Part shown: positions 1-64,000 of the stretch, piece after piece
Position numbering within the stretch: position 1 is the stretch's first letter
Layout of the letters: every line of letters begins with the position of its first letter
DNA from: Hoeflea ulvae
GTDB taxonomy: Bacteria; Pseudomonadota; Alphaproteobacteria; Rhizobiales; Rhizobiaceae
Reading direction: 5' to 3'
Assembly (NCBI RefSeq): GCF_026619435.1
Contig: NZ_JAOVZQ010000001.1
Coordinates: forward strand, 1,495,501 to 1,559,500
DNA length: 64,000 bases
The notes under the pieces: generated by a model
Databases searched by the model: none
Seen by the model: the letters and a program-made list of their open reading frames with translations, nothing else
What the model was told of the DNA's origin: nothing
Translations under genes and position numbers: made by a program

Positions 1-225
1 AACCGTGCAGGCGCCGCCTGCTGTCTGCGCGATGGCGGCAAGCCCCAGCGGAGCGCTTTCGCGCGCACCCGCAATCAGGCAACCGATGGCGTCAAGAATG
101 GCGGATCGCGCCAGCGGCAACAGCTCCGGGCGCTGGGAGATCCGGAAGCCGGCGGCGGACTCTGCCAGGGCCCGCGCCATGCCGTCAGCGACGCCGGCAT
201 CTTGAAGTTCGGTGGTCATCCCCAT
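1..225 (-). CDS. MmgE/PrpD family protein, N-terminal fragment (continues past window start)
   Basis: Seventy-five N-terminal residues are visible; the rest lies beyond base 1. The segment LARSAILDAIGCLIAG matches the opening helix of MmgE/PrpD proteins (2-methylcitrate dehydratase, cis-aconitate decarboxylase and relatives), where a 'LLDTLGV.LAG' pattern is typical. Two in-frame ATGs exist; the first (223-225) overlaps the TGA of the upstream SDR as TGATG, which indicates translational coupling, and the second (217-219) is possible. Family members act on tricarboxylates or related acids in the cytosol; the substrate here is unknown. It is the third gene of the GntR-SDR-MmgE/PrpD leftward operon. 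The family call rests on a short segment. Confidence 0.72.
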   Translation of the reverse strand, partial: MGMTTELQDAGVADGMARALAESAAGFRISQRPELLPLARSAILDAIGCLIAGARESAPLGLAAIAQTAGGACTV

Positions 226-1001
226 CAGAACGACCCTCCGTTGACCGGCAGGATCTGTCCGGTGATGTATCCCGATCTGCCGAAGCCGAGAAACAGGACA
301 GCATCGGCCACATCTTCGGCGGTTCCCAGGCTGCGCAGCGGAATGCTTTCGATGATGTCGCGCTGTTTTTCAGCACTGTAGCTCTCCCACTGTCTGCGGG
401 TCCCGGGCGAGACCGGCTGCAGGCCGGGCGCCACGGCATTGACGGTCACGCCATAGGGACCGAGTTCGTGGGCAAGCTGGCGGGTCAGCCCGTGAAGGGC
501 GTGTTTGGCGGTGGTATAGGCCTGAACGCCGGTGCGCGAGGCGCGAAATCCTGCGCCCGAGGTGATGTTGATGATCCGCCCGAAGCCTGCGGCCTTCATC
601 GACGGGGCGACCAGCCGGCTCATCAGGAACGTGCCGCCGAGATTGACATCGAGCACCGCGTCCCAGTCCGCCAGATCGATATCCTCGATCGGCACCTGGC
701 CCCGGCCGACGACGCCGCCGGCATTGTTGACCAGGCAGTCGACATGACCCAGTTCGGCAATCGCGGCCGGAATGGCCGCAGCCACGGCAATGCGGTCGGT
801 AAGATCGAGTTCGCACAAAATGGTGCGGTCGGCGTCAAACTGCGCTGCCTTGAGGCCTGCGCCGTCGAGATCCACCGCGCAGACGCGAATTCCCTCGTTG
901 AGCAAAGTCTCGACAATCGACTTGCCGAACCCGGTCGCAGCACCTGTCACGATCGCCGTGCGATCATCGGAAGATGTCGGCTGCTGACCTGGTCGTGTCA
1001 T
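225..1001 (-). CDS. SDR family NAD(P)-dependent oxidoreductase
   Basis: A 258-residue classical short-chain dehydrogenase. The cofactor loop TGAATGFG is at residues 19-26, followed by the NNAGG motif. The catalytic Ser is in 'NITSGAG' and the Tyr/Lys pair is in AYTTAKHA near residue 160. The C-terminal 'TGQILPVNGG' is typical of FabG-like enzymes. The length is normal for the family. The ATG (999-1001) overlaps the stop of the GntR gene (TGATG) and its own stop overlaps the MmgE/PrpD start, so the three genes form one operon. It is most likely a catabolic alcohol or hydroxy-acid dehydrogenase; the substrate is unknown. Confidence 0.9.
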   Translation of the reverse strand: MTRPGQQPTSSDDRTAIVTGAATGFGKSIVETLLNEGIRVCAVDLDGAGLKAAQFDADRTILCELDLTDRIAVAAAIPAAIAELGHVDCLVNNAGGVVGRGQVPIEDIDLADWDAVLDVNLGGTFLMSRLVAPSMKAAGFGRIINITSGAGFRASRTGVQAYTTAKHALHGLTRQLAHELGPYGVTVNAVAPGLQPVSPGTRRQWESYSAEKQRDIIESIPLRSLGTAEDVADAVLFLGFGRSGYITGQILPVNGGSF

Positions 1002-1753
1002 CAGCGGCGCCCCCTTGCCGGGTTGCGGGGCGTGCCCAGGGCGCGCTGGTGTTCCGCAATGATGAGCAGCGCCATTTCCGCGGCGCGTTCGATGTGAATG
1101 CGTGCCGCCTCGGCGGCCCGCTCGGCATCGCGGGCCTGCACGGCCTCGCCGATCTCGCGCAGCTCGGACATGCTGCGCTCGGCCCGCCCCGGCCAGCGCG
1201 TCGACGAGAAGCGGAACAGCGCCATGCGATTGTGAAGGGTTGCCAGAGCCTGGCTGATCGCGCCGTTGTCAGCACCTTCTGCCAGCACTTCATAGAACCG
1301 GCGCGAGGCGTCGATGACGCCGAGCATGTCGCCATCGGCATGGCCGCGCCCGATATCCTGGACGCAGGCGTTGAGCGCCGCGACCTGCGCATCGGAGGCG
1401 CGCTGCACGAACAGCGACGCGCAATGGCTCTCCAGCAGTGCGCGCATCTCGTAAAGATTGCGGGCTTCCTTTTCCGTCAACTGGGTCACGATCGGTCCGC
1501 GAAAACGCACCACGGTGATCAGGCCCTCGGAGGCGAGGGTGCGGATTGCCTCGCGCACGGCGGCACGGCTGACGCCGGTGAGTTCGCACAGCTCGCGTTC
1601 GCTCAAATGCTCGCCGGGGCGGAATTCACCCGCCACGATTCCCTGCCGGATCCGGACTTCTGCGAGCTCGCTCACACCCTGTTCGCGCGCCGCTTGTCCG
1701 GTGGTGTCGGTCAGTTGCGTGGCACTCACGCTGTCCGCCTCGTTTTCTTTCAT
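1001..1753 (-). CDS. GntR family transcriptional regulator, FCD subfamily
   Basis: About 250 residues: an N-terminal winged helix with the recognition segment 'SRAAVREAIRTLASEGL', then an all-helical FCD ligand domain with the conserved 'YEMRALLE' start. The reading frame extends 16 codons upstream of the ATG at 1751-1753, but those codons would run through the palindromic operator, so the ATG at 1753 is preferred. It is divergent from the ketopantoate-reductase-like operon and leads the SDR-MmgE/PrpD operon. FCD regulators usually sense small carboxylates or sugar acids and often repress their own divergent promoter; the adjacent ATTGTC repeats fit that. Confidence 0.9.
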   Translation of the reverse strand: MKENEADSVSATQLTDTTGQAAREQGVSELAEVRIRQGIVAGEFRPGEHLSERELCELTGVSRAAVREAIRTLASEGLITVVRFRGPIVTQLTEKEARNLYEMRALLESHCASLFVQRASDAQVAALNACVQDIGRGHADGDMLGVIDASRRFYEVLAEGADNGAISQALATLHNRMALFRFSSTRWPGRAERSMSELREIGEAVQARDAERAAEAARIHIERAAEMALLIIAEHQRALGTPRNPARGRR

Positions 1754-1755
1754 GT

Positions 1756-1821
1756 GACAATCGGTAAAATATTGTCTGACAATTGTCAAACAAATTTGCA
1801 TATGATAATTGACGTATTGTC
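1756..1821. promoter_or_regulatory. Probable GntR operator cluster (ATTGTC/GACAAT half-sites)
   Basis: The divergent region contains GACAAT at 1756-1761, a perfect palindrome ATTGTC-T-GACAAT at 1771-1783, an overlapping ATTGTC at 1782-1787 (making GACAATTGTC) and another ATTGTC at 1816-1821. FCD-type GntR proteins typically bind short palindromes of the form TNGTNNNACNA, which the central site matches. The repeats lie just upstream of the GntR ATG and 75-140 bp before the divergent gene, so autoregulation plus control of both operons is inferred. Confidence 0.65.
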
Positions 1822-1895
1822 ATACTGTGTCGACGAGCGGCGAATCCGGCGTTCGATTGACGGCACGCAAATCAATTCAGGGCAGGGATAGTTTC

Positions 1896-2957
1896 GTGGC
1901 TGATCAAGGTACCCGAACGCAGCACGGCCGGTCTGCATTGCAACCGGTGGTGATCTGGGGCAGCGGCGCAATCGGCGGCACAATCGGCGCAGTGCTGGCG
2001 AATGCCGGCCGCAAGGTTGTGTTTGTCGACGCCAGCGAGGAGCATGTGCGCCGCATTCGCGAGCAGGGACTGCATGTAGAAGGCCCTGTCACCACGCTTT
2101 CCTGCCGCGGCGATGCGGTCACACCCGACCAGATGACCGGCCAGTGGCCGCTGATACTTCTTGCCGTCAAGGCCCATCATACCGAACAGGCCACCCGGCA
2201 ATTGCTGCCATTCCTCAGCGATGACGGTGCGGTTGTCTCCTGCCAGAACGGTCTGAACGAGCCGATGATTGGCGATATCGTTGGCCCGCAACGCACCATC
2301 GGCGCCTTCGTCAACTTTCTGGCCGACTATATCGAGCCGGGCCGCATCCTCTATGGCGGGCGCGGCGCGGTGGTGGTGGGCGAGATCGACGGCAGCTGTA
2401 CAGCGCGTGTTGCGGCCCTGCATGACATGCTCAGGCTGTTCGAGCCCGACGCCGTGCTCACCGATGACATCTATGGCTATCTCTGGGGCAAGTCTGCCTA
2501 TGGCACCTTGCTCAAGGCCTCGGCCATCGCCGACGCTTCCATTGTCGACTACATCACCGGTGCCGCCTATCGCGGCGTGTTGCTGGCGATGATCCGCGAA
2601 GTCTTGACCACCGCGCAAGCCGAGGGCATCCGGCCAAGACCCTTCAACGGCTTCGAGCCAGCGGTCTTTCTCAATGGCGATGCGGAAGCAGTTGCAGCTT
2701 CGCTGGAAGCCTTGCGCCAGTACAATGCTGCCTCGACAAAAACCCACAGCGGTGTCTGGCGCGACCTTGTGAAGCGCAAGCGCCAGACCGATGTCGCCGC
2801 GCAACTGAACCCGGTCCGCGCAATCGCAGCCCGCAATGCCATCCCCACGCCCCTGCTGGACCGGTTGATCGAACTGGTCGAAGATGTCGAGTCTGGCCGG
2901 CGCGCGGTCGGTCCCCAGACATTCGCAGCCCTCAATGAAGTTGTCCCATGCAAGTGA
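1896..2957 (+). CDS. Ketopantoate reductase (PanE/ApbA) family oxidoreductase
   Basis: About 353 residues with an N-terminal Rossmann motif 'GSGAIGG', the 'LAVKAH' strand that follows in PanE proteins, and the all-helical C-terminal domain containing 'LWGKSAYG', which carries the conserved Lys. A GTG start at 1896-1898 is chosen because a GGCAGGGA ribosome site precedes it; upstream codons run into the operator region. The authentic pantothenate enzyme is usually about 300 residues. The placement with hydrolases under a GntR regulator suggests reduction or oxidation of a different 2-oxo/2-hydroxy acid. The 3' end overlaps the next gene by 10 bp. Confidence 0.82.
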   Translation: MADQGTRTQHGRSALQPVVIWGSGAIGGTIGAVLANAGRKVVFVDASEEHVRRIREQGLHVEGPVTTLSCRGDAVTPDQMTGQWPLILLAVKAHHTEQATRQLLPFLSDDGAVVSCQNGLNEPMIGDIVGPQRTIGAFVNFLADYIEPGRILYGGRGAVVVGEIDGSCTARVAALHDMLRLFEPDAVLTDDIYGYLWGKSAYGTLLKASAIADASIVDYITGAAYRGVLLAMIREVLTTAQAEGIRPRPFNGFEPAVFLNGDAEAVAASLEALRQYNAASTKTHSGVWRDLVKRKRQTDVAAQLNPVRAIAARNAIPTPLLDRLIELVEDVESGRRAVGPQTFAALNEVVPCK

Positions 2958-4663
2958 ACTCAAAATTCCTGTCCGAGCTGGTCTCGGGCATTTCCGCCGA
3001 CAAGATGATGGAGCATCTGCAAGAGTTCTCCCGCTGGCAGAAACTGGCCGGCAGTGACGGCGAGGCCCGCAGTCTTGGCTATGTCCGCAAGGTTCTCGAT
3101 GGCTATGGGCTGAGCACGACCCTGCTGATGCATGACGCCTTCATCAGCCTGCCCCAGGCCGCCCATGTGGATTTCGACGGGCAACGTCTCACCTGCATCA
3201 CCCATTCCATGGCCCTGCCGACCCCACCGGCCGGTCTCACCCGCCCGATCGTCGATCTCGGCGATGGTTCCCAGGCCGCGTTCGACGCGGCGGATGTGGC
3301 CGATGCGATTGTCCTGATCGACGGCATGGCGACACCGGAAATGGCCTTGCGCAGCCGCAAGGCTGGGGTCGCGGGGCAGATCCATATCAGCCCCTATGAG
3401 CATCTTCACGAGATGTGCCTGTCCCCGATCTGGGGCAGCCCCGACACAGAGACCGTGCAGAATCTGCCGGCCAGTTCCGCCGTCACCATTTCCCGGGACG
3501 ACGGCACGGCGCTGCGCGCACGCCTGGCAGCCGACACCGGACTCGTCGCGACGCTCCACGCAAAGGTCGATACCGGCTGGCGCAAGACTCCCATTCTCAT
3601 TGCCGATATTGACGCCGGCGACGCACCCGATGACGCGCCCTATATCCTGTTTTCGGGCCATCACGACACCTGGTACGAGGGTGTGATGGACAATGGCAGC
3701 GCCAATGCGACAATGATGGAAATCGCCCGCTGCATGGCGCCGCTGCGACAGGCGATGAAGCGCCCGCTGCGGCTGTGCTTCTGGTCCGGCCATTCACAGG
3801 GCCGTTATTCGGGATCGACCTGGTTTGCCGATACCCATTGGCACGAGCTGGAACGAAACTGCGCCGTGCATGTCAATGTCGATTCGACAGGTGGCGAAGG
3901 CAACACCCTGCTCAGCCGCGCCCCTGCCGCCACCGAGCTGTGCGCGCTGGCGCGAGAGGCGATTGCCGCGCATTCTGACCAGTCCCATGACGGCAGCCGC
4001 CTGGCGCGCAATTCGGACCAGTCCTTCTGGGGGATCGGCATCCCGTCCCTGTTCGGAATTCTCAGCTGCAAGCCGGCCGACACCGTTGGCGTGCGCAATG
4101 CGCTGGGCTGGTGGTGGCACACCCCACATGACCAGATCGACCACATCGACCCGGCGCTGTTGCTGCGCGACACGCGGATCTATGCCCATGCTCTGGCGCG
4201 CCTGGTTGCCGACCCCTGCCTTCCCTTCGACCTCGCCGCCCAGGCCGCGGACCTGGCCGCAACGCTCGCCGGGATCGGGCTCCCGGCAGGCCAGGATCAG
4301 CAATTGAACTCCCTGCTTGCCGAAGCTGGAGCACTGCAAGCTGAACTGACCGCGTTCCAGGTGCAACAGCCCGAAACGGAAGAAGCTTGTGTGCGCCGCG
4401 ACCGCACGCTGATGCGGGTGTCGCGGCAGATGGTGCCGCTGGACTATACCACCGGCGACCGGCACCGCCACGACCCGTCCTTGCCATTGCCGAAATGGCC
4501 AAGCCTGGAACCGTTGCGCCGTCTTGCACAGGAAACGCCTGGCACGGATGCGTTCCTGCTGCGGCAGGGCCCCGCGATGCGCGCCGCCAACCGGATCCTG
4601 TCCGGCCTGCGCGCCGCCCGCGCCGAACTGGCCGCTGCCGGATCGGGAGGGTCTGTCGCTTGA
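2948..4663 (+). CDS. M28-type zinc peptidase-like protein with altered active site
   Basis: About 571 residues. A region resembling a PA insert precedes the M28-like fold, which shows 'SGHHDTWYEGVMDNGSAN' (first metal ligands near His239/Asp240 and the Asp of 'MDNG'). In active M28 peptidases the next block carries a Glu-Glu pair (catalytic base and ligand) in a 'W..EE.GL.GS' pattern. Here the aligned block is W279-S-G-H282-S283-Q-G-R-Y-S-G-S, so both Glu are replaced. No signal peptide is seen. It overlaps both neighbours, so it is co-translated with the PanE-like and M20 genes. It may be a hydrolase with another mechanism or a non-peptidase; canonical aminopeptidase activity is doubtful. 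Confidence 0.75.
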   Translation: MQVNSKFLSELVSGISADKMMEHLQEFSRWQKLAGSDGEARSLGYVRKVLDGYGLSTTLLMHDAFISLPQAAHVDFDGQRLTCITHSMALPTPPAGLTRPIVDLGDGSQAAFDAADVADAIVLIDGMATPEMALRSRKAGVAGQIHISPYEHLHEMCLSPIWGSPDTETVQNLPASSAVTISRDDGTALRARLAADTGLVATLHAKVDTGWRKTPILIADIDAGDAPDDAPYILFSGHHDTWYEGVMDNGSANATMMEIARCMAPLRQAMKRPLRLCFWSGHSQGRYSGSTWFADTHWHELERNCAVHVNVDSTGGEGNTLLSRAPAATELCALAREAIAAHSDQSHDGSRLARNSDQSFWGIGIPSLFGILSCKPADTVGVRNALGWWWHTPHDQIDHIDPALLLRDTRIYAHALARLVADPCLPFDLAAQAADLAATLAGIGLPAGQDQQLNSLLAEAGALQAELTAFQVQQPETEEACVRRDRTLMRVSRQMVPLDYTTGDRHRHDPSLPLPKWPSLEPLRRLAQETPGTDAFLLRQGPAMRAANRILSGLRAARAELAAAGSGGSVA

Positions 4664-5823
4664 GCCTAAATCCTTCCGTCCGAATCGGCGCAGACGACCT
4701 GAATCTGCCGGCGTTTCTGGGCGAGCTGCGCGCTTGGGTCGGGATTGAAAGCCCGACAGCAGACACTCCGGCCGTCAACAGGATGGTCGACCATGTCGAG
4801 GCGCTGACGCGGCAGGCAGGACTGTCGGTGTCACGCACGCCAGGGCGTCTTGGCCGCGGCGATCTTCTGACCGTGCGTCACGGCCCGCCACCCGCCCCCG
4901 ACCGCAAGGGAGTTCTGGTGCTGGCTCATCTCGATACCGTCCACCCGATCGGTACGCTGGCCGGCGCCTTGCCGTGGAAAGAAGACGCCGCACGGATTTT
5001 CGGGCCCGGAATCTATGACATGAAATCCGGGGCGCTGATGGCGCTGGAAGCGCTCAAGCTTGCCCGTGCCGCGGGGCAGGGACCACAACATCCGGTGACA
5101 ATCCTTTATGTTTCCGACGAGGAAATGGGAAGCCGTGCCTCCCGCCAGACGATTGAGCAGGAGGCCGACAACGCGCTGTGCGTGCTCGTTGTCGAACCCG
5201 CCCGTGACGGCGGCAAGATCGTTACCGCACGCCGCGGTTCGGCGATCTACGACATCACCATCAAGGGGCGCGCCGCCCATGCAGGCACCCGGCCGCAGGA
5301 CGGGCGCAGCGCCATCCGTGCGGCGGCGCGGCTGGTGCTGGAGCTCGAAGCCCTCAACGATCCGGCCGCCGGTATTGGCGTTTCGGTGGGCACCATCAAC
5401 GGCGGTACCACCCGCAACACCATTCCCGCCGAGTGCCGCATGCAAGTGGATGTGCGCCTGCCGGACGCAGCTGCCACCGGCGTGATCATTCCGAAGATCG
5501 AGGCGCTCAGGGTCGCCGATCCCGACATCGAAATTGAGATCGAAGGCGGTGTCACCCGCCCTGCCTATGCGTCCTCGCAAGCTGGAGAGCGGCTCTTCAG
5601 CCATGCCGCAGACTATGCCCGGATGCTCGGCTACGAGCTGGAGGCGATGACCAGCGGCGGTGGGTCTGACGGCAATTTTACCGCCGCACTCGGCATTCCG
5701 ACACTGGACGGGCTCGGTCCGGACGGGGAAGGCGCACACACATTGGTCGAATGCATATTCCCTTGCTCCGTCGCCGCGCGCACGGCCCTACTCGCCAATC
5801 TCATGCTTGATCCCGGCTTCTGA
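4660..5823 (+). CDS. M20 family metallohydrolase (CPG2/ArgE-like)
   Basis: About 387 residues. The M20 signature is intact: His90-x-Asp92 in 'AHLDTV', bridging Asp120 in 'YDMKSG', catalytic Glu154 in 'SDEEMGS', a ligand Glu in 'VVEPARDG' and a C-terminal His in 'GAHTLVE'. The middle carries the dimerisation domain ('GRAAHAGT.PQDGRSAI'). The TTG at 4660-4662 is chosen as start: GGGAGG lies 9 bp upstream and TTG overlaps the preceding TGA. It most resembles glutamate carboxypeptidases that release an amino acid from an N-acyl conjugate. It is the last gene of the three-gene rightward operon; its convergent neighbour begins 17 bp away. Confidence 0.88.
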   Translation: MSLNPSVRIGADDLNLPAFLGELRAWVGIESPTADTPAVNRMVDHVEALTRQAGLSVSRTPGRLGRGDLLTVRHGPPPAPDRKGVLVLAHLDTVHPIGTLAGALPWKEDAARIFGPGIYDMKSGALMALEALKLARAAGQGPQHPVTILYVSDEEMGSRASRQTIEQEADNALCVLVVEPARDGGKIVTARRGSAIYDITIKGRAAHAGTRPQDGRSAIRAAARLVLELEALNDPAAGIGVSVGTINGGTTRNTIPAECRMQVDVRLPDAAATGVIIPKIEALRVADPDIEIEIEGGVTRPAYASSQAGERLFSHAADYARMLGYELEAMTSGGGSDGNFTAALGIPTLDGLGPDGEGAHTLVECIFPCSVAARTALLANLMLDPGF

Positions 5824-5840
5824 GCCGCGTCAAACCGCGA

Positions 5841-8800
5841 TCAGACTTCGGTCGGCGCCTTGACCTCTTCCTGCTTGGACTTGCGGCGGCGCGTAACCAG
5901 CACGAAGAACAGCGGCACGAACAGGATGCCGAGAACCGTGCCGGAGATGGTTCCGCCAAGCACGCTGGTGCCGATGGCATTGCGGCCGCCGGAGCCGGCG
6001 CCGGTGCTGATGACCAGCGGCAACACGCCAAGGGAAAAGGCCATCGAGGTCATGATGATCGGGCGGAAACGCTGTTGTGCCGCCTCCCGCACCGCATCGA
6101 ACAGAGGCTCTCCCGCCTCGTAGCGTTCACGCGCGAACTCCACGATCAGAATCGCGTTCTTGCCGGTCAGGCCGACGACGGTGAGCAGGCCCACCTGGAA
6201 GAACACGCCGTTCTGGTAACCGCCGAAAAGGGTCCACAACAGCGCGCCGAGGATGCCCACCGGCATGGCGAGCATGACGGCAAACGGGATCGACCAGCTT
6301 TCATAGAGCGCGGCAAGACACAGGAACACGGCTGCCAGGGACAGGGCATAGAGCAAGGGCGCCTGGTTGCCCGATTCCCGCTCTTCCAGCGACAATCCCG
6401 TCCAGGATACGCCGAAGCCGGGCAGCTGCGCGGCGAGCTGTTCGATTTCGGCCATGGCTTCGCCGGTGGTCACGCCGGCCGCGGGAGATCCCTGGACCTG
6501 CATCGAGTTGACCGCATTGTAGCGGTTGAGGCCCTGCGGACCGAAGGTCCAGCTGCCTTCGGCGAAATTGGCAAATGGAACCAGCCCGCCGCTGGCATTG
6601 CGTACCTTCCATTTCGAGATGTCCGAGGGCAGGGCGCGCGCATCGGCCTCACCCTGGATGTAGACGCGCTTGATCCGGTCGCGGTCGATGAAGTCGTTGA
6701 CATAGGTTCCGGCCCAGGCGACCTGCAGGAGCTGCGCGACATTGGTGGCGTTGACGCCCATTGCGCCGGCTGCGCGCCAGTCGATGTCGAGGTGATATTG
6801 CGAGGCGTCTTCGAGACCGGAAGGCCGCGCCGAAGCAATCAGCGGGCTCTGCGCGGCCATGCCGAGCAGCTGGTTGCGCGCAGCCAGCAATTCCTCGTGC
6901 GATTGGCCGTTGCGGGCCTCGAGGTAGAAGTCGAAGCCGCTCATGATGCCGAGTTCGGGGACAGATGGCGGCACGATCGGGAAGGCCATCGCATCCTTGA
7001 TGCCCATGAAGGCGGGGAAGGCGCGACCGGCGATTGCCTGCGCGCTTTGTCCCGGCTCTGTCCGCTCCGACCAGTCTTTGAGGCGTACGAAGGCGAGACC
7101 CATGTTCTGGCCCTGACCGGAGAACGAGAAGCCGACCACGCCGAACACCGATTCGACATTGTCCTTCTCATTGACCAGGAAGTGGTTTTCAACCTGTTCG
7201 AGAACCTTCTGGGTGCGTCCGGCGGTGGCGCCGGTCGGCGCCTGGATCAGCGCCAGCAGGATGCCCTGGTCCTCGTCGGGCAGAAAGGCGGTCGGTGTCT
7301 GGATGAAGCTCCAGGCCATCAGGCCGACAAGCGCCAGGTAGATCACGCCGACGCGGAACGGGCGGCGGACGATCCAGCCCACTGTGCTGCCATAGCCGCC
7401 GGTGATCCGGTCGAAATTGCGGTTGAACCAGCCGGCAGGCCCCTTCTTTTCATGGTGCGCCGACTTGGCCGTCAGCAGCGTCGCGCACAGCGCAGGCGTC
7501 AGCGTCAGGGCAACCAGCACGGAGAGCGCCATGGCCGACACGATGGTGATCGAGAACTGCTGATAGATGACGCCGGTGGAGCCGCCGAAGAAGGCCATGG
7601 GCACATACACCGCCGACAGCACCAGCGCGATGCCGATCAGGGCGCCGGTGATCTGGCCCATCGATTTGCGGGTGGCCTCGCGCGGACTGAGACCTTCTTC
7701 CTCCATGATGCGCTCGACATTTTCCACAACCACGATGGCGTCATCGACCAGAAGTCCGATGGCCAGCACCATGCCCAGCATGGTCAGCGTGTTGATGGAG
7801 AATCCGAACAGCGCCAGAATGCCGAAGGTTCCCAGCAGCACCACCGGCACGGCCAGCGTCGGGATCAGCGTGGCGCGGAAATTCTGCAGGAAGACCAGCA
7901 TGACGAAGAAGACCAGCACGATGGCCTCGATCAGCGTCTTGACCACTTCCTCGATCGAGATCTCGACAAAGGGCGTGGTGTCGTAGGGCACGACATAGGA
8001 CACGCCTTCGGGGAAGAAGGCCGAGGCCTCCTCGATCTTCGATTTCACCAGTTCAGCGGTATCAAGCGCATTGGCGCCGGCGGCAAGGCGGATGGCCATG
8101 CCGGTGGCCGGATTGCCGTTGTAGCGCGCAATCGTGGAATAGTTTTCGGATCCGATTTCGACGCGGGCCACATCCTTGAGCAGCACGAGGCCGCCATCGG
8201 TTGCGGCGCGGACCACGATACCCTCGAAATCCTCCGGCGTCGTCAACAGCGACTGCGCGGTGATGGTGGCATTGAGCTGCTGGCCTTCAACCGACGGCAA
8301 GGTGCCGAAGGCGCCGGCGGAAATCTGCGCATTCTCAGTCGAAACCGCGTTCAGCACATCGCTTGGCGCCAGGCCGTAGGCCGCAAGCTTGACCGGGTCG
8401 AGCCAGATGCGCATGGCGTATTTGGCGCCGAACACCTGGACTTCGCCGACACCCTCGAGGCGGCTGAACTCGTCGACCAGATTGGTGTTGAGATAGTCGG
8501 AAAGGTCGGTCTGGTCGAGCGCGCCATCCTCCGAAATCAGGCCGATCACCATCATGAAGCTGGCCGAGGATTTCTGCACCGTCACACCTTGGCGCTGCAC
8601 CGTTTCGGGCAACAGCGATGTGGCTTGCGACAGCTTGTTCTGCACCTGGACCTGGGCGATGTCGGGATCGATGCCTGTCTCGAAGGTGAGCGTGATCGAC
8701 GCGGTTCCTGCCGAGGTCGAACTCGACGAGAAATAGCGCAGCCCGTCAAGTCCGGTCAGCCGCTGCTCGATGACCTGCGTCACCGTGTTGGCGATGGTCT

Positions 8801-8963
8801 GGGCCGAAGCGCCGGGATAGCTGGCATTGATCGAGATCGTCGGCGGCGCGATCTGCGGATATTGCGCGATCGGCAGGATCTGGATGGAGAGCACACCTGC
8901 CCCCATGATGATGATCGCGATCACCCAGGCAAAAATCGGCCTGTCGATAAAAAAGCGTGCCAT
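5841..8963 (-). CDS. RND efflux transporter permease, HAE1 family
   Basis: About 1040 residues, the usual length of AcrB/MexB proteins. It begins [17 protein letters not shown], the classic HAE1 N-terminus with the first membrane helix. It carries '[18 protein letters not shown]' (charged relay in TM4), '[13 protein letters not shown]', and a C-terminal half ending in a cytoplasmic basic tail. The ATG at 8961-8963 is preferred because the family N-terminus starts there; upstream in-frame codons overlap the adaptor gene. It pumps drugs or toxic organics from membrane and periplasm using proton motive force, with the adaptor encoded immediately upstream. No outer-membrane channel gene is adjacent, so a TolC-like partner elsewhere is needed. 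Confidence 0.95.
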
Positions 8964-8979
8964 GTCGATCTCCGCAAGG

Positions 8980-10110
8980 TCAGTTCTGTGCCGGGTCTTC
9001 GGCGCGTTCTTCGGGGGCGACTTTGGCGCCGACGGCAATCTTCTGGAAGCCTTCGACAATCACCTTGTCGCCGGCCTCGACACCTTCCGAGACGATCCAG
9101 TCGGACCCGCTGTCGCTGACGACTTCGAGGGTGCGCTGTTCCACGACATTGTCGGGCGTGACGACCATGGCGGTCGGATTGCCGCGACGGTCGCGCGACA
9201 CGCCTTCCTGCGGGACAAGCACCGCATTGTCGATGACGCCCTGCGGCATCTCGACCTGGACATACATGCCCGGCAGCAGCATCTCGTCCGGGTTGGAGAA
9301 CTGCAGGCGCAATGTCACCACACCGGTGAGTTCATCGACATGCGGTTCAGCCGCGGTCAGTTCGCCGGTCTGGTCGTAAGCGGTGCGGTCGGCCAGGGTC
9401 AGCTTGACCTTGGTGTCGACATTCGCACCTGCAGCCTTGGGGCCCTTGCGCTTCCAGCGGATGAGATCGGCGGCCGACTGGGCAACATCGACATAGACCG
9501 GGTCGAGCTTGCGGATCACGGCCAGCGGATTGCTCTGCCCGGAAATGACCAGCGCGCCCTGGGTGGTCAGCGAAAAGCCGATGGCGCCGGAGATCTGAGC
9601 GCGGATGGTGGTGCGGTCGAGATCGATATTGGCGGCCAGCAATTGTGCCTGGGCAACCTGCAGCGCCGCATCGGCGGAATCACGCGTGGTGACGGCCGTA
9701 TCAACGGATTGCTCGCTGGCAACATTGCTCTTGCGCAGCTTCTCCATGCGTTCGAGCTCGCGATTGGCCGAATCCAGATTGACCTGGGCCTGGTTGACGG
9801 CTGCCTCGGCGGCCACGACCTGCGCCTCGTAGGTGGCCGGATCGATGCGGTAGAGGACATCGCCCTCCTCGACTTTCGAGCCTTCCTCGAAAAGCCGTTC
9901 GATGATGATGCCGTTGACCTGCGGACGAACTTCCGCAACGCCCGAAGCGACCACGCGACCGGGAAGCGTCGACGTCACCGTGACGGTCTGCGCCTCCACC
10001 GTGACGACTGTGACCGGGGTCGGCGGGCGTTCCTGCTGCTGCGCGGCGGCGACGGATGCCGTCATGGCGACGGCCAGGAACGTGTACAGAATGTGGGGCG
10101 TGAACCGCAT
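8980..10110 (-). CDS. RND efflux periplasmic adaptor (membrane fusion protein)
   Basis: A 376-residue HlyD/AcrA-type adaptor. A Sec signal peptide (residues about 1-23, ending near 'VAAAQQQ') lacks a lipobox Cys, so the mature protein is probably soluble rather than lipidated. Then come the barrel-sandwich lipoyl half ('[20 protein letters not shown]'), an alpha-helical hairpin rich in Ala/Gln ('[18 protein letters not shown]'), the second lipoyl half ('[19 protein letters not shown]') and beta-barrel/membrane-proximal domains. It bridges the permease to an outer-membrane channel. It is separated by 16 bp from the permease and divergent from TetR. Confidence 0.93.
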
Positions 10111-10164
10111 CGAATATCTCCGGTGTATCGGAAGTGGCGCTTGGCGAACGCGTCCGCAGCAACT

Positions 10165-10192
10165 AATTTGGAAACCAGCGGGTTTTATAATT
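10165..10192. promoter_or_regulatory. 28-bp interrupted palindrome, probable TetR operator
   Basis: The sequence reads AATT-N3-AAACC-N4-GGTTT-N3-AATT with exact symmetry about 10178/10179. It sits in the 140-bp divergent space between the efflux adaptor start (10110) and the TetR start (10251), where repressors of RND pumps normally bind. The AT-rich stretch right after it could contain the tetR promoter. Binding is inferred from symmetry and position only. Confidence 0.6.
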
Positions 10193-10250
10193 GCTTTTTT
10201 ACTTTAAGCAAGCGCATTGCTGCAGATGCGAACATGGAAAGGAGCGATTG

Positions 10251-10898
10251 TTGTCAACATTTTGTGATAGCCAGCGGGGGCCGGGAAGGCCGCGACAGCT
10301 CGATGTTTCCGAACGCGAAGCGATCATCATCGACGCAGCGGAAAGGGTGATCGTGGCCCAGGGGCTTGCGGCAGCATCGATGACGGCGATCGCACATGAA
10401 GCCAGCATGTCCAAGCGCACCCTTTACGAAGTGTTCGAAAGCCGTTCGGCGCTGTTTGCCTCCATCATCCGCCGCATGCACAACAAGCTGACCCGCCCGC
10501 TTGCGCCGTGCGAATTCGATCTGCCGCTCGCCGAACGGCTGCGCCTGCTGATGACGCCGACCGGTGAAAAATTCACCGACCCGCTCCCGCTGGCGATCTT
10601 GCGCGCAGTCATCACCGAAGCCGGGAGGCAACCCGAGCTCGCCGCTGAGTTCATGCAGGAAGGGCCGCATGCGCTTTACGCCATGGTGCGCGAGGAACTC
10701 GACCGGTCAGTGGCCCGCGGCGAGCTCCGGATCGGCGATACCGCGGCCGCCGCCCGTCTTCTGGCGGACATGGCGCATGGCAATGTGCTCGAGCATCTGG
10801 TCACATCCCAGACCGCCTGCGAACGTCAGCAGGCCTATGAAAGCCGACTCGAGCTCGCCATCCGCGTGTTCCTCGGCGGCATAGCGGACGCCGCCTGA
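10251..10898 (+). CDS. TetR/AcrR family transcriptional regulator
   Basis: About 215 residues. The N-terminal helix-turn-helix is clear: 'IIDAAERVIVAQGLAAASM' followed by 'AHEASMSKRTLYEVFESR'. The C-terminal part contains a TetR ligand-binding region with 'ILRAVITEAGRQPELAAEF', as in AcrR/AmeR-like repressors. The TTG at 10251-10253 is chosen because GGAG (10241-10244) lies 6 bp upstream; another TTG directly precedes it. It is divergent from the RND adaptor-permease pair and is very likely their local repressor. Confidence 0.88.
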   Translation: MSTFCDSQRGPGRPRQLDVSEREAIIIDAAERVIVAQGLAAASMTAIAHEASMSKRTLYEVFESRSALFASIIRRMHNKLTRPLAPCEFDLPLAERLRLLMTPTGEKFTDPLPLAILRAVITEAGRQPELAAEFMQEGPHALYAMVREELDRSVARGELRIGDTAAAARLLADMAHGNVLEHLVTSQTACERQQAYESRLELAIRVFLGGIADAA

Positions 10899-11088
10899 GC
10901 TCAATGCCGGGGCAGTCATGAATTGCCTTGATGCAGCACCCGGTACCGGAAGTCCTGTATGCCGCGGATGTGTTTCAGGCTCTGCAAACCGCCTCTTTAG
11001 GCGCAGATCAGACCTCATTCGATGGGCGAATGTCCGGCCACCCTGGCCCCGGGCGATCACCAATTTGCAAAAAAACTCGAGCCCGGGC

Positions 11089-11114
11089 GGAACGATCCGG
11101 GCCTTCGTGCGGTT
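11089..11114 (+). promoter_or_regulatory. Weak EcfG-like promoter candidate
   Basis: GGAAC (11089-11093) is followed after 17 bases by GGTT (11111-11114), one mismatch from the GGAAC-N16/17-CGTT consensus of the alphaproteobacterial EcfG stress sigma factor. It lies 60 bp before the TTG start of the molybdenum enzyme operon. The rest of the 276-bp gap 10899-11174 shows no gene; an imperfect hairpin is present at about 11119-11147. Confidence 0.3.
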
Positions 11115-11174
11115 TAGGAGACACTTGCCGGCGGATTTGCCGGTGTCCTGTTTGTCCGCCGAGGGAGATCCGCC

Positions 11175-12652
<1,478 letters not shown>

Positions 12653-12653
12653 G

Positions 12654-14861
12654 ATGCAAACTTCGACCAACACCCTCATCGGTGACGCGCTGAACCGCGT
12701 CGACGGCCCGGCCAAGGTCACGGGCACGGCGGAATATGCCGGCGATCACCGGATCGAAGGCGGCATCGCCGAAGGCTACATCGTTGAAGCCCCCGCCGGT
12801 CCTGGCCGGATCACCAGGCTTGACACGACGGCTGCGGAGCGCGCCGAAGGCGTGATCACCGTTCTGACCCACCGCAATGCCCCGGCCCAGAAACCCTATG
12901 GCACGCCTGAGGAAGAAGGCCGCTTCACCCAGTCGCATGCGGTTCTGGAAAATGACCAGGTGCGCCATTTCGGCGAGCCGGTGGCTCTTGTCATCGCCGG
13001 CACGCTCGAGCAGGCACGCCATGCGGCAAGCCTGGTCGAGATCAAGATCGAAAGCACCGAGGGCGTCTACAACCCGCTCGATCACCGCGACAAGGAAGAA
13101 AAGCCCGAAAGCGTTGACGGCCTGGACGAGGTCGACACGCATGACGGTGATTTCGATGCGGCGTTTTCCGCCTCGGATATTTCTGTCGAAGCCAGCTATT
13201 TCACCGGCGCCCAGCACTCCGCAGCCATGGAGCCGCATGTGACGGTGGCGCAATGGAAAAACGGCAAACTGACCATCCACATGGCGATCCAGATCATTGC
13301 CTCCGCCGTGTCGGCCTTTGCCAACACGCTGGGCATCGACGAAGAGAATGTCCGGATCATCTCGCCCTTTACCGGCGGCGGGTTCGGCTCGAAGCTCGGC
13401 GTGCACAATGAAGCCATCCTCGCAGCCCTCGGAGCGATTGCCTGTGGACGTCCCGTGCGCGTTGCACAAACCCGGCGCAATGTCTTTTCCAACGGGCCGC
13501 ACCGTTCGCGCCATCTTCAGGAGCTCAAGCTCGGCGCCAGCCGGGACGGGAAGCTGAAGGCCATCCGGCATTACTCGCTGGCAGGCATGGCCCGCAACTA
13601 TCCCTTCGCAGAAGCGCCGGCGTCGCCGACCCGGGCCAGCTACGCCGCAGACGCGATCCACACCATCCACCGGGTGGTCAAGGCCGACATCCCCAAGGTC
13701 GACAGCATGCGCGCCCCGGGAGAGGCAATCGGAACCCTGACCTTCGAAACGGCAATTGACGAGCTGGCGGAAAAATGCGGCATCGATCCGGTCGAATTCC
13801 GGGTGCTCAACGAGCCCGAAGCCGACCCGTCCAGTGGCGACGCCTTTGCCGACAGGCGTCTGGTCGAATGCATCAGGACCGGCGCCGAGAAATTCGGCTG
13901 GTCGGGCCGAGTGACGCCGGGCAGCCGGCGGGACGGCCGCAAGCTGATCGGTCAGGGAATGGCGGTGGCGATTCGCCCCAATACGCTCAACCCGTCTAGC
14001 GCCGAGGTCCGGCTTTTGCCCGATGGCAGGCTGACGGCCCGGCTCGACATGACCGACATCGGCACCGGAACCTACACCATCCTGACCCAGATCGCGGCGG
14101 AAACCCTGTCCATCCCCGCCGACCGCATCACGGTCGAACTCGGCGACAGCAGCTTTCCCGAAACCTCCGGCTCGGGTGGTTCATTCGGTGCGGCTAGCTC
14201 CGGTTCGGCGCTGTTTGCGGCCTGCAATTCGTTGAAGAGTGCACTGGGCGAGCGTCTGGCCCAGGCCGGCGTCGCCGCCAATGATTTCACAATCAAGGGT
14301 GACAGGATCGCTGTCGGCGACCGCGACATTGCGCTCGCAGATATTCTTGACGCCGACGGGCTGAGCGTTGAAGGCTCTGTCGATCCCGATGACTATGCAA
14401 ATGGCAAGGCCGAATATTCCTATGGCGTGCAATTCGCCGAGGTCGAGGTCGATGCAGACACGGGCGAACTCCGCGTCCGCCGTCTGCTGGGTGTGTTCGA
14501 CGCCGGGCGGATCCTCAACATCAAGACCGCACGCTCGCAGCTGATGGGTGGAATGATCTTTGGCATCGGCGGCGCACTGCTGGAGGAAACCCAGATGGAT
14601 GACCGTTACGGCAGCTTCATGAACCGCGATTTCGCCGAATACCATATCGCCGTCAACCGCGATGTACCGGATCTGGAAGTCCACATGCTGGATGGTTTCT
14701 CCGAGCATTCCAATCCGTTGGGCAGCAAGGGCATCGGCGAACTGGGAATCTGCGGCGCGGGTCCGGCCATTGCCAATGCCATCTATGAGGCAACCGGCGT
14801 GCGTGTACGGAAATTCCCGATTCACCTTGAGGATGTACTCGATCAGCTTCCGGCCCAGTAG
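12654..14861 (+). CDS. Aldehyde oxidoreductase molybdopterin-binding subunit (PaoC/YagR-like)
   Basis: A 735-residue large subunit. The aldehyde oxidase/xanthine dehydrogenase a/b hammerhead domain is at the N-terminus ('GPAKVTGTAEYAGD'). Molybdopterin loops include 'GGGFGSKLG', 'MRAPGEA' and 'GSGGSFGAASSGSA'. The conserved catalytic Glu is in 'KGIGELGICGAG' near the C-terminus. The length matches PaoC (about 730). Substrates of this group are aromatic and aliphatic aldehydes, oxidised to acids. No XdhC/PaoD-type cofactor chaperone is encoded next to it, so maturation must use a gene elsewhere. Confidence 0.92.
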   Translation: MQTSTNTLIGDALNRVDGPAKVTGTAEYAGDHRIEGGIAEGYIVEAPAGPGRITRLDTTAAERAEGVITVLTHRNAPAQKPYGTPEEEGRFTQSHAVLENDQVRHFGEPVALVIAGTLEQARHAASLVEIKIESTEGVYNPLDHRDKEEKPESVDGLDEVDTHDGDFDAAFSASDISVEASYFTGAQHSAAMEPHVTVAQWKNGKLTIHMAIQIIASAVSAFANTLGIDEENVRIISPFTGGGFGSKLGVHNEAILAALGAIACGRPVRVAQTRRNVFSNGPHRSRHLQELKLGASRDGKLKAIRHYSLAGMARNYPFAEAPASPTRASYAADAIHTIHRVVKADIPKVDSMRAPGEAIGTLTFETAIDELAEKCGIDPVEFRVLNEPEADPSSGDAFADRRLVECIRTGAEKFGWSGRVTPGSRRDGRKLIGQGMAVAIRPNTLNPSSAEVRLLPDGRLTARLDMTDIGTGTYTILTQIAAETLSIPADRITVELGDSSFPETSGSGGSFGAASSGSALFAACNSLKSALGERLAQAGVAANDFTIKGDRIAVGDRDIALADILDADGLSVEGSVDPDDYANGKAEYSYGVQFAEVEVDADTGELRVRRLLGVFDAGRILNIKTARSQLMGGMIFGIGGALLEETQMDDRYGSFMNRDFAEYHIAVNRDVPDLEVHMLDGFSEHSNPLGSKGIGELGICGAGPAIANAIYEATGVRVRKFPIHLEDVLDQLPAQ

Positions 14862-14875
14862 CCAGCCGGATCAGC

Positions 14876-14900
14876 GGAACCAGATCGCCGGTCCGGCGTT
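14876..14900 (+). promoter_or_regulatory. EcfG general-stress promoter (GGAAC-N16-CGTT)
   Basis: GGAAC at 14876-14880 and CGTT at 14897-14900 are separated by exactly 16 bases, the consensus for alphaproteobacterial EcfG/RpoE2 sigma factors. The expected start point near 14907 is followed by AAGGAG (14914-14919) and the ATG at 14926, a well-formed short leader for the small membrane protein. Confidence 0.75.
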
Positions 14901-14925
14901 TGTCAAAGGAACGAAGGAGAACGTC

Positions 14926-15156
14926 ATGCGGACCCGTACATCCATTGCCGCCCTGATCGCGCTGCCCGTCAACGCGGTGCTGTTCGGCTTCGGCGCTATC
15001 GCAGTCCTGTCGATCCCGGCGCTTGCCGAACACGCCAAATATCTGCTTCCGGCAGTGATTCTGGCCGGATTTGCGGCCACAGCCCCGATCGCCTGGATGC
15101 TGGCGCCGCGGTTGCGCGCCCGGCAGCATCGCTCCGATCTGCCCCGCAACGCCTGA
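14926..15156 (+). CDS. Small two-helix membrane protein, unknown function
   Basis: A 76-residue protein with two hydrophobic segments (about residues 7-31, 'IAALIALPVNAVLFGFGAIA', and about 41-60, 'LLPAVILAGFAATAPIAWML'). A positively charged tail, 'PRLRARQHRSDLPRN', follows. AAGGAG lies 6 bp before the ATG. I recognise no family. The strong EcfG promoter directly upstream and the lack of co-transcribed genes point to a stress-induced inner-membrane protein. It is convergent with the receiver gene. Confidence 0.72.
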   Translation: MRTRTSIAALIALPVNAVLFGFGAIAVLSIPALAEHAKYLLPAVILAGFAATAPIAWMLAPRLRARQHRSDLPRNA

Positions 15157-15166
15157 ACAGGCGGTT

Positions 15167-15583
15167 CTAACGCTCCTCGGCGCTCATGGCTTCGGGACGC
15201 TGGAATGCGACGACATTTTGCGGCGCGATTGTCTGTGACTGGCTGATCAGCTCGCAAAGCAATTCCGCCAGGCTGTCATAGTTGATCGGTCTGGACAGGA
15301 AGTTGCGGGCACCGGCAATACGCACCGAATTGGAAGGCACGCAACCTCCGAGCGTCACCAGCGGAATCGCCGATCGGCGCAGCTTCGACGCGAACATCAG
15401 CGAGACCTCATCGGGATGATGAAGGTCGAAAATTGCGGCATCAATGCCGGAATGGGAGCAATTCCGATGCTCGCCCGGCCGCATCGGCTCAACGGCGAAG
15501 CCGCGATCCTCAAGCTCTGACAGCAAGTTCACCGTCAGCATGGGCTCGTCGGTGACAACAAGAATTTTCGGACTCGTATGCAT
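15167..15583 (-). CDS. Stand-alone response-regulator receiver domain protein
   Basis: A 138-residue single-domain protein with the CheY fold pattern: acidic pair Asp12-Glu13, phospho-acceptor Asp53 in 'AIFDLHHP' and Thr77 in 'LVTLGG'. The usually invariant Lys before the last helix is replaced by Arg98 in 'FLSRP'. There is no output domain. The ATG at 15581-15583 follows a GAAGGAG ribosome site. Alphaproteobacteria use many single-domain receivers to relay or buffer stress and motility signals; no cognate kinase is adjacent. It is divergent from the ribbon-helix-helix gene. Confidence 0.8.
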   Translation of the reverse strand: MHTSPKILVVTDEPMLTVNLLSELEDRGFAVEPMRPGEHRNCSHSGIDAAIFDLHHPDEVSLMFASKLRRSAIPLVTLGGCVPSNSVRIAGARNFLSRPINYDSLAELLCELISQSQTIAPQNVVAFQRPEAMSAEER

Positions 15584-15687
15584 TGTGTACTCCTTCAATG
15601 GGTGTCGCGGCGGCACCTCAATTGCTGGATGAGCAGTGCAGTCGGAGTACATGGTTATATGAAAAGCCGACCATAGAAAGGCCACGC

Positions 15688-15706
15688 TTGTGCAGTGAGT
15701 GCACAA
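15688..15706. promoter_or_regulatory. Perfect 19-bp palindrome TTGTGCA-N5-TGCACAA
   Basis: Two exact 7-bp inverted arms (15688-15694 and 15700-15706) flank a 5-bp spacer in the 210-bp divergent gap between the receiver (start 15583) and ribbon-helix-helix (start 15794) genes. It is a plausible dimeric-regulator operator; the binding protein is unknown, and the adjacent ribbon-helix-helix protein is one candidate. Confidence 0.5.
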
Positions 15707-15793
15707 TGCAATTGTAACTAAGAATTGGCCACTTGAAAAATGTGGGTCACTTACTAACATAGAGCCATCGACCAGGTAGCCGGGACTTCTGAA

Positions 15794-16012
15794 ATGTACC
15801 GTGAAAGAAATGAACGCTTGCAGATCATGGTGTCGCCGGAAGAACTCGCCGCCATCGATGACTGGCGATTCACACAGCGCATGCCAAGCCGCGCATCCGC
15901 GGTTCGCGAGCTGTTGCGCCGCGGTCTTCAGGCCGAGGGTGTCACCATCGCCGAGGCACACGAGAAATCCAGCGATTTCGGCGTCATCGAGAAACGCTAC
16001 GACGCCGAGTGA
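15794..16012 (+). CDS. Small ribbon-helix-helix-type DNA-binding protein
   Basis: A 72-residue protein. The N-terminal 45 residues fit a ribbon-helix-helix pattern: a short strand 'ERLQIMVSPEELAAIDDW' and the helix segment 'PSRASAVRELLRRGL', as in CopG/Arc-like regulators and antitoxins. No toxin gene follows it; the next gene is katE, 230 bp away with its own promoter. It may regulate itself or the divergent receiver gene. Confidence 0.75.
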   Translation: MYRERNERLQIMVSPEELAAIDDWRFTQRMPSRASAVRELLRRGLQAEGVTIAEAHEKSSDFGVIEKRYDAE

Positions 16013-16137
16013 TGCTGACTTGCGCGGATCTGTGCACAGGGCGGAATCACCAGCCCGCCTGAATCGAGCCTGATGGGCGCGCGTTCTGAGCCGGGCTACA
16101 AGACCGGTCCGTAGACAATTCTGTTTCTTCAAATTCT

Positions 16138-16162
16138 GGAACCATGCTCCCGGACCGGCGTT
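16138..16162 (+). promoter_or_regulatory. EcfG general-stress promoter upstream of katE
   Basis: GGAAC at 16138-16142 and CGTT at 16159-16162 are separated by exactly 16 bases, matching the EcfG/RpoE2 promoter consensus. It lies 81 bp before the katE ATG. Catalases of this type belong to the general stress response in several rhizobia, so the pairing makes biological sense. The remainder of the 16013-16242 gap shows no gene. Confidence 0.78.
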
Positions 16163-16242
16163 CTCCGTTCTGGATGTTTGGCACGGGCGTACCGCGCGGT
16201 GCGACGGCCACTTCCATTGTCCAGCAGCAATTGGAGAGCGAT

Positions 16243-18354
<2,112 letters not shown>

Positions 18355-18374
18355 GTCAAAAGACCTTTGACGTG

Positions 18375-18404
18375 AAAGAGCCCGCCATATCGGCGGGCTC
18401 TTTT
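18375..18404 (+). terminator. Rho-independent terminator after katE
   Basis: A perfect 12-bp stem (18375-18386 with 18392-18403, GC-rich core CCCGCC/GGCGGG) has a 5-base loop ATATC and ends in TTTT. It lies 20 bp after the katE stop. Its AAAG start and TTTT end may let it also terminate the leftward transcript of the hypothetical gene that ends at 18445. Confidence 0.92.
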
Positions 18405-18444
18405 GGTATGGGACCCGGTTTTCCGGGCCGGAGCGAGAGGGCGA

Positions 18445-18798
18445 TCAGGCGTCCCGGATCAGCCCGCGTTCGCCCGGAACATCGCCTTCTTCTTCCAGAG
18501 TGACGTGGTAGAGCTTGTCGTCTCGAAAGGCGCTGGCGAAATCCGTGGTCGTCCCGTCACCGGGCTTGGCGTCGATGTCGAGAAAATCGACTTCGGCCTC
18601 GGCCGCAACGATGCGGGCGTCGGCGGGCGAGAAGGCCCGCACCCGGACGGCGCCGTGATTGGGGGCATTGTCCCATCGCGGGTCGTCGGGCCGGGTGTTG
18701 GGTTCGAGCCGGTAGATTTGCAGCTTGCCGGCCGGCTGTTCCGTCGAGACCGGGTCGCTGATCGCGCCGACCGCCGGCTGGGTGGGGAATTCGGACAT
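18445..18798 (-). CDS. Hypothetical protein, 117 residues
   Basis: I recognise no named family. The protein is acidic and soluble, with 'LQIYRLEPNTRPDDPRW' near residue 26, 'VRVRAFSPADARIVAAEAE' around 51-69 and a C-terminal 'YHVTLEEEGDVPGERGLI'. The alternation of short strands suggests a small alpha/beta fold, and no signal peptide is seen. A GAAAGGA ribosome site lies before the ATG at 18796-18798. It follows the ribokinase gene on the same strand after 127 bp, so it may be transcribed with it or separately. Confidence 0.7.
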   Translation of the reverse strand: MSEFPTQPAVGAISDPVSTEQPAGKLQIYRLEPNTRPDDPRWDNAPNHGAVRVRAFSPADARIVAAEAEVDFLDIDAKPGDGTTTDFASAFRDDKLYHVTLEEEGDVPGERGLIRDA

Positions 18799-18925
18799 GG
18801 GTTCGGATCCTTTCTCGGGTTTTGCAATGAAAGGAAAACGACCGAGACCGGTTTTGGTTGCGGATCTGCCGGTGATCCGGACTTTCCGGCAGATCAGGCA
18901 TTCTTCAAGCGTCTGGCGCCGCCGG

Positions 18926-19846
18926 TCAGTTGCGCGCCAGGAGCGCCTTGATTTCCGACAGCGATGGCATGGAGGGCGCAGTCCCTGGCCGGGTCACCGA
19001 AATCGACGCGGTGGCGCAGCCGAATCTGACCGCATCAACCGGTTCCATGCCGGTTGCCAGTGCCGCCGCAAATCCGCCATTGAAGGCATCGCCGGCGCCG
19101 GTGGTTTCCGCCACCGGACCGGCATTGAAGGCCGGCACATGAACATTCTGTCCGGCGCCGTAATAAAGCGCGCCGTTTTCGCCCAGCGTGATCACCACCG
19201 CCCGGGCCCCCATTTCAGTCAGTCTTGCCGCCGCCCTGGTGGCGTCTTCAAGGCCGGTCACGGCAATCCCGGTCAGCGCTTCGGCTTCGGTTTCGTTGGG
19301 GGTGACATAGTCGCACAGCGCCAGCATGCCGTCGGGCAAGGTGGCTGCCGGGGCAGGGTTGAGGATGGTGGTCGCGCCGCCCTCGCGGGCAATCTGCAGG
19401 GCGCGCATTGCTGCGTCCATCGGCTGTTCGAGCTGGGTGACGAAGACTGCGGCATTGCCGATCAGGTCAGCGCGGGCATCGATGTCTGCCGGACAGATCG
19501 ACCCGGCCACGCCCGGGCAGACAATGATCGCATTGTTGCCGGTCGCCGCCTCGACAAAGATATAGGCCGCGCCCGTGTAGCCGTCCTCGTGCTGGGTGAT
19601 GACGGGGGTGACGCCGGCATCGGCCCAGGTCTTGAGCGCCATGTCGGCAAAGGTATCGCGTCCGAGCCGGGTGATGAAATGGGTTTCCGCCCCGGCCTTG
19701 GCGGATGCGACAGCCTGGTTGGAACCCTTGCCGCCCGGTCCGAGCGCAAAACTCTCACCCATGATGGTCTCGCCCATCCGCGGCGCCCGGGCTGCGCGAT
19801 AGGCGGTGTCGGCCACAAACACGCCGAGAATGACAACCTTTGACAT
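18926..19846 (-). CDS. rbsK: Ribokinase (PfkB family)
   Basis: A 306-residue PfkB sugar kinase. The N-terminal signature is 'GPGGKGSNQAVASAKAGA'. The C-terminal catalytic motif 'ETTGAGDAFNGGFA' contains the base Asp and anion hole. 'PNETEAEALTG' is the nucleotide-binding Asn/Glu segment typical of ribokinases. It phosphorylates ribose or a similar sugar at O5 using ATP. It follows the mutarotase gene by 9 bp, which in turn follows the ABC ATPase gene, so this operon pairs import energy, mutarotation and phosphorylation. The precise pentose or hexose is not certain. Confidence 0.88.
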   Translation of the reverse strand: MSKVVILGVFVADTAYRAARAPRMGETIMGESFALGPGGKGSNQAVASAKAGAETHFITRLGRDTFADMALKTWADAGVTPVITQHEDGYTGAAYIFVEAATGNNAIIVCPGVAGSICPADIDARADLIGNAAVFVTQLEQPMDAAMRALQIAREGGATTILNPAPAATLPDGMLALCDYVTPNETEAEALTGIAVTGLEDATRAAARLTEMGARAVVITLGENGALYYGAGQNVHVPAFNAGPVAETTGAGDAFNGGFAAALATGMEPVDAVRFGCATASISVTRPGTAPSMPSLSEIKALLARN

Positions 19847-19855
19847 GATGGTCCC

Positions 19856-20308
19856 CTACTCCTGCGGCGGGATCACGCCCTTGCGGAACATGAAGCAGCC
19901 ATAGAACCGTCGTTCTCCGGTCTGGATCACCGCATAGGCCTGCTTGGCCATGTCGTAGAAGGCGAAACGTTCGATGCTGACCATCGGCCGGGGTTGCCCT
20001 TCGGCGGCATCGATGGCGCTCTGCACTTCCGCCTGCACCGGCGGCACTTCGTCAGGGCTGCCGACGATCTCCATCCGGCCGGCAAAATCATCGACGAAAG
20101 TGTCGAGCGGCAGCACCGAAAGTACGGCTTCGACGGCTTCTGCAGCGGTCAGGTTGTCCATCCGCAGCAAATCGCCGACCACCGTCTGCCGGGCGATCGA
20201 ATCGGACGGAAAATTGGTGTCGGCAATGATCAGCGTATCGCCATGGCCCATGGCGCGCAGTGCGTAGAGCACCTCGGCATTCAGTCTGGAGTCCAGTCCC
20301 TTGAGCAT
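19856..20308 (-). CDS. RbsD/FucU family sugar mutarotase
   Basis: About 150 residues. The family motif 'RAMGHGDTLIIADTNFPS' (catalytic His and Asp in 'GHGD' and 'IADTN') is near residue 20, and the C-terminal 'MAKQAYAVIQTGERRFYG' is typical of FucU, where Tyr contributes to anomer exchange. The ATG at 20306-20308 is preferred because GGAGGA lies 5-6 bp upstream; an earlier in-frame ATG overlaps that ribosome site. It interconverts alpha and beta anomers of the imported sugar. FucU-type length and motifs fit better than RbsD, but substrate is not fixed by sequence. Confidence 0.88.
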   Translation of the reverse strand: MLKGLDSRLNAEVLYALRAMGHGDTLIIADTNFPSDSIARQTVVGDLLRMDNLTAAEAVEAVLSVLPLDTFVDDFAGRMEIVGSPDEVPPVQAEVQSAIDAAEGQPRPMVSIERFAFYDMAKQAYAVIQTGERRFYGCFMFRKGVIPPQE

Positions 20309-20386
20309 GCTATCCTCCTCCATGCAATGTCGTCCGGCGCCCTCTGCCCGCGCCATCCGACCTTCAATGTGCGGCCTGAAGCCGGG

Positions 20387-21451
20387 TCAGTTCAGCCGCA
20401 ATCCGGTATCTGCGTCAAACATGTGCACCATTTCGGGGCGTGGCTTGAGCCGGATCACGTCGCCCGGCCGGAAGGCATGACGGTCCCGGAACACGGCGAT
20501 GATTTCCTGGCCTGCGGCGCGCAGCACCACATGGGTTTCCGATCCGGTCGGCTCGACCACGGCGACCTTGGCCTCGAAGCCGGTGTCGTCGAGTTCGAGA
20601 TGTTCCGGCCGGATGCCCAGGATCACCTTGCGGCCCGCTTCCAGCCCGGCGCGCTCCGGCGCGAGCAGGGACACGCCCTGGGCTTCCACGGTCTGGCTGG
20701 TGCCATTGTGCCCGGCGACACCCTCGATCAGATTCATCGACGGCGAGCCGATGAAGCCTGCGACAAAGACATTGTCCGGCCGGTCGTAGAGCTCGAGCGG
20801 CGAGCCTTGCTGGGAAATATGGCCGTCGCGCATGACCACGATCTGGTCGGCCATGGTCATGGCCTCGATCTGGTCGTGGGTGACATAGACAGTTGTGGTC
20901 CCCAGCCGCTGGTGCAATTCGCGGATTTCTGCGCGCATCTGCACCCTGAGCTTGGCGTCGAGATTGGACAGCGGTTCGTCAAAGAGAAACACCTGCGGTT
21001 CGCGCACGATCGCCCGGCCCATGGCGACGCGCTGGCGCTGGCCGCCGGAGAGCTCGCGCGGGTAGCGGTCGAGATAGGGCTTGAGCCCGAGGATCTCCGC
21101 AGCCGTGGCGACCCGCTGGTCGATTTCCGGCTTCGGCATGCGCTGCATCTTCAGCGCAAATCCCATATTCGCCGCCACCGTCTTGTGCGGGTAGAGCGCG
21201 TAGTTCTGGAATACCATGGCGATATTGCGTTCGGCCGGCGGCAGGTTGTTGACCACCCGGCCGCCAATATTGATCGTGCCGGCGGTAATGCCTTCAAGTC
21301 CGGCGAGCATTCTCAACAGTGTTGACTTGCCGCAGCCGGAGGGGCCGACAAGAACGACGAAACGTCCGTCCGGAATATCGATGTCGACGCCGTGGATGAC
21401 CTCTACCGCCCCATAGGCCTTGTAGAGTTTCTCGATCCTGACATCCGCCAT
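20387..21451 (-). CDS. Sugar ABC transporter ATP-binding protein (UgpC/MalK type)
   Basis: A 354-residue CUT1-family ATPase. Walker A is 'GPSGCGKST', the Q-loop is in 'VFQNYALYPH', the signature is 'LSGGQRQRVAMGRA', Walker B is 'VFLFDEPLSNLDAK' and the H-loop is in 'YVTHDQIEAMTMADQI'. A C-terminal TOBE/OB regulatory domain (about residues 240-354) is present. It should energise the permease pair encoded divergently at 23436-25473, since that operon has no ATPase of its own. It heads the leftward mutarotase-ribokinase operon. Confidence 0.93.
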   Translation of the reverse strand: MADVRIEKLYKAYGAVEVIHGVDIDIPDGRFVVLVGPSGCGKSTLLRMLAGLEGITAGTINIGGRVVNNLPPAERNIAMVFQNYALYPHKTVAANMGFALKMQRMPKPEIDQRVATAAEILGLKPYLDRYPRELSGGQRQRVAMGRAIVREPQVFLFDEPLSNLDAKLRVQMRAEIRELHQRLGTTTVYVTHDQIEAMTMADQIVVMRDGHISQQGSPLELYDRPDNVFVAGFIGSPSMNLIEGVAGHNGTSQTVEAQGVSLLAPERAGLEAGRKVILGIRPEHLELDDTGFEAKVAVVEPTGSETHVVLRAAGQEIIAVFRDRHAFRPGDVIRLKPRPEMVHMFDADTGLRLN

Positions 21452-21521
21452 GCCGCCCCCCGCATTCTTTGCTTTTTCGTATCGTTGGCAAGTGGTAGCG
21501 CACCGAAAAGCCGCTGTCCAT

Positions 21522-21543
21522 CATGTAGACATGCCAACATGTT
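21522..21543. promoter_or_regulatory. Triple CATG repeat with 8-bp period in divergent promoter region
   Basis: CATG occurs at 21522, 21530 and 21538, each 8 bp apart, and the last is inside AACATGTT, an 8-bp palindrome (21536-21543). A TTGGCAA element lies nearby at 21484-21490. The repeats sit in the 251-bp gap between the ATPase gene (start 21451) and the binding-protein gene (start 21703), where a regulator of both operons would be expected. No function is proven. Confidence 0.35.
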
Positions 21544-21702
21544 AGATACTTGACAGCTCTGCGGAAGGCTGAAATGTTTTCAATCTTGTCCGGAAAAACC
21601 GGACCCGGGCGTTGGGAAATACTTGCGATCAGCGACCTGTCGGGTTGGTCGAATTCCCAGGACCGGACCGCTTGAGGAGGCGGGCAATCTTGGGAGGAAT
21701 TT

Positions 21703-23364
21703 ATGAAAGTCGAATTGTTTGAACACGCGGTACGGGTGGCGATGAGCCGTCGCCGGCTGCTGCAGGGTGCTGCTGCCGTCGGCAGTCTCGCTGCAGTGGG
21801 AGGTCTTGGTACCAAACATGCCGGCGCGCAGGACGATGTCCGCGCCGCCATCCTGAAGATCCCCGGCGTTGGCGCCGGATCACCGACCGACGCCGATTGG
21901 CAGAAGGTCGGAGAAATGTGTCTGGCAGCGACCAGGGCCAATGTCGCCGAAGGCGAGTTCGAAGGCGTTGAACTGACCTTCATGGGGCTGAATAACCAGA
22001 ACCTTCACAATTTCCTGTTCCGCGGCTTCCTGAAGCCATGGGAAGCCTATACCGGCGCGAAGATCAACTGGATCGATCTGGCCCAGGCCGATTACAACGC
22101 CCGTCTGCAGCAGTCGATCGCCACCGGCACCGTGGATTTCGACCTTATAGAAATGGGCGCGCCGTTCGAAGGCGATGTCTGCGGCAAGGGCCTGGCCTCG
22201 GAAATGCCGGACTGGGTAAAGACCCAGATCGACATGGACGACTATGTGAGCTACCTGCAGGCGCCTGTCGGCACCTGGGACGGCAAGACCTACCGTGTCT
22301 CCATTGATGGCGATTGCCACACCTTCGCCTATCGCAAGGACTACTACGAGAACGCCGATTTCGCCGCAGCCTGGAAAGAGTCTGGCGGCGAGGGCGAGTG
22401 GAGTGTTCCCCGCACCTGGAAGGATGTGCAGGCGCATTCGAAATTCCTGGCCGGCAAGGAAGATCCGCTCACCGGACTTGAAGCCCATGGCTTCCTTGAC
22501 CCGCTCAAGGGCTGGGGCGGCTTCGGCTTCTACTTCCTTGAAGACCGCGCCACCGCCTATGCCAAGCATCCCGATGATCCGGCATGGCTGTTTGATGCGG
22601 ACACGATGAAGCCGCGGGTCAACAACCCTGCCTTCGTCCGCGCCATTCAGGACGTGATGGACCTGATTGCGGTCGACGGCGCCTATCCTGCCGACCAGAT
22701 CAACGCCGATCCGGGCACGACTGCGTTCTCGCAGTTCCTGGCAGGCACCGGCTCGATGCTGACCTGGTGGGGCGATGTCGGCTCTTCGGCCCGCACCTCC
22801 GACACCTCTGTCGTCGGCGATGTTGTCGGGTTCGACATCCTGCCGGGCTCGGACGAGGTCTACAACTCCAAGACCGGCGAATGGGAAGCCACGGCCAATG
22901 AAGCGCCCAACATGGCCTATATCGGCTGGGGCGTTTACGTCATGGCCCGTGTCGATGGCGACGAGAAGAAGCACAAGGCCGCTTGGTCTGCTGCGGCGCA
23001 TCTCGGCGGCAAGGACCTGTCCTTGTGGACATCGGCCTATCCGTCGGGCTTCCAGCCCTACCGCAACAGCCACTTCAACTACGAGGAATGGGAAGAGGCC
23101 GGTTATGACCGCGCCTTTGTCGAGGATTACCTCGGCTCCAACGCGGACAGCTACAATCACCCGAACTCGGCGATTGAACCGCGCATTCCGGGCATCTTCC
23201 AGTATTACTCGGTGGCCGAGGACGAACTGGCCAAGGGCTTTGCCGGGCAATATGCCTCCGCCCAGGAAACCGCCGATGCCATCGCTGCCGCCTGGGAGAA
23301 GATCACCGACCAGATCGGCCGGGAAAGCCAGATAGCGCTCTACAAGGCGTCGCTGGGCATGTAG
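21703..23364 (+). CDS. Extracellular solute-binding protein, family 1 (sugar ABC importer)
   Basis: A 553-residue periplasmic binding protein. A Tat-type signal peptide is present: 'SRRRLLQGAA' at about residues 15-24, a hydrophobic stretch, and a likely cleavage after 'HAGAQ'. Family-1 features include 'WEAYTGAKINWIDLAQADY' and 'LAGTGSMLTWWGD'. It is longer than the usual 420-450 residues, resembling large binding proteins for polyol or oligosaccharide systems. A GGGAGGA ribosome site precedes the ATG. It supplies the two following permeases. A strong hairpin separates it from them, typical for making more binding protein than permease. Confidence 0.9.
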   Translation: MKVELFEHAVRVAMSRRRLLQGAAAVGSLAAVGGLGTKHAGAQDDVRAAILKIPGVGAGSPTDADWQKVGEMCLAATRANVAEGEFEGVELTFMGLNNQNLHNFLFRGFLKPWEAYTGAKINWIDLAQADYNARLQQSIATGTVDFDLIEMGAPFEGDVCGKGLASEMPDWVKTQIDMDDYVSYLQAPVGTWDGKTYRVSIDGDCHTFAYRKDYYENADFAAAWKESGGEGEWSVPRTWKDVQAHSKFLAGKEDPLTGLEAHGFLDPLKGWGGFGFYFLEDRATAYAKHPDDPAWLFDADTMKPRVNNPAFVRAIQDVMDLIAVDGAYPADQINADPGTTAFSQFLAGTGSMLTWWGDVGSSARTSDTSVVGDVVGFDILPGSDEVYNSKTGEWEATANEAPNMAYIGWGVYVMARVDGDEKKHKAAWSAAAHLGGKDLSLWTSAYPSGFQPYRNSHFNYEEWEEAGYDRAFVEDYLGSNADSYNHPNSAIEPRIPGIFQYYSVAEDELAKGFAGQYASAQETADAIAAAWEKITDQIGRESQIALYKASLGM

Positions 23365-23381
23365 GCCCGACACTCTGATCT

Positions 23382-23416
23382 GGACGCCGGCGGAAAACCC
23401 TGCCGGCGTCCGTTTT
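23382..23416 (+). terminator. Intercistronic hairpin with T-run (attenuator or mRNA-stabilising)
   Basis: A perfect 10-bp stem (23382-23391 GGACGCCGGC with 23402-23411) has a 10-base loop followed by GTTTT. It lies between the binding-protein stop and the first permease start at 23436. Such elements usually lower read-through or protect the upstream mRNA, so the periplasmic binding protein is made in excess. Confidence 0.75.
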
Positions 23417-23435
23417 CAATCCGGGATGCGCAGAT

Positions 23436-24542
23436 TTGGCCGAGCAAGGCGATTTCCTTCACGTTGTCACCACCGACAATCTCTCCGACCGGAGGATTGC
23501 GATCGGCCGCGCCATCATATGGGGCTCCGCCGGCATTCTGGCAGTGGTTGCCCTTTTCCAGACCCTGCAGGAAACCGGCTATGCGGATTTCGGCTTCTCC
23601 ACCTGGCGGCCGACGCTCTATGCCTATGTGCTCTGGGCGATCTGCCTGTGCTGGGGCCAGGTTCTGATCCGCGGCGAACGGGGCAAACGTGTCCTGTTCG
23701 TCCTGCCTGCGGCGCTGTTCGTGATATCCATGGTGGTGTTCCCGCTGCTGTTCGGGCTGGTGATCGCGTTTTCGGACTGGAACCTTTCCTCGCCGACCGG
23801 CCGCACCTTCAACGGCCTGGACAATCTACGCCAGATGTGGACCGACGACTTCTACTGGAATGCGCTGGCCAATATGGTGCGCTACACGCTCGCTATCATC
23901 GTCGAATACGCCATCGCCTTCGGCCTTGCGCTCTTGCTCAATTCGCAGATCCGCGCCCGCAAATTCTTCCGCGTCGCTTTCCTGATGCCGCTTATGCTGT
24001 CGCCGGTTGCGGTAAGCTGGATGATCGGCAAATCAATGATGGAAGTCCGGTTCGGTCCGCTGGCGCGGCTGGCGCGCGAATTGGGATGGGACTCGCCGTC
24101 GTTTTTCGGCTCGCCCGAAATGGCCCGTCTGACCATCATGGTGATGGACGCCTGGACCTATATCCCCTTCATGATGATCATGATTCTGGCAGGCCTTCAG
24201 GCCATCCCCAAGGACATCCAGGAAGCCGCCAGGGTTGATGGCGCACGCGCCTGGCGGGGTTTTTGGGAAGTCACATTCCCGCTGATGCTGCCGGTTTCGA
24301 TCACGGTGATCCTGATCCGCATCATCTTCAAGCTCAAGCTCGCCGACATCATCATCAATGTGACCTCCGGCGGTCCGGGCGGCGCCACCGACAGCGTCAC
24401 CAGCTTCATCTTCCGCGAATACCGCGACCGCTCCAATGTCGGCTACGGCACATTGCTGGCAATGGTCTATCTGGTGGTCATCGTGATCGCGATCACGATC
24501 CTCATGAAGCTGACCGACCGCTGGGCGCGGCCGCGTTATTGA
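23436..24542 (+). CDS. Sugar ABC transporter permease (first subunit)
   Basis: A 368-residue CUT1-type permease of the MalF class. It has an extra N-terminal membrane pair ('AIIWGSAGILAVVALFQ' and 'TLYAYVLWAICLCWGQVLI') before the core helices ('VLFVLPAALFVISMVVFPLL'). The EAA loop reads 'EAARVDGARAWRGFWEVTFP', which docks to the ATPase. It starts at TTG 23436; the ribosome site is weak, fitting low expression after the hairpin. Membrane channel of the importer fed by the 21703 gene product. Confidence 0.88.
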   Translation: MAEQGDFLHVVTTDNLSDRRIAIGRAIIWGSAGILAVVALFQTLQETGYADFGFSTWRPTLYAYVLWAICLCWGQVLIRGERGKRVLFVLPAALFVISMVVFPLLFGLVIAFSDWNLSSPTGRTFNGLDNLRQMWTDDFYWNALANMVRYTLAIIVEYAIAFGLALLLNSQIRARKFFRVAFLMPLMLSPVAVSWMIGKSMMEVRFGPLARLARELGWDSPSFFGSPEMARLTIMVMDAWTYIPFMMIMILAGLQAIPKDIQEAARVDGARAWRGFWEVTFPLMLPVSITVILIRIIFKLKLADIIINVTSGGPGGATDSVTSFIFREYRDRSNVGYGTLLAMVYLVVIVIAITILMKLTDRWARPRY

Positions 24543-24555
24543 TCGGAAAGCACAG

Positions 24556-25473
24556 ATGAGCCAGCAGATATTTCATGACAGCCCCGATGATTTCGCCCAC
24601 AAGGCGAAATGGTTCTCGGGCCGGTTTGCGGTCTATGCCGCGCTGATCCTGTGGGCAATCATCTGCCTGTTTCCGATCTACTGGACGATCACAACATCAT
24701 TCAAGATGGCTCCGGACGTGATGCGGGGGCATCTCATCCCGTATTGGGACTACCAGCCGAAATGGCTTGGCTGGCGCTCGCTCGGCTTTTCCCCCGACAC
24801 GATCTGGGCGGAATCCACGGTGCGTGAGGAATTCGTCAAGCGTTTCTACAATTCGGTGATCACCTCGCTGTCGGCCTCGGCGCTGGCGGTGTTCCTGGGA
24901 TCGCTCGCAGCCTACGGCCTCTCGCGCTTTTCCTACCGTTTCGGCTTCATGCGCAATTCGGACATCTCGTTCTTTTTTCTGAGCCAGCTGATCCTGCCGC
25001 CGGTGGTGTTGGCGCTGCCCTTTCTGGTGCTCTACAAATCATTGGCGCTGCTTGACACCCGCATCGGCCTGATCCTGCTCTACACGCTCACCGTGCTGCC
25101 GATCGTCATCTGGATCATGCGCGACCAGTTCGCCGGCATTCCCAAGGAACTCGAAGAGGCCGCACTGGTCGACGGACTGTCGATCTGGGGCGCCTTTGCC
25201 ACCATCGTGCTGCCGATTGCGCTGCCCGGCATGGTCGCGGCCTTCATCCTGTCGCTGGTGCTGACCTGGAACGAGTATTTTTTCGCAGCCCTGCTGACTT
25301 CCACCCACGCCAACACGCTTCCGGTGATGGTGGCGAGCCAGACCGGCAGCCAGGGCATCAGCTGGTGGTCGATGGCGGCGCTGTCCTTTGCGGCGATCCT
25401 GCCGCTGATCGTCATCGGCATTCTGCTCGAGCGCTACATCATCAAGGGAATGGCAGCGGGTGCCGTGAAGTAA
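24556..25473 (+). CDS. Sugar ABC transporter permease (second subunit)
   Basis: A 305-residue MalG-class permease. The first membrane helix is 'FAVYAALILWAIICLFPIYW', the core helices follow, and the EAA loop is 'EEAALVDGLSIWGAFATIVLP'. 'ILSLVLTWNEYFFAALLTS' is a family hallmark. It starts 13 bp after the first permease, completing the importer, and is convergent with the SIS-domain gene 39 bp away. Confidence 0.92.
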   Translation: MSQQIFHDSPDDFAHKAKWFSGRFAVYAALILWAIICLFPIYWTITTSFKMAPDVMRGHLIPYWDYQPKWLGWRSLGFSPDTIWAESTVREEFVKRFYNSVITSLSASALAVFLGSLAAYGLSRFSYRFGFMRNSDISFFFLSQLILPPVVLALPFLVLYKSLALLDTRIGLILLYTLTVLPIVIWIMRDQFAGIPKELEEAALVDGLSIWGAFATIVLPIALPGMVAAFILSLVLTWNEYFFAALLTSTHANTLPVMVASQTGSQGISWWSMAALSFAAILPLIVIGILLERYIIKGMAAGAVK

Positions 25474-25512
25474 CACGCATCAGGGCACCGGCGCCCGCCG
25501 GCTGCGAGACCC

Positions 25513-26058
25513 TCATTCCATGTTGGTGTGGCGTGCCCGCATGCTTTCGGTGGTTTCGCCGAGCTGATCCTTGAGCTTGAGCACCAGGATTTCGAACAAC
25601 ACGAACAGCGCGCCCTCATAGGCCGAGCCCATCGGCAGGACCGAAGCGCCGCCGATGTCGCGCGCCATGGTCTGCGCCGGAATGGTCAGAACCAGATCGG
25701 CAAGCCCGGCGCTTTCGCAGTCCGGTTCCGCGGTCAGGAACAGGATTCTTGCCCCCGCTTCCTTGGCCACCCGCATCAGCGCCGTGACGGTCGAGAGTTC
25801 GCCGGGACCCGCAGAGCACAGAAACAGATCACCCTTGCCAAGCGGCGGCGTGGTCATGGCGCCTTGCGTCGCGGCGTTCAGGCCGAGATGAAACAGCCGC
25901 ATGGTCAGCCCCTGGATCTGAAGGCTCTCGCGGCCGCATCCATAGGCGACGATCGTGCTCGCCGATCCGATCATGGCGGCGGCATGCTCTATCTCTGCCG
26001 GATCAATCGCCTCGACCACGGCCCCGATTTCCGACAGTGCTTTCCGGAATTCGGTCAT
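25513..26058 (-). CDS. SIS domain sugar isomerase, 6-phospho-3-hexuloisomerase-like
   Basis: A 181-residue single SIS-domain protein, the size of HxlB. Sugar-phosphate contacts are in 'VAYGCGRESLQIQGL' (near residues 38-52) and 'FLCSAGPGELSTV' (the loop that is usually 'SGSGET'). 'RVAKEAGARILFLTAEP' gives the second strand. HxlB converts 3-hexulose-6-phosphate to fructose-6-phosphate; the Ser-rich loop here is altered (Ala-Gly-Pro-Gly), so the substrate may differ. The ATG overlaps the end of the FGGY kinase gene, implying they act together. It is the last gene of the long leftward operon. Confidence 0.78.
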   Translation of the reverse strand: MTEFRKALSEIGAVVEAIDPAEIEHAAAMIGSASTIVAYGCGRESLQIQGLTMRLFHLGLNAATQGAMTTPPLGKGDLFLCSAGPGELSTVTALMRVAKEAGARILFLTAEPDCESAGLADLVLTIPAQTMARDIGGASVLPMGSAYEGALFVLFEILVLKLKDQLGETTESMRARHTNME

Positions 26059-27549
26059 GCTTCGGGATCCAGTGCTGCCATGATGTCCTTCGTCTGCTCA
26101 TAGAGCTTCAGGAACAGGGGATATTGCCGGTCATAGGCGGCATGGCTTTTGGCTTCGACCACTTCGCCGGGCGGATTCCAGGCTGCCATGTCTCCGGCCT
26201 CGGCGCTGCCCACGGCAAGGGCTGCCAGGAATGCGTCGCCATAGGACGCGCCGGTGGTGACGGCGCAGACGATCTGGTCAAGCCCGGTGAGATCGGAAGT
26301 CGCCTGGAGCCATGGCCGGTTCTTGGTGCCGCCGCCGACTGCGAGCACTCGGGCCGGCCGTTGTCCGGCTTCGGCATAGGTTTCGGCGATGTGCCGTGTC
26401 GCCGATGCAATGCCTTCGAGGACTGATCGGTACATGTCGCCGCGGTCATGGGTCAGGTCGAGCCCGAAGAAGCTGCCCTTGGCATGGCTGTCATGGATCG
26501 GCGTGCGCTCGCCCGAAAAATAGGGCAGGCAGATAAGCCCCTTTGCGCCCGGCGGCGAGGCCAGGGCTTCGCTGGTCAGCACGGCGAAGGCGCTGTCGCG
26601 CTCAAGCTCGCGGGCAAAATGATCGCGGAACCAGTGGGTCAATGTGCCGGATGTCGCAAGACCGGCCATTGCCGCATGTTCGCCCGGGAAAAGCCAGGGC
26701 GCGTGCCACAGCCGCGGATCGGACAGCGGCTGGTCCGACAGCAGGATGATGAAAATGGTCGAGCCATACATCATCATCATGTCGCCTGAATGCCTGACCC
26801 CGACGCTGACCGCTTCGGCTGCTGCGTCGATGGTGCCGCAGGTGACCGGCGTGCCTGCGGCGAGGCCGGTTTCAGCGGCAGCCTCCCGGGTGACATGGCC
26901 GGCAATCTCGGTTGACCACATCAGTTCAGGCAGCATCGCGGGCGGGCAGAAATCGGCGAGGTCATCGCACCAGTCCTGCTCGGTTATGTCATAGAGCGGC
27001 GAGAAATTGGCGGCGGTGTAATGATCGATCGCATAGGCGCCGGTCAGCCGGAAGGTAAGATAGCTGGTCGAGGACAGGATCCTTGCCGTCTTCTCCCACA
27101 GCTCCGGATGGTTGCGCTTGAACCAGAGTATCTTGGGGCCGACAGATTGCGAGGTCAGCGCATTGCCGCAGCGGGCAAGGATCGTGTCCTTGCCGATCTC
27201 CGCATTGAGATCGTGGATTTCGCGCGCAGCGCGGGTGTCGACGCCGTAGAGCACGCCATTGCTCAGCGGCGCGCCATCGGCATCCACCGGGAGCATGCAG
27301 GGTCCGATGGCCGATGTGGCGATGGCGCGGATCTCGGCGGGGTCGACGCCGCTTTCGGCAATCAGCTTGCGGGTGATGAAGACAAAGTCGCCCCACCAGT
27401 CTTCCTCGGCGCGGTGCTCCGCCCAGCCCGGGCGCGGCACGATCATCTCGTGGGCGCGCGCGGCACTGGGCGACGATGCGGCCGTCATCGGCAACCAGAA
27501 CGCCCTTGCTTTCGAAGGTGCCGATGTCAACGCCGAGTGTGAATCCCAT
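26055..27549 (-). pseudogene. FGGY carbohydrate kinase with a one-base frameshift near codon 27
   Basis: The N-terminus 'MGFTLGVDIGTFESKGVLVADDGRIVA' (the FGGY ATP-site start) is in one frame from ATG 27547-27549. The rest, beginning 'ARAHEMIVPRPGWAEH', is in another frame and continues to 26055 with FGGY motifs 'GTIDAAAEAVSVGVRHSGDMMMMYGST' split over the middle and 'LAVGGGTKNRPWLQ' near the C-terminus. Removing one G of the GGG run at 27468-27470 would join both as 'DDGRIVASAARAHEM', giving about 497 residues, the family length. It is either a sequencing/assembly error or a recent inactivation. It would phosphorylate a ketose such as xylulose or fuculose. Confidence 0.85.
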
Positions 27550-27552
27550 AGC

Positions 27553-28650
27553 TCATGTCTCCCGGGTCAGCTTGAAGCCGGCCTTGATGCCAAAGATTGC
27601 CGCCAGCGCCAGCCGGACGAGAGCTTCGACATCGGCCAGGTCGCAGCATTCGACGGCCGAGTGCGAATGCCGCATCGGAAAGCCGATATCGATGGAGGCG
27701 ACACCTTCGCCGACCAGTTGCACATAGGACAGGTCCGTCAGCACCCCGACCTGGGCCGAGCGCTGCAGCGGCATGCCGAGCCCGTCGGCCGCGTCCTCGA
27801 ACAGCCGCACCATGGCGGGATGCGGGATCACCCCGTTCAAGGTTCCGCGGCCATGAAACGAATAGAGGCTGATGCCTGGCCCGCCGCCCAGTGTCATCTC
27901 GCCGCGATCGGCCATATCAGGCGTGTCACTGGCCAGCATCAGATCAATCTGGATGGCGATGTCGGGCTTGAGTGCCTGGGCCGCCACCAGTGCGCCGCGC
28001 AGGTTGAATTCCTCCTGCACGCTGAACACCACATGCACCGTCGGCCTGTCCGTGCGCCCGGCGAGGCCGCGGGCGATTTCCAGAAGGGCTGCGCAGCCGG
28101 CGCGGTCGTCGACCGAGGTGCCGGCAATCCGGTCGCCGGCAAGTTCGATGATCCGCGATTGATAGACCACCGGCGTGCCGATCCGGATGCCCGCCGCTTC
28201 CACCGCCTGTTTCGAGCCGTGGCCGGTGTCGATCAGGATTTCCGGCGTCGTCACCACCTTGTATTTCTCATCCGCCGTGGTGGCGTGATGCGCCTTGTTC
28301 ATGATGATGCCGGGCACGTCCCGGCCTTCGCCGACGCACAGGGTGACGGCTTGCGCCGCCATCGCCCGTTCCGAGACGCCGCCCATGCGCTCGACCCTGA
28401 TCAGGCCGTCCGCCTCGATGCGGCGGACGAAAAATCCGAGCTGGTCCATATGGGTGAAGATCATCACAGCCGGCGCATCCGCATCGCCTTCGAGGCTGGC
28501 GATCACATTGCCCATCCGGTCAACCCGGCTGGCAATGCCCGCTTCGGTAAGCTGCCTGCGGATCAGGCCGGCAACCCGCTCCTCGTGACCGGACAGGCCC
28601 GGCGTCTTCATCAGCTCCACCAGGTCGCTGCGCAAACGCTGTCGCATCAT
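27553..28650 (-). CDS. M42 family metallopeptidase/SgcX-like protein
   Basis: A 365-residue co-catalytic metal hydrolase. Ligands appear as His in 'FTHMDQLG', Asp in 'GTSVDDRAG', catalytic and ligand Glu in 'VQEEFNLRGA', Asp in 'LMLASDTP' and His in 'PMRHSHSAVE'. M42 enzymes are aminopeptidases, deblocking enzymes or glucanase-like; E. coli SgcX belongs here. The ATG overlaps the BtpA-family gene (4 bp) and the stop is 3 bp from the FGGY start, so it is embedded in a sugar operon. This context argues for a role in sugar-conjugate processing, which is inference. Confidence 0.87.
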   Translation of the reverse strand: MMRQRLRSDLVELMKTPGLSGHEERVAGLIRRQLTEAGIASRVDRMGNVIASLEGDADAPAVMIFTHMDQLGFFVRRIEADGLIRVERMGGVSERAMAAQAVTLCVGEGRDVPGIIMNKAHHATTADEKYKVVTTPEILIDTGHGSKQAVEAAGIRIGTPVVYQSRIIELAGDRIAGTSVDDRAGCAALLEIARGLAGRTDRPTVHVVFSVQEEFNLRGALVAAQALKPDIAIQIDLMLASDTPDMADRGEMTLGGGPGISLYSFHGRGTLNGVIPHPAMVRLFEDAADGLGMPLQRSAQVGVLTDLSYVQLVGEGVASIDIGFPMRHSHSAVECCDLADVEALVRLALAAIFGIKAGFKLTRET

Positions 28651-29459
28651 GTGTCACCCCGTGCGGCACGGGCGCGATCCATCAGGTCCTGCGCCCGGTG
28701 CGGATCGATCGCCTTCCAGGTGTCGCCGTCGATCTTGAGCGCCGAGCCGATGATGCAGCCGTCAGCCACCTTGAGCACATCGGCAATGGTGGCATGCTTG
28801 ACGCCGGTATTGGCGAGCACCGGTGTATCGGGCAGCACTTTCTTGACGGCCTCGAGATCGGACAGTGCCGCAGCCTCTCCGGTGATCTGGCCCGAAACCA
28901 GCACTGCATCCGGGATCGAGGAAAAGACGGCGCTGCGCGCCCGGTCCGGCAGCGACCGGCGGTCGAGACTGTCAGCAAATTCAGCCGATACATTGTAGAG
29001 CAACGCCATGTCGCGGCGGCCCAGCCGGTCGCGATAGCGCACGGCCTTGCCGGCATCCGGCGTCCATGGCCCCATGTCGCTGGCATAGGTTCCGGTGAAA
29101 ATCTCGCGCACGAAGGACGCGCCGGTGGCGGCGGCAAGCGCCACCGAACTCATCGGGTCCCACAGCACATTGACACCGAACGGAACCTTTATTTCGCTGC
29201 GCAACTGGCCAATCACATAGGCCATGGTGGCGGTCGATGCGGTGTCGACATTGAATTCATAGGGCCGGTCGTTCTCGTTGCCGAACATGACGGCATCAAA
29301 GCCGGCGGCTTGCAGCGCGTTGAGGTCGTTCCGCGCCCCGGTCACCAGCCCCTCGAGGCCGGCGTCGCTGTCATGGAGCGGCGAACCGGGCAGCGCGCCC
29401 AGATGGACCATTGCGATCACCGGTTTTCCGGGACCGAACACACGTTTGAAATTGTTCAA
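28647..29459 (-). CDS. BtpA/SgcQ family protein
   Basis: A 270-residue TIM-barrel-like BtpA-family protein. Features are 'AMVHLGALPGSPLH' near the N-terminus, 'AGFDAVMFGNENDRPY', 'VPFGVNVLWD' and 'VLANTGVKHATI...GCIIGSALK', which match the conserved segments of BtpA and E. coli SgcQ. BtpA was linked to photosystem I stability in cyanobacteria, but heterotroph members sit in sugar clusters and probably act as lyases or aldolases. The start ATG is preceded by an inverted repeat (29483-29513). It overlaps the M42 gene, the same partner order as sgcQ/sgcX. Confidence 0.88.
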   Translation of the reverse strand: MNNFKRVFGPGKPVIAMVHLGALPGSPLHDSDAGLEGLVTGARNDLNALQAAGFDAVMFGNENDRPYEFNVDTASTATMAYVIGQLRSEIKVPFGVNVLWDPMSSVALAAATGASFVREIFTGTYASDMGPWTPDAGKAVRYRDRLGRRDMALLYNVSAEFADSLDRRSLPDRARSAVFSSIPDAVLVSGQITGEAAALSDLEAVKKVLPDTPVLANTGVKHATIADVLKVADGCIIGSALKIDGDTWKAIDPHRAQDLMDRARAARGDT

Positions 29460-29482
29460 GGCAGTCTCCCTTCATGCCCGCT

Positions 29483-29513
29483 TTGCCAATGGTCGCGCTC
29501 AGCGGATTGGCAA
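29483..29513. promoter_or_regulatory. Inverted repeat TTGCCAAT-N15-ATTGGCAA upstream of the BtpA-family gene
   Basis: Two exact 8-bp inverted arms (29483-29490 and 29506-29513) lie 24-54 bp before the BtpA-family start, in the 155-bp gap after the GMC oxidoreductase gene. A TTGGCAA element also appears at 21484-21490 in the importer promoter. A shared regulator such as the local RpiR protein is possible but unproven. The gap otherwise shows no gene. Confidence 0.45.
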
Positions 29514-29614
29514 GGATACCCGCATGTTAACAGCCGATCCGGCGCGGATGCAATTGGAGACACGACATTGATTTCAGATCGAAAAGGGACGGGCTGACGG
29601 CCGCTGATCCGCGC

Positions 29615-31219
29615 CTATCTGCCCGCCATCAGGACCAGGTCGCTGGCCCGCTCGGCGATCATGATCGTCGGTGAATTTGTGTTGCCGGAGGTGATGCTCG
29701 GCATCACCGAAGCATCCACGACCCGCAGATTGGAGATGCCGTTGACCCGCAATTGCGGGTCCACAACGGCCTGATCATCGGTGCCCATGCGGGCGGTTCC
29801 GACCGGATGGAAGATCGTCGATGCGATCTGCCCAACGCCTGCGATCAGCTCCTCTTCTGACTGAAAGTTCAGGCCCGGCTTGAACTCTTCGGGTCTGTAG
29901 CGCGCCAGCGCCGCCTGGCTCATGATCCTGCGTGTCAGCCGCACGGCGTTTGCAGCCACCGCCCTGTCGCCTTCGGTGGAAAGGTAATTTGGCTGGATCT
30001 CGGGATGGGCAGACGGATCGGGCGAGGTAATGCGAACATGGCCGCGGCTTTCCGGCCGGAGATGGCAGACACTTGCGGTGATGGCCGGGAAGTCGTGCGG
30101 AGCCTGGCCGAAGGCTTCCAGCGTGACCGGTTGCACATGGTATTCCAGGTCGGGCGTGCCGATCCGCTCATCCGAATAGGCAAAGGCCCCAAGCTGGCTG
30201 GGCGACATGGACATCGGGCCGGTGCGCCGCAGCGCATACTCCAGGCCGATCATGGCCTTGCCCCAGAGTGTCGAGCTCATGACATTGAGTGTCTTGGCGC
30301 CCTGAACCCGGTAGGCGCAGCGGATCTGCAGGTGGTCCTGCAGATTGCCGCCGACATGCGGGGCGTCATGCAGCACCTCGATGCCGTGCTGTTGCAGCAG
30401 CGCGCCGGGGCCGATGCCTGACAGTTGCAGCAATTGCGGCGAGCCGATCGCGCCGGACGACACGATCACTTCGCGCGCCGCACTTACCTTCGATTTCGCC
30501 CCTTTCCGCAGAAACTCCACGCCGGTTGCGCGCTTGCCGGAAAACAGCAACCGCTCGGCCTGGGAATGGGTCATGACCTGGAGATTGGGACGCGACAGGG
30601 CCGGGCGCAGGAAGCCTTTGGCCGCACTCCAGCGCCAGCCCGAACGCTGATTGACCTTGAAATAGCCGACGCCGAAATTGTCGCCGCGGTTGAAGTCTTG
30701 CGTCTCGGGGATCCCTGCCTGGGTGGCGGCGGTTTTCCATGCCTCGAGGATCTCCCAGCTCAGGCGCTGCTCTTCGACCCGCCATTCGCCGCCTTCGCCG
30801 TGCATCTCGTCCTTGCCGGCGTAATAATCCTCGGATTTCATGAAATAGGGCAGGACATCGTCCCATCCCCAGCCGACATTTCCCATCTGCCGCCAGCCGT
30901 CGTAATCGGCGGCCTGGCCGCGCAGATAGAGCATCCCGTTGATCGACGAGCACCCGCCCAGAACCCGGCCGCGGGGATACAGCAGTGCCCGCCCGCCCAA
31001 GCCTTCGCAGGGCGCGGTGGTGAACGACCAGTCGGTGCGCGGATTGCCAATGCAGTAGAGATATCCGACGGGGATATGGATCCAGTGATAATTGTCCTTG
31101 CCGCCGGATTCGAGCAGCAGCACCCGTGTCCCGGGATCCGCGCTCAGCCTGTTGGCGAGCACGCATCCCGCCGACCCGGCGCCGACAATGACATAGTCGA
31201 ATTCGCCATAGTCCTGCAT
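29615..31219 (-). CDS. GMC family FAD-dependent oxidoreductase (choline dehydrogenase-like)
   Basis: About 534 residues. The FAD-binding start is 'YVIVGAGSAGCVLANRLS', the GMC signature 1 is 'GRVLGGCSSINGMLYLRGQ', signature 2 is 'GAIGSPQLLQLSGIGP', and the catalytic His pair region is 'FHPVGTARMG' with 'SGNTNSPTIMIAERASD' at the C-terminus. The ATG at 31217-31219 follows GGGGGA and is preferred over an in-frame upstream start. The family oxidises alcohols, choline or sugars. Within this sugar operon a polyol or sugar dehydrogenase role is likely; it lies between PfkB and BtpA-family genes. Confidence 0.9.
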   Translation of the reverse strand: MQDYGEFDYVIVGAGSAGCVLANRLSADPGTRVLLLESGGKDNYHWIHIPVGYLYCIGNPRTDWSFTTAPCEGLGGRALLYPRGRVLGGCSSINGMLYLRGQAADYDGWRQMGNVGWGWDDVLPYFMKSEDYYAGKDEMHGEGGEWRVEEQRLSWEILEAWKTAATQAGIPETQDFNRGDNFGVGYFKVNQRSGWRWSAAKGFLRPALSRPNLQVMTHSQAERLLFSGKRATGVEFLRKGAKSKVSAAREVIVSSGAIGSPQLLQLSGIGPGALLQQHGIEVLHDAPHVGGNLQDHLQIRCAYRVQGAKTLNVMSSTLWGKAMIGLEYALRRTGPMSMSPSQLGAFAYSDERIGTPDLEYHVQPVTLEAFGQAPHDFPAITASVCHLRPESRGHVRITSPDPSAHPEIQPNYLSTEGDRAVAANAVRLTRRIMSQAALARYRPEEFKPGLNFQSEEELIAGVGQIASTIFHPVGTARMGTDDQAVVDPQLRVNGISNLRVVDASVMPSITSGNTNSPTIMIAERASDLVLMAGR

Positions 31220-31356
31220 CGTGCTTCCCCCTTTAAGCCGACTGCGCACCGATCCCCTCAAGGGCACATCGTCCGCACCAGTCTATACACATATCTCATC
31301 GGTTTGGGGGGCGCAGTGAAGCTTTATGGACATCGCCAGGTCAAATACCCGCCGGA

Positions 31357-32247
31357 TCAGTTTGCGGATGGGATCCTGGGTCTCGAGACATGGGCTGCGG
31401 CGGCGGAATTGGCCGCAGCAAGACATGCGTCGAACGGAAGGGAGCGGGCAAAGGCTTCGGCGAATGTGCCGACGAACACATCGCCCGCACCATGGGTGCT
31501 GATGAGCCTGACGGGGAGGGACGGCAGAACCACCGGCGGCTGGGCACTCTGGATACCGACCACACCGTGTTCGCCGGCGGTCACGACGACCGTCGGAAAC
31601 TGCTCCGCCAGTCTCCTGGCGGCCTCGACTGCGGAATCGGAGTCGGTAACCTCGAGGCCGCAAAACTGCTCGGCTTCGATGGCATTGACCACCAGGATAT
31701 CCACCAGTTCCGCCAGGTCACCGGGCAGGGCGCGATAGGGCGCCGCGTTCAGGCACACCGGCACACTCGCGTTGCGGGCGGCGCGAGCCGCCGCCAGGTT
31801 CATCGCCTCGGGCAGTTCGTTCTGCAGGATGAGAATGCGCGCATCCTGCCACAGGCCGGCCTCGTCAAGCGCGCCGGAAATCGGCAGGCTGTTGGCGCCC
31901 GACACCACCACGGCGCCATAATCGCCCTCCGCATCCTCGATGGCGACGCTCATGCCGGAGGCTGCCTGTGTGGTGCGCAGCACCCGTGATGCATCAACAC
32001 CGCCGGCAGCCAGTTGACTGAGCAGGAATTGCCCGAAATCGTCCTCGCCCACCGCTCCGGCGAAGCGGACATCGAGTCCGGCCTGGGCGGCCGCAACCGC
32101 CTGATTGCCGCCCTTGCCGCCGAATTTCGGCTGCCACGCCGAGCCGATGACGGTCTCGCCCTTGCGCGGGCGGTGGTCGGTCTGGATGATGATGTCGTAG
32201 TGCAGGCTTCCCACCACGACAGCCACGGGTTTTGAACCGGATTTCAT
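31357..32247 (-). CDS. PfkB family carbohydrate kinase
   Basis: A 296-residue ribokinase-fold protein with 'PKFGGKGGNQAVAAAQAGL' near residue 40 and the catalytic motif 'STHGAGDVFVGTFA' near 250 (Asp base conserved; His replaces the usual Thr before Gly-Ala-Gly-Asp). It is the second PfkB kinase of this locus and is more divergent than the 18926 ribokinase. It overlaps the RpiR gene by 4 bp, indicating joint expression. The substrate is unknown; ketohexoses and sugar acids are common for such enzymes. Confidence 0.87.
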   Translation of the reverse strand: MKSGSKPVAVVVGSLHYDIIIQTDHRPRKGETVIGSAWQPKFGGKGGNQAVAAAQAGLDVRFAGAVGEDDFGQFLLSQLAAGGVDASRVLRTTQAASGMSVAIEDAEGDYGAVVVSGANSLPISGALDEAGLWQDARILILQNELPEAMNLAAARAARNASVPVCLNAAPYRALPGDLAELVDILVVNAIEAEQFCGLEVTDSDSAVEAARRLAEQFPTVVVTAGEHGVVGIQSAQPPVVLPSLPVRLISTHGAGDVFVGTFAEAFARSLPFDACLAAANSAAAAHVSRPRIPSAN

Positions 32248-33113
32248 TTGTGTTGTCGCTTGGCCGTGACGGCGCCCATGGTCGCCGCGAGATTGCGTTC
32301 AGCAGCCACGAGGTCGCGCCTCGCAACCGCGGCGAAGATCGCATCGAAAATGATCAGCTGGGCAACCCGGGCAGCTGCATTCTCTCCCAGAAGCGGTGAG
32401 CCCTGCGCGGTCGAGTACAGCACCACATCCGCCGCCGCGGCGATGGGAGAATTGGCGAAATTGGTCAGCGCGATGGTGCGGGCACCGCGCTGGCGCGCCA
32501 AAGCGAGCGGTTCGATTACGGCCGTTGTCGTTCCCGAATGCGAAAACCCGATGGCCACATCGCCCCCGCCGAGCATCGAGGCCGACATCAGCATCATGTG
32601 CGCATCGTCGAACATCGAGGTCCGGACACCGATCCTGAGAAACTTGTGCGAGATGTCGCGGGCAATCTGCGCCGACCCGCCAATGCCGTAAAGGTCGCGC
32701 TGCCGCGCATGAAAGATCAGGTCGCAGGCCTGCTCGAAGGCCGCAGGGTCGAGAATGGACAGCGTTTCTTCAAGCGCCTGCACCGAGGTTCGAAAAACCT
32801 TCTGGGCGATTTCGGCGTCGGAATCCTGGGGCGTGATGTCCTGATGCAGTTCCGCGGTTGGCGACTTGTTGTAGATGATCAGCCCGGCCCGCAACTCCCG
32901 AAACCCTTTCAGGCCCAGTTTCTTGGCAATCTTGACAATCATCGCTTCCGAGACGCCGGCATCTTCGGCGATTGTCCTGATCGAGGTGTCGGGCCCGAAA
33001 TCTGTCCGCGCCAATATCCCGTCCACGACCCGGAGTTCGAGGGGAGTGAGAGTGGGCATCATCATGCGGATGCGTGGACCGATGGTTTTCGGATCATCGA
33101 GGGCCAGGGTCAT
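32244..33113 (-). CDS. RpiR family transcriptional regulator
   Basis: A 289-residue protein. An N-terminal RpiR helix-turn-helix (about residues 20-85, 'TSIRTIAEDAGVSEAMIVKIAKKLG') is followed by a SIS sugar-phosphate sensor domain (about 125-260, with 'YGIGGSAQIARDISHK' and 'IGFSHSGTTTAVIEPL'). RpiR proteins sense phosphosugars and repress or activate sugar catabolic genes. It lies inside the leftward sugar operon between the TIM-barrel epimerase and the PfkB kinase, so it probably controls this cluster. Confidence 0.92.
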   Translation of the reverse strand: MTLALDDPKTIGPRIRMMMPTLTPLELRVVDGILARTDFGPDTSIRTIAEDAGVSEAMIVKIAKKLGLKGFRELRAGLIIYNKSPTAELHQDITPQDSDAEIAQKVFRTSVQALEETLSILDPAAFEQACDLIFHARQRDLYGIGGSAQIARDISHKFLRIGVRTSMFDDAHMMLMSASMLGGGDVAIGFSHSGTTTAVIEPLALARQRGARTIALTNFANSPIAAAADVVLYSTAQGSPLLGENAAARVAQLIIFDAIFAAVARRDLVAAERNLAATMGAVTAKRQHK

Positions 33114-33194
33114 GGTTTCACCGTTCTTCCGGCCCGGTGGCGCATCCCGGCGTGCAAAATGTCCATCGCGGTTCCGGTCTGCGGGCCGTCTGTG

Positions 33195-34175
33195 TCATTG
33201 GCCGAACAGCGCCTCATTGACGATCTGCTGGCTGGCGACCGCGTCCTGGTCTGCCAGCGCGTCGGCCAGGCGGGTATCGCTGTCCAGCTTGTCGGCCACT
33301 GTCAACAAGCGCTGCACTGTCGCAATATTGGCCTCGCATTCCCTGACCGGGTCAAGCCCGCTGAGATCCGGGAACGTGTCGAAATAGAGCACGCCTTGAT
33401 AGCCGTCCTTGCGGATCTGCCGCAGCAGTTCCAGCGTCGATCGCAGATGCACGGCGCCGACCATGAGGCCATCGTCGCGCTTGGAATAGCCATCATTGAG
33501 ATGGACCCCGAGCAGGCGGCTGTGATGATTGATGAGATGGGCGGCGAATGCAGGCTGCTCGCCGGCATAGAGCGAATGGGCGAAATCCAGCGTCACTCCG
33601 AGATTGGCGGATCCGGCTTCGGCAATGGCGTGCAGCGTCGTTGCCGCGTCCCGCAGCAGCGAATGCGCCCGTGGTTCGTCGGGCTTGTATTCGATGCTGA
33701 TCAGGCATTCGGGATCATGCTCGGCGACTTCGCGGATTGCTGCCACCTCCCACTCCCAGACCTGCTTGTAATCAACCTGGAAATTGTAGTCGAACCCGTC
33801 CTGTCCGAGCCAGATTGTCATCAGCTTCGAGCCCATCGCCCGCGCGGAATCAATGCCCTTTTTGGTCAGGTCGATGGCTGCGCGCCGGACCGTTTCGTCC
33901 GGATTGGTGAATGCGCCTCTTTTGAACGCCGGATTGGTGTAATAGCGCATTGCCAGGCCGTTGATCGTCAGGCCCAGATCGCCGATTTGGGCCGCGATCG
34001 CGGCTGGATCGCCGGAAACATGGTCAGGATAGTTCAGATCCACATCGGTGAGGCCGCCGACTGATGCCGCGCGTTCCGCCATCTGCATCATGGTCGGCTT
34101 CCCTAAAAGCTCCGGCCAGCAGAGCTGCGGCGCGGATCCGAAGGAATTGAGGCGGGTGGCGTAACGGAGAGACAT
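33195..34175 (-). CDS. Sugar phosphate isomerase/epimerase, TIM barrel (AP-endonuclease 2 fold)
   Basis: About 326 residues with the xylose-isomerase-like TIM-barrel pattern. Metal-binding Glu/His/Asp residues are plausible in 'LISIEYKPDEPRAHS', 'LGVTLDFAHSLYAGEQ', 'GVHLNDGYSKRDDG' and 'GVLYFDTFPD'. Related proteins are L-rhamnose isomerase-like or inositol/tagatose epimerases. The ATG at 34173-34175 is chosen; the frame opens a few codons earlier without an ATG. It leads the leftward operon toward RpiR and PfkB. A 24-bp palindrome is just upstream. Confidence 0.87.
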   Translation of the reverse strand: MSLRYATRLNSFGSAPQLCWPELLGKPTMMQMAERAASVGGLTDVDLNYPDHVSGDPAAIAAQIGDLGLTINGLAMRYYTNPAFKRGAFTNPDETVRRAAIDLTKKGIDSARAMGSKLMTIWLGQDGFDYNFQVDYKQVWEWEVAAIREVAEHDPECLISIEYKPDEPRAHSLLRDAATTLHAIAEAGSANLGVTLDFAHSLYAGEQPAFAAHLINHHSRLLGVHLNDGYSKRDDGLMVGAVHLRSTLELLRQIRKDGYQGVLYFDTFPDLSGLDPVRECEANIATVQRLLTVADKLDSDTRLADALADQDAVASQQIVNEALFGQ

Positions 34176-34504
34176 CAACAGCATCCATATTGCGTGGTTT
34201 CTTCACAAGAAAACCACAACAGCGTGAAGTTCGCAAGCTGTACGTCGGTCGGTTGCGCACCCTGCGGAATTCCAATGTTTCGATCAGATGGACCAAATTC
34301 GCTGAAAAGAGTTGCAAAAATAGCCAATTCCGCGTTCTGCCGCCCATGGATTCGGGGGCAACGTTACTTTAGGAATTGCCGATGTCGCAAGTACTTGTGA
34401 AGTTTTGCCAGCCGCCGCTAGGGGGAAGGGCGCTGAATGGCCGGCACATCGCGCCCGCCTTTATGTCCCAGGTCAGCCGCAACCGCCGATCGTTCAGCGT
34501 ATGA
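34176..34504. other. 329-bp intergenic region
   Basis: No convincing gene is seen. Near its left end is the palindrome at 34194-34217, which likely serves the promoter of the leftward TIM-barrel operon. The right part contains the 3' flank of the deacetylase gene. Short open frames here lack ribosome sites and family resemblance. No clear terminator for the deacetylase transcript was found. Confidence 0.6.
34194..34217. promoter_or_regulatory. 24-bp imperfect palindrome, candidate operator of the sugar operon
   Basis: GTGGTTT (34194-34200) and AAACCAC (34211-34217) are exact inverted arms. The interior CTTCACAAGA adds CTT/AAG, so symmetry continues with one extra base. It lies 19-42 bp before the TIM-barrel epimerase ATG, the usual place for a repressor site. 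The RpiR protein encoded in the same operon is the obvious candidate ligand-responsive binder. Confidence 0.5.
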
Positions 34505-35431
34505 TCAGATTCTTGGTTCTGAACTGCGGACGCGCGGGGCAGTCAAGGCGTGCTTTGCCACTGCCTGGTGCGACGCAATCCACACCGGGCCGCGCGCCCT
34601 TGCATGGCGCAGAACCTCTTCGAGGATCCAGATCCGTGAACGGTATCCGATCACGAATGGATGCATGACCAACTGGCAGAGGCCACCTTCGTCAAAGGCC
34701 GCATCGAACTCGCGAATGAAGATGTCGCGAACCTGTTCGGGTGATGCATAGGGGCGCGTGGGCGGCGTGCGGTTGAACGAGAGATAGACGGCGTCGTCAC
34801 GGACCCAGTCGACAGGAACCTCGACCAGCCCGGAGGCCGCGCCGTCGAGGACCAGTTCATAGCAATCCTCATCGGCCATCATCGAGCTGTCATAGGCAAA
34901 GCCGAGTTCCGCCACCAGCTTGATTGTATGCGGGCTGAGGTCCCATTGCGCGGCGCGATGCCCGGTCGGGCGCTGCCCGGTGATCTGTTCCAGCACGTCG
35001 CGGGAGCGCACCAGCATGGCTCTCTCGGTCGCTTCATCCAGGGTTGAGGTGTTTTCGTGGATCCAGCCATGGACACCGATTTCGTGGCCGCCCTCGACGA
35101 TGCGGCGCGGCTCGTCGGGATCGAGAAGGGCTGTGACGGCGGGGATGAAGAAGCTGGCCGATGCCTGGTGATGCGCCAGCAGATTGAGGATCCGCGGCAC
35201 ACCGACGCGACGGCCGAATTCGGCCCAGCCCAGCCGTCCGACAGCCTGTCCGCCGGAGCCGAGCTCGGCAGTTTCATGATCGCAATCAAATGACAGCGCC
35301 AGCGCACACCGGGCGTTACCCGGCCAGGCGGCGGGTGCCATGCGTTGCCCCGCGCGAACCCGTGAGACAGCATTTCTCCAGGTGCTTTCAGGCCAGTCGA
35401 CAGGTGGCAGCGGCGGTGTTGTGTCTGGCAT
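34505..35431 (-). CDS. Polysaccharide deacetylase family protein (NodB/CE4 fold)
   Basis: A 308-residue NodB-homology protein. Motif 1 is 'ALSFDCDHET' (catalytic and metal Asp), and motif 2 is 'EIGVHGWIHENTS' with two His ligands. 'GHRAAQWDLSPHT' gives motif 3. There is no signal peptide, so it is cytoplasmic, resembling members that deacylate or hydrolyse small molecules (for example PuuE-like allantoinases) more than cell-wall deacetylases. It is 138 bp downstream of the SDR on the same strand. A de-N-acylation or ring-opening step would fit an amino-compound pathway, which is inference. Confidence 0.85.
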   Translation of the reverse strand: MPDTTPPLPPVDWPESTWRNAVSRVRAGQRMAPAAWPGNARCALALSFDCDHETAELGSGGQAVGRLGWAEFGRRVGVPRILNLLAHHQASASFFIPAVTALLDPDEPRRIVEGGHEIGVHGWIHENTSTLDEATERAMLVRSRDVLEQITGQRPTGHRAAQWDLSPHTIKLVAELGFAYDSSMMADEDCYELVLDGAASGLVEVPVDWVRDDAVYLSFNRTPPTRPYASPEQVRDIFIREFDAAFDEGGLCQLVMHPFVIGYRSRIWILEEVLRHARARGPVWIASHQAVAKHALTAPRVRSSEPRI

Positions 35432-35569
35432 GGGAGACCTTCGGGCAGGGTTTCAAATGGCTCGGTGAAGCGTGAAGTTCGGTTGCCACTGACTTGGCGG
35501 CCGATCGGCGGGCGCTGCGGGCATGACCGGAAGGCAGTGGGCAGTCGGACTTCCGTATCAAAGCGTGCC

Positions 35570-36355
35570 TTATCGTGTTTGCAGAAGTCCGCCGTCCACC
35601 GGGACGATCTGCCCGGTCATCCAGGCCGACCTGTCGGAAGCCAGAAACAGCATGACTTCGGCGATCTCCTCCGGCTCGCCCCAGCGGGACAGGGGGTAGC
35701 GGGCAATCACCTGGTTCAGCAATTGGTCGAAATGTTCGTCACTGTCGGATCGGGCGCGGAACTGCGATTCCGACAGTGGTGTGCGCACCGCCCCCGGCGC
35801 CACCGCGTTCACCCGCACGCCCCGGTCCGCATATTCGGCGGCCAGCTGCCGGGTCAGAGCCACCACAGCGCCCTTGCTGGCGGTATAGGCGGCAACGCCC
35901 TTCATGCCCGCAAGCCCGACCGTTGATGCGGTAAAGACCAGGGTGCCGCGGCTTTCGATCAGCGCCGGCATGACTTCACGCGCGGTCAGGTAGCTGCCGG
36001 TCGCATTGACCGTCATCACCCGGTTCCAGTCCGCAAGCGACACCGAAAGAATGTCGCCCTCGACCATGATGCCGGCATTGGCGATGGTGGAATCGATGCG
36101 GCCGGTCCATTCGATCGCCGTGCGCGCCATGGCCGCCACCGACGCTACATCGGTGACATCGACACCGAGACCTTGCGCGCTGTGCCCGGCCTGGCGCAAC
36201 TGGTCGGCCAGTGACAGCGCCGCGTCGGCCTGGAGATCGCAGCACAGCACATCGGCCCCGGCATGTGCCATACACTCGGCCGCGGCGCGCCCGATGCCTG
36301 AGGCGGCGCCCGTGACGATGACGGTCTTGCCTTTCATGAAGTCCGCCGAGCTCAT
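35570..36355 (-). CDS. SDR family NAD(P)-dependent oxidoreductase
   Basis: A 261-residue classical SDR: 'TGAASGIGRAAAE' at about residues 16-28, 'IANAGIM', catalytic Ser in 'VFTASTVG', Tyr/Lys in 'AYTASKGAV' and the C-terminal 'TGQIVPVDGG'. It overlaps the GST gene by 4 bp (ATGA), so the two are co-translated. Together they follow the polar amino-acid ABC operon. FabG-like, but probably a catabolic alcohol dehydrogenase; the substrate is unknown. Confidence 0.9.
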   Translation of the reverse strand: MSSADFMKGKTVIVTGAASGIGRAAAECMAHAGADVLCCDLQADAALSLADQLRQAGHSAQGLGVDVTDVASVAAMARTAIEWTGRIDSTIANAGIMVEGDILSVSLADWNRVMTVNATGSYLTAREVMPALIESRGTLVFTASTVGLAGMKGVAAYTASKGAVVALTRQLAAEYADRGVRVNAVAPGAVRTPLSESQFRARSDSDEHFDQLLNQVIARYPLSRWGEPEEIAEVMLFLASDRSAWMTGQIVPVDGGLLQTR

Positions 36356-37044
36356 TTGGCCTGCCTTGCCGCAAAGATATGCGGGTACAGGTTGCGGATC
36401 GCGTCATCGTCGAATGCCTGCTGGAACGGGTGGCGATCGGGCAACGACACGGCGCGGGCGGCGGCCGGGCGTGCGTTGATCTCGGCCATCAGTCGCGCCA
36501 GCGACGGATAGCCCGCCATGGCATCATCGCCCATCATGAACGGGATGCGGGTTGCCCATCCCCATACCGACATGTCGACGATGGAATAATCACCGCCCAG
36601 CATATAGGGGCTGGCTGCAAGCCGGTCCTCGATGATCTGCCAGTGCCGCCGGGCCTCATGGGCGTAGCGGTCGCGCGCATAGGGGTTCTCACCCGGCGCG
36701 AAATGCCTGAAATGAACCGCCTGCCCGGAATAGGGACCGATGCCCGAGGCGACGAACATCAGCCAGGACAGCAACTGGCCCCGGCTCTTGCCGCCGTCCG
36801 TTGGCAGGAACTGCCCGGTTTTTTCGGCGAGATAGAGCAAAATCGCATTGCTGTCGAAGATCGTGATGTCCCCGTCTATGATCGCCGGCACCTTGGAATT
36901 GGGATTGATTGCCCGGTACTCCGCGGTGTGCTGGTCGCCGCGTTTGGTGTCGACCGGGATGGCCTCGTAATCCAGCCCTGCCTCTTCAAGAAAAAGCGCG
37001 ATTTTCAGCGGATTCGGCGCGCCATTGTAGAAAAACTTGATCAC
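36352..37044 (-). CDS. Glutathione S-transferase family protein (Nu/YghU-YfcG-like)
   Basis: About 230 residues. The thioredoxin-like N-domain has 'FYNGAPNPLKIALFLEEAGL' (active-site Asn/Thr region), 'NSKVPAIID' with the cis-Pro and 'DSNAILLYLAEKTG' for glutathione gamma-glutamyl binding. The helical C-domain follows. A GTG at 37042-37044 is preferred because GGAGAG is close upstream and the family N-terminus 'VIKFFY' begins there. It may detoxify an electrophile or act as disulfide reductase. It overlaps the SDR and lies 92 bp after the ABC ATPase gene. Confidence 0.87.
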   Translation of the reverse strand: MIKFFYNGAPNPLKIALFLEEAGLDYEAIPVDTKRGDQHTAEYRAINPNSKVPAIIDGDITIFDSNAILLYLAEKTGQFLPTDGGKSRGQLLSWLMFVASGIGPYSGQAVHFRHFAPGENPYARDRYAHEARRHWQIIEDRLAASPYMLGGDYSIVDMSVWGWATRIPFMMGDDAMAGYPSLARLMAEINARPAAARAVSLPDRHPFQQAFDDDAIRNLYPHIFAARQAK

Positions 37045-37136
37045 TGGGCTCTCCAATTCATCTGCGTTGCGGGCCATCTCGGCTGACGGCCGGCGAACGG
37101 CCAAACCTTCTGGTCACCATTGCGGCACGGCGCCGG

Positions 37137-37874
37137 TCAGTGTGACAGGATTCTGGATGTGAACTCGCGGGTTCGGTCCAGCTGCGGGTTCTGAAAGATC
37201 TGTTCAGGCGGTCCGACTTCGACGATGCGGCCTGCATCCATCATCACAATCCGGGAGGAGACGTCGCGGACGAAGCCCATTTCGTGGCTGACGATCAGCA
37301 TGGTCATTCCATCGATCGCCAGACCGCGAATGGTATCGAGAACCTCGCCAACCAGTTCCGGGTCCAGCGCCGAGGTGACTTCATCAAGCAGCAGCAATTT
37401 CGGTTTGAGCGCCAGCGCTCGCGCAATCGCCACGCGCTGCTGCTGGCCGCCCGAAAGCTCGTCGGGATAGGCGTCGAGCTTGTGCCCGAGGCCGACCTTG
37501 TCGAGCAGGACCTTGGCCGTCTCCTCGACGTCCTTTTTCGGCCATTTCTTGATCTTCAGCGGGGCAATGGTGACATTGCCGAGAACGGTCATGTTCTGAA
37601 ACAGATTATACTGCTGGAACACGATGGCCATGGAATCGCGCGCGGTGCGCAGGCTGGCGGGAGAGCGGTAATCAAGCTGCAGTCCACCCAGCGTCACGGT
37701 TCCGTTCGTCGGCTGGGCTATGCCGACCAGGGTGCGCAGCAAGGTGCTCTTGCCGGAGCCGGACGGCCCGATGATGCTGACGACCTCGCTCTGCTCAACG
37801 CTCAGGGAGACGTCGTGCAGCACCGGTACGGTGGCATAGCTGGCGCTCAGGCTGTCAATTGTGAGGTGAGGCAA
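37137..37874 (-). CDS. Polar amino-acid ABC transporter ATP-binding protein
   Basis: About 245 residues. Walker A 'GPSGSGKST', Q-loop 'VFQQYNLFQNMTV', signature 'LSGGQQQRVAIARALA', Walker B 'LLLLDEVTSALDPE' and H-loop 'IVSHEMGFV' are typical of GlnQ/HisP-type PAAT ATPases. The TTG at 37872-37874 is selected: GGAG lies 7 bp upstream, and the frame overlaps the permease 3' end. It completes the transporter with the three genes upstream. Confidence 0.93.
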   Translation of the reverse strand: MPHLTIDSLSASYATVPVLHDVSLSVEQSEVVSIIGPSGSGKSTLLRTLVGIAQPTNGTVTLGGLQLDYRSPASLRTARDSMAIVFQQYNLFQNMTVLGNVTIAPLKIKKWPKKDVEETAKVLLDKVGLGHKLDAYPDELSGGQQQRVAIARALALKPKLLLLDEVTSALDPELVGEVLDTIRGLAIDGMTMLIVSHEMGFVRDVSSRIVMMDAGRIVEVGPPEQIFQNPQLDRTREFTSRILSH

Positions 37875-38541
37875 GGCGTTTCTCCAGGTAACGTCCAAGA
37901 CGGGTAAGCGGGTAGGACAGGGCAAAATAGAGCAGCAGGATCACACCGAAGGTGAGGGTGGCGGAAAAGCCGCGATTGGACAGGATCTTGCCGGTAAAGG
38001 TGAGCTCGACCACGCCGATCTGCGATGCAAGTGCGGTGTCCTTGACGAACATCACCATGAAGGCGAAGGCCGGCGGCAGGATCACTTTCCAGGCCTGCGG
38101 TGCAACCACCATCCAGATGATCTGCATGCGGCTGAAATTCATCACCTCGGCCGCCTCGATCTGCTGGCGCGGAACCGATTCAAACCCGGCCCGGATGATC
38201 TCCGACAGGAAAGCCGTCGCCACGATGCACACTCCGGTCAGGGCAATAGTGAACAGCGAGGCCGTCGGTGCGATGACCTGGATGCCGAACAGCACCAGAA
38301 ACAGGATGACCAGAAACGGGATGCGCCGGAAGATTTCGGTATAGGCAATGGCCGTGACGCGAAGCGGAGCCAGCCAAGGCGAGCGTGTCTGCCTGATGCA
38401 GACCAGCATGAAGCCGATCGCTCCGCCAATCATGCAGCCGATGACGGAGAGCAGCAGCGTGCGTCCGGCAGCGGCGGCAAGGAAATTGACGTTCGAGGCG
38501 GTGAAGAAGCGCGGAATTTCGTCGATCAATGTCTGGATCAT
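37855..38541 (-). CDS. Polar amino-acid ABC transporter permease
   Basis: A 228-residue HisMQ-type permease: helices 'LLLSVIGCMIGGAIGFMLV' and 'IFRRIPFLVILFLVLFGI', and an EAA-like loop 'IEAAEVMNFSRMQIIWMVVAP'. The ATG at 38539-38541 is used because it overlaps the preceding permease stop (ATGA). The frame remains open far upstream but that part runs through the neighbouring permease gene and is not coding. Confidence 0.92.
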   Translation of the reverse strand: MIQTLIDEIPRFFTASNVNFLAAAAGRTLLLSVIGCMIGGAIGFMLVCIRQTRSPWLAPLRVTAIAYTEIFRRIPFLVILFLVLFGIQVIAPTASLFTIALTGVCIVATAFLSEIIRAGFESVPRQQIEAAEVMNFSRMQIIWMVVAPQAWKVILPPAFAFMVMFVKDTALASQIGVVELTFTGKILSNRGFSATLTFGVILLLYFALSYPLTRLGRYLEKRLASPHN

Positions 38542-39215
38542 CTCAACAGTCCGCCTTTGACCCGGAACACATGGCGGCCGACAAGGCCGAGCGAGAGGCT
38601 GGCAGCCAGGGTCAGCGCGATGTAGATCACCGCGACGATCAGAAAGATCTCGATCGTGCGCAGGTTCGACGTCGCCACATTGAGCGCCCGTCCCGTCAGT
38701 TCCTCGACGCCGTAAAGAGCTCCGATGGACGAGCCCAGAACCAGCCAGACGAAGAAGCTCGACAGCGGCGGATAGATGGCGCGCGCGATATGCGGCACGA
38801 TCACGTAGCGCAGCGTCTGCAACCTGTTCATGCCCAGCGTCAGCGCGGCGTCGAGTTCGCTCTGCCTGACGGAGAGGAAGCCGGCGCGCTGGATTTCGGC
38901 GAGATAGGCCGCTGAATTGAGCATCAGGCCGAGTGTCACCGCCGTCATCGAGCTCAGCACGATGCCAACCTCCGGAAGCGCGTAAAACAGAAAAAAGATC
39001 TGCACCACCGCCGGCGTGTTGGTGAAAAAGGTAATATAGGCCTGGATTGTATGGCGCAGCCAGGGCCGGCCATAGACGATGCCAAAGGCGCCGAAAAGGC
39101 CCATCGCTGCCCCGCCCCAAAATGCGATGAATGCGATCTGCAGGGAGAGCAAGGCGCCCCCGAGCAGATAGGGCAGGTGCATGAAGGCCTGGCCGAACTG
39201 GAATGTGTAGTTCAT
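38538..39215 (-). CDS. Polar amino-acid ABC transporter permease
   Basis: A 225-residue HisMQ-type permease with helices such as 'LGGALLSLQIAFIAFWGGAA' and the loop 'SELDAALTLGMNRLQTLRYVIVP'. 'FFTNTPAVVQIFFLFYALP' corresponds to the conserved 'RGTPLLVQLFFIYFGLP' segment. It sits 56 bp after the binding protein and overlaps the second permease by 4 bp, so the two are a heteromeric channel. Confidence 0.92.
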   Translation of the reverse strand: MNYTFQFGQAFMHLPYLLGGALLSLQIAFIAFWGGAAMGLFGAFGIVYGRPWLRHTIQAYITFFTNTPAVVQIFFLFYALPEVGIVLSSMTAVTLGLMLNSAAYLAEIQRAGFLSVRQSELDAALTLGMNRLQTLRYVIVPHIARAIYPPLSSFFVWLVLGSSIGALYGVEELTGRALNVATSNLRTIEIFLIVAVIYIALTLAASLSLGLVGRHVFRVKGGLLR

Positions 39216-39271
39216 CAGCGTCCCCGGAAAAAGTCAGGCCGCGATCGCCGCGGCCTGACATTGCGTGGGCC

Positions 39272-40066
39272 TTAGAAGAAAGGCTGCGGAACGACAGGCT
39301 TCAGCATGTCGGCGCCATACCACTTTCTCCAGGTGTCGTTGACGGTGTTGGACGAATGCAGATCGTACATCGCGACATTGAGCACGCGGAGCAGGTCGTC
39401 ATTGCCCTGGGAAACGCCGATGCCGCAGAAGGCGACGAAGACGGTGTCTTCTATCACGCGCCATTTCACGTCCGGATAGTTCTCGGTGAACTTCATGAAG
39501 AAGTCGATGTTCTCGATGATCGCGTCGCCACGGCCCTGTGCCACCGAGCGGACGGTGTCCGCAATGGTGTCAACCAGCAGCACATTGGCGTCGGGAAGCT
39601 TTTCCTTGAGGAAGTCGACCGACCAGTTGCCGCGCATGTTGACCAGCGTGATGTCGGCGCTGTTGAGGTCTTTCCAGGATTTGGCTGTCACGTTTTCGGT
39701 GGTGAGCGTCGCCATGGCTTCCGTGTGAAGCGGGACGGTGAAATCGATGACCTTTTCCCGCTCGACCGTGCGGGTCAGTGCACCCATCGAGATGTCGATG
39801 CGATCGGACACCAGGAACGGAACGCGCTGCTGGGACTCGGTCGGCACCAGTTCGACGGTGACGCCAAGCGCTTCCGCGAGCTTGCCCGCAATATCGACAT
39901 CGAAGCCTTCGAGCTTGTTGTCGGTGCTGTACGAGCTCATCGGTGGAAAATTCGGATTGACGCCGACGCGCAGCGTTCCGCTCGAAATGATGTCGTCGAG
40001 CGATCGCGCGTCTGCCACTCCCATGGACGCCAGAATGATGAGTGATGCCTGTAGCAATCTTTTCAT
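39272..40066 (-). CDS. Polar amino-acid ABC transporter substrate-binding protein (family 3)
   Basis: About 264 residues with a Sec signal peptide (residues 1-20, 'KRLLQASLIILASMGVADA'). 'TLRVGVNPNFPPMSSY', 'LEGFDVDIAGKLAEALGV' and 'DISMGALTRTVEREKVIDFTVP' are family-3 hallmarks. The conserved Arg in 'TRTVERE' normally binds the ligand alpha-carboxylate. The ATG at 40064-40066 follows GGGGA. It heads the operon permease-permease-ATPase, possibly then GST, SDR and deacetylase. The 23-bp IclR-type site at 40154-40176 lies upstream. Confidence 0.93.
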   Translation of the reverse strand: MKRLLQASLIILASMGVADARSLDDIISSGTLRVGVNPNFPPMSSYSTDNKLEGFDVDIAGKLAEALGVTVELVPTESQQRVPFLVSDRIDISMGALTRTVEREKVIDFTVPLHTEAMATLTTENVTAKSWKDLNSADITLVNMRGNWSVDFLKEKLPDANVLLVDTIADTVRSVAQGRGDAIIENIDFFMKFTENYPDVKWRVIEDTVFVAFCGIGVSQGNDDLLRVLNVAMYDLHSSNTVNDTWRKWYGADMLKPVVPQPFF

Positions 40067-40153
40067 TGGGATTCCCCTTCCTTTGTTGACGGACGTCTTT
40101 GCCCGTTCCCGGGCCAATTGAAGTCAACCACGGACGTTGCGTCAAGCGAAAAA

Positions 40154-40176
40154 GTTCGTAATATGAACAAATGTGC
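40154..40176. promoter_or_regulatory. Composite 23-bp motif, copy a (putative IclR operator)
   Basis: GTTC (40154) -N7- GAAC (40165) -N4- GTGC (40173). GTTCGTAATATGAAC forms a palindrome-like core, and GAACAAATGTGC an overlapping second one. It lies 88 bp upstream of the polar amino-acid binding-protein ATG and 137 bp from the divergent AcoX-like gene. The identical layout occurs at four other promoters of this region. Confidence 0.68.
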
Positions 40177-40312
40177 GAAAATGCAGCTTGTGGGCAGTCT
40201 GATTTCGGCATTCTATCGGGCACAGGAGGAATGAAGCGGTGGTTTCGACAATTTCAAAAAACATCTGTGCGCTCCGTGCCATGAAGTGGAGTTGGAAACG
40301 GGATGGCGGACC

Positions 40313-41425
40313 ATGCGGATCGGATTGATCGTCAATCCGGTCGCAGGCCTTGGCGGTGCGGTCGGTCTGAAGGGCACGGACGGTCCTGATGCCGTGGCCG
40401 AAGCACTGCGCCGCGGTGCGGTCGCGCAATCGGGGCCGCGTGTACGGCGGGCCTTGGCAGTCCTGGCCAGACGATGCCCGGGAACCACCATCCTGGCCGC
40501 GCCGGGCCAGTTGGGCGCGGATTGGACCGCGGACCTGGATCTGACTGTTGACGCGGTCCCGTCGGGTGACAGCACCGGCACCGCGCGGGACACGCGCCAG
40601 GCAATCGCCGCCTTCGGCGCGGCAGACCTTGTCCTCTTCGCCGGTGGCGATGGCACCGCGCGCGATGTCGCCGCCTGCATGCCCGAAGGTGCGGCAATGC
40701 TCGGCATCCCTTCCGGGGTCAAGATGCATTCAGGTGTCTTTGCCATATCGCCTGAGCACGCGGGACAGGTGCTGGCGGACATCATTGTTGCCAATGACCG
40801 GGTCGGCTGGACCGACGATGCCGAAATCATGGACATTGATGAAGTGGCCCTGCGGGCCGGACATTTGGCGCCCCGGCTCTTTGGTCACGCGCGGGTGCCT
40901 GTCGTGCGCAACCGGATGCAGGCGGCAAAGGGCGGACCGCGTCGCGACTGCTCTGCCGCGCTGGCATCTGCGGCCTTTGAATGCGCGACCAGGATCGAGC
41001 CCGGCGCCCTCTGCATCGTGGGTCCCGGAACCAGCGCCTGCGCCTTTGCCAACGCCCTCAATCAACCGTCGACCCTGCTCGGTGTCGACGTCTTCCGCGA
41101 CGGCAAATGCCTGCTGCAGGACGCAACGGCCAGCCAGATCGAGGCGCTGATCGATGGCGCGCCGGTGCGCATCGTGCTCGGAATCACCGGGCAGCAGGGG
41201 TTCCTTCTGGGCCGCGGCAACCAGCAGATCAGCGCCGCCGTCATCCGCCGCGCCGGCCGGGAAGGCCTCAGGGTTCTGGCGACGGACGAGAAGCTGGCGG
41301 CGCTTCCCGCGCCCTGCCTGTTTGTCGATACCGGGGATCCGATGCTCGATGCGGAGCTTGCAGGCTTCATCCGGGTTCAGACCGACCGCGGAAAATTCAT
41401 GATGATGCGCGTCGTTGCGAGTTGA
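40313..41425 (+). CDS. ATP-NAD kinase-like protein, AcoX family
   Basis: About 370 residues. The diacylglycerol/NAD-kinase fold is shown by 'GLIVNPVAGLGGAVGLKGTD' at the N-terminus and 'LVLFAGGDGTARDVA' (the GGDGT nucleotide motif) near residue 110. 'LGIPSGVKMHSGVFA' and 'CIVGPGTSACAFANAL' are typical of the AcoX group, known from acetoin catabolism loci but without a settled function. The ATG at 40313 is chosen for the family N-terminus; a GTG lies 27 bp upstream. It is followed by the GcvPA-like gene after 58 bp containing operator copy b. Confidence 0.83.
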   Translation: MRIGLIVNPVAGLGGAVGLKGTDGPDAVAEALRRGAVAQSGPRVRRALAVLARRCPGTTILAAPGQLGADWTADLDLTVDAVPSGDSTGTARDTRQAIAAFGAADLVLFAGGDGTARDVAACMPEGAAMLGIPSGVKMHSGVFAISPEHAGQVLADIIVANDRVGWTDDAEIMDIDEVALRAGHLAPRLFGHARVPVVRNRMQAAKGGPRRDCSAALASAAFECATRIEPGALCIVGPGTSACAFANALNQPSTLLGVDVFRDGKCLLQDATASQIEALIDGAPVRIVLGITGQQGFLLGRGNQQISAAVIRRAGREGLRVLATDEKLAALPAPCLFVDTGDPMLDAELAGFIRVQTDRGKFMMMRVVAS

Positions 41426-41433
41426 AACAATTC

Positions 41434-41456
41434 GTGCGTTGTGCGAACCTTTGTGC
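41434..41456. promoter_or_regulatory. Composite 23-bp motif, copy b (putative IclR operator)
   Basis: GTGC (41434) -N7- GAAC (41445) -N4- GTGC (41453), same orientation as copy a. A TTGAAA element at 41422-41427 could be a -35 box. The site ends 28 bp before the GcvPA-like ATG, in the 58-bp gap after the AcoX-like gene, so it probably overlaps the promoter and represses the decarboxylase pair. Confidence 0.7.
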
Positions 41457-41483
41457 GCGAACGACAAGTGAGGTGACAGATCC

Positions 41484-42890
41484 ATGACTATTGAACAGCG
41501 AGCCCATCCATGGATGGCCCTATCGGCGCCCGGGGCGCTGCAGCAGATGCTCGACGAGATCGGCGTGAAAGACGTGGCTGCCGTGTTCGAACAGATTCCG
41601 GCCGATCATTACCGCAAGACGCCGCTTGATCTTCCGCCGGCGCTGAATTCCGAGATCGAGCTGAAGCGGGATCTTGTCTCGAAACTGCGCAAGAACGGCG
41701 ATTGCGAAACCAATCTGAGCTTCCTCGGCGCCGGCGTCTGGCAGCATCATGTGCCCGCCATTGTCGACGAGATCGTGGGCCGCACCGAATTCGCCACCAA
41801 TGTCTGGGGGTCGTATCAGTCCGATCACGGGCGCAATCAGGCCTGGTTCGAGTTCTCGAGCCAGCTCGGCGCGTTGCTCAATCTCGATGTGGTGCAATTG
41901 CCGGTCTATTCCTGGGGCTGCGCCATCGGGCATGCCATTCGCATGGCCGCGCGTCTGACCGGTCGCCGCAAGGTGTTGCTGCCGGTCCTTGCCGATCCCG
42001 AGCGCCTGTCGGTGATCCGCACCTATTGCCAGCCTTCGGAAATGGAAGATCATATCGAGGTCGTCACCATAGCGACCGATCCGACCAGCGGCAGGCTGTC
42101 GATCGCCGACCTCAAGTCCAAGCTCGGTCCCGACGTTGCGGCCGTCTATTTCGAAAATCCGGCCTATCTCGGTACCATCGAGACCGGCGCGGCAGAAATC
42201 GCCGGTCTGGCGCGTGCCGCGGGCGCGGAAACAATCGTCGGGGTCGATCCGCTGAGCCTCGGCGTGATGATGGCACCGGGTGACTATGGCGCTGACATCG
42301 TCACCGGTCCGGTGCAGCCGCTGGGCGTGCACATGAATTGCGGCGGCGGTGTCGGCGGTTTCATCGCGTCGCGGGACGAGGCGCGCTATGTGCACGAATA
42401 TAACGGCTTTCTGGTCTCCATCGCACCGACGGCGGAGCCCGGACAGATCGGCTTCGGCCTCGCCTCGTCGCATCAGAATTCCTATGGCTCGCGCGAGCAC
42501 GGCAAGGACTGGACCGGCAACTCCACCTATCTCTGGGCGATTGCCGGCGCGGTCTATATGAGCCTGCTCGGGCCGGACGGATTCCGCGAAATCGGCGATC
42601 TGATCCTGTCCCGCGCCCGCTATGCAGCCCGGCTGATCGGTGAAGTGCCGGGCGTCAAGATCGTCTGGCCGGACACCACCTTCAAGGAATTCATCGTCAA
42701 TTTCGACGACACGGGAAAGACGGTCGATGCCGTCAACGAGGCCCTGCGCGCGCGCGGTATCTTCGGTGGCAAGGACATATCGACCGAAGGTCACGGGCTC
42801 GGTCAGGCCGCGCTATATTGTGTGACGGAAGTCCACAGCGCCGCCGACATTCGCCGTCTGGCCGATGCATTGAAGGAGGTTTGCCAATGA
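41484..42890 (+). CDS. gcvPA: Glycine dehydrogenase (decarboxylating) subunit 1-like, divergent GcvPA
   Basis: A 468-residue fold-type-I PLP-fold subunit of P-protein type. 'MLDEIGVKDVAAVFEQIP', 'NLSFLGAGVWQHHVPAIVD' and 'FENPAYLG' match GcvPA. The usually conserved 'PYQPEISQGTLQAIFEYQ' block has become 'SYQSDHGRNQAWFEFSSQ', so this is a diverged paralogue. In true two-subunit P-proteins this subunit pairs with GcvPB to decarboxylate glycine with transfer to lipoyl GcvH. No gcvH or gcvT is nearby. The ATG overlap with the next gene (ATGA) shows tight coupling. It may act on glycine or a different amino acid. Confidence 0.85.
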   Translation: MTIEQRAHPWMALSAPGALQQMLDEIGVKDVAAVFEQIPADHYRKTPLDLPPALNSEIELKRDLVSKLRKNGDCETNLSFLGAGVWQHHVPAIVDEIVGRTEFATNVWGSYQSDHGRNQAWFEFSSQLGALLNLDVVQLPVYSWGCAIGHAIRMAARLTGRRKVLLPVLADPERLSVIRTYCQPSEMEDHIEVVTIATDPTSGRLSIADLKSKLGPDVAAVYFENPAYLGTIETGAAEIAGLARAAGAETIVGVDPLSLGVMMAPGDYGADIVTGPVQPLGVHMNCGGGVGGFIASRDEARYVHEYNGFLVSIAPTAEPGQIGFGLASSHQNSYGSREHGKDWTGNSTYLWAIAGAVYMSLLGPDGFREIGDLILSRARYAARLIGEVPGVKIVWPDTTFKEFIVNFDDTGKTVDAVNEALRARGIFGGKDISTEGHGLGQAALYCVTEVHSAADIRRLADALKEVCQ

Positions 42891-44434
42891 AACTGCCCCG
42901 TTATCAGGCCGCTCGCTGGGACGAGCCGGTGATCATGGAACTTGGCCGGCCCGGCGCCCGTGGACAATTGTTCCCCGCGCCCGAACCGGAAACCGGCAAG
43001 GCGGAAATCCCTGCCGCGATGCAACGTCGGGATCGCCCCGAATTGCCGGAAATCACCGAATTCGAGGCGCAACGTCATTATCTGCATCTCTCGCAGATGA
43101 CACTCGGCATGATGGGGGTCAGCCTGTTCGGCACCTGCACCATGAAATACAATTCCAAGACTGCGGAAGCGGCGACCTTGCGGCCGGAACTGGCCGAGGT
43201 TCACCCCTACCAGCATCCCGACACGCTGCAGGGCGTGCTCGAGATCATCCATGATTTCGACGTGATCCTGCGCAGTCTCTCGGGCATGGACCAGTTTGTC
43301 TTCCAGGCCGGTGGCGGCGCCGACGCGGCCTACACCATGGCAGCGCTTGCGCGGGCCTATTGGGCCGATCGCGGCGAACTGGGCGAACGTACCGAAATGG
43401 TCACGTCGATCCAGGCGCATCCCTGCAATCCGGCAACCGCCGCTGCCGCCGGCTTCACCGTGGTCAATCTGCCGCTGGAAGAAAACGGCTATCCATCGCT
43501 TGATGCGCTGAAGGCGGCAATCGGCCCGAAGACCGCGCTGCTGATGATAAACAATCCCGACGATATGGGCATCTACAATCCCGAGATCCGGGAATGGGTG
43601 CGGCTGGCCAAGGAAGCCGGCGCCCTGTGCTTTTACGACCATGCCAATTTCAACGGCGTGATGAGCAAGCTTTCGGCGCGCGAGCTGGGTTTTGATGCCT
43701 GCATGTTCATGCTGCACAAGACCTTTGGCGCGCCCAAGGCTGGCGGCGGCCCGGCTGTCGGCGCCTTTGGCTGCTCGGACGCCCTGGCCCCCTATCTGCC
43801 GGCCCCGGTTGTGGTCAAGCAGGACGGCAAATATCTGCTTGATGATGACCGCCCGAAATCTCTGGGCAAGATCCGCGAATTCTGGGGCAACGTCCCTCAG
43901 GTGGTCAAGGCCTATGCCTGGGCCCGGGCCATGGGGGCGGACGGCATTGCCATGGCATCCGACATTTCGGTGGTGGCCAACAACTACATGGACAAGAAGC
44001 TTGGCGAGATTCCGGGGCTGAAGATTTCCAACCCGGAGATCAAGTCGCAGCGCATGGAAATGACCCGCTGGTCGCTTGGCCCGCTGGCTGAAGAGACCGG
44101 CGTGGGCACCGTCGATTTCGCCAACCGGATGGCCGATTTCGGCATCGACCCCTGGTGGATGAGCCATGAGCCCTGGATCGTCGCCGAACCTTTCACGCCC
44201 GAGGCCGGCGAGCTCTGGTCAAAACAAGACATCGATCTCTGGATCGGCGTGGTTGCGCAGATTGCCCGCGAGGCGCGCGAGACGCCCGAACTGGTCAAGA
44301 CGGCGCCGCACAATCAGGCCATCGCTCAGGTGGATGGCAGCGTGTTTGATGATCCGGAAGCCTGGGCCATGACCTGGCGTGCCTGGCAGCGCAAGCGCGG
44401 CGCCTCGGGCAAGGCAGCCAGCGGCGGGGTCTGA
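42887..44434 (+). CDS. gcvPB: Glycine dehydrogenase (decarboxylating) subunit 2-like, divergent GcvPB
   Basis: About 515 residues. The PLP Lys is in 'FMLHKTFGAPKAGGGPAVG', aligning with 'NLHKTF..PHGGGGPG' of GcvPB; the His-Gly before the glycine loop is changed to Lys-Ala. 'SLFGTCTMKYNSK' and 'VFQAGGGADAAYT' correspond to 'GSCTMKYNP' and 'QPAAGAHGE'. The ATG at 42887-42889 follows AAGGAGG and overlaps the GcvPA stop. The altered loop sits where glycine and the lipoyl arm bind, so altered substrate or acceptor use is possible. The 3' end is convergent with a DadA-like gene. Confidence 0.85.
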   Translation: MKLPRYQAARWDEPVIMELGRPGARGQLFPAPEPETGKAEIPAAMQRRDRPELPEITEFEAQRHYLHLSQMTLGMMGVSLFGTCTMKYNSKTAEAATLRPELAEVHPYQHPDTLQGVLEIIHDFDVILRSLSGMDQFVFQAGGGADAAYTMAALARAYWADRGELGERTEMVTSIQAHPCNPATAAAAGFTVVNLPLEENGYPSLDALKAAIGPKTALLMINNPDDMGIYNPEIREWVRLAKEAGALCFYDHANFNGVMSKLSARELGFDACMFMLHKTFGAPKAGGGPAVGAFGCSDALAPYLPAPVVVKQDGKYLLDDDRPKSLGKIREFWGNVPQVVKAYAWARAMGADGIAMASDISVVANNYMDKKLGEIPGLKISNPEIKSQRMEMTRWSLGPLAEETGVGTVDFANRMADFGIDPWWMSHEPWIVAEPFTPEAGELWSKQDIDLWIGVVAQIAREARETPELVKTAPHNQAIAQVDGSVFDDPEAWAMTWRAWQRKRGASGKAASGGV

Positions 44435-44455
44435 TTGGAACAGTCGTTTCGGCGC

Positions 44456-45586
44456 TCATGCAAGCGCCGAAACACCTTCAAGCGACATCCGCGGTGGCCG
44501 GCCCATGACCAGGTCGGCCGTCAGCCGGGCCGTGATCGGTCCAGCGGAAAATCCAACCCATGGAAACAGTGAAAGAAAGAACCCCTTATGGCCCGGCACT
44601 TCGCCGATGATCGGCTTCCAGTCGTCAGTCCCGTTCACGGTTGCGGTCCAGCTCCGCAGCGCGCGGGCCTGCGCGAGTGCGGGAGCCACCGCAGCGGCGT
44701 TGATCATGTTGCCGGTCAGGTGCTGAGGGTTTGTCACCAGCCGGCCGTCCGGCAGGCGCTGCGCATGCCATCCGCCGCCGATCAGGCAGCTGCCGTTATG
44801 GGCCTGCTTGAGCGACAGCTTGCCCGCCGCCGAATAGACCAGATGCGGAATCAGCGGCGCCACCGGTTCGGTTACGGTCACCTGCAACGGCACGCCCTGC
44901 AGATCGATGCTGACGCCAAGCATCGCGGCGATTTGGGCGGCGGCGGCACCGGCGGCATTGACCACCCGGCGCGCCTCGATCACGCCCTTGTCCGTCTGGA
45001 TCCGGTATCCCGTGCTGATCGCCTCAACGGCAAGAATCCGGGTTTGCGTCCGGATGCTCGCGCCGCGGCGCTGTGCCGCCGCGGCAAAGGCAGGCGTGGC
45101 CTTCAACGGATTGGCCTTGCCCTCGGCCGGGCAAAACCCGCCGCCGATCACATTGTCGGCGAGATAGGGCGCATGTGCACGCAAGCTGTGCCGGTCCAGC
45201 ATTTCGATCGGAACGCCGAAGCCGCGTTCGATCCGGGCCTTGGCCTCGATCTGGCGCATCTGTTTCTCGGTCGTGGCGATCAGCAGCCCGCCGGCAAGCT
45301 TGACGTCAAGATCGACACCCAGCTCGTCGCCGATTTCCAGCCACATTTTCTGGGAGGCGACCAGCAGGCGCAGCGTCGGACCATAGGCGCGGGCCCAGTC
45401 CGGGCCGAGGCTGACGAATTCCGGATGCTGGATCTGCACATGGATCGAGCCGGCATTGGCGCCGGAAGCCTGGGTGTTGAGGTCATGGGTTTCGACCAGC
45501 GTCACCTCGACGCCTTCGCACGCAAGATAATAGGCGGTCGCCGCACCGGCGATGCCGCCACCGATCACCAGAACATCAGTTTTCAT
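44456..45586 (-). CDS. FAD-dependent amino-acid/amine oxidoreductase (DadA/HcnC-like)
   Basis: A 376-residue DAO-family flavoprotein. The FAD fingerprint is 'VLVIGGGIAGAATAYYLACEG' (split Rossmann loop at residues 6-25). 'ASGANAGSIHVQIQHPE' is the characteristic second FAD segment and 'NAAGAAAAQIAAML' the third. There is no transmembrane start. Related proteins are D-amino-acid dehydrogenases, sarcosine oxidase beta-type and the small subunit of opine/octopine oxidase. It is divergent from the DapA-like gene, with 52 bp between their starts. A second homologue is at 52926. Confidence 0.88.
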   Translation of the reverse strand: MKTDVLVIGGGIAGAATAYYLACEGVEVTLVETHDLNTQASGANAGSIHVQIQHPEFVSLGPDWARAYGPTLRLLVASQKMWLEIGDELGVDLDVKLAGGLLIATTEKQMRQIEAKARIERGFGVPIEMLDRHSLRAHAPYLADNVIGGGFCPAEGKANPLKATPAFAAAAQRRGASIRTQTRILAVEAISTGYRIQTDKGVIEARRVVNAAGAAAAQIAAMLGVSIDLQGVPLQVTVTEPVAPLIPHLVYSAAGKLSLKQAHNGSCLIGGGWHAQRLPDGRLVTNPQHLTGNMINAAAVAPALAQARALRSWTATVNGTDDWKPIIGEVPGHKGFFLSLFPWVGFSAGPITARLTADLVMGRPPRMSLEGVSALA

Positions 45587-45638
45587 TTTCCACCTTCAAC
45601 CCGGCCGGATCTCTCCGGACACTCATAAGGACCATACG

Positions 45639-46592
45639 ATGACTACGACTTTTTCGGGCAGCTTTACCGTCACCATCACGCCGTTCACGCCGGGAGGGGA
45701 AGCCATCGACTATCCTGCCTGGGAACGGTTTCTCGACTGGCAGGTTGCCTGCGGCGTGCCGGGCATCATCATTCTCGGAACCACCGGCGAATTTCTGACC
45801 CTCACCGATGACGAGCGCACCGCCTTCGTCGATGCGACGGTCAGATATGTCAATGGCCGCATGAAGGTGATGGTCGGCACCATGAATGCCTACACGCCCA
45901 ACGCCGTGCGCTACTCGAAAGAGGCCGAAGACCTTGGCGCGGATGGCTTGATGATCGTCCCGCCCTATTACTACACCCCGACCGAGGACGAGATCTTCAA
46001 CTATTACAAGGCGATCTGCGAGGCGCAGAACCTGCCGATCATGCTTTACAACAACCCGTTTACAACCAATGTCGACATGCCGGCATCGCTGGTGGCGCGG
46101 CTGACCAGGGAATTCAGCCAGATCCGCTACATCAAGGAAGCGAGCCAGGACACCGCGCGGGTGCACGACATCATCGTCGCCACCGACGGGGTGATGAATG
46201 TATGGGCCGGGCAGCGCGTGCTCGAAAGCTACAAGCTCGGCGCCACCGGCTATGTGAACCCCTATGGCAACTACATTCCCCGGGCCTCTGCCCGGTTTGT
46301 CGAATGGGCCGAGCAGGGCCGCTGGGACGATGTCTGGGCAGTCCAGAGCGTGATCAAGAAGTTCGATACCATCATCACCGCCGGCCACCCGCTCTATGGC
46401 CATCAGTGCTACTCCAAGGCACTGGCCGCGGCAGCCGGATATCCCGTCGGCGACGTGCGCGCTCCGATCACCACCTTCGCTTCGCTGGGCAAGGAAGGCA
46501 CGGATCGCGTGGCGCAGATGGTGCCGCTGATGGAAGAACTGGAAACGATCGTCGATCGTATCGAGGCGCGGACGGCGCAAACGGCCCAATAG
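45639..46592 (+). CDS. DapA/NAL superfamily lyase (dihydrodipicolinate synthase-like)
   Basis: About 317 residues, TIM barrel. 'LGTTGEFLTL' binds the keto-acid carboxylate, Tyr is in 'IMLYNNPFTTN' and the Schiff-base Lys is in 'YIKEASQDTAR', the full catalytic set. The ATG at 45639 is preferred because AAGGACC precedes it; the frame is open upstream across the divergent DadA-like start. Homologues include 2-keto-3-deoxy sugar-acid aldolases, hydroxyproline-pathway deaminase (LhpC type) and true DapA. The catabolic setting makes a lysine-biosynthesis role unlikely. Confidence 0.88.
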   Translation: MTTTFSGSFTVTITPFTPGGEAIDYPAWERFLDWQVACGVPGIIILGTTGEFLTLTDDERTAFVDATVRYVNGRMKVMVGTMNAYTPNAVRYSKEAEDLGADGLMIVPPYYYTPTEDEIFNYYKAICEAQNLPIMLYNNPFTTNVDMPASLVARLTREFSQIRYIKEASQDTARVHDIIVATDGVMNVWAGQRVLESYKLGATGYVNPYGNYIPRASARFVEWAEQGRWDDVWAVQSVIKKFDTIITAGHPLYGHQCYSKALAAAAGYPVGDVRAPITTFASLGKEGTDRVAQMVPLMEELETIVDRIEARTAQTAQ

Positions 46593-46642
46593 TCCGGGCG
46601 CTACCGGGACTGGACGCCCGCGCACAGCAAGCGCGGGCGTCT

Positions 46643-47416
46643 TCATCGGATATAGGCCGCCCCGTTGATGTCGATCGTGCTGCCGGTGAGGTGGCGCGCC
46701 CGGCCATGGGCCAGGTAGACCGCCAGGTCGGCGATCTCTTCCGGCGGCACCCATTCGCCCATCGGCAGGGTCGCTGTGACGGCCGCCTCGCCGCCAGTGC
46801 GTGCGGCGGATTCCTCCGACATGCGGGTGCGCACCACGCCGGGCGCGATCACATAGGCCAGAATGCCATCGGCGGCATGGTTGCGGGCCACGGTCTTGGT
46901 GGCGGCGGCAATCGCGGCCTTGGAGGCGGCATAGGCAATGGCGCCGGGATTGGACGAACCCCTAGTCGTCACCCAGCTGCCGATGCCGATGATCGAACCG
47001 GGCGCGCCGGCGTCGAGCCATGACCGCACGGCCAGCCGCATCAGCCGCGCCGGCGCATGGACATTGACCGCCATGGCTTCCTGCCAGACGCGGTCCCATT
47101 CCTCGGCCGGATCGGCGATGCCGCCGGACTGGCGCATGATCCCGGCATTGTTGACGAGCACATCGATCCGGCCGGCGATGGCAAATGCCTCCGCCCAGAA
47201 ACGTTCGACCTCGGCCATGTCGCTGAAATCGGCCTGGATAAGATGGGCCTGGCCCGGCCTGGCATCGCCGAGAGCGTCTTCGGCGCCGGCGCGGTCGCCG
47301 CCATAATGGGCAATGACAGTCGCGCCGGCATCGATCATGGCTCTTGCGGTCGCAGCGCCAATCCCCTTGGAGGCGCCGGTGACGAGGATGGTTTTTCCTG
47401 ACAGGTCGTGCAGCAT
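46643..47416 (-). CDS. SDR family NAD(P)-dependent oxidoreductase
   Basis: About 257 residues: 'VTGASKGIGAATARAM' near residues 13-28, 'VNNAGIM', catalytic Ser region 'IIGIGSWV', and 'AYAASKAAI' with the Tyr/Lys pair. The C-terminal 'LTGSTIDINGA' is typical. The ATG at 47414-47416 follows CAGGAG; the frame is open upstream through the preceding oxidoreductase but that is not used. It follows the old-yellow-enzyme gene with 2 bp between them, so both form one operon behind operator copy c. Confidence 0.9.
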   Translation of the reverse strand: MLHDLSGKTILVTGASKGIGAATARAMIDAGATVIAHYGGDRAGAEDALGDARPGQAHLIQADFSDMAEVERFWAEAFAIAGRIDVLVNNAGIMRQSGGIADPAEEWDRVWQEAMAVNVHAPARLMRLAVRSWLDAGAPGSIIGIGSWVTTRGSSNPGAIAYAASKAAIAAATKTVARNHAADGILAYVIAPGVVRTRMSEESAARTGGEAAVTATLPMGEWVPPEEIADLAVYLAHGRARHLTGSTIDINGAAYIR

Positions 47417-47418
47417 CG

Positions 47419-48525
47419 TCAGCTCCTGGTGATGAAGGGTTTGCCGCGCATGGCGGGATTGCAGCGCGCATAAGGGGCAGGCAGCGAGATCTCGGCGCCG
47501 AGTTCCTTGGCGGCATGCCAGACCCAGCGCGGATCCCACAACATGCCGCGGGCGAGGGCAACGGCGTCGGCCTGACCGCTGAGCAGAATGGTTTCTGCCT
47601 GAACCGGCTCCGTGATCTGCCCGACCGCCATCACCGGAATGTCCGCTTGCTGACGGATCTCCCGGGCGAAATCGAGCTGGTAGCCCGGCCCGACGATAAT
47701 TGACTGGCGCTGGTCGAGACCGCCCGAGCTGACATGGATCATGTCGCAGCCGGCTTGTTTGAGTGCATGCGCAAACGCGATCGACTGCTCGAGATCCCAG
47801 CCGCCCTCGATCCAGTCAGTGGCCGAGAGCCGGAGGATGACCGGCCTGTCGGCGGGAAAGGCATCCCGGACAGCCTTGAACACCTCGAGCGGAAACCGCA
47901 TCCGGTTCTCCAGCGAGCCGCCATAGGCATCGTCCCGGCGGTTGCTGATCGGGGAGAGGAACTGATGCAGCAGATATCCGTGCGCGGCATGGATCTCGAC
48001 GAGATCAAAACCGGCCCGCGCCGCGCGTTTGGCAGCGTCCACAAAGGCGGCCCTGATGCGGGCAAGCCCTGCCTCGTCAAGCGCGGCGGGTGCTTCCCAG
48101 CCTTCCAGATAGGCAACGGCTGAAGGCGCGCTGGCGATCCAGCCGTCATCATCCGCATGGCTGATCTGACCGGCGCCGTCCCAGGGTTTTCGGGTGCTGG
48201 CCTTGCGTCCTGCATGGCTGAGCTGGATGCCGATCCGGCTTTCGCCCACTGACCGGCAGAATTCGATGATCCGGGCGAAGGCGGCTTCCGATGCATCCGA
48301 ATAGAGCCCGGTGCAATCGGGCGTGATCCGTCCTTCCTGCTCGACTCCGGTTGCCTCGACCAGGATCAGGCCGGGCCCCGATTGCGCATATTGCCCGAGA
48401 TGGACCAGGTGCCAGTCCCCCGGAACGCCGTCCTGGGCCATGTACTGGCACATCGGCGCCACGACAATGCGATTGGAGAGCGTCAGCTTCCCGATGGTAA
48501 GCGGTGTAAACAGCAGGCTGGACAT
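47419..48525 (-). CDS. NADH:flavin oxidoreductase, old yellow enzyme family (YqjM/NamA-like)
   Basis: About 368 residues, FMN TIM barrel. 'LFTPLTIGKLTLSNRIVVAPMCQY' opens the family (the Cys in 'APMCQY' is the YqjM-type residue). 'GIQLSHAGRKA' carries the substrate-binding His, 'EIHAAHGYLLHQFLSP' the second signature and 'ARGMLWDPRW' the C-terminal FMN phosphate site. The ATG at 48523-48525 has AGAGGA 6 bp upstream. It reduces activated C=C bonds or demethylates amines. It is divergent from the 48633 gene across operator copy c. Confidence 0.92.
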   Translation of the reverse strand: MSSLLFTPLTIGKLTLSNRIVVAPMCQYMAQDGVPGDWHLVHLGQYAQSGPGLILVEATGVEQEGRITPDCTGLYSDASEAAFARIIEFCRSVGESRIGIQLSHAGRKASTRKPWDGAGQISHADDDGWIASAPSAVAYLEGWEAPAALDEAGLARIRAAFVDAAKRAARAGFDLVEIHAAHGYLLHQFLSPISNRRDDAYGGSLENRMRFPLEVFKAVRDAFPADRPVILRLSATDWIEGGWDLEQSIAFAHALKQAGCDMIHVSSGGLDQRQSIIVGPGYQLDFAREIRQQADIPVMAVGQITEPVQAETILLSGQADAVALARGMLWDPRWVWHAAKELGAEISLPAPYARCNPAMRGKPFITRS

Positions 48526-48561
48526 GCCGATCCTCTGATTTCGAGTTGAATCAAATAATTC

Positions 48562-48584
48562 GTGCGTTATAGTAACATTTGTGC
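48562..48584. promoter_or_regulatory. Composite 23-bp motif, copy c (putative IclR operator)
   Basis: GTGC (48562) -N7- TAAC (48573) -N4- GTGC (48581), same orientation as copies a and b. It overlaps a possible rightward -10 box, TATAGT (48568-48573), whose -35 would be TTGAAT (48546-48551, 16-bp spacing). It lies 37 bp from the leftward oxidoreductase ATG and 49 bp from the rightward TIM-barrel ATG, so one bound protein could block both. Confidence 0.68.
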
Positions 48585-48632
48585 GCAAATGAACATGTCA
48601 GGAGAGTCCTGACAAGCGAAAAGGAATCTTTT

Positions 48633-49472
48633 ATGCCCGGAACAGACGTTGCAGCCAGCACCTTTCCCTTTCTCTACTCGCATGGCGGCCTCGACGCGCT
48701 GAAGCATTTGCGCGGCCTGGGCTATGACAAGTTCGAGATGATGATTTTCCCGCCGCATTGCTGGCCGGCCGAGATGACGGCTGCGGATCGGCGTGCGGGC
48801 CGCGACTGGCTGGAAGGCGAAGGCTGCAGCCTGACCTCGTTCTGCTACCCGCTTCTCGACAACAATCCCAACAGCGTCGACAAGCTGATGCGTGACTACA
48901 CGCTTGATCGCTACCGGGAAGCTATTGATCTGGCGTCCGAATGGAACTGCCCCTATCTCGTCGCCATTCCCGGGCCGGTCAACAGCCTGATCAATCCGCC
49001 GACGGATTGGATGCTGGAATGGTTCGTGGAAGGCATGAAGGAACTGGTTGCGCATGCCAAGGGCAGTGGCGTGACGCTGCTTCTGGAAAATGTTCCCTTC
49101 ACCTTCCTGCCCACGGCGCAGGACATGAAGGACACCGCAGCGCTGATTGATCCGTCCATCGGCGTCAATTTCGACATCTGCAACTCCGCTTTCATCAAGG
49201 AGGACCCGGCAGAGGCGATCCGGATGCTCGGCGACCTGGTCAAGAACGTCCATATTTCCGATTCGGGCCCCGACGAGTTCAAGCATGAACGGCTGGGTTC
49301 GGGCATCGTCGATCCGGGCCCGTCCTTCAAGGCCATGCAGGATATCGGCTATCAGGGCGCCACAGTGATGGAGATCATCACCGACGCGCTCGATCCGAAT
49401 GCCGATCCGGATGGCGACATCCGCGCCAGCCATGCCATCCTTGCGCAGCATGGCTGGAAGCCGCTGGGCTGA
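48633..49472 (+). CDS. Sugar phosphate isomerase/epimerase, TIM barrel
   Basis: About 279 residues of the xylose-isomerase-like/AP-endonuclease 2 fold. 'TLLLENVPFTF' supplies the first metal Glu, 'VNFDICNSAFIKED' an Asp, 'VKNVHISDSGPDEFKHERLGSG' the His and Asp ligands, and 'GATVMEIITD' the final Glu. The 'H.R.G.G..D' pattern is typical of hydroxypyruvate isomerase/epimerase relatives. The ATG at 48633 is preceded by AAAGGA. It is divergent from the old yellow enzyme and convergent with the next SDR (2 bp apart). Confidence 0.87.
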   Translation: MPGTDVAASTFPFLYSHGGLDALKHLRGLGYDKFEMMIFPPHCWPAEMTAADRRAGRDWLEGEGCSLTSFCYPLLDNNPNSVDKLMRDYTLDRYREAIDLASEWNCPYLVAIPGPVNSLINPPTDWMLEWFVEGMKELVAHAKGSGVTLLLENVPFTFLPTAQDMKDTAALIDPSIGVNFDICNSAFIKEDPAEAIRMLGDLVKNVHISDSGPDEFKHERLGSGIVDPGPSFKAMQDIGYQGATVMEIITDALDPNADPDGDIRASHAILAQHGWKPLG

Positions 49473-49474
49473 TC

Positions 49475-50239
49475 CTACCGCAGGCCGCATTCCACGGGCA
49501 CCACGGTGCCCGTGACGCCGGCTGAGAGATCCGAAGCCAGCCACAGGGCCACATCCGCAACCTGCTCATCGGTTGCCATGCGGCCGGTGGCCGTCTCTGC
49601 CGCCATCGCTGCGAGCGCTTCCTCGACCGAAGGGCCGCCGGTCTTGTGCCGGTCCGCGATGCGGCCGATCAGGGCGTCCGTGGCAATCGGCCCGGGCGCA
49701 ATGGCATTCACCCGGGTGCCGTCGGCGCCCATGTCGAGGGCGGCAGCACGCATGACCCCGATCACCGCGTGCTTTGACGTGGTGTAGAGGACTTGCTGGC
49801 CGTGGGCCTTGTAACCATTGATCGACGCCATCACCACGGCGCTGCCATGCGCGGACCGGGCCAGCGCCGGGCCAAAGGCACCAAGCGTCGCAGCAACACC
49901 CCAGACATTGATGGTCATGACCGCTTGCCACTCGGCGGCATCGAGATCGCGCATTCCGCGCCAGGGGGGAACGACCCCGGCATTGGCCACGACGATGTCG
50001 GCGTGACCGATCGTCTCGGCTATGCCGTTAAGCGTGGTGCCGCAATCCTGTCGTGACAGGTCGACCGGAAATGATGTCCAGTCCGCAGGCAGGTCCGCCT
50101 GATCCAGGGCGCCCGGCAGATCGAGAATAGAAATGCTGGCGCCGGCGTCCGCCAGCCGGTTTGCAATCATCCGGCCCAGTCCGCGTGTGCCGCCGGTTAC
50201 CACCGCGTGGCGTCCCTCGAGATTCCGGGTCAATGTCAT
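49475..50239 (-). CDS. SDR family NAD(P)-dependent oxidoreductase
   Basis: A 254-residue SDR: 'VVTGGTRGLGRMIANRLADAG' near residue 15, 'VANAGVV', Ser in 'VMASINGYKAHG', Tyr/Lys in 'LYTTSKHAV', C-terminal 'TGTVVPVECG'. It reads leftward from the divergent region holding operator copy d. As one of five SDRs in this region it probably handles one oxidation step of the same pathway; the substrate is unknown. Confidence 0.9.
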   Translation of the reverse strand: MTLTRNLEGRHAVVTGGTRGLGRMIANRLADAGASISILDLPGALDQADLPADWTSFPVDLSRQDCGTTLNGIAETIGHADIVVANAGVVPPWRGMRDLDAAEWQAVMTINVWGVAATLGAFGPALARSAHGSAVVMASINGYKAHGQQVLYTTSKHAVIGVMRAAALDMGADGTRVNAIAPGPIATDALIGRIADRHKTGGPSVEEALAAMAAETATGRMATDEQVADVALWLASDLSAGVTGTVVPVECGLR

Positions 50240-50275
50240 GTTGCGCGTCCTTTTCCATCACGTTATAGGGTATTC

Positions 50276-50298
50276 GTACATTTGTGCGTTATGTGAAC
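50276..50298. promoter_or_regulatory. Composite 23-bp motif, copy d (putative IclR operator), with promoter
   Basis: GTAC (50276) -N4- GTGC (50284) -N7- GAAC (50295), the reverse-complement arrangement of copies a-c. A plausible rightward promoter TTGCGC (50241-50246), 17-bp spacer, TATAGG (50264-50269) lies directly upstream, so the motif would cover the transcription start. It ends 25 bp before the 50323 gene and is 37 bp from the divergent SDR. Confidence 0.72.
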
Positions 50299-50322
50299 GA
50301 AATTGACAAGAAGTGAAATGCC

Positions 50323-51270
50323 ATGAGCCAGGAAGTCCATCTCGTCGTTCTCGGAGCCGGATCGATTGGCGTTTCCTTTGCGGCTGTTTTCCGGGATGCG
50401 GGTTTCTCGGTCACCATTTGTGATCCCGACCCGGCCCGGCGCGACGCTGCGGTTGAGGCTGTTGATGCCCAGAAGGCCGCCATCCGGCTTGCCAATCTTG
50501 AAAAAGGCGGAGCCGGGCCGTTGTCGGTTGTTGCCAGCGCCGATGATGTACTCGCCAAGGCCGCACTGGTCATCGAGGCCGGCCCGGAACGGCTTGAAGC
50601 CAAACAGGCAATTTTTGCGACCCTGCTTGCGCGCGCTGCGCCGGATACGATCCTCGCCACCGCATCCTCGGCAATCCCGATGTCGAGGATCCTGCCCGAT
50701 CCCGCCGATCAGGCGCGCTGTCTTGTGGCCCATCCGGTCAACCCGCCCGCCGTCCTCCGCCTGATAGAATTGTGCCCGGCTCCCGCCACGACAGCCGCTG
50801 CCATGGAGCGGGCCGCCTCCCTGTTCGACCAGGCCGGTTTCCGGGCAGTGCGTCTGGGGCACGAGATCGAGGGCTTCGTGCTCAACCGGTTGCAGGGCGC
50901 GGTGCTGCGCGAAGCCTATCGCCTGGTCGATGGCGGGGTGATCGGCGCTGAGGATCTGGATGCGGTCATGCGGCTTGGCCTTGGCCCCCGCTGGGCCTTG
51001 TCCGGTCCGTTCGAGACGGCTGAGTTGAACACGCCTGGCGGCATTCGCGCGCATGCGGCGCGGATGGGCCCTGCCTACAAGGCGATGGGCGAAGCCCGTG
51101 GCGAAACCGGTTGCACCTGGTCCGAGCAACTGGTTTCGCAGGTAGAGGCCGAAAGGCGGGCAATTATGCCCCTGGAAGCCCTTCCGCAACGGGCCAACTG
51201 GCGTGTAAAGGCTGTCGCACGCCTGATTGCAGCCCGTGACGCGCTGCTGGGAGATGCAGATGAACGATGA
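50323..51270 (+). CDS. 3-hydroxyacyl-CoA dehydrogenase family NAD-dependent dehydrogenase
   Basis: A 315-residue protein. The N-terminal Rossmann site is 'VLGAGSIGVSFAAVFRDAG', 'IEAGPERLEAKQAIF' and 'ATASSAIPMSRI' are the conserved interior segments, and 'VAHPVNPPAVLRLIEL' carries the catalytic His. The C-terminal helical domain includes 'GFVLNRLQGAVLREAYRLV'. The motif pattern resembles gulonate 3-dehydrogenase and carnitine dehydrogenase more than fatty-acid enzymes, so a hydroxy acid substrate is likely. It overlaps the flavoprotein gene by 11 bp. Confidence 0.88.
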   Translation: MSQEVHLVVLGAGSIGVSFAAVFRDAGFSVTICDPDPARRDAAVEAVDAQKAAIRLANLEKGGAGPLSVVASADDVLAKAALVIEAGPERLEAKQAIFATLLARAAPDTILATASSAIPMSRILPDPADQARCLVAHPVNPPAVLRLIELCPAPATTAAAMERAASLFDQAGFRAVRLGHEIEGFVLNRLQGAVLREAYRLVDGGVIGAEDLDAVMRLGLGPRWALSGPFETAELNTPGGIRAHAARMGPAYKAMGEARGETGCTWSEQLVSQVEAERRAIMPLEALPQRANWRVKAVARLIAARDALLGDADER

Positions 51271-52939
51271 ACCGGTGACGATCGAATTTGACGGCAAGCC
51301 GGTCCGCGTCCGCGATGGCCAGTCGATCGCTGCAGCGCTGACAGAGGCGGGACAACGCCCGTTCAGAATGACGGTCAAAGGCGCGCAACGCGGCATGTTC
51401 TGCGGCATGGGTGTCTGCCAGGACTGTCTCGTCAGCGTGGACGGCGTACCGAACCAGCGTGCCTGCATGACGCCGGCGCGCCAGGGCATGCAGGTGGCCA
51501 CACAGGTGGCGCTCGCACCGCTGACGGCACCGGCGGCATCACAAGCTGCTTCGTCGCCCGGTCGGAAGATTTCACCCGACGTGCTGGTCATTGGCGGCGG
51601 GGCAGGCGGGCTCAATGCCGCCATTGCGGCTGCCCGCTCGGGTGCAAGCGTGGTGGTGCTTGATGAGCGCAAGGTGCCGGGCGGACAATATTACAAACAG
51701 ACGGCCGGATCCGCGCCCGGACTGGATGCACAGCAACGCGACGGTGCTGAACTGGTGGCGGCTGCCCTCTCCTCGGGTGTCGAAATTCTTACCCAGGTCG
51801 AGGTCTGGGGCGCCTTTGACGGGCTGCTGTTCATGGCCGAACACGCAGGCCGCGCAGTCGTCGCCCGACCCCGGACCGCGATCATCGCCACCGGCGCCTA
51901 TGAGCGGCCCTGCATGGTGCCGGGCTGGACATTGCCGGGCGTGATGACAACCGGGGCGGCGCAGACCTTGTGGCGCAGCTACCGCACGCTGCCCGGCAAA
52001 CGCATCGCCATCTGTGGATCCGGTCCGCTCAATCTGCAGGTCGCGATGGAACTTGCCCGTGGCGGGGCGGAAATCGTCGCAATCGCCGAGGCGGCCCGGT
52101 CGCCCTTCGCGCAACCGGTCGCTGCCGCCAGGATGGCCTTGTCAAATATGGAACTGGCCGGGCGCGGGCTTGCCATGACTGCGGGGCTGAGACGGCACGG
52201 CATCCATGTCTCCCACCAGACCAGCCTGACCGGCGTGGTGGAGGCGGAGGGCGGTCTGCTCGCGACATTCCGCAACAGCCGGGGGGCGGAGGTAAGCCAT
52301 CTCGTCGATGCTGTCTGCATGAATGACGGCTTTGAGCCGCAGAACGAGATCCTGCGGCTGCTTGGCGCTCGGATGAATTACGATCCGGCTTTTGGCCACC
52401 TGCGTTGCCAGCGCAGCGACACCATGGAAACGAATGTGCCGCAGCTTTATGCGGTCGGCGACTGTGCCGGGCTCGGCGGCGCGCCCGCTGCAGGCGTCGA
52501 AGGCACGCTTGCCGGAATGGCGGCGGCATCGTTCTGCAAGGATGTTCCTCTGCCCGAGACCGGCGACCTGCAGCTTCGGCTTTCCAGGCACCGGCGTTTC
52601 CAGAAGCATCTGTGGAAGCTTTACGATATTGCACCGCGCGACCTCTCGGGGCAGACCGATGATCTCACCGTCTGCCGCTGTGAAGAGGTCTCGCTCGGCG
52701 AACTCCGCCAGGCGCTCGGCGCCAGGCCGGGGCACGCAGGCACTGTGAAGCGCGCCACCCGGGCAGGCATGGGCCGGTGCCAGGGCCGCTATTGCGGGCC
52801 GGTGACCGCACGCATTGTTGCGGCCCGGGATGACCGCGAGATCGAGGATCGCAGCTACTACGCGCCGCGGGTGCCGATCAAGCCGGTGAGCATTGCCGCA
52901 ATCCTCGCCGCACAGGAGCTGCTGGATGGCGAAGATTGA
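51260..52939 (+). CDS. Fused HcnA-HcnB/opine-oxidase alpha-type flavoprotein ([2Fe-2S] + FAD + BFD-like domain)
   Basis: About 559 residues in three parts. Residues 1-80 are a small ferredoxin-like [2Fe-2S] domain ('GMFCGMGVCQDCLVSV' plus a later Cys in 'QRACMTP'). Residues about 105-450 are a two-dinucleotide-fold FAD oxidoreductase ('VLVIGGGAGGLNAAIAAARSG', 'IAICGSGPLNLQVAMEL', 'LYAVGDCAGLGG'). Residues about 475-540 hold a BFD-like cysteine cluster ('VCRCEEVS', 'GMGRCQGRYCG'). In HCN synthase, opine oxidase and D-hydroxyproline dehydrogenase the first part is usually a separate subunit. The ATG 51260 follows GGGAG. It overlaps its partner gene. Confidence 0.9.
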   Translation: MNDEPVTIEFDGKPVRVRDGQSIAAALTEAGQRPFRMTVKGAQRGMFCGMGVCQDCLVSVDGVPNQRACMTPARQGMQVATQVALAPLTAPAASQAASSPGRKISPDVLVIGGGAGGLNAAIAAARSGASVVVLDERKVPGGQYYKQTAGSAPGLDAQQRDGAELVAAALSSGVEILTQVEVWGAFDGLLFMAEHAGRAVVARPRTAIIATGAYERPCMVPGWTLPGVMTTGAAQTLWRSYRTLPGKRIAICGSGPLNLQVAMELARGGAEIVAIAEAARSPFAQPVAAARMALSNMELAGRGLAMTAGLRRHGIHVSHQTSLTGVVEAEGGLLATFRNSRGAEVSHLVDAVCMNDGFEPQNEILRLLGARMNYDPAFGHLRCQRSDTMETNVPQLYAVGDCAGLGGAPAAGVEGTLAGMAAASFCKDVPLPETGDLQLRLSRHRRFQKHLWKLYDIAPRDLSGQTDDLTVCRCEEVSLGELRQALGARPGHAGTVKRATRAGMGRCQGRYCGPVTARIVAARDDREIEDRSYYAPRVPIKPVSIAAILAAQELLDGED

Positions 52940-54053
52940 CATTCTGGTCATAGGCGGCGGCATTGTCGGGCTGACGGCCGCGATTGCGGCAGCCCGGGAG
53001 GGCGCCAGGGTCACTGTCATCGATGCGGCGATCAATGCCGGATCGACCGCCAATGCCGGAAGCCTGCATGTCCAGATGCAGAGCCGGTTCATCCGGCTCT
53101 ATCCCGAACAGGCGCCCAATGTCGAAGCCTCGCTGCCGCTCTATCTGGAGGCGGTGAAGGAATGGGAACGGCTCGACGCCGAACTCGGGCCCTTCGAGCT
53201 GGTCCGCAAGGGCGGGCTGATGCTCGCCGAAAGCCAGGAGCAGATGGCGTTCCTGGAGAAAAAGGCCGCCCGGGAACGGCAGCGCGGGCTTACGGTGGAA
53301 CTGCTTGACCGCCCGGCGCTTGACCGCCTCGCGCCGTGGCTCGGAGCACAGATCGTCGGCGCCGAACTGTGCCGCGATGAAGGCAAGCTCAATCCGCTTG
53401 TGGCGAACGTGAAACTGCGGCAACGCGCCGTCGCGCTCGGGGTCGAGTTCGGCATCGATCGCGCCGTTGAGCTTGTATCCCGCAGCGCGGTGACGGTGCT
53501 TTGCGCCAGTGGCGCGCGCTATGTTGCCGACCGGGTCATTCTCGCGGCGGCATGGGGCGTGGGAGAGCTGGTCAAGGGGCTGGGACTGCATCTTCCTGTG
53601 AATGCGGAACCCCTGCACATGAATATCACCGAAGCCGGGGCAGGGCAGATCAATCATCTTGTTCAGCATGCCGAGCGCACGATCACGCTCAAGCAGTTCG
53701 GATCGGGACAGATCGTCATCGGCGGTGGCTGGGCTGCCCAAAGCCGCGGCAATGTACAAGTCCCGGCCGTTCTGGCCGATTCCATGCTTGGCAATGTCGC
53801 GCTGGCAGCGCGGCTGGTTCCGGCGATCGGCCATTTGCGGGTGATCAGAACCTGGGCGGGAATGAACACCACCCTCGATGGCATGTCGTTGCTGGGCGCC
53901 GTGCCGGGTGTGGAACGGGTGATCATGGCCATCCCAGGAGATGCCGGCTATACGCTGGGACCGCTGTGCGGCAGGACCGCCGCCTGCCTCGCTCTTGCCC
54001 ACACGCCGTCCATCGATGTCGAACGGCTTTCGGCGCGCCGCTTCAGTGCTTGA
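52926..54053 (+). CDS. FAD-dependent oxidoreductase, HcnC/opine-oxidase beta-type subunit
   Basis: About 375 residues, DAO family. The FAD loop is 'ILVIGGGIVGLTAAIAAAREG', followed by 'GSTANAGSLHVQMQSRFIR' and 'VILAAAWGVGELVKGLGL'. The ATG at 52926 has AGGAG 7 bp upstream and overlaps the 51260 gene by 14 bp, so the two subunits are co-translated, as hcnB/hcnC and ooxA/ooxB are. It should oxidise the C-N bond of an amino or imino acid and pass electrons to the fused partner. It is convergent with the IclR gene (11-bp overlap). Confidence 0.9.
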   Translation: MAKIDILVIGGGIVGLTAAIAAAREGARVTVIDAAINAGSTANAGSLHVQMQSRFIRLYPEQAPNVEASLPLYLEAVKEWERLDAELGPFELVRKGGLMLAESQEQMAFLEKKAARERQRGLTVELLDRPALDRLAPWLGAQIVGAELCRDEGKLNPLVANVKLRQRAVALGVEFGIDRAVELVSRSAVTVLCASGARYVADRVILAAAWGVGELVKGLGLHLPVNAEPLHMNITEAGAGQINHLVQHAERTITLKQFGSGQIVIGGGWAAQSRGNVQVPAVLADSMLGNVALAARLVPAIGHLRVIRTWAGMNTTLDGMSLLGAVPGVERVIMAIPGDAGYTLGPLCGRTAACLALAHTPSIDVERLSARRFSA

Positions 54054-54924
54054 GAGCCTGTGAAATCGTGGCTGCCGTCTGCTGCAGCTTGGGCAGGACG
54101 GTTTCGATCATGGTCTCGGCGCTCATCCGCAATGTCGGCGCGCCGACATTGATGGCGCCGACAAGCCCGCCGAAGGAATTGCGCAGCGGAACCGCAATCG
54201 ACAGCAGGCCTTTTTCCAGTTCCTGATCAACGATGGACCAGCCGGTGTCGCGGACGGTTTCGAGTATCTTGCGAAATTCGGTGCGGTCGGTCACGGTGCG
54301 GTCGGTCAGGGCGACCAGCGGGATGTTCTGGATGATGCCGGGCCACATTTCTGCCGGCTGTGCCGCCAGCAGGACACGGCCCGTAGCTGTGGCGTGAGCC
54401 GCAAAGCGTGCGCCGACGGTTATGCCGACCGTGATGACGCGATGATATTGTGTGCCGCTGACATAGACGACCTCGAACTTGTCGAGAACCGCTGCGGAAA
54501 CCGATTCGCGGATTTCCTCGGAAAGATGATCGAGAAAGGGCCGCGCGATGTCCCATGCGCCTTTCGACGACAGTACCGAATATCCCAGTTCCAGGACCTG
54601 CGGCGTCAGATCGAAAAGCTTGCCGTCGGCCACGGCATAGCCTTCATGCACGAGCGTCAGCAAGATCCGCCGGGCGCCGGCCCGCGTGTTGCCGGTCTCG
54701 GCCGCCACCTCGGAAAGCGTCATCTTGCGCCGGGTGCGGTTGAAGGCGCGCAGCACTTCAAGCCCGCGCGCCAGCGAGCTTACATAGTCTCTCGGATTGA
54801 GGCCGCCGCCCTCGCTGTCCTGAGTCCAGTCCGAGGATGCCGTCATCAGACCGGTGCGCTGATCGGATTTTGGGCCCATCGCACCGCCTTCGGCCTGATT
54901 GTCAGTTCCGGGTTTCCGCCCCAT
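54043..54924 (-). CDS. IclR family transcriptional regulator, probable master regulator of the island
   Basis: About 293 residues. The N-terminal winged helix ('SSLARGLEVLRAFNRTRRKMTLSEVAAETGNTRAGARRILLTL', shown in parts: 'RGLEVLRAF' and 'EVAAETGNTRAGARRIL') starts near residue 50. The GAF-like effector domain has 'YVSGTQYHRVITVGITVG', 'HATATGRVLLA' and 'IAVPLRNSFGGLVGAINVG'. The ATG at 54922-54924 is preferred because GGGGAG lies 7 bp upstream; the open frame extends further. It is divergent from the 55096 operon, and the composite 23-bp motif e sits between them. Confidence 0.92.
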   Translation of the reverse strand: MGRKPGTDNQAEGGAMGPKSDQRTGLMTASSDWTQDSEGGGLNPRDYVSSLARGLEVLRAFNRTRRKMTLSEVAAETGNTRAGARRILLTLVHEGYAVADGKLFDLTPQVLELGYSVLSSKGAWDIARPFLDHLSEEIRESVSAAVLDKFEVVYVSGTQYHRVITVGITVGARFAAHATATGRVLLAAQPAEMWPGIIQNIPLVALTDRTVTDRTEFRKILETVRDTGWSIVDQELEKGLLSIAVPLRNSFGGLVGAINVGAPTLRMSAETMIETVLPKLQQTAATISQALKH

Positions 54925-54939
54925 GAGTTCACTCCCCGC

Positions 54940-54951
54940 GCACATTTGTAA
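54940..54951. promoter_or_regulatory. Partial IclR-type motif (two half-sites) before the IclR gene
   Basis: GCACATTTGTAA matches the GCAC-N4-GTNC half of the composite motif with one change in the right arm; no third GNAC half-site follows at N7. It lies 16 bp upstream of the IclR ATG, overlapping its leader and close to the ribosome site, so a weak autoregulatory site is possible. Confidence 0.4.
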
Positions 54952-55046
54952 CTTTCCGCATCGCCATAGCATACGTCTTTGCAAGGTCGCAGCTGAAAAA
55001 TTTGAAAATGACCACTTGCCACCTGATCGAAAAATGGTGTTATATC

Positions 55047-55069
55047 GCACAAGAGTACGCTATGTGAAC
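55047..55069. promoter_or_regulatory. Composite 23-bp motif, copy e (putative IclR operator), with promoter
   Basis: GCAC (55047) -N4- GTAC (55055) -N7- GAAC (55066), same orientation as copy d. A rightward promoter TTGCCA (55016-55021), 18-bp spacer, TTATAT (55040-55045) ends just before it, placing the motif over the start site and 27 bp before the binding-protein ATG. It lies 123 bp from the divergent IclR gene start. Confidence 0.72.
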
Positions 55070-55095
55070 AAAAACCATCAACGGAGGGAACGACA

Positions 55096-56430
55096 ATGAG
55101 CAACTCGGGGAATGGAATTTTCAACGTAACACGGCGCGGCGCCATCAAGGGGTTGGCGGCTTCGACACTTTTGAGCACCCTTCCGGTGCGGGCATGGGCC
55201 GAGGACGTGACCCTGCGCTGGTGGTCGCCGCAAGGATCGCCGGATCAGGTCGCTGCCTACAAGTTCCAGATCGAGCAGTTCGAGGCAATGCACCCCGGCG
55301 TCAAGGTCGTTTTTGAAACAACGTCGGATGAAGGCTATGCGCCGCAGCTCGCCGCCGCCTTCTCGAGCGGTGAAGTCCCCGATGTGGTCACCCACCTGCC
55401 GTCGTTCTCCGTGGCCAGCTATTACGCAAATGGCCTGGTCGAACCCTTCGATGATGTGATCGAGGCGATTGGCGCAAGCGACTATTATCCTGGCGCCAAT
55501 GATGTCTTCAAGGCCGCTGACGGCAAGTATTTCGGTACCGGTATCGGCAACACGGCGGCCAACATGCTGTGGCTGCGCAAGGACCTGATGCAGGCCGCAG
55601 GTGTCGACAAGGCGCCGGAGACCTGGGACGAACTGCGCGCCGCCTGCCAGGCGATGCAGGGCGGAGGCGTCTATGGCGCACCGCTGCCCTATGGCCGCAA
55701 CTCGATGACCTCGCTGATCTTTATCGGCGTCATCCACCAGGCCGGCGGACAGGTGTTCACGCCGGATCTTGAAGTCGACATCGACAGCGAAGCCACCCGC
55801 GCCGCCCTGGACTTCTACGGGTCCATGCGTGAACTGTGCCCTCCCGGCGCCACCAACTACAGCTGGGGCGAAAGCCTGACCGCTTTCGTCAGCGGCGCAT
55901 CCGCAACCGGTATCTATGCCGGGCGCGTGCTCGCCAATGTCAATGCGCAGAATCCTGACATCGCCGACAGCGTCACCTGCGCGACCTATCCGCGGATTTC
56001 CACCGACGTGGCACCGTGGACATTCAACGACTTCCCGAGCGTCTTCATTCCGGCTCAGTCCAAGAACAAGGACGCGGCCAAGATGTTCGCCGCCTTCCTG
56101 TTCAATCCCGAAGGCTACATCAAGCAGCTGCATGCAGCCCCCGGCCATGTGCTTCCCGTGCTGAAATCCATCAGCACCAATCCGATGTACCTCGATAATC
56201 CGATCATCAAGAAGTACGAGGCGGAAGTCGACCTGATGGCGTCGGCTTCGGCCGGTGGATACAATCTCGGCTATGAATCGTCGGCCCACAAGTCGAATGA
56301 AAAGGGCGGCGAAGTGGTCGGAAGCGGCGTGATCGCCGACCTGGTCCAGCGGGTTGTGCTCAACGGCGAAAACGTTGACACGGTGCTCAGCGAGACATCC
56401 CAGTCAATCGAAGCCATAATGAAGGGCTGA
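55096..56430 (+). CDS. Extracellular solute-binding protein, family 1
   Basis: A 444-residue periplasmic binding protein. A signal peptide with 'TRRGAIKGLAASTLL' (twin Arg, Tat-like) ends near 'VRAWAED'. The mature part starts 'VTLRWWSPQGSPDQVAAYK', with 'FEAMHPGVKVVFETTSDEGY' and 'GIGNTAANMLWLRKDLM', the family-1 pattern of carbohydrate-type importers. It leads an operon of two permeases, ATPase, DapA-like lyase, two SDRs, aminotransferase and aldehyde dehydrogenase. The ligand may be a sugar or a sugar-like amino conjugate. A hairpin follows the gene. Confidence 0.92.
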   Translation: MSNSGNGIFNVTRRGAIKGLAASTLLSTLPVRAWAEDVTLRWWSPQGSPDQVAAYKFQIEQFEAMHPGVKVVFETTSDEGYAPQLAAAFSSGEVPDVVTHLPSFSVASYYANGLVEPFDDVIEAIGASDYYPGANDVFKAADGKYFGTGIGNTAANMLWLRKDLMQAAGVDKAPETWDELRAACQAMQGGGVYGAPLPYGRNSMTSLIFIGVIHQAGGQVFTPDLEVDIDSEATRAALDFYGSMRELCPPGATNYSWGESLTAFVSGASATGIYAGRVLANVNAQNPDIADSVTCATYPRISTDVAPWTFNDFPSVFIPAQSKNKDAAKMFAAFLFNPEGYIKQLHAAPGHVLPVLKSISTNPMYLDNPIIKKYEAEVDLMASASAGGYNLGYESSAHKSNEKGGEVVGSGVIADLVQRVVLNGENVDTVLSETSQSIEAIMKG

Positions 56431-56440
56431 GATCGAAACC

Positions 56441-56473
56441 CGTGCGGCGGCGAATACCCGCCGCCGCACGTTT
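56441..56473 (+). terminator. Intercistronic 12-bp hairpin followed by TTT
   Basis: CGTGCGGCGGCG (56441-56452) pairs exactly with 56459-56470, with a 6-base loop AATACC, then TTT. It lies 10 bp after the binding-protein stop and 15 bp before the preferred permease start. Same position and type as the hairpin at 23382 in the other sugar importer. Confidence 0.78.
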
Positions 56474-56485
56474 ATGAGTGGAACC

Positions 56486-57382
56486 ATGATCAAAAACCAG
56501 AAAGCAAAGCTGGAGCGGCAATACGCCACTCTCGGCATGATGTTGATTGCGCCCACCGTCCTGGTGTTCTGCGCGGTCATCGTCTATCCGTTGGTTTCAG
56601 CCATCTACCTGAGCTTGTTCGACATTTATACGCCGACGCTGCAGGGCGAATGGGTAGGCCTCGACAATTACCGCGAGCTTCTCGGCAAGGGCGAGTTCTG
56701 GACGTCGCTGCGCAACAACATCATCTGGACCGTCGGCACGCTCTCGTTGCAGATCCTGTTCGGGATCGGCATGGCGCTGGTGCTTCACCAGAACATCTGG
56801 TTTCGAAGCCTTGCGCGCAGCCTGATCCTGTTTCCCTATTTTGTCTCGACCGTGGTTGCCGTGCTCGTCTGGCGCTGGCTGTTCAACGATCTCTACGGCA
56901 TTCTCAACCACCTGATGATGGCTGCCGGGCTGATCGACATGCCGATCGATTATCTTGGCTCGATGCCCAATGCGATGATCTCGGTCATCCTCGTCGGCGC
57001 CTGGAAGTATTTTCCCTTTGTGGTGATCGCCGTCCTGGCGCGGCTGCAGACCATTCCCGATGCGCTTTATGAAGCCGCCCGGATCGATGGCGCCGGCCCT
57101 GTCGCCCGCTTCTTCGACATCACGCTTCCGCAACTGCGCGATGTGCTTGTGGTCATCATCATGCTGCGCGCGATCTGGGACTTCAAGGAATTCGACCTGA
57201 TCTTCCTGCTGACCGGCGGCGGTCCGGTGACCTCCACCCAGACGCTGCCCCTGCTGGTCTACAAGGAAGCCTTCTCGCTCAATCACATGGGCATGGCGGC
57301 AGCCTATGCGGTCACGATGATGGCTGTGATGCTGGTGTTCATGATCGTCTATATTCGCAAGACACGGGAGAAAGAGGCATGA
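56486..57382 (+). CDS. ABC transporter permease, MalF/UgpA class
   Basis: About 298 residues with six expected membrane helices. The first is 'LGMMLIAPTVLVFCAVIVYPLVSA' and the EAA loop is 'YEAARIDGAGPVARFFDITLP'. 'FDLIFLLTGGGPVTSTQTLPLLVYKEAF' segments mark the family. The ATG at 56486 is preferred since an ATG at 56474 lies immediately behind the hairpin; either is possible. It forms the channel with the next gene, which it overlaps by 4 bp. Confidence 0.92.
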   Translation: MIKNQKAKLERQYATLGMMLIAPTVLVFCAVIVYPLVSAIYLSLFDIYTPTLQGEWVGLDNYRELLGKGEFWTSLRNNIIWTVGTLSLQILFGIGMALVLHQNIWFRSLARSLILFPYFVSTVVAVLVWRWLFNDLYGILNHLMMAAGLIDMPIDYLGSMPNAMISVILVGAWKYFPFVVIAVLARLQTIPDALYEAARIDGAGPVARFFDITLPQLRDVLVVIIMLRAIWDFKEFDLIFLLTGGGPVTSTQTLPLLVYKEAFSLNHMGMAAAYAVTMMAVMLVFMIVYIRKTREKEA

Positions 57383-58200
57383 TCCGTCGCGTTCTCTTCA
57401 ACCTGATGGCCTGGACCATCGTTCTGGCTGTTGCCTTTCCCCTGTTCTGGATGGTGGTGACCTCGCTCAAGCCCCAGTCGGAACTGTTCCGCCGTCCGCC
57501 GACCATCCTGCCCGAAACGCTGACTTTCGAGCACTATTGGCAGCTTCTGGTCGAAACCAACTTTCTGACCTATTTCCAGAATTCGGTTGTCCTGTCGGTC
57601 GCGACCACGGTCGTGGTGGTCTCGATCGCGACACTGGGCGCCTATTCGATCGTGCGCTTCAAATACTGGGGCCGGGAGAGCCTGGCATTCCTGGTGCTGT
57701 TTACCTATCTGCTGCCGTCGGTCGTGCTGATCATTCCGCTTTACCTGATGCTCGTCGGTCTCGGCCTGTCCAACACCATCCTGAGCCTGGTGATCGCCTA
57801 CACCACCTTCGCGCTCCCTTATGCGCTGTGGCTGTTGCGGTCGTTCATGGCCGGGATTCCCGAGGACCTGGAATCGGCAGCGCTGGTGGATGGCGCGTCG
57901 CGCATGGGCGCCTTCCGTGATGTCATCCTGCCGCAGCTTCTGCCGGGCATCATCTCGACGGCGCTGTTTACCTTCATCCTCTCCTGGAACGAATATCTCT
58001 ATGCGCTGGTGCTGGTGAATTCCGACAACACCCGGCCGCTCACAACCGGCGTGATGAACATGCTGATCTCGTCATTCAATGTCGAATGGTCGCTGCTGAT
58101 GGCGGCCTCGGTGATGATGAGTGTTCCGCTGATCATCGTTTTCGCCTTCCTGCAAAGTTATCTAACCCGCGGCTTCGGCGCCGGCGGGGTCAAGGGTTGA
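57379..58200 (+). CDS. ABC transporter permease, MalG/UgpE class
   Basis: A 273-residue permease. The N-terminal helix is 'WTIVLAVAFPLFWMVVTSLK', the EAA loop is 'LESAALVDGASRMGAFRDVILP' in parts, and 'FILSWNEYLYALVLVNSDN' is a hallmark of the class. The ATG overlaps the preceding permease stop, and the ATPase gene follows 2 bp after its end. Complete for the family. Confidence 0.93.
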   Translation: MIRRVLFNLMAWTIVLAVAFPLFWMVVTSLKPQSELFRRPPTILPETLTFEHYWQLLVETNFLTYFQNSVVLSVATTVVVVSIATLGAYSIVRFKYWGRESLAFLVLFTYLLPSVVLIIPLYLMLVGLGLSNTILSLVIAYTTFALPYALWLLRSFMAGIPEDLESAALVDGASRMGAFRDVILPQLLPGIISTALFTFILSWNEYLYALVLVNSDNTRPLTTGVMNMLISSFNVEWSLLMAASVMMSVPLIIVFAFLQSYLTRGFGAGGVKG

Positions 58201-58202
58201 TC

Positions 58203-59297
58203 ATGGCTGACGTAGTTTTCAACAATGTGCACAAGACCTTCGGTGATTTTATCGCCGTCGAGGGGCTCAACCTCTCCATTAACGAGGGCGAATTCGTCTC
58301 TCTGCTTGGTCCGTCAGGCTGCGGCAAGACCACGACACTGCGCATGCTTGCAGGGCTGGAATTTCCCAGTTCGGGTGAGATCAGCATCGGCGACCGCGTG
58401 GTCAATGATCTGCCGCCGGGCAAGCGCGACATCGCCATGGTGTTTCAGAGCTATGCGCTTTACCCGCATATGACGGTCGAGAAGAACATCGCCTATCCGC
58501 TCAAGAAGCGGGGCGTTCCGCGCGCCGAACAGGGCGCGATGATTGCCCGCGTCGCCGAAATGCTGCAACTGACCCCGCTCCTGTCGCGCAAGCCGAAGCA
58601 ATTGTCAGGCGGACAGCAACAGCGGGTCGCGCTCGGCCGCGCGCTGGTGCGGGATCCGAAAGTGTTTCTGCTCGATGAGCCATTGTCCAATCTCGATGCA
58701 AAGCTCCGCGGAATCATGCGGGCCGAGCTGGTCGAACTGCATCAGCGGCTCGGCCGCACCATGGTCTATGTGACCCATGACCAGCTCGAGGCAATGACCA
58801 TGTCGGACCGGATCGCGGTCATGTACGACAAGACGCTTCAGCAATTTGCCCCGCCGCAAGAGGTTTATCGCGAACCGGCCAACCGCTTCGTTGCCGGCTT
58901 TATCGGCATGCCCTCGATGAACCTCATAGACGGCGACCTTTCCCAAGGAGGTGGCCGGTGGGAATTCCGGTCGGGAGAAATTTCGATTCCGGTCGGACCA
59001 TTGGTGGACGATGCCCAGGGCGGAGCTGCCTGTATCGGCGTGCGTCCGGAACATCTCGTTCTCGGCGAGGGACCGATCCCGGCCGTGGTCCGGCTGATAG
59101 AGAAGACCGGACACGAAAACATCGTGGTGGTCGAAATCAACGGCGGTCTGCGTCTGACCGGCCGTGTTCCGGCCAGCATCGAATGGCGGACCGGCGAGTC
59201 GATCCAGCTCTCGATCATGGCGGATGCCGCGCATGTCTTTGCTGCGGGCCCCACCGGCCGACGACTCAATGCGCCGCTGGGCAAGATGCACCCATGA
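58203..59297 (+). CDS. Sugar ABC transporter ATP-binding protein (UgpC/MalK type)
   Basis: About 364 residues. Walker A 'GPSGCGKTTTLRMLAG', 'VFQSYALYPHMTV', signature 'LSGGQQQRVALGRALV', Walker B 'VFLLDEPLSNLDAKLRG' and H-loop 'YVTHDQLEAMTMSDRI', followed by the TOBE domain with 'IGVRPEHLVL'. The ATG at 58203 is 2 bp after the permease stop; the open frame extends upstream inside that gene. It powers the importer of this operon. Confidence 0.94.
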   Translation: MADVVFNNVHKTFGDFIAVEGLNLSINEGEFVSLLGPSGCGKTTTLRMLAGLEFPSSGEISIGDRVVNDLPPGKRDIAMVFQSYALYPHMTVEKNIAYPLKKRGVPRAEQGAMIARVAEMLQLTPLLSRKPKQLSGGQQQRVALGRALVRDPKVFLLDEPLSNLDAKLRGIMRAELVELHQRLGRTMVYVTHDQLEAMTMSDRIAVMYDKTLQQFAPPQEVYREPANRFVAGFIGMPSMNLIDGDLSQGGGRWEFRSGEISIPVGPLVDDAQGGAACIGVRPEHLVLGEGPIPAVVRLIEKTGHENIVVVEINGGLRLTGRVPASIEWRTGESIQLSIMADAAHVFAAGPTGRRLNAPLGKMHP

Positions 59298-59340
59298 CCG
59301 CGCCCCATTCCAATAATGCTCTATTCTCAGGAGATCCAAG

Positions 59341-60261
59341 TTGAACCGTTCATCCGTCAATTGGTTCGGGCCGATGCCTGCAATTACCACGCCGTTCCGA
59401 GACGATCTCTCAATCGACGAACAGGCATTTGTCGCCAATATCGATCGCCTGTTTGAAAACGGCGCCACCGGCATGGTGGCGTCCGGCTGCACCGGGGAAT
59501 TCTGGGCCATGAGCATGGCCGAACGTTCCCGGGTGGCCCGGCTGACAGTCGAGGCCTGCAAGGGCAAGGGGCCGGCAATCATCGGCACCGGAGCCATTCG
59601 CCCTGAAGATGTCATCGACCAGATCGATGCCGCCGGGGAAACCGGCGCCGATGGCGTTCTGGTGATGCCGCCCTTTTTCGCCCATCTCAGCGATGCCGAG
59701 ATCATTGCTCATTTCGAGGCGGTGAACGACAAGGCGAGCCTGCCGATCCTGCTCTACAACATTCCGGGAAATGCAGGCAACGCCATCACTCCCGACATTG
59801 CCAGCCGGCTCGCGGATCTCGAGATGGTTGTCGGCATCAAGGAGAGTTCGGGAAGCTGGCGGAATTTCCATGCCACCCTCAATGCCGTGATCGACAAGTT
59901 GCTTGTGTTTTGCGGCCCGTCGTCGGTCTATGGCGTTCCCGCAACGCTCGCGGGCGCAGATGGCCTGATCGATTGTTTCCCCAATGTCTGGGCCAGGGGA
60001 TGTCACGACCTTTGGCACGCAACCAAGGCAGGCCGAATGGACGAGGCCTGGGCGTTGCAGCGGACCGGGATGGAACTCACCGATCTGTTCACCACCGGCG
60101 GTCGCACGCTGTACCCGGCGACCAAGGCCGCGATGAACATTCTCGAACTGCCAGGCGGCGGCGTGCCGCGGCCACCACTGCTGCCATTGACAGGCGAGCC
60201 ACTGGTCGGTCTGACCAGTGGGCTGGAAGCGCTGCTTTCACCTGTTTCGGAACCAGCCTGA
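59341..60261 (+). CDS. DapA/NAL superfamily lyase (second copy)
   Basis: A 306-residue TIM-barrel lyase. The pattern 'VASGCTGEFWAMS' replaces the usual Thr-Thr-Gly-Glu by Cys-Thr-Gly-Glu; Tyr is in 'ILLYNIPGNAG' and the Schiff-base Lys in 'VVGIKESSGSW'. It starts with TTG at 59341 with AGGAG 7 bp upstream. It lies directly behind the ABC importer genes and before two SDRs, so it likely cleaves or deaminates a keto-acid intermediate of the imported compound. It differs clearly from the 45639 copy, suggesting separate steps. Confidence 0.88.
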   Translation: MNRSSVNWFGPMPAITTPFRDDLSIDEQAFVANIDRLFENGATGMVASGCTGEFWAMSMAERSRVARLTVEACKGKGPAIIGTGAIRPEDVIDQIDAAGETGADGVLVMPPFFAHLSDAEIIAHFEAVNDKASLPILLYNIPGNAGNAITPDIASRLADLEMVVGIKESSGSWRNFHATLNAVIDKLLVFCGPSSVYGVPATLAGADGLIDCFPNVWARGCHDLWHATKAGRMDEAWALQRTGMELTDLFTTGGRTLYPATKAAMNILELPGGGVPRPPLLPLTGEPLVGLTSGLEALLSPVSEPA

Positions 60262-60276
60262 TCAAGGGAGATAGAC

Positions 60277-61059
60277 ATGGATTTAGGATTGAAGGGCCGC
60301 AAGGCCATCGTATCGGCCGCGAGCCGGGGACTTGGACTTGCCGCAGCGCGTTCGCTTGCCCGTGAAGGTGTCGCACTGACGATGAATGCGCGTTCGGCCG
60401 AGGCGCTGGAAAAGGCTGCGGCGGACATCAGATCGGAATTCGGCGTCGAGGTAACGGCGGTTGCTGCCGATTTCAACACTCCGGAGGGTCGCACCGCGAT
60501 CCTGGAAGCCGCCGGCGAGGTCGATATCCTGGTCAACAATCCCGGCGTGCGGCAGGTTCCGACCCCCTATGCCAAGATCACCGGAGATGACTGGCGCTAC
60601 TGGATGGAGACGCATTTCATGTCGTCTCTGGAGATGATCACCGCGGTGGCTCCGGGCATGCAGGCGCGCAAGTTCGGCCGCATCGTCAATATGTCGGTGA
60701 GCTTCATCAAGTTTCCCCAGGTGGGATTTGCGCACAGCCATGCGGCGCGTCTGGCGCTTTCGGGCGCCGTTGCGGCAATGTCGCGCGAACTGATGCCCGA
60801 CAATGTGACGATCAACACCGTCTGTCCAGGCCTGTTCGACACCGATGCGCTGCACACCAACCTGCATGGTCATGCCAAGCGCGGCAACACCACCTATGAG
60901 GCGATTGTCGAAAACCGCCTGTCGACCTGCCCCGCCGGCCGGTTCGCTGATCCCAGCGAATGCGGCGATCTGATCGCGTTTCTGTGTTCGGCACAGTCCG
61001 GCTTCATGTCGGGCCAGAACATCGTCAATGATGGCGGCGTCTACCAGGGACTGTTTTGA
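60277..61059 (+). CDS. SDR-fold protein with non-canonical active site
   Basis: A 260-residue SDR-fold protein. The cofactor loop is 'IVSAASRGLGLAAARSL', the 'NNAG' motif reads 'VNNPGV', and the usual Tyr-x-x-x-Lys is missing: the aligned segment is 'FAHSHAARLALSGAVAAM'. The Ser-His-Ala-Ala-Arg pattern resembles an SDR subgroup with 'SNGAR'-like motifs in place of Tyr/Lys. The C-terminal 'SGQNIVNDGGVYQGLF' is normal. It could have an altered reaction, for example dehydration or binding only. It is 15 bp after the lyase gene and its TGA overlaps the next ATG. Confidence 0.85.
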   Translation: MDLGLKGRKAIVSAASRGLGLAAARSLAREGVALTMNARSAEALEKAAADIRSEFGVEVTAVAADFNTPEGRTAILEAAGEVDILVNNPGVRQVPTPYAKITGDDWRYWMETHFMSSLEMITAVAPGMQARKFGRIVNMSVSFIKFPQVGFAHSHAARLALSGAVAAMSRELMPDNVTINTVCPGLFDTDALHTNLHGHAKRGNTTYEAIVENRLSTCPAGRFADPSECGDLIAFLCSAQSGFMSGQNIVNDGGVYQGLF

Positions 61060-61769
61060 TGAGCCCGCGCATTGCCATGATTTCAGGCGCCGGCCGTGGC
61101 CTGGGTGCTGCGATTGCGGAGCGCCTGCTTGCCGATGGCTGGTCGCTGTCGCTAGGGATGCGTGACACGGGCGCAACCCAGGATGAATACGATGCCAAGG
61201 CGCCGGGGCGGGTGCTTTGCTGCCGCTTCGATGCCACGGACAAGGCCACGGCGCAGAGCTGGGTCGATCAGACGATCGAGCATTTCGGCCGGATCGATGC
61301 CCTGGTCAACAATGCCGGCATCCTGCGCATGGTCGATTTTGATCAGGGCAGCGAGGACGATCTCGATGATCTCTGGTCGGTCAATGTCAAGGCGCCGTTC
61401 CGGTTGATCCGGGCGGCATTGCCGCATCTCAGGACAACCGGGCAGGGGCGGGTGGTCAACATCGCCTCGACGGATGCCAAGCGGTTCAGGGGCGGCACCT
61501 CGGTTGGCTATTCCATGACCAAGCACGCGCTTCTGGCCATGACCCAGGCCGTGCGCTTTGCCGGCTGGGACGAGGGCTTGCGCGCCACCGCCATGTGTCC
61601 TGGCGCGATCGACACCGACCTGATCGCCAATGCCCCGTCGGCCACGCCCAAGGCTGACCGCCTGACGCCCGAAACGGTCGCAGGCATGGTCGCCTTCGTT
61701 CTGGCGTTGCCGAACCAGGCGTCTGTTCCCGAATTTATCAGCAACACGAGGCTGGAGAGCCTGATATGA
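61059..61769 (+). CDS. SDR family NAD(P)-dependent oxidoreductase
   Basis: About 236 residues: '[21 protein letters not shown]' near the N-terminus, 'VNNAGIL', Ser in 'VNIASTDAK', Tyr/Lys in '[12 protein letters not shown]' and 'CPGAIDTDL'. The ATG at 61059-61061 overlaps the preceding TGA, and its stop overlaps the aminotransferase ATG (ATGA), so these genes form one translationally coupled chain. It is a canonical SDR, unlike its upstream neighbour; the pair could form a heteromer, which is speculation. Confidence 0.9.
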
Positions 61770-63148
61770 ACCTGGTCAACCCGATCAATGATGAACTTGC
61801 CGCCTGGGATCGCGATTGCCTGCTGCATCCCACGACGCACACCGCCAACCACGCCCGCGGCGACGTGCCGGGCCGGATCATCACCGGCGGCAAGGGCGTC
61901 TTTGTCGAAGACCGGGACGGCAACCGCTTCCTTGATGCCTTTGCCGCGCTCTACTGCGTCAATGTCGGCTATGGTCGCAGCGAAATCGCCGACGCGATGA
62001 ATGCCCAGGCGCAGGAGCTTTCCTTCTTTCATTCCTTTGCCGGTCACGGCAACAAGCCGGCCATCACGCTGGCCCGGATGATCATGGACCGTGCGCCGGA
62101 TCACATGGCCCGGGTCTATTTCGGCCTGTCCGGCTCGGATGCCAACGAAACCAATGTCAAGCTCGCCTGGCATTACAACATCCTGCGCGGCAAGCCGGAA
62201 AAGCGGAAGATCATCAGCCGCTGGCGGGCCTATCACGGGTCAGGGATCGTTTCGGGGTCGATGACCGGGCTCAAGGCCTACCATGCCCGCTTTCACCTGC
62301 CGCTGGACGGGTTCCTGCACGCGGACACGCCGCATTACCTGCGCCGCGAAGACGCTTCGATGACCGAGGCGGCGTTCACGGACAAACTGATTGCAGACCT
62401 CGAAGCCTTGATCCTGGCGGAGGGACCCGAAACCATCGCAGCCTTCATCGGCGAGCCGGTGATGGGCACAGGCGGCATCCTGCCGCCGCCCGAGGGCTAC
62501 TGGAAACGGGTGCAGGAGCTGCTCAACCGCCACGACATTCTGCTGATTTCAGATGAAGTCGTCACCGGGTTCGGCCGCACCGGCAGCATGTTCGGTGCGA
62601 CCCATTATGGCCTCAAACCTGATTTCATGACCGTCGCCAAGGGATTGACCAGCGCCTATGCGCCGCTGTCGGGTTCGATCATTTCGCAGCGCGTGTTCGA
62701 TGTGTTGATGCAGGGCTCGGATGATTTCGGTGCGCTGGCGCATGGATGGACATACTCGGCGCATCCGGTGAGCTGTGCTGCCGGAATTGCCACGCTCAAT
62801 CTGGTCGATGAACTCGGCCTGCTGGAAAACGCATCCACCACCGGCCCCTATCTGCTTGCACAATTGCGGGATGCCGTCGGAAGCCACACCAATGTGGCGG
62901 AGGTCCGTGGCGTTGGCCTGATGGCTGCCGTCGAGTTCATGGAAGATCCCGGCGCGCGCAAATGGTTCGAGCCTCCGATGAGCATCAGCGGCAAGATTTC
63001 CGCGGCCATGCAACGGCGCGGCGTTATTGCCCGGCCGATGCCGGAGGGCGACATCATCGGGTTCGCGCCGCCGCTGTGCATCACCCGCCAGGAGGTTGAC
63101 CGCGTGGTCGAGGCGCTGCGCGAGGCGGTGCAGGAAACCCTCGGCTGA
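61766..63148 (+). CDS. Class III aminotransferase (omega-amino acid type)
   Basis: A 460-residue PLP enzyme. '[17 protein letters not shown]' is the N-terminal substrate region, '[18 protein letters not shown]' the PLP phosphate loop, '[19 protein letters not shown]' the Asp that binds the pyridine nitrogen, and '[17 protein letters not shown]' the catalytic Lys. These match omega-amino-acid:pyruvate aminotransferases (beta-alanine, taurine or GABA type). Followed by an aldehyde dehydrogenase, it fits the two-step removal of a terminal amine through a semialdehyde. Confidence 0.93.
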
Positions 63149-63208
63149 TCCGGCCATTTGAAATGCTTTGGCCGGCACGGCCTCCAGAACCACGAAATGG
63201 AATGCAAC

Positions 63209-64000
63209 ATGTCGCACGCAAGCCTTGTCCGCCAGGAAAACCTCATCGCCGGAAGCTGGGTTTCCGCTGACTCGGGACGAACCATTGATGTCACCAATCC
63301 GGCCGATGGTTCGGTGATTGCAACGGTGCCCAATTGCGGCGCCGGGGAAACACGCCGCGCCATTGAAGCGGCCCATGCCGCTTTTCCGGCCTATGCCGCC
63401 CTGCCGCTCAACGAGCGTGTTGCACTGCTGCGCCGTCTGCACCAGCTGATCCTCGACAATCTCGAAGGCCTGGCGTCGCTGCTGACGGCGGAGCAGGGCA
63501 AGCCGCTGGCGGAATCACGCGCCGAGGTCGGCTCCTCGGCGGCCTATGTGCTCTGGTTTGCCGAAGAGGCCCGGCGCACCGATGGCTCCGTCATTCCAGC
63601 GCCGGTGCGAGGCCGCAAGCTGATGACCACACGCCATCCGGTCGGTGTCGTGGCCGCGATCACGCCGTGGAATTTCCCGTCTTCCATGCTGGCGCGGAAA
63701 ATCGGCCCGGCGCTCGCTGCCGGATGCACCGTGGTGGTCAAGCCGGCCAGTGCCACCCCGTTGTCAGGCCTTGCCTGGGGACATCTGGCCGAACTCGCCG
63801 GTTTCCCCTCCGGCGTGGTCAATGTGCTCACCGGTTCGGCGCGCGAGATCGGCGGCGAAATCACCGGCAACAAGCTGGTCCGCAAGATCACCTTTACCGG
63901 CTCGACCGAAATCGGCAAGCAGATCCTGCGCGAGGCCGCGGGCACGGTCAAACGCGTGTCGATGGAACTGGGCGGCAATGCGCCGTTCATCGTCTTTGAC
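63209..64000 (+). CDS. NAD(P)-dependent aldehyde dehydrogenase, partial (GabD/SSADH-like)
   Basis: The first 264 residues are visible before the window ends. 'LIAGSWVSADSGRTIDVTNP' opens the family, 'AAITPWNFPSSMLARKIGPAL' holds the catalytic Asn and cofactor site, 'KPASATPLSG' binds the adenosine ribose, 'ITFTGSTEIGKQIL' follows and 'VSMELGGNAPFIV' carries the general-base Glu. The catalytic Cys lies beyond base 64000. The ATG at 63209 is chosen; another ATG four codons earlier is possible. The resemblance is to succinate or glutarate semialdehyde dehydrogenases, matching the upstream omega-aminotransferase. Confidence 0.9.
   Translation, partial: MSHASLVRQENLIAGSWVSADSGRTIDVTNPADGSVIATVPNCGAGETRRAIEAAHAAFPAYAALPLNERVALLRRLHQLILDNLEGLASLLTAEQGKPLAESRAEVGSSAAYVLWFAEEARRTDGSVIPAPVRGRKLMTTRHPVGVVAAITPWNFPSSMLARKIGPALAAGCTVVVKPASATPLSGLAWGHLAELAGFPSGVVNVLTGSAREIGGEITGNKLVRKITFTGSTEIGKQILREAAGTVKRVSMELGGNAPFIVFD

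Follow-up and report, generated by a model that had tools for sequence, protein, structure and literature searches.

The operators of IclR-family regulators have been assigned to two motifs, namely GTNCG-N5-6-CGNAC (group 1) and TGRAACA-N1-2-TGTTYCA (group 2), and three-box sites uniting both were reported for 32 orthologous groups in the main text of Suvorova and Gelfand (2021; PMC8222616), which also cites the third box as required for PcaU binding and describes tandem palindromes 18–22 nt apart among IclR sites. The regulog considered here was not matched exactly in that main text, where the terms "rhodobacter," "hoeflea," and "trap" have zero occurrences, and PMC12285266 concerns an AraC-annotated PobR with no bearing on this regulon. 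No description of the cluster was found in the literature searched, subscription papers and supplementary tables lying outside the search.

In Hoeflea ulvae, a stretch of 64,000 nt (the window) harbors five intergenic sites that, when all lines of evidence are read jointly, are very probably operators of a PcaU-type IclR protein (54043–54924), which would act as a metabolite-relieved repressor of the surrounding catabolic island and of two TRAP-transporter operons located elsewhere. About 25 genes of unclear purpose would thereby be joined into one regulon with a defined operator, with the two distant transporter operons added.

Operator sites and genes of the island

The five sites are distributed over the intergenic gaps of the island and score 32–39 bits with a refined matrix, which was built on 83 distinct sites that themselves score at least 19.4 bits; the next-best scores across the 64-kb window, 20.5 and 13.9 bits, come from sites 1 and 4 read in an overlapping register. 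Operator 1 (40154–40176, plus strand; 30-nt span 40151–40180; 37.7 bits) separates the minus-strand gene of SBP3, a family 3 solute-binding protein of the amino-acid ABC type according to Pfam (39272–40117), which heads a leftward run of HisM, HisP, GST, and SDR genes, from the plus-strand gene of an NAD-kinase-like protein (40313–41425; Pfam). Operator 2 (41434–41456, plus strand; span 41431–41460; 32.5 bits) lies between the latter and the plus-strand genes of GcvPA-like and GcvPB-like subunits (41484–44434; NCBIfam, above cut-offs). Operator 3 (48562–48584, plus strand; span 48559–48588; 38.2 bits) is found between the minus-strand genes for SDR1 and an old-yellow-enzyme-type oxidoreductase (OYE; 46643–48525; Pfam) and the plus-strand gene of a xylose-isomerase-like (XylI) TIM barrel protein (48633–49472; Pfam). 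Operator 4 (50276–50298, minus strand; span 50272–50301; 35.7 bits) is placed between SDR2 on the minus strand and the plus-strand genes for HCDH, SoxA-like, and SoxB-like (DAO) oxidoreductases (50323–54053; Pfam, the NCBIfam names SoxA and SoxB being below cut-off). Operator 5 (55047–55069, minus strand; span 55043–55072; 38.5 bits) separates the minus-strand iclR gene from a plus-strand operon (55096–63148; Pfam) that encodes an SBP1-permease-permease-ATPase importer, DHDPS2, SDR3, SDR4, and a class III aminotransferase. A weak partial site comprising boxes 2 and 3 only is found directly before the iclR start (54939–54951, minus strand), which makes autoregulation possible; as a general feature this was dropped, the partial site being found in the window and in locus L039 only.

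The coordinates and orientations given in a preliminary description of the five sites are correct, with sites 1–3 on the plus and 4–5 on the minus strand, whereas its claim of one exact layout stands for the spacing and falls for the letters. Each operator consists of three 4-base boxes spaced by 7 and 4 nt (5/5), while the literal pattern GTNC-N7-RAAC-N4-GTGC is matched by only two of the five sites, compared with 0.07 expected from shuffling; box 2 of site 3 reads TAAC, site 4 has GCAC and GTAC, and site 5 has GTAC. The five sites are better described by GTKCR-N5-CGMAC-N3-TGTKCG, where GTKCR-N5-CGMAC is a palindrome made by boxes 1 and 2, and GMAC-N4-GTKC the opposite arrangement, made by boxes 2 and 3. 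Boxes 1 and 2 thus fit group 1, and boxes 2 and 3 fit group 2 with N2 between the AACA and TGTT-like halves, as in the three-box operators described in the main text of PMC8222616. This combination of a group 1 palindrome with a third box in the group 2 arrangement holds over the 83 distinct sites, whose informative columns are GTKC (1–4), GMAC (12–15), and TGTKCG (19–24), with columns 14, 15, 20, 21, and 23 invariant. Among the columns of these 83 sites, those of box 3 rank with the best conserved, in keeping with a third-box requirement and going no further than that.

As to the function of the island, GcvH and GcvT are absent among its annotated genes, and the GcvPA/GcvPB-like subunits may act on another amino acid. 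The nearest solved structures of three enzymes indicated no substrate, and homarine was set aside as a candidate, as the literature found concerned trimethylamine. The sensor protein could help to find the substrate, since a compound that releases it from the operator is probably one of the metabolites of the pathway. Just past the aldehyde dehydrogenase and LysR gene of the island, a metallo-hydrolase, a TENA/PqqC-like protein, a radical SAM/SPASM protein, and an alpha/beta hydrolase are encoded in a row (L068:3266–7359), resembling a PQQ-synthesis set.

Conservation at orthologous promoters

Orthologous loci were collected by means of the IclR protein, namely 22 from named genome records (68–89% identity) and two from the same order (74%), and were scanned with a test matrix 30 bases wide made from the five sites of the window alone, a strong site being one of at least 18 bits. 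Gene order is as in the island wherever a locus is long enough to show it. Strong sites were present in 19/19 IclR-SBP1, 19/19 SDR2-HCDH, and 16/16 OYE-XylI regions, that is, in all 54 testable intergenic regions at three promoters, although the counts are not independent because some loci are close relatives: near-identical loci exist (e.g., L022–L026, or L033 and L035), and the distinct sites among the 54 regions number 13, 16, and 14 for the three promoters (the count for HCDH being from 17 same-register sites). By comparison, 200 column-permuted matrices gave a mean of 0.03, 0.01, and 0.01 regions with a site, the maximum being 1. The usual register of the HCDH site scores 21.0 bits in L033 and L035, where the opposite register scores best.

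Loci with either gene of the pair undetected, or with a gap outside 40–700 bases, are not among the 54. Four of these (L031, L032, L034, and L037) have the site upstream of iclR (20.9–29.1 bits), and in L034 no XylI gene was detected and no site precedes OYE. The suggestion that these four loci have TRAP transporters in place of the ABC importer was not borne out, a deacetylase-like gene being found there instead. The NAD-kinase-like protein, used as a query on these genomes together with G317 and G427, matched in 21/24; a site of at least 18 bits lies upstream of its gene in 15/20 relatives and in the gap to GcvPA in 20/21, with L065 having none at either position. The comparison of these promoters in relatives that the preliminary description had called for hence turned out in its favor, with sites retained at all five.

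The same description had named many equally good matches in coding regions as the outcome that would speak against it. In the relatives, the window-only matrix returned no match in 298,776 bases of island genes and 56 in the other 77,177 bases of L019–L040, so that the sites are confined to promoters there; the coding mask is tblastn coverage, hence the uncovered bases are partly coding, and one SoxA query in it came from a wrong frame. Judged from their sequence, the five sites are not the product of chance.

Genome-wide distribution and the distant TRAP operons

In the 5.1-Mb genome, the corrected pattern GTNCR-N6-KNAC-N3-TGTNCG has six exact matches, five of which are the sites of the window, compared with four for the reversed-pattern control. 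This pattern was fitted after the sites had been seen, and therefore the orthologous loci are the independent test. All eight exact matches in Microvirga pudoricolor fall on a single 79-kb contig, all five in G317 within 42 kb, and five of six in Hoeflea alexandrii within 17 kb, while two genus-mates without the island have two each (controls 1 and 3). With one mismatch allowed, the H. ulvae genome has 11 matches (five in the island, one at a TRAP operon, five others; control 3), while G046, of the same genus and without the regulator, has 10 (control 5); totals were 5, 9, and 3 in G139, G203, and G258, 9–19 in 18 other carriers, and 2–18 in 15 further non-carriers, the highest of the latter being G015, which was found to hold a related cluster. 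Such loose counts were dropped as proof because some non-carriers give totals similar to those of carriers; of the genome-wide scan by location proposed earlier, it is thus the location that discriminates, and not the raw number.

Three strict-pattern matches elsewhere in the genome (L004, L005, and L006) score −4.2, 14.2, and 7.0 bits with the refined matrix, well below the 83 sites. Another led to a locus about 415 kb from the island, a 9-kb stretch in which two TRAP operons (DctP, DctQ, and DctM twice) stand back to back, followed by a GntR-FCD regulator gene (L067:677–7087, at ~1.118–1.124 Mb of the genome). An operator precedes each TRAP operon, the two lying ~30 and ~45 nt ahead of DctP and being given 31.6 and 31.0 bits by the refined matrix, hence the regulon is not local, contrary to what had been proposed; these two operators and the partial site before iclR had been overlooked. 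In Microvirga, relatives of both TRAP systems (DctP 66 and 55% identical) are encoded on the island contig itself, with upstream operators of 27.0 and 21.2 bits. Operators of 38.3 and 29.5 bits also precede another OYE relative (49%) in G317 (L100:2925–2954) and G699 (L101:3164–3193), off the island contigs.

The NAD-kinase marker together with an 89% identical regulator occurs in 2/18 genomes of the genus (H. ulvae itself and G700), and the island is therefore regarded as accessory. Most named relatives with orthologous loci belong to the Rhodobacteraceae, and horizontal exchange of the island is likely. A somewhat tentative proposal, for which the odds are slightly short of even, is that a PcaU-type regulator was recruited to control a catabolic module, as yet uncharacterised and shared by horizontal exchange, that comprises a GcvP-like enzyme in two parts, an NAD-kinase-like protein, and several alternative importers. 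ABC and TRAP transporters might join this regulon simply by gaining the operator, beside the island in one species and 415 kb away in another.

The regulator and its probable mode of action

The iclR gene product scores above the family cut-offs of Pfam (HTH_IclR, PF09339, 53.5 bits against 22; IclR_C, PF01614, 125.8 bits against 24) and narrowly passes the PcaR/PcaU/PobR subfamily model TIGR02431 (295 bits against 284.75, for the ORF 54043–55050). Used as a query on its own genome, it gives three matches at E 1e-5 or better, of which it is the only strong one, the other two being 20–21% identical. The IclR gene accompanies the operators in the loci of relatives, and among 12 more distant IclR loci (41–62% identity) a site of at least 10 bits was found in six (L010, 62% identity, 32.8 bits; L012, 26.7; L011, 20.2; L014, 17.9; L044, 15.3; L018, 44% identity, 33.8 and 32.4) and none in the other six.

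With the PcaU/PobR/PcaR group the system shares the subfamily model and a GTNCG-N5-CGNAC palindrome that has a further box on its outer side. The arginines of the recognition helix (R, RR) are patterned like Arg56, Arg60, and Arg61 of PobR; these residue numbers are those of PMC8222616, and the alignment used here is with 2ia2 and 8eju rather than with PobR. The system differs in that no ring-cleavage or beta-ketoadipate gene is among the annotated genes (window positions 1–33,000 being outside the annotation), and control of beta-ketoadipate or 4-hydroxybenzoate genes finds no counterpart among the 32 window ORFs run through Pfam. Moreover, the regulon here consists of importer, GcvP-like, OYE, SDR, and TRAP genes, and the operators are at or after the −10 region.

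This last difference is seen at four of the five sites. Operator 3 has a candidate −10 box, TATAGT, between boxes 1 and 2, in a promoter TTGAAT-16-TATAGT (48546–48573) detected by a consensus scan whose overall yield of three promoters, one of which is at a site, equals the 3.0 to be expected from chance. The other elements were identified by eye: operator 1 has TAATAT between boxes 1 and 2, operator 4 follows TATAGG, itself after TTGCGC and 17 nt, and operator 5 begins at a candidate −10 TTATAT after TTGCCA and 18 nt, where the consensus scan has no match; CTTGC and TTATAT-like elements are shared by many SBP1 promoters of relatives but not by all. In 10/17 sequences of the OYE/XylI promoter, a fourth box creates another palindrome at a distance of 19 nt (one base less in two), which suits a tetramer and matches the tandem palindromes in the main text of PMC8222616.

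Since such positions would place the regulator at the core promoter, the favored mode of action is repression that a metabolite lifts. Probably dimeric or tetrameric when bound, the regulator would occupy the three-box site at the −10 box or shortly after it and keep the operons from being transcribed until a metabolite of the pathway appears. Under its control would then be two importers, the NAD-kinase-like and GcvPA/B-like proteins, flavin oxidoreductases, SDRs, aldolase/dehydratase types, and the aminotransferase, plus the two TRAP operons; we infer binding by this IclR protein, repression, and induction of all operons by one metabolite. Family membership does not in itself imply repression, because PcaU and PobR themselves are reportedly activators, and are so called in the title of Kok et al. 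from 1998. That the protein mainly activates, or activates and represses depending on the promoter, as known members of its group do, is accordingly an unlikely reading that nevertheless keeps some weight, also from operator 2, which is no more than 50 nt away from the start of GcvPA and has no clear −10 where one is expected. Activator sites usually lie upstream of the −35 element, however, whereas candidate −10 boxes are found inside operators 1 and 3 and immediately ahead of operators 4 and 5.

Far less probable is that the sites serve another regulator, for which a GntR-type gene (L067:7385–8131) and a LysR-type gene just past the window (L068:1902–3032) are near enough to be considered: the motif has the three-box IclR form published in the main text of PMC8222616, the IclR gene stands beside the sites in the loci of relatives, and similar sites adjoin IclR genes of only 48–62% identity (L010, L011, L012, and L014). 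Least probable of all, to the point of being negligible, is that recent descent of the whole island preserved a motif without regulatory role. The near-identical loci and the numbers of distinct sites would fit such descent, but conservation is confined to the operator, the boxes having 1.55–1.86 bits per column while the flanks have diverged within 40 nt (0.22–0.81 bits), and the same motif stands at five unrelated promoters and at the distant TRAP operons. The preliminary assignment of the sites to the IclR protein is thus upheld by their conservation, by their being of the type that PcaU-group proteins bind, and by an IclR gene that travels with them, with the local extent and the literal consensus given up. 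A real, conserved, and widely shared three-box IclR regulon is well supported by the sequence comparisons, and would combine an ordinary mechanism with new content.

Second IclR genes are found near the island in two cases, at L031:1–735 (76% identity) and, in Microvirga, at L102:5557–6282 (41%). G015, which has no close relative of the regulator, has sites of 38.0, 26.7, and 22.4 bits in its related cluster and a 40% identical IclR gene ~8 kb away; this cluster (L106) unites deacetylase, NAD-kinase-like, GST, OYE, DHDPS, DAO, SDR, and ABC genes with the same operator.
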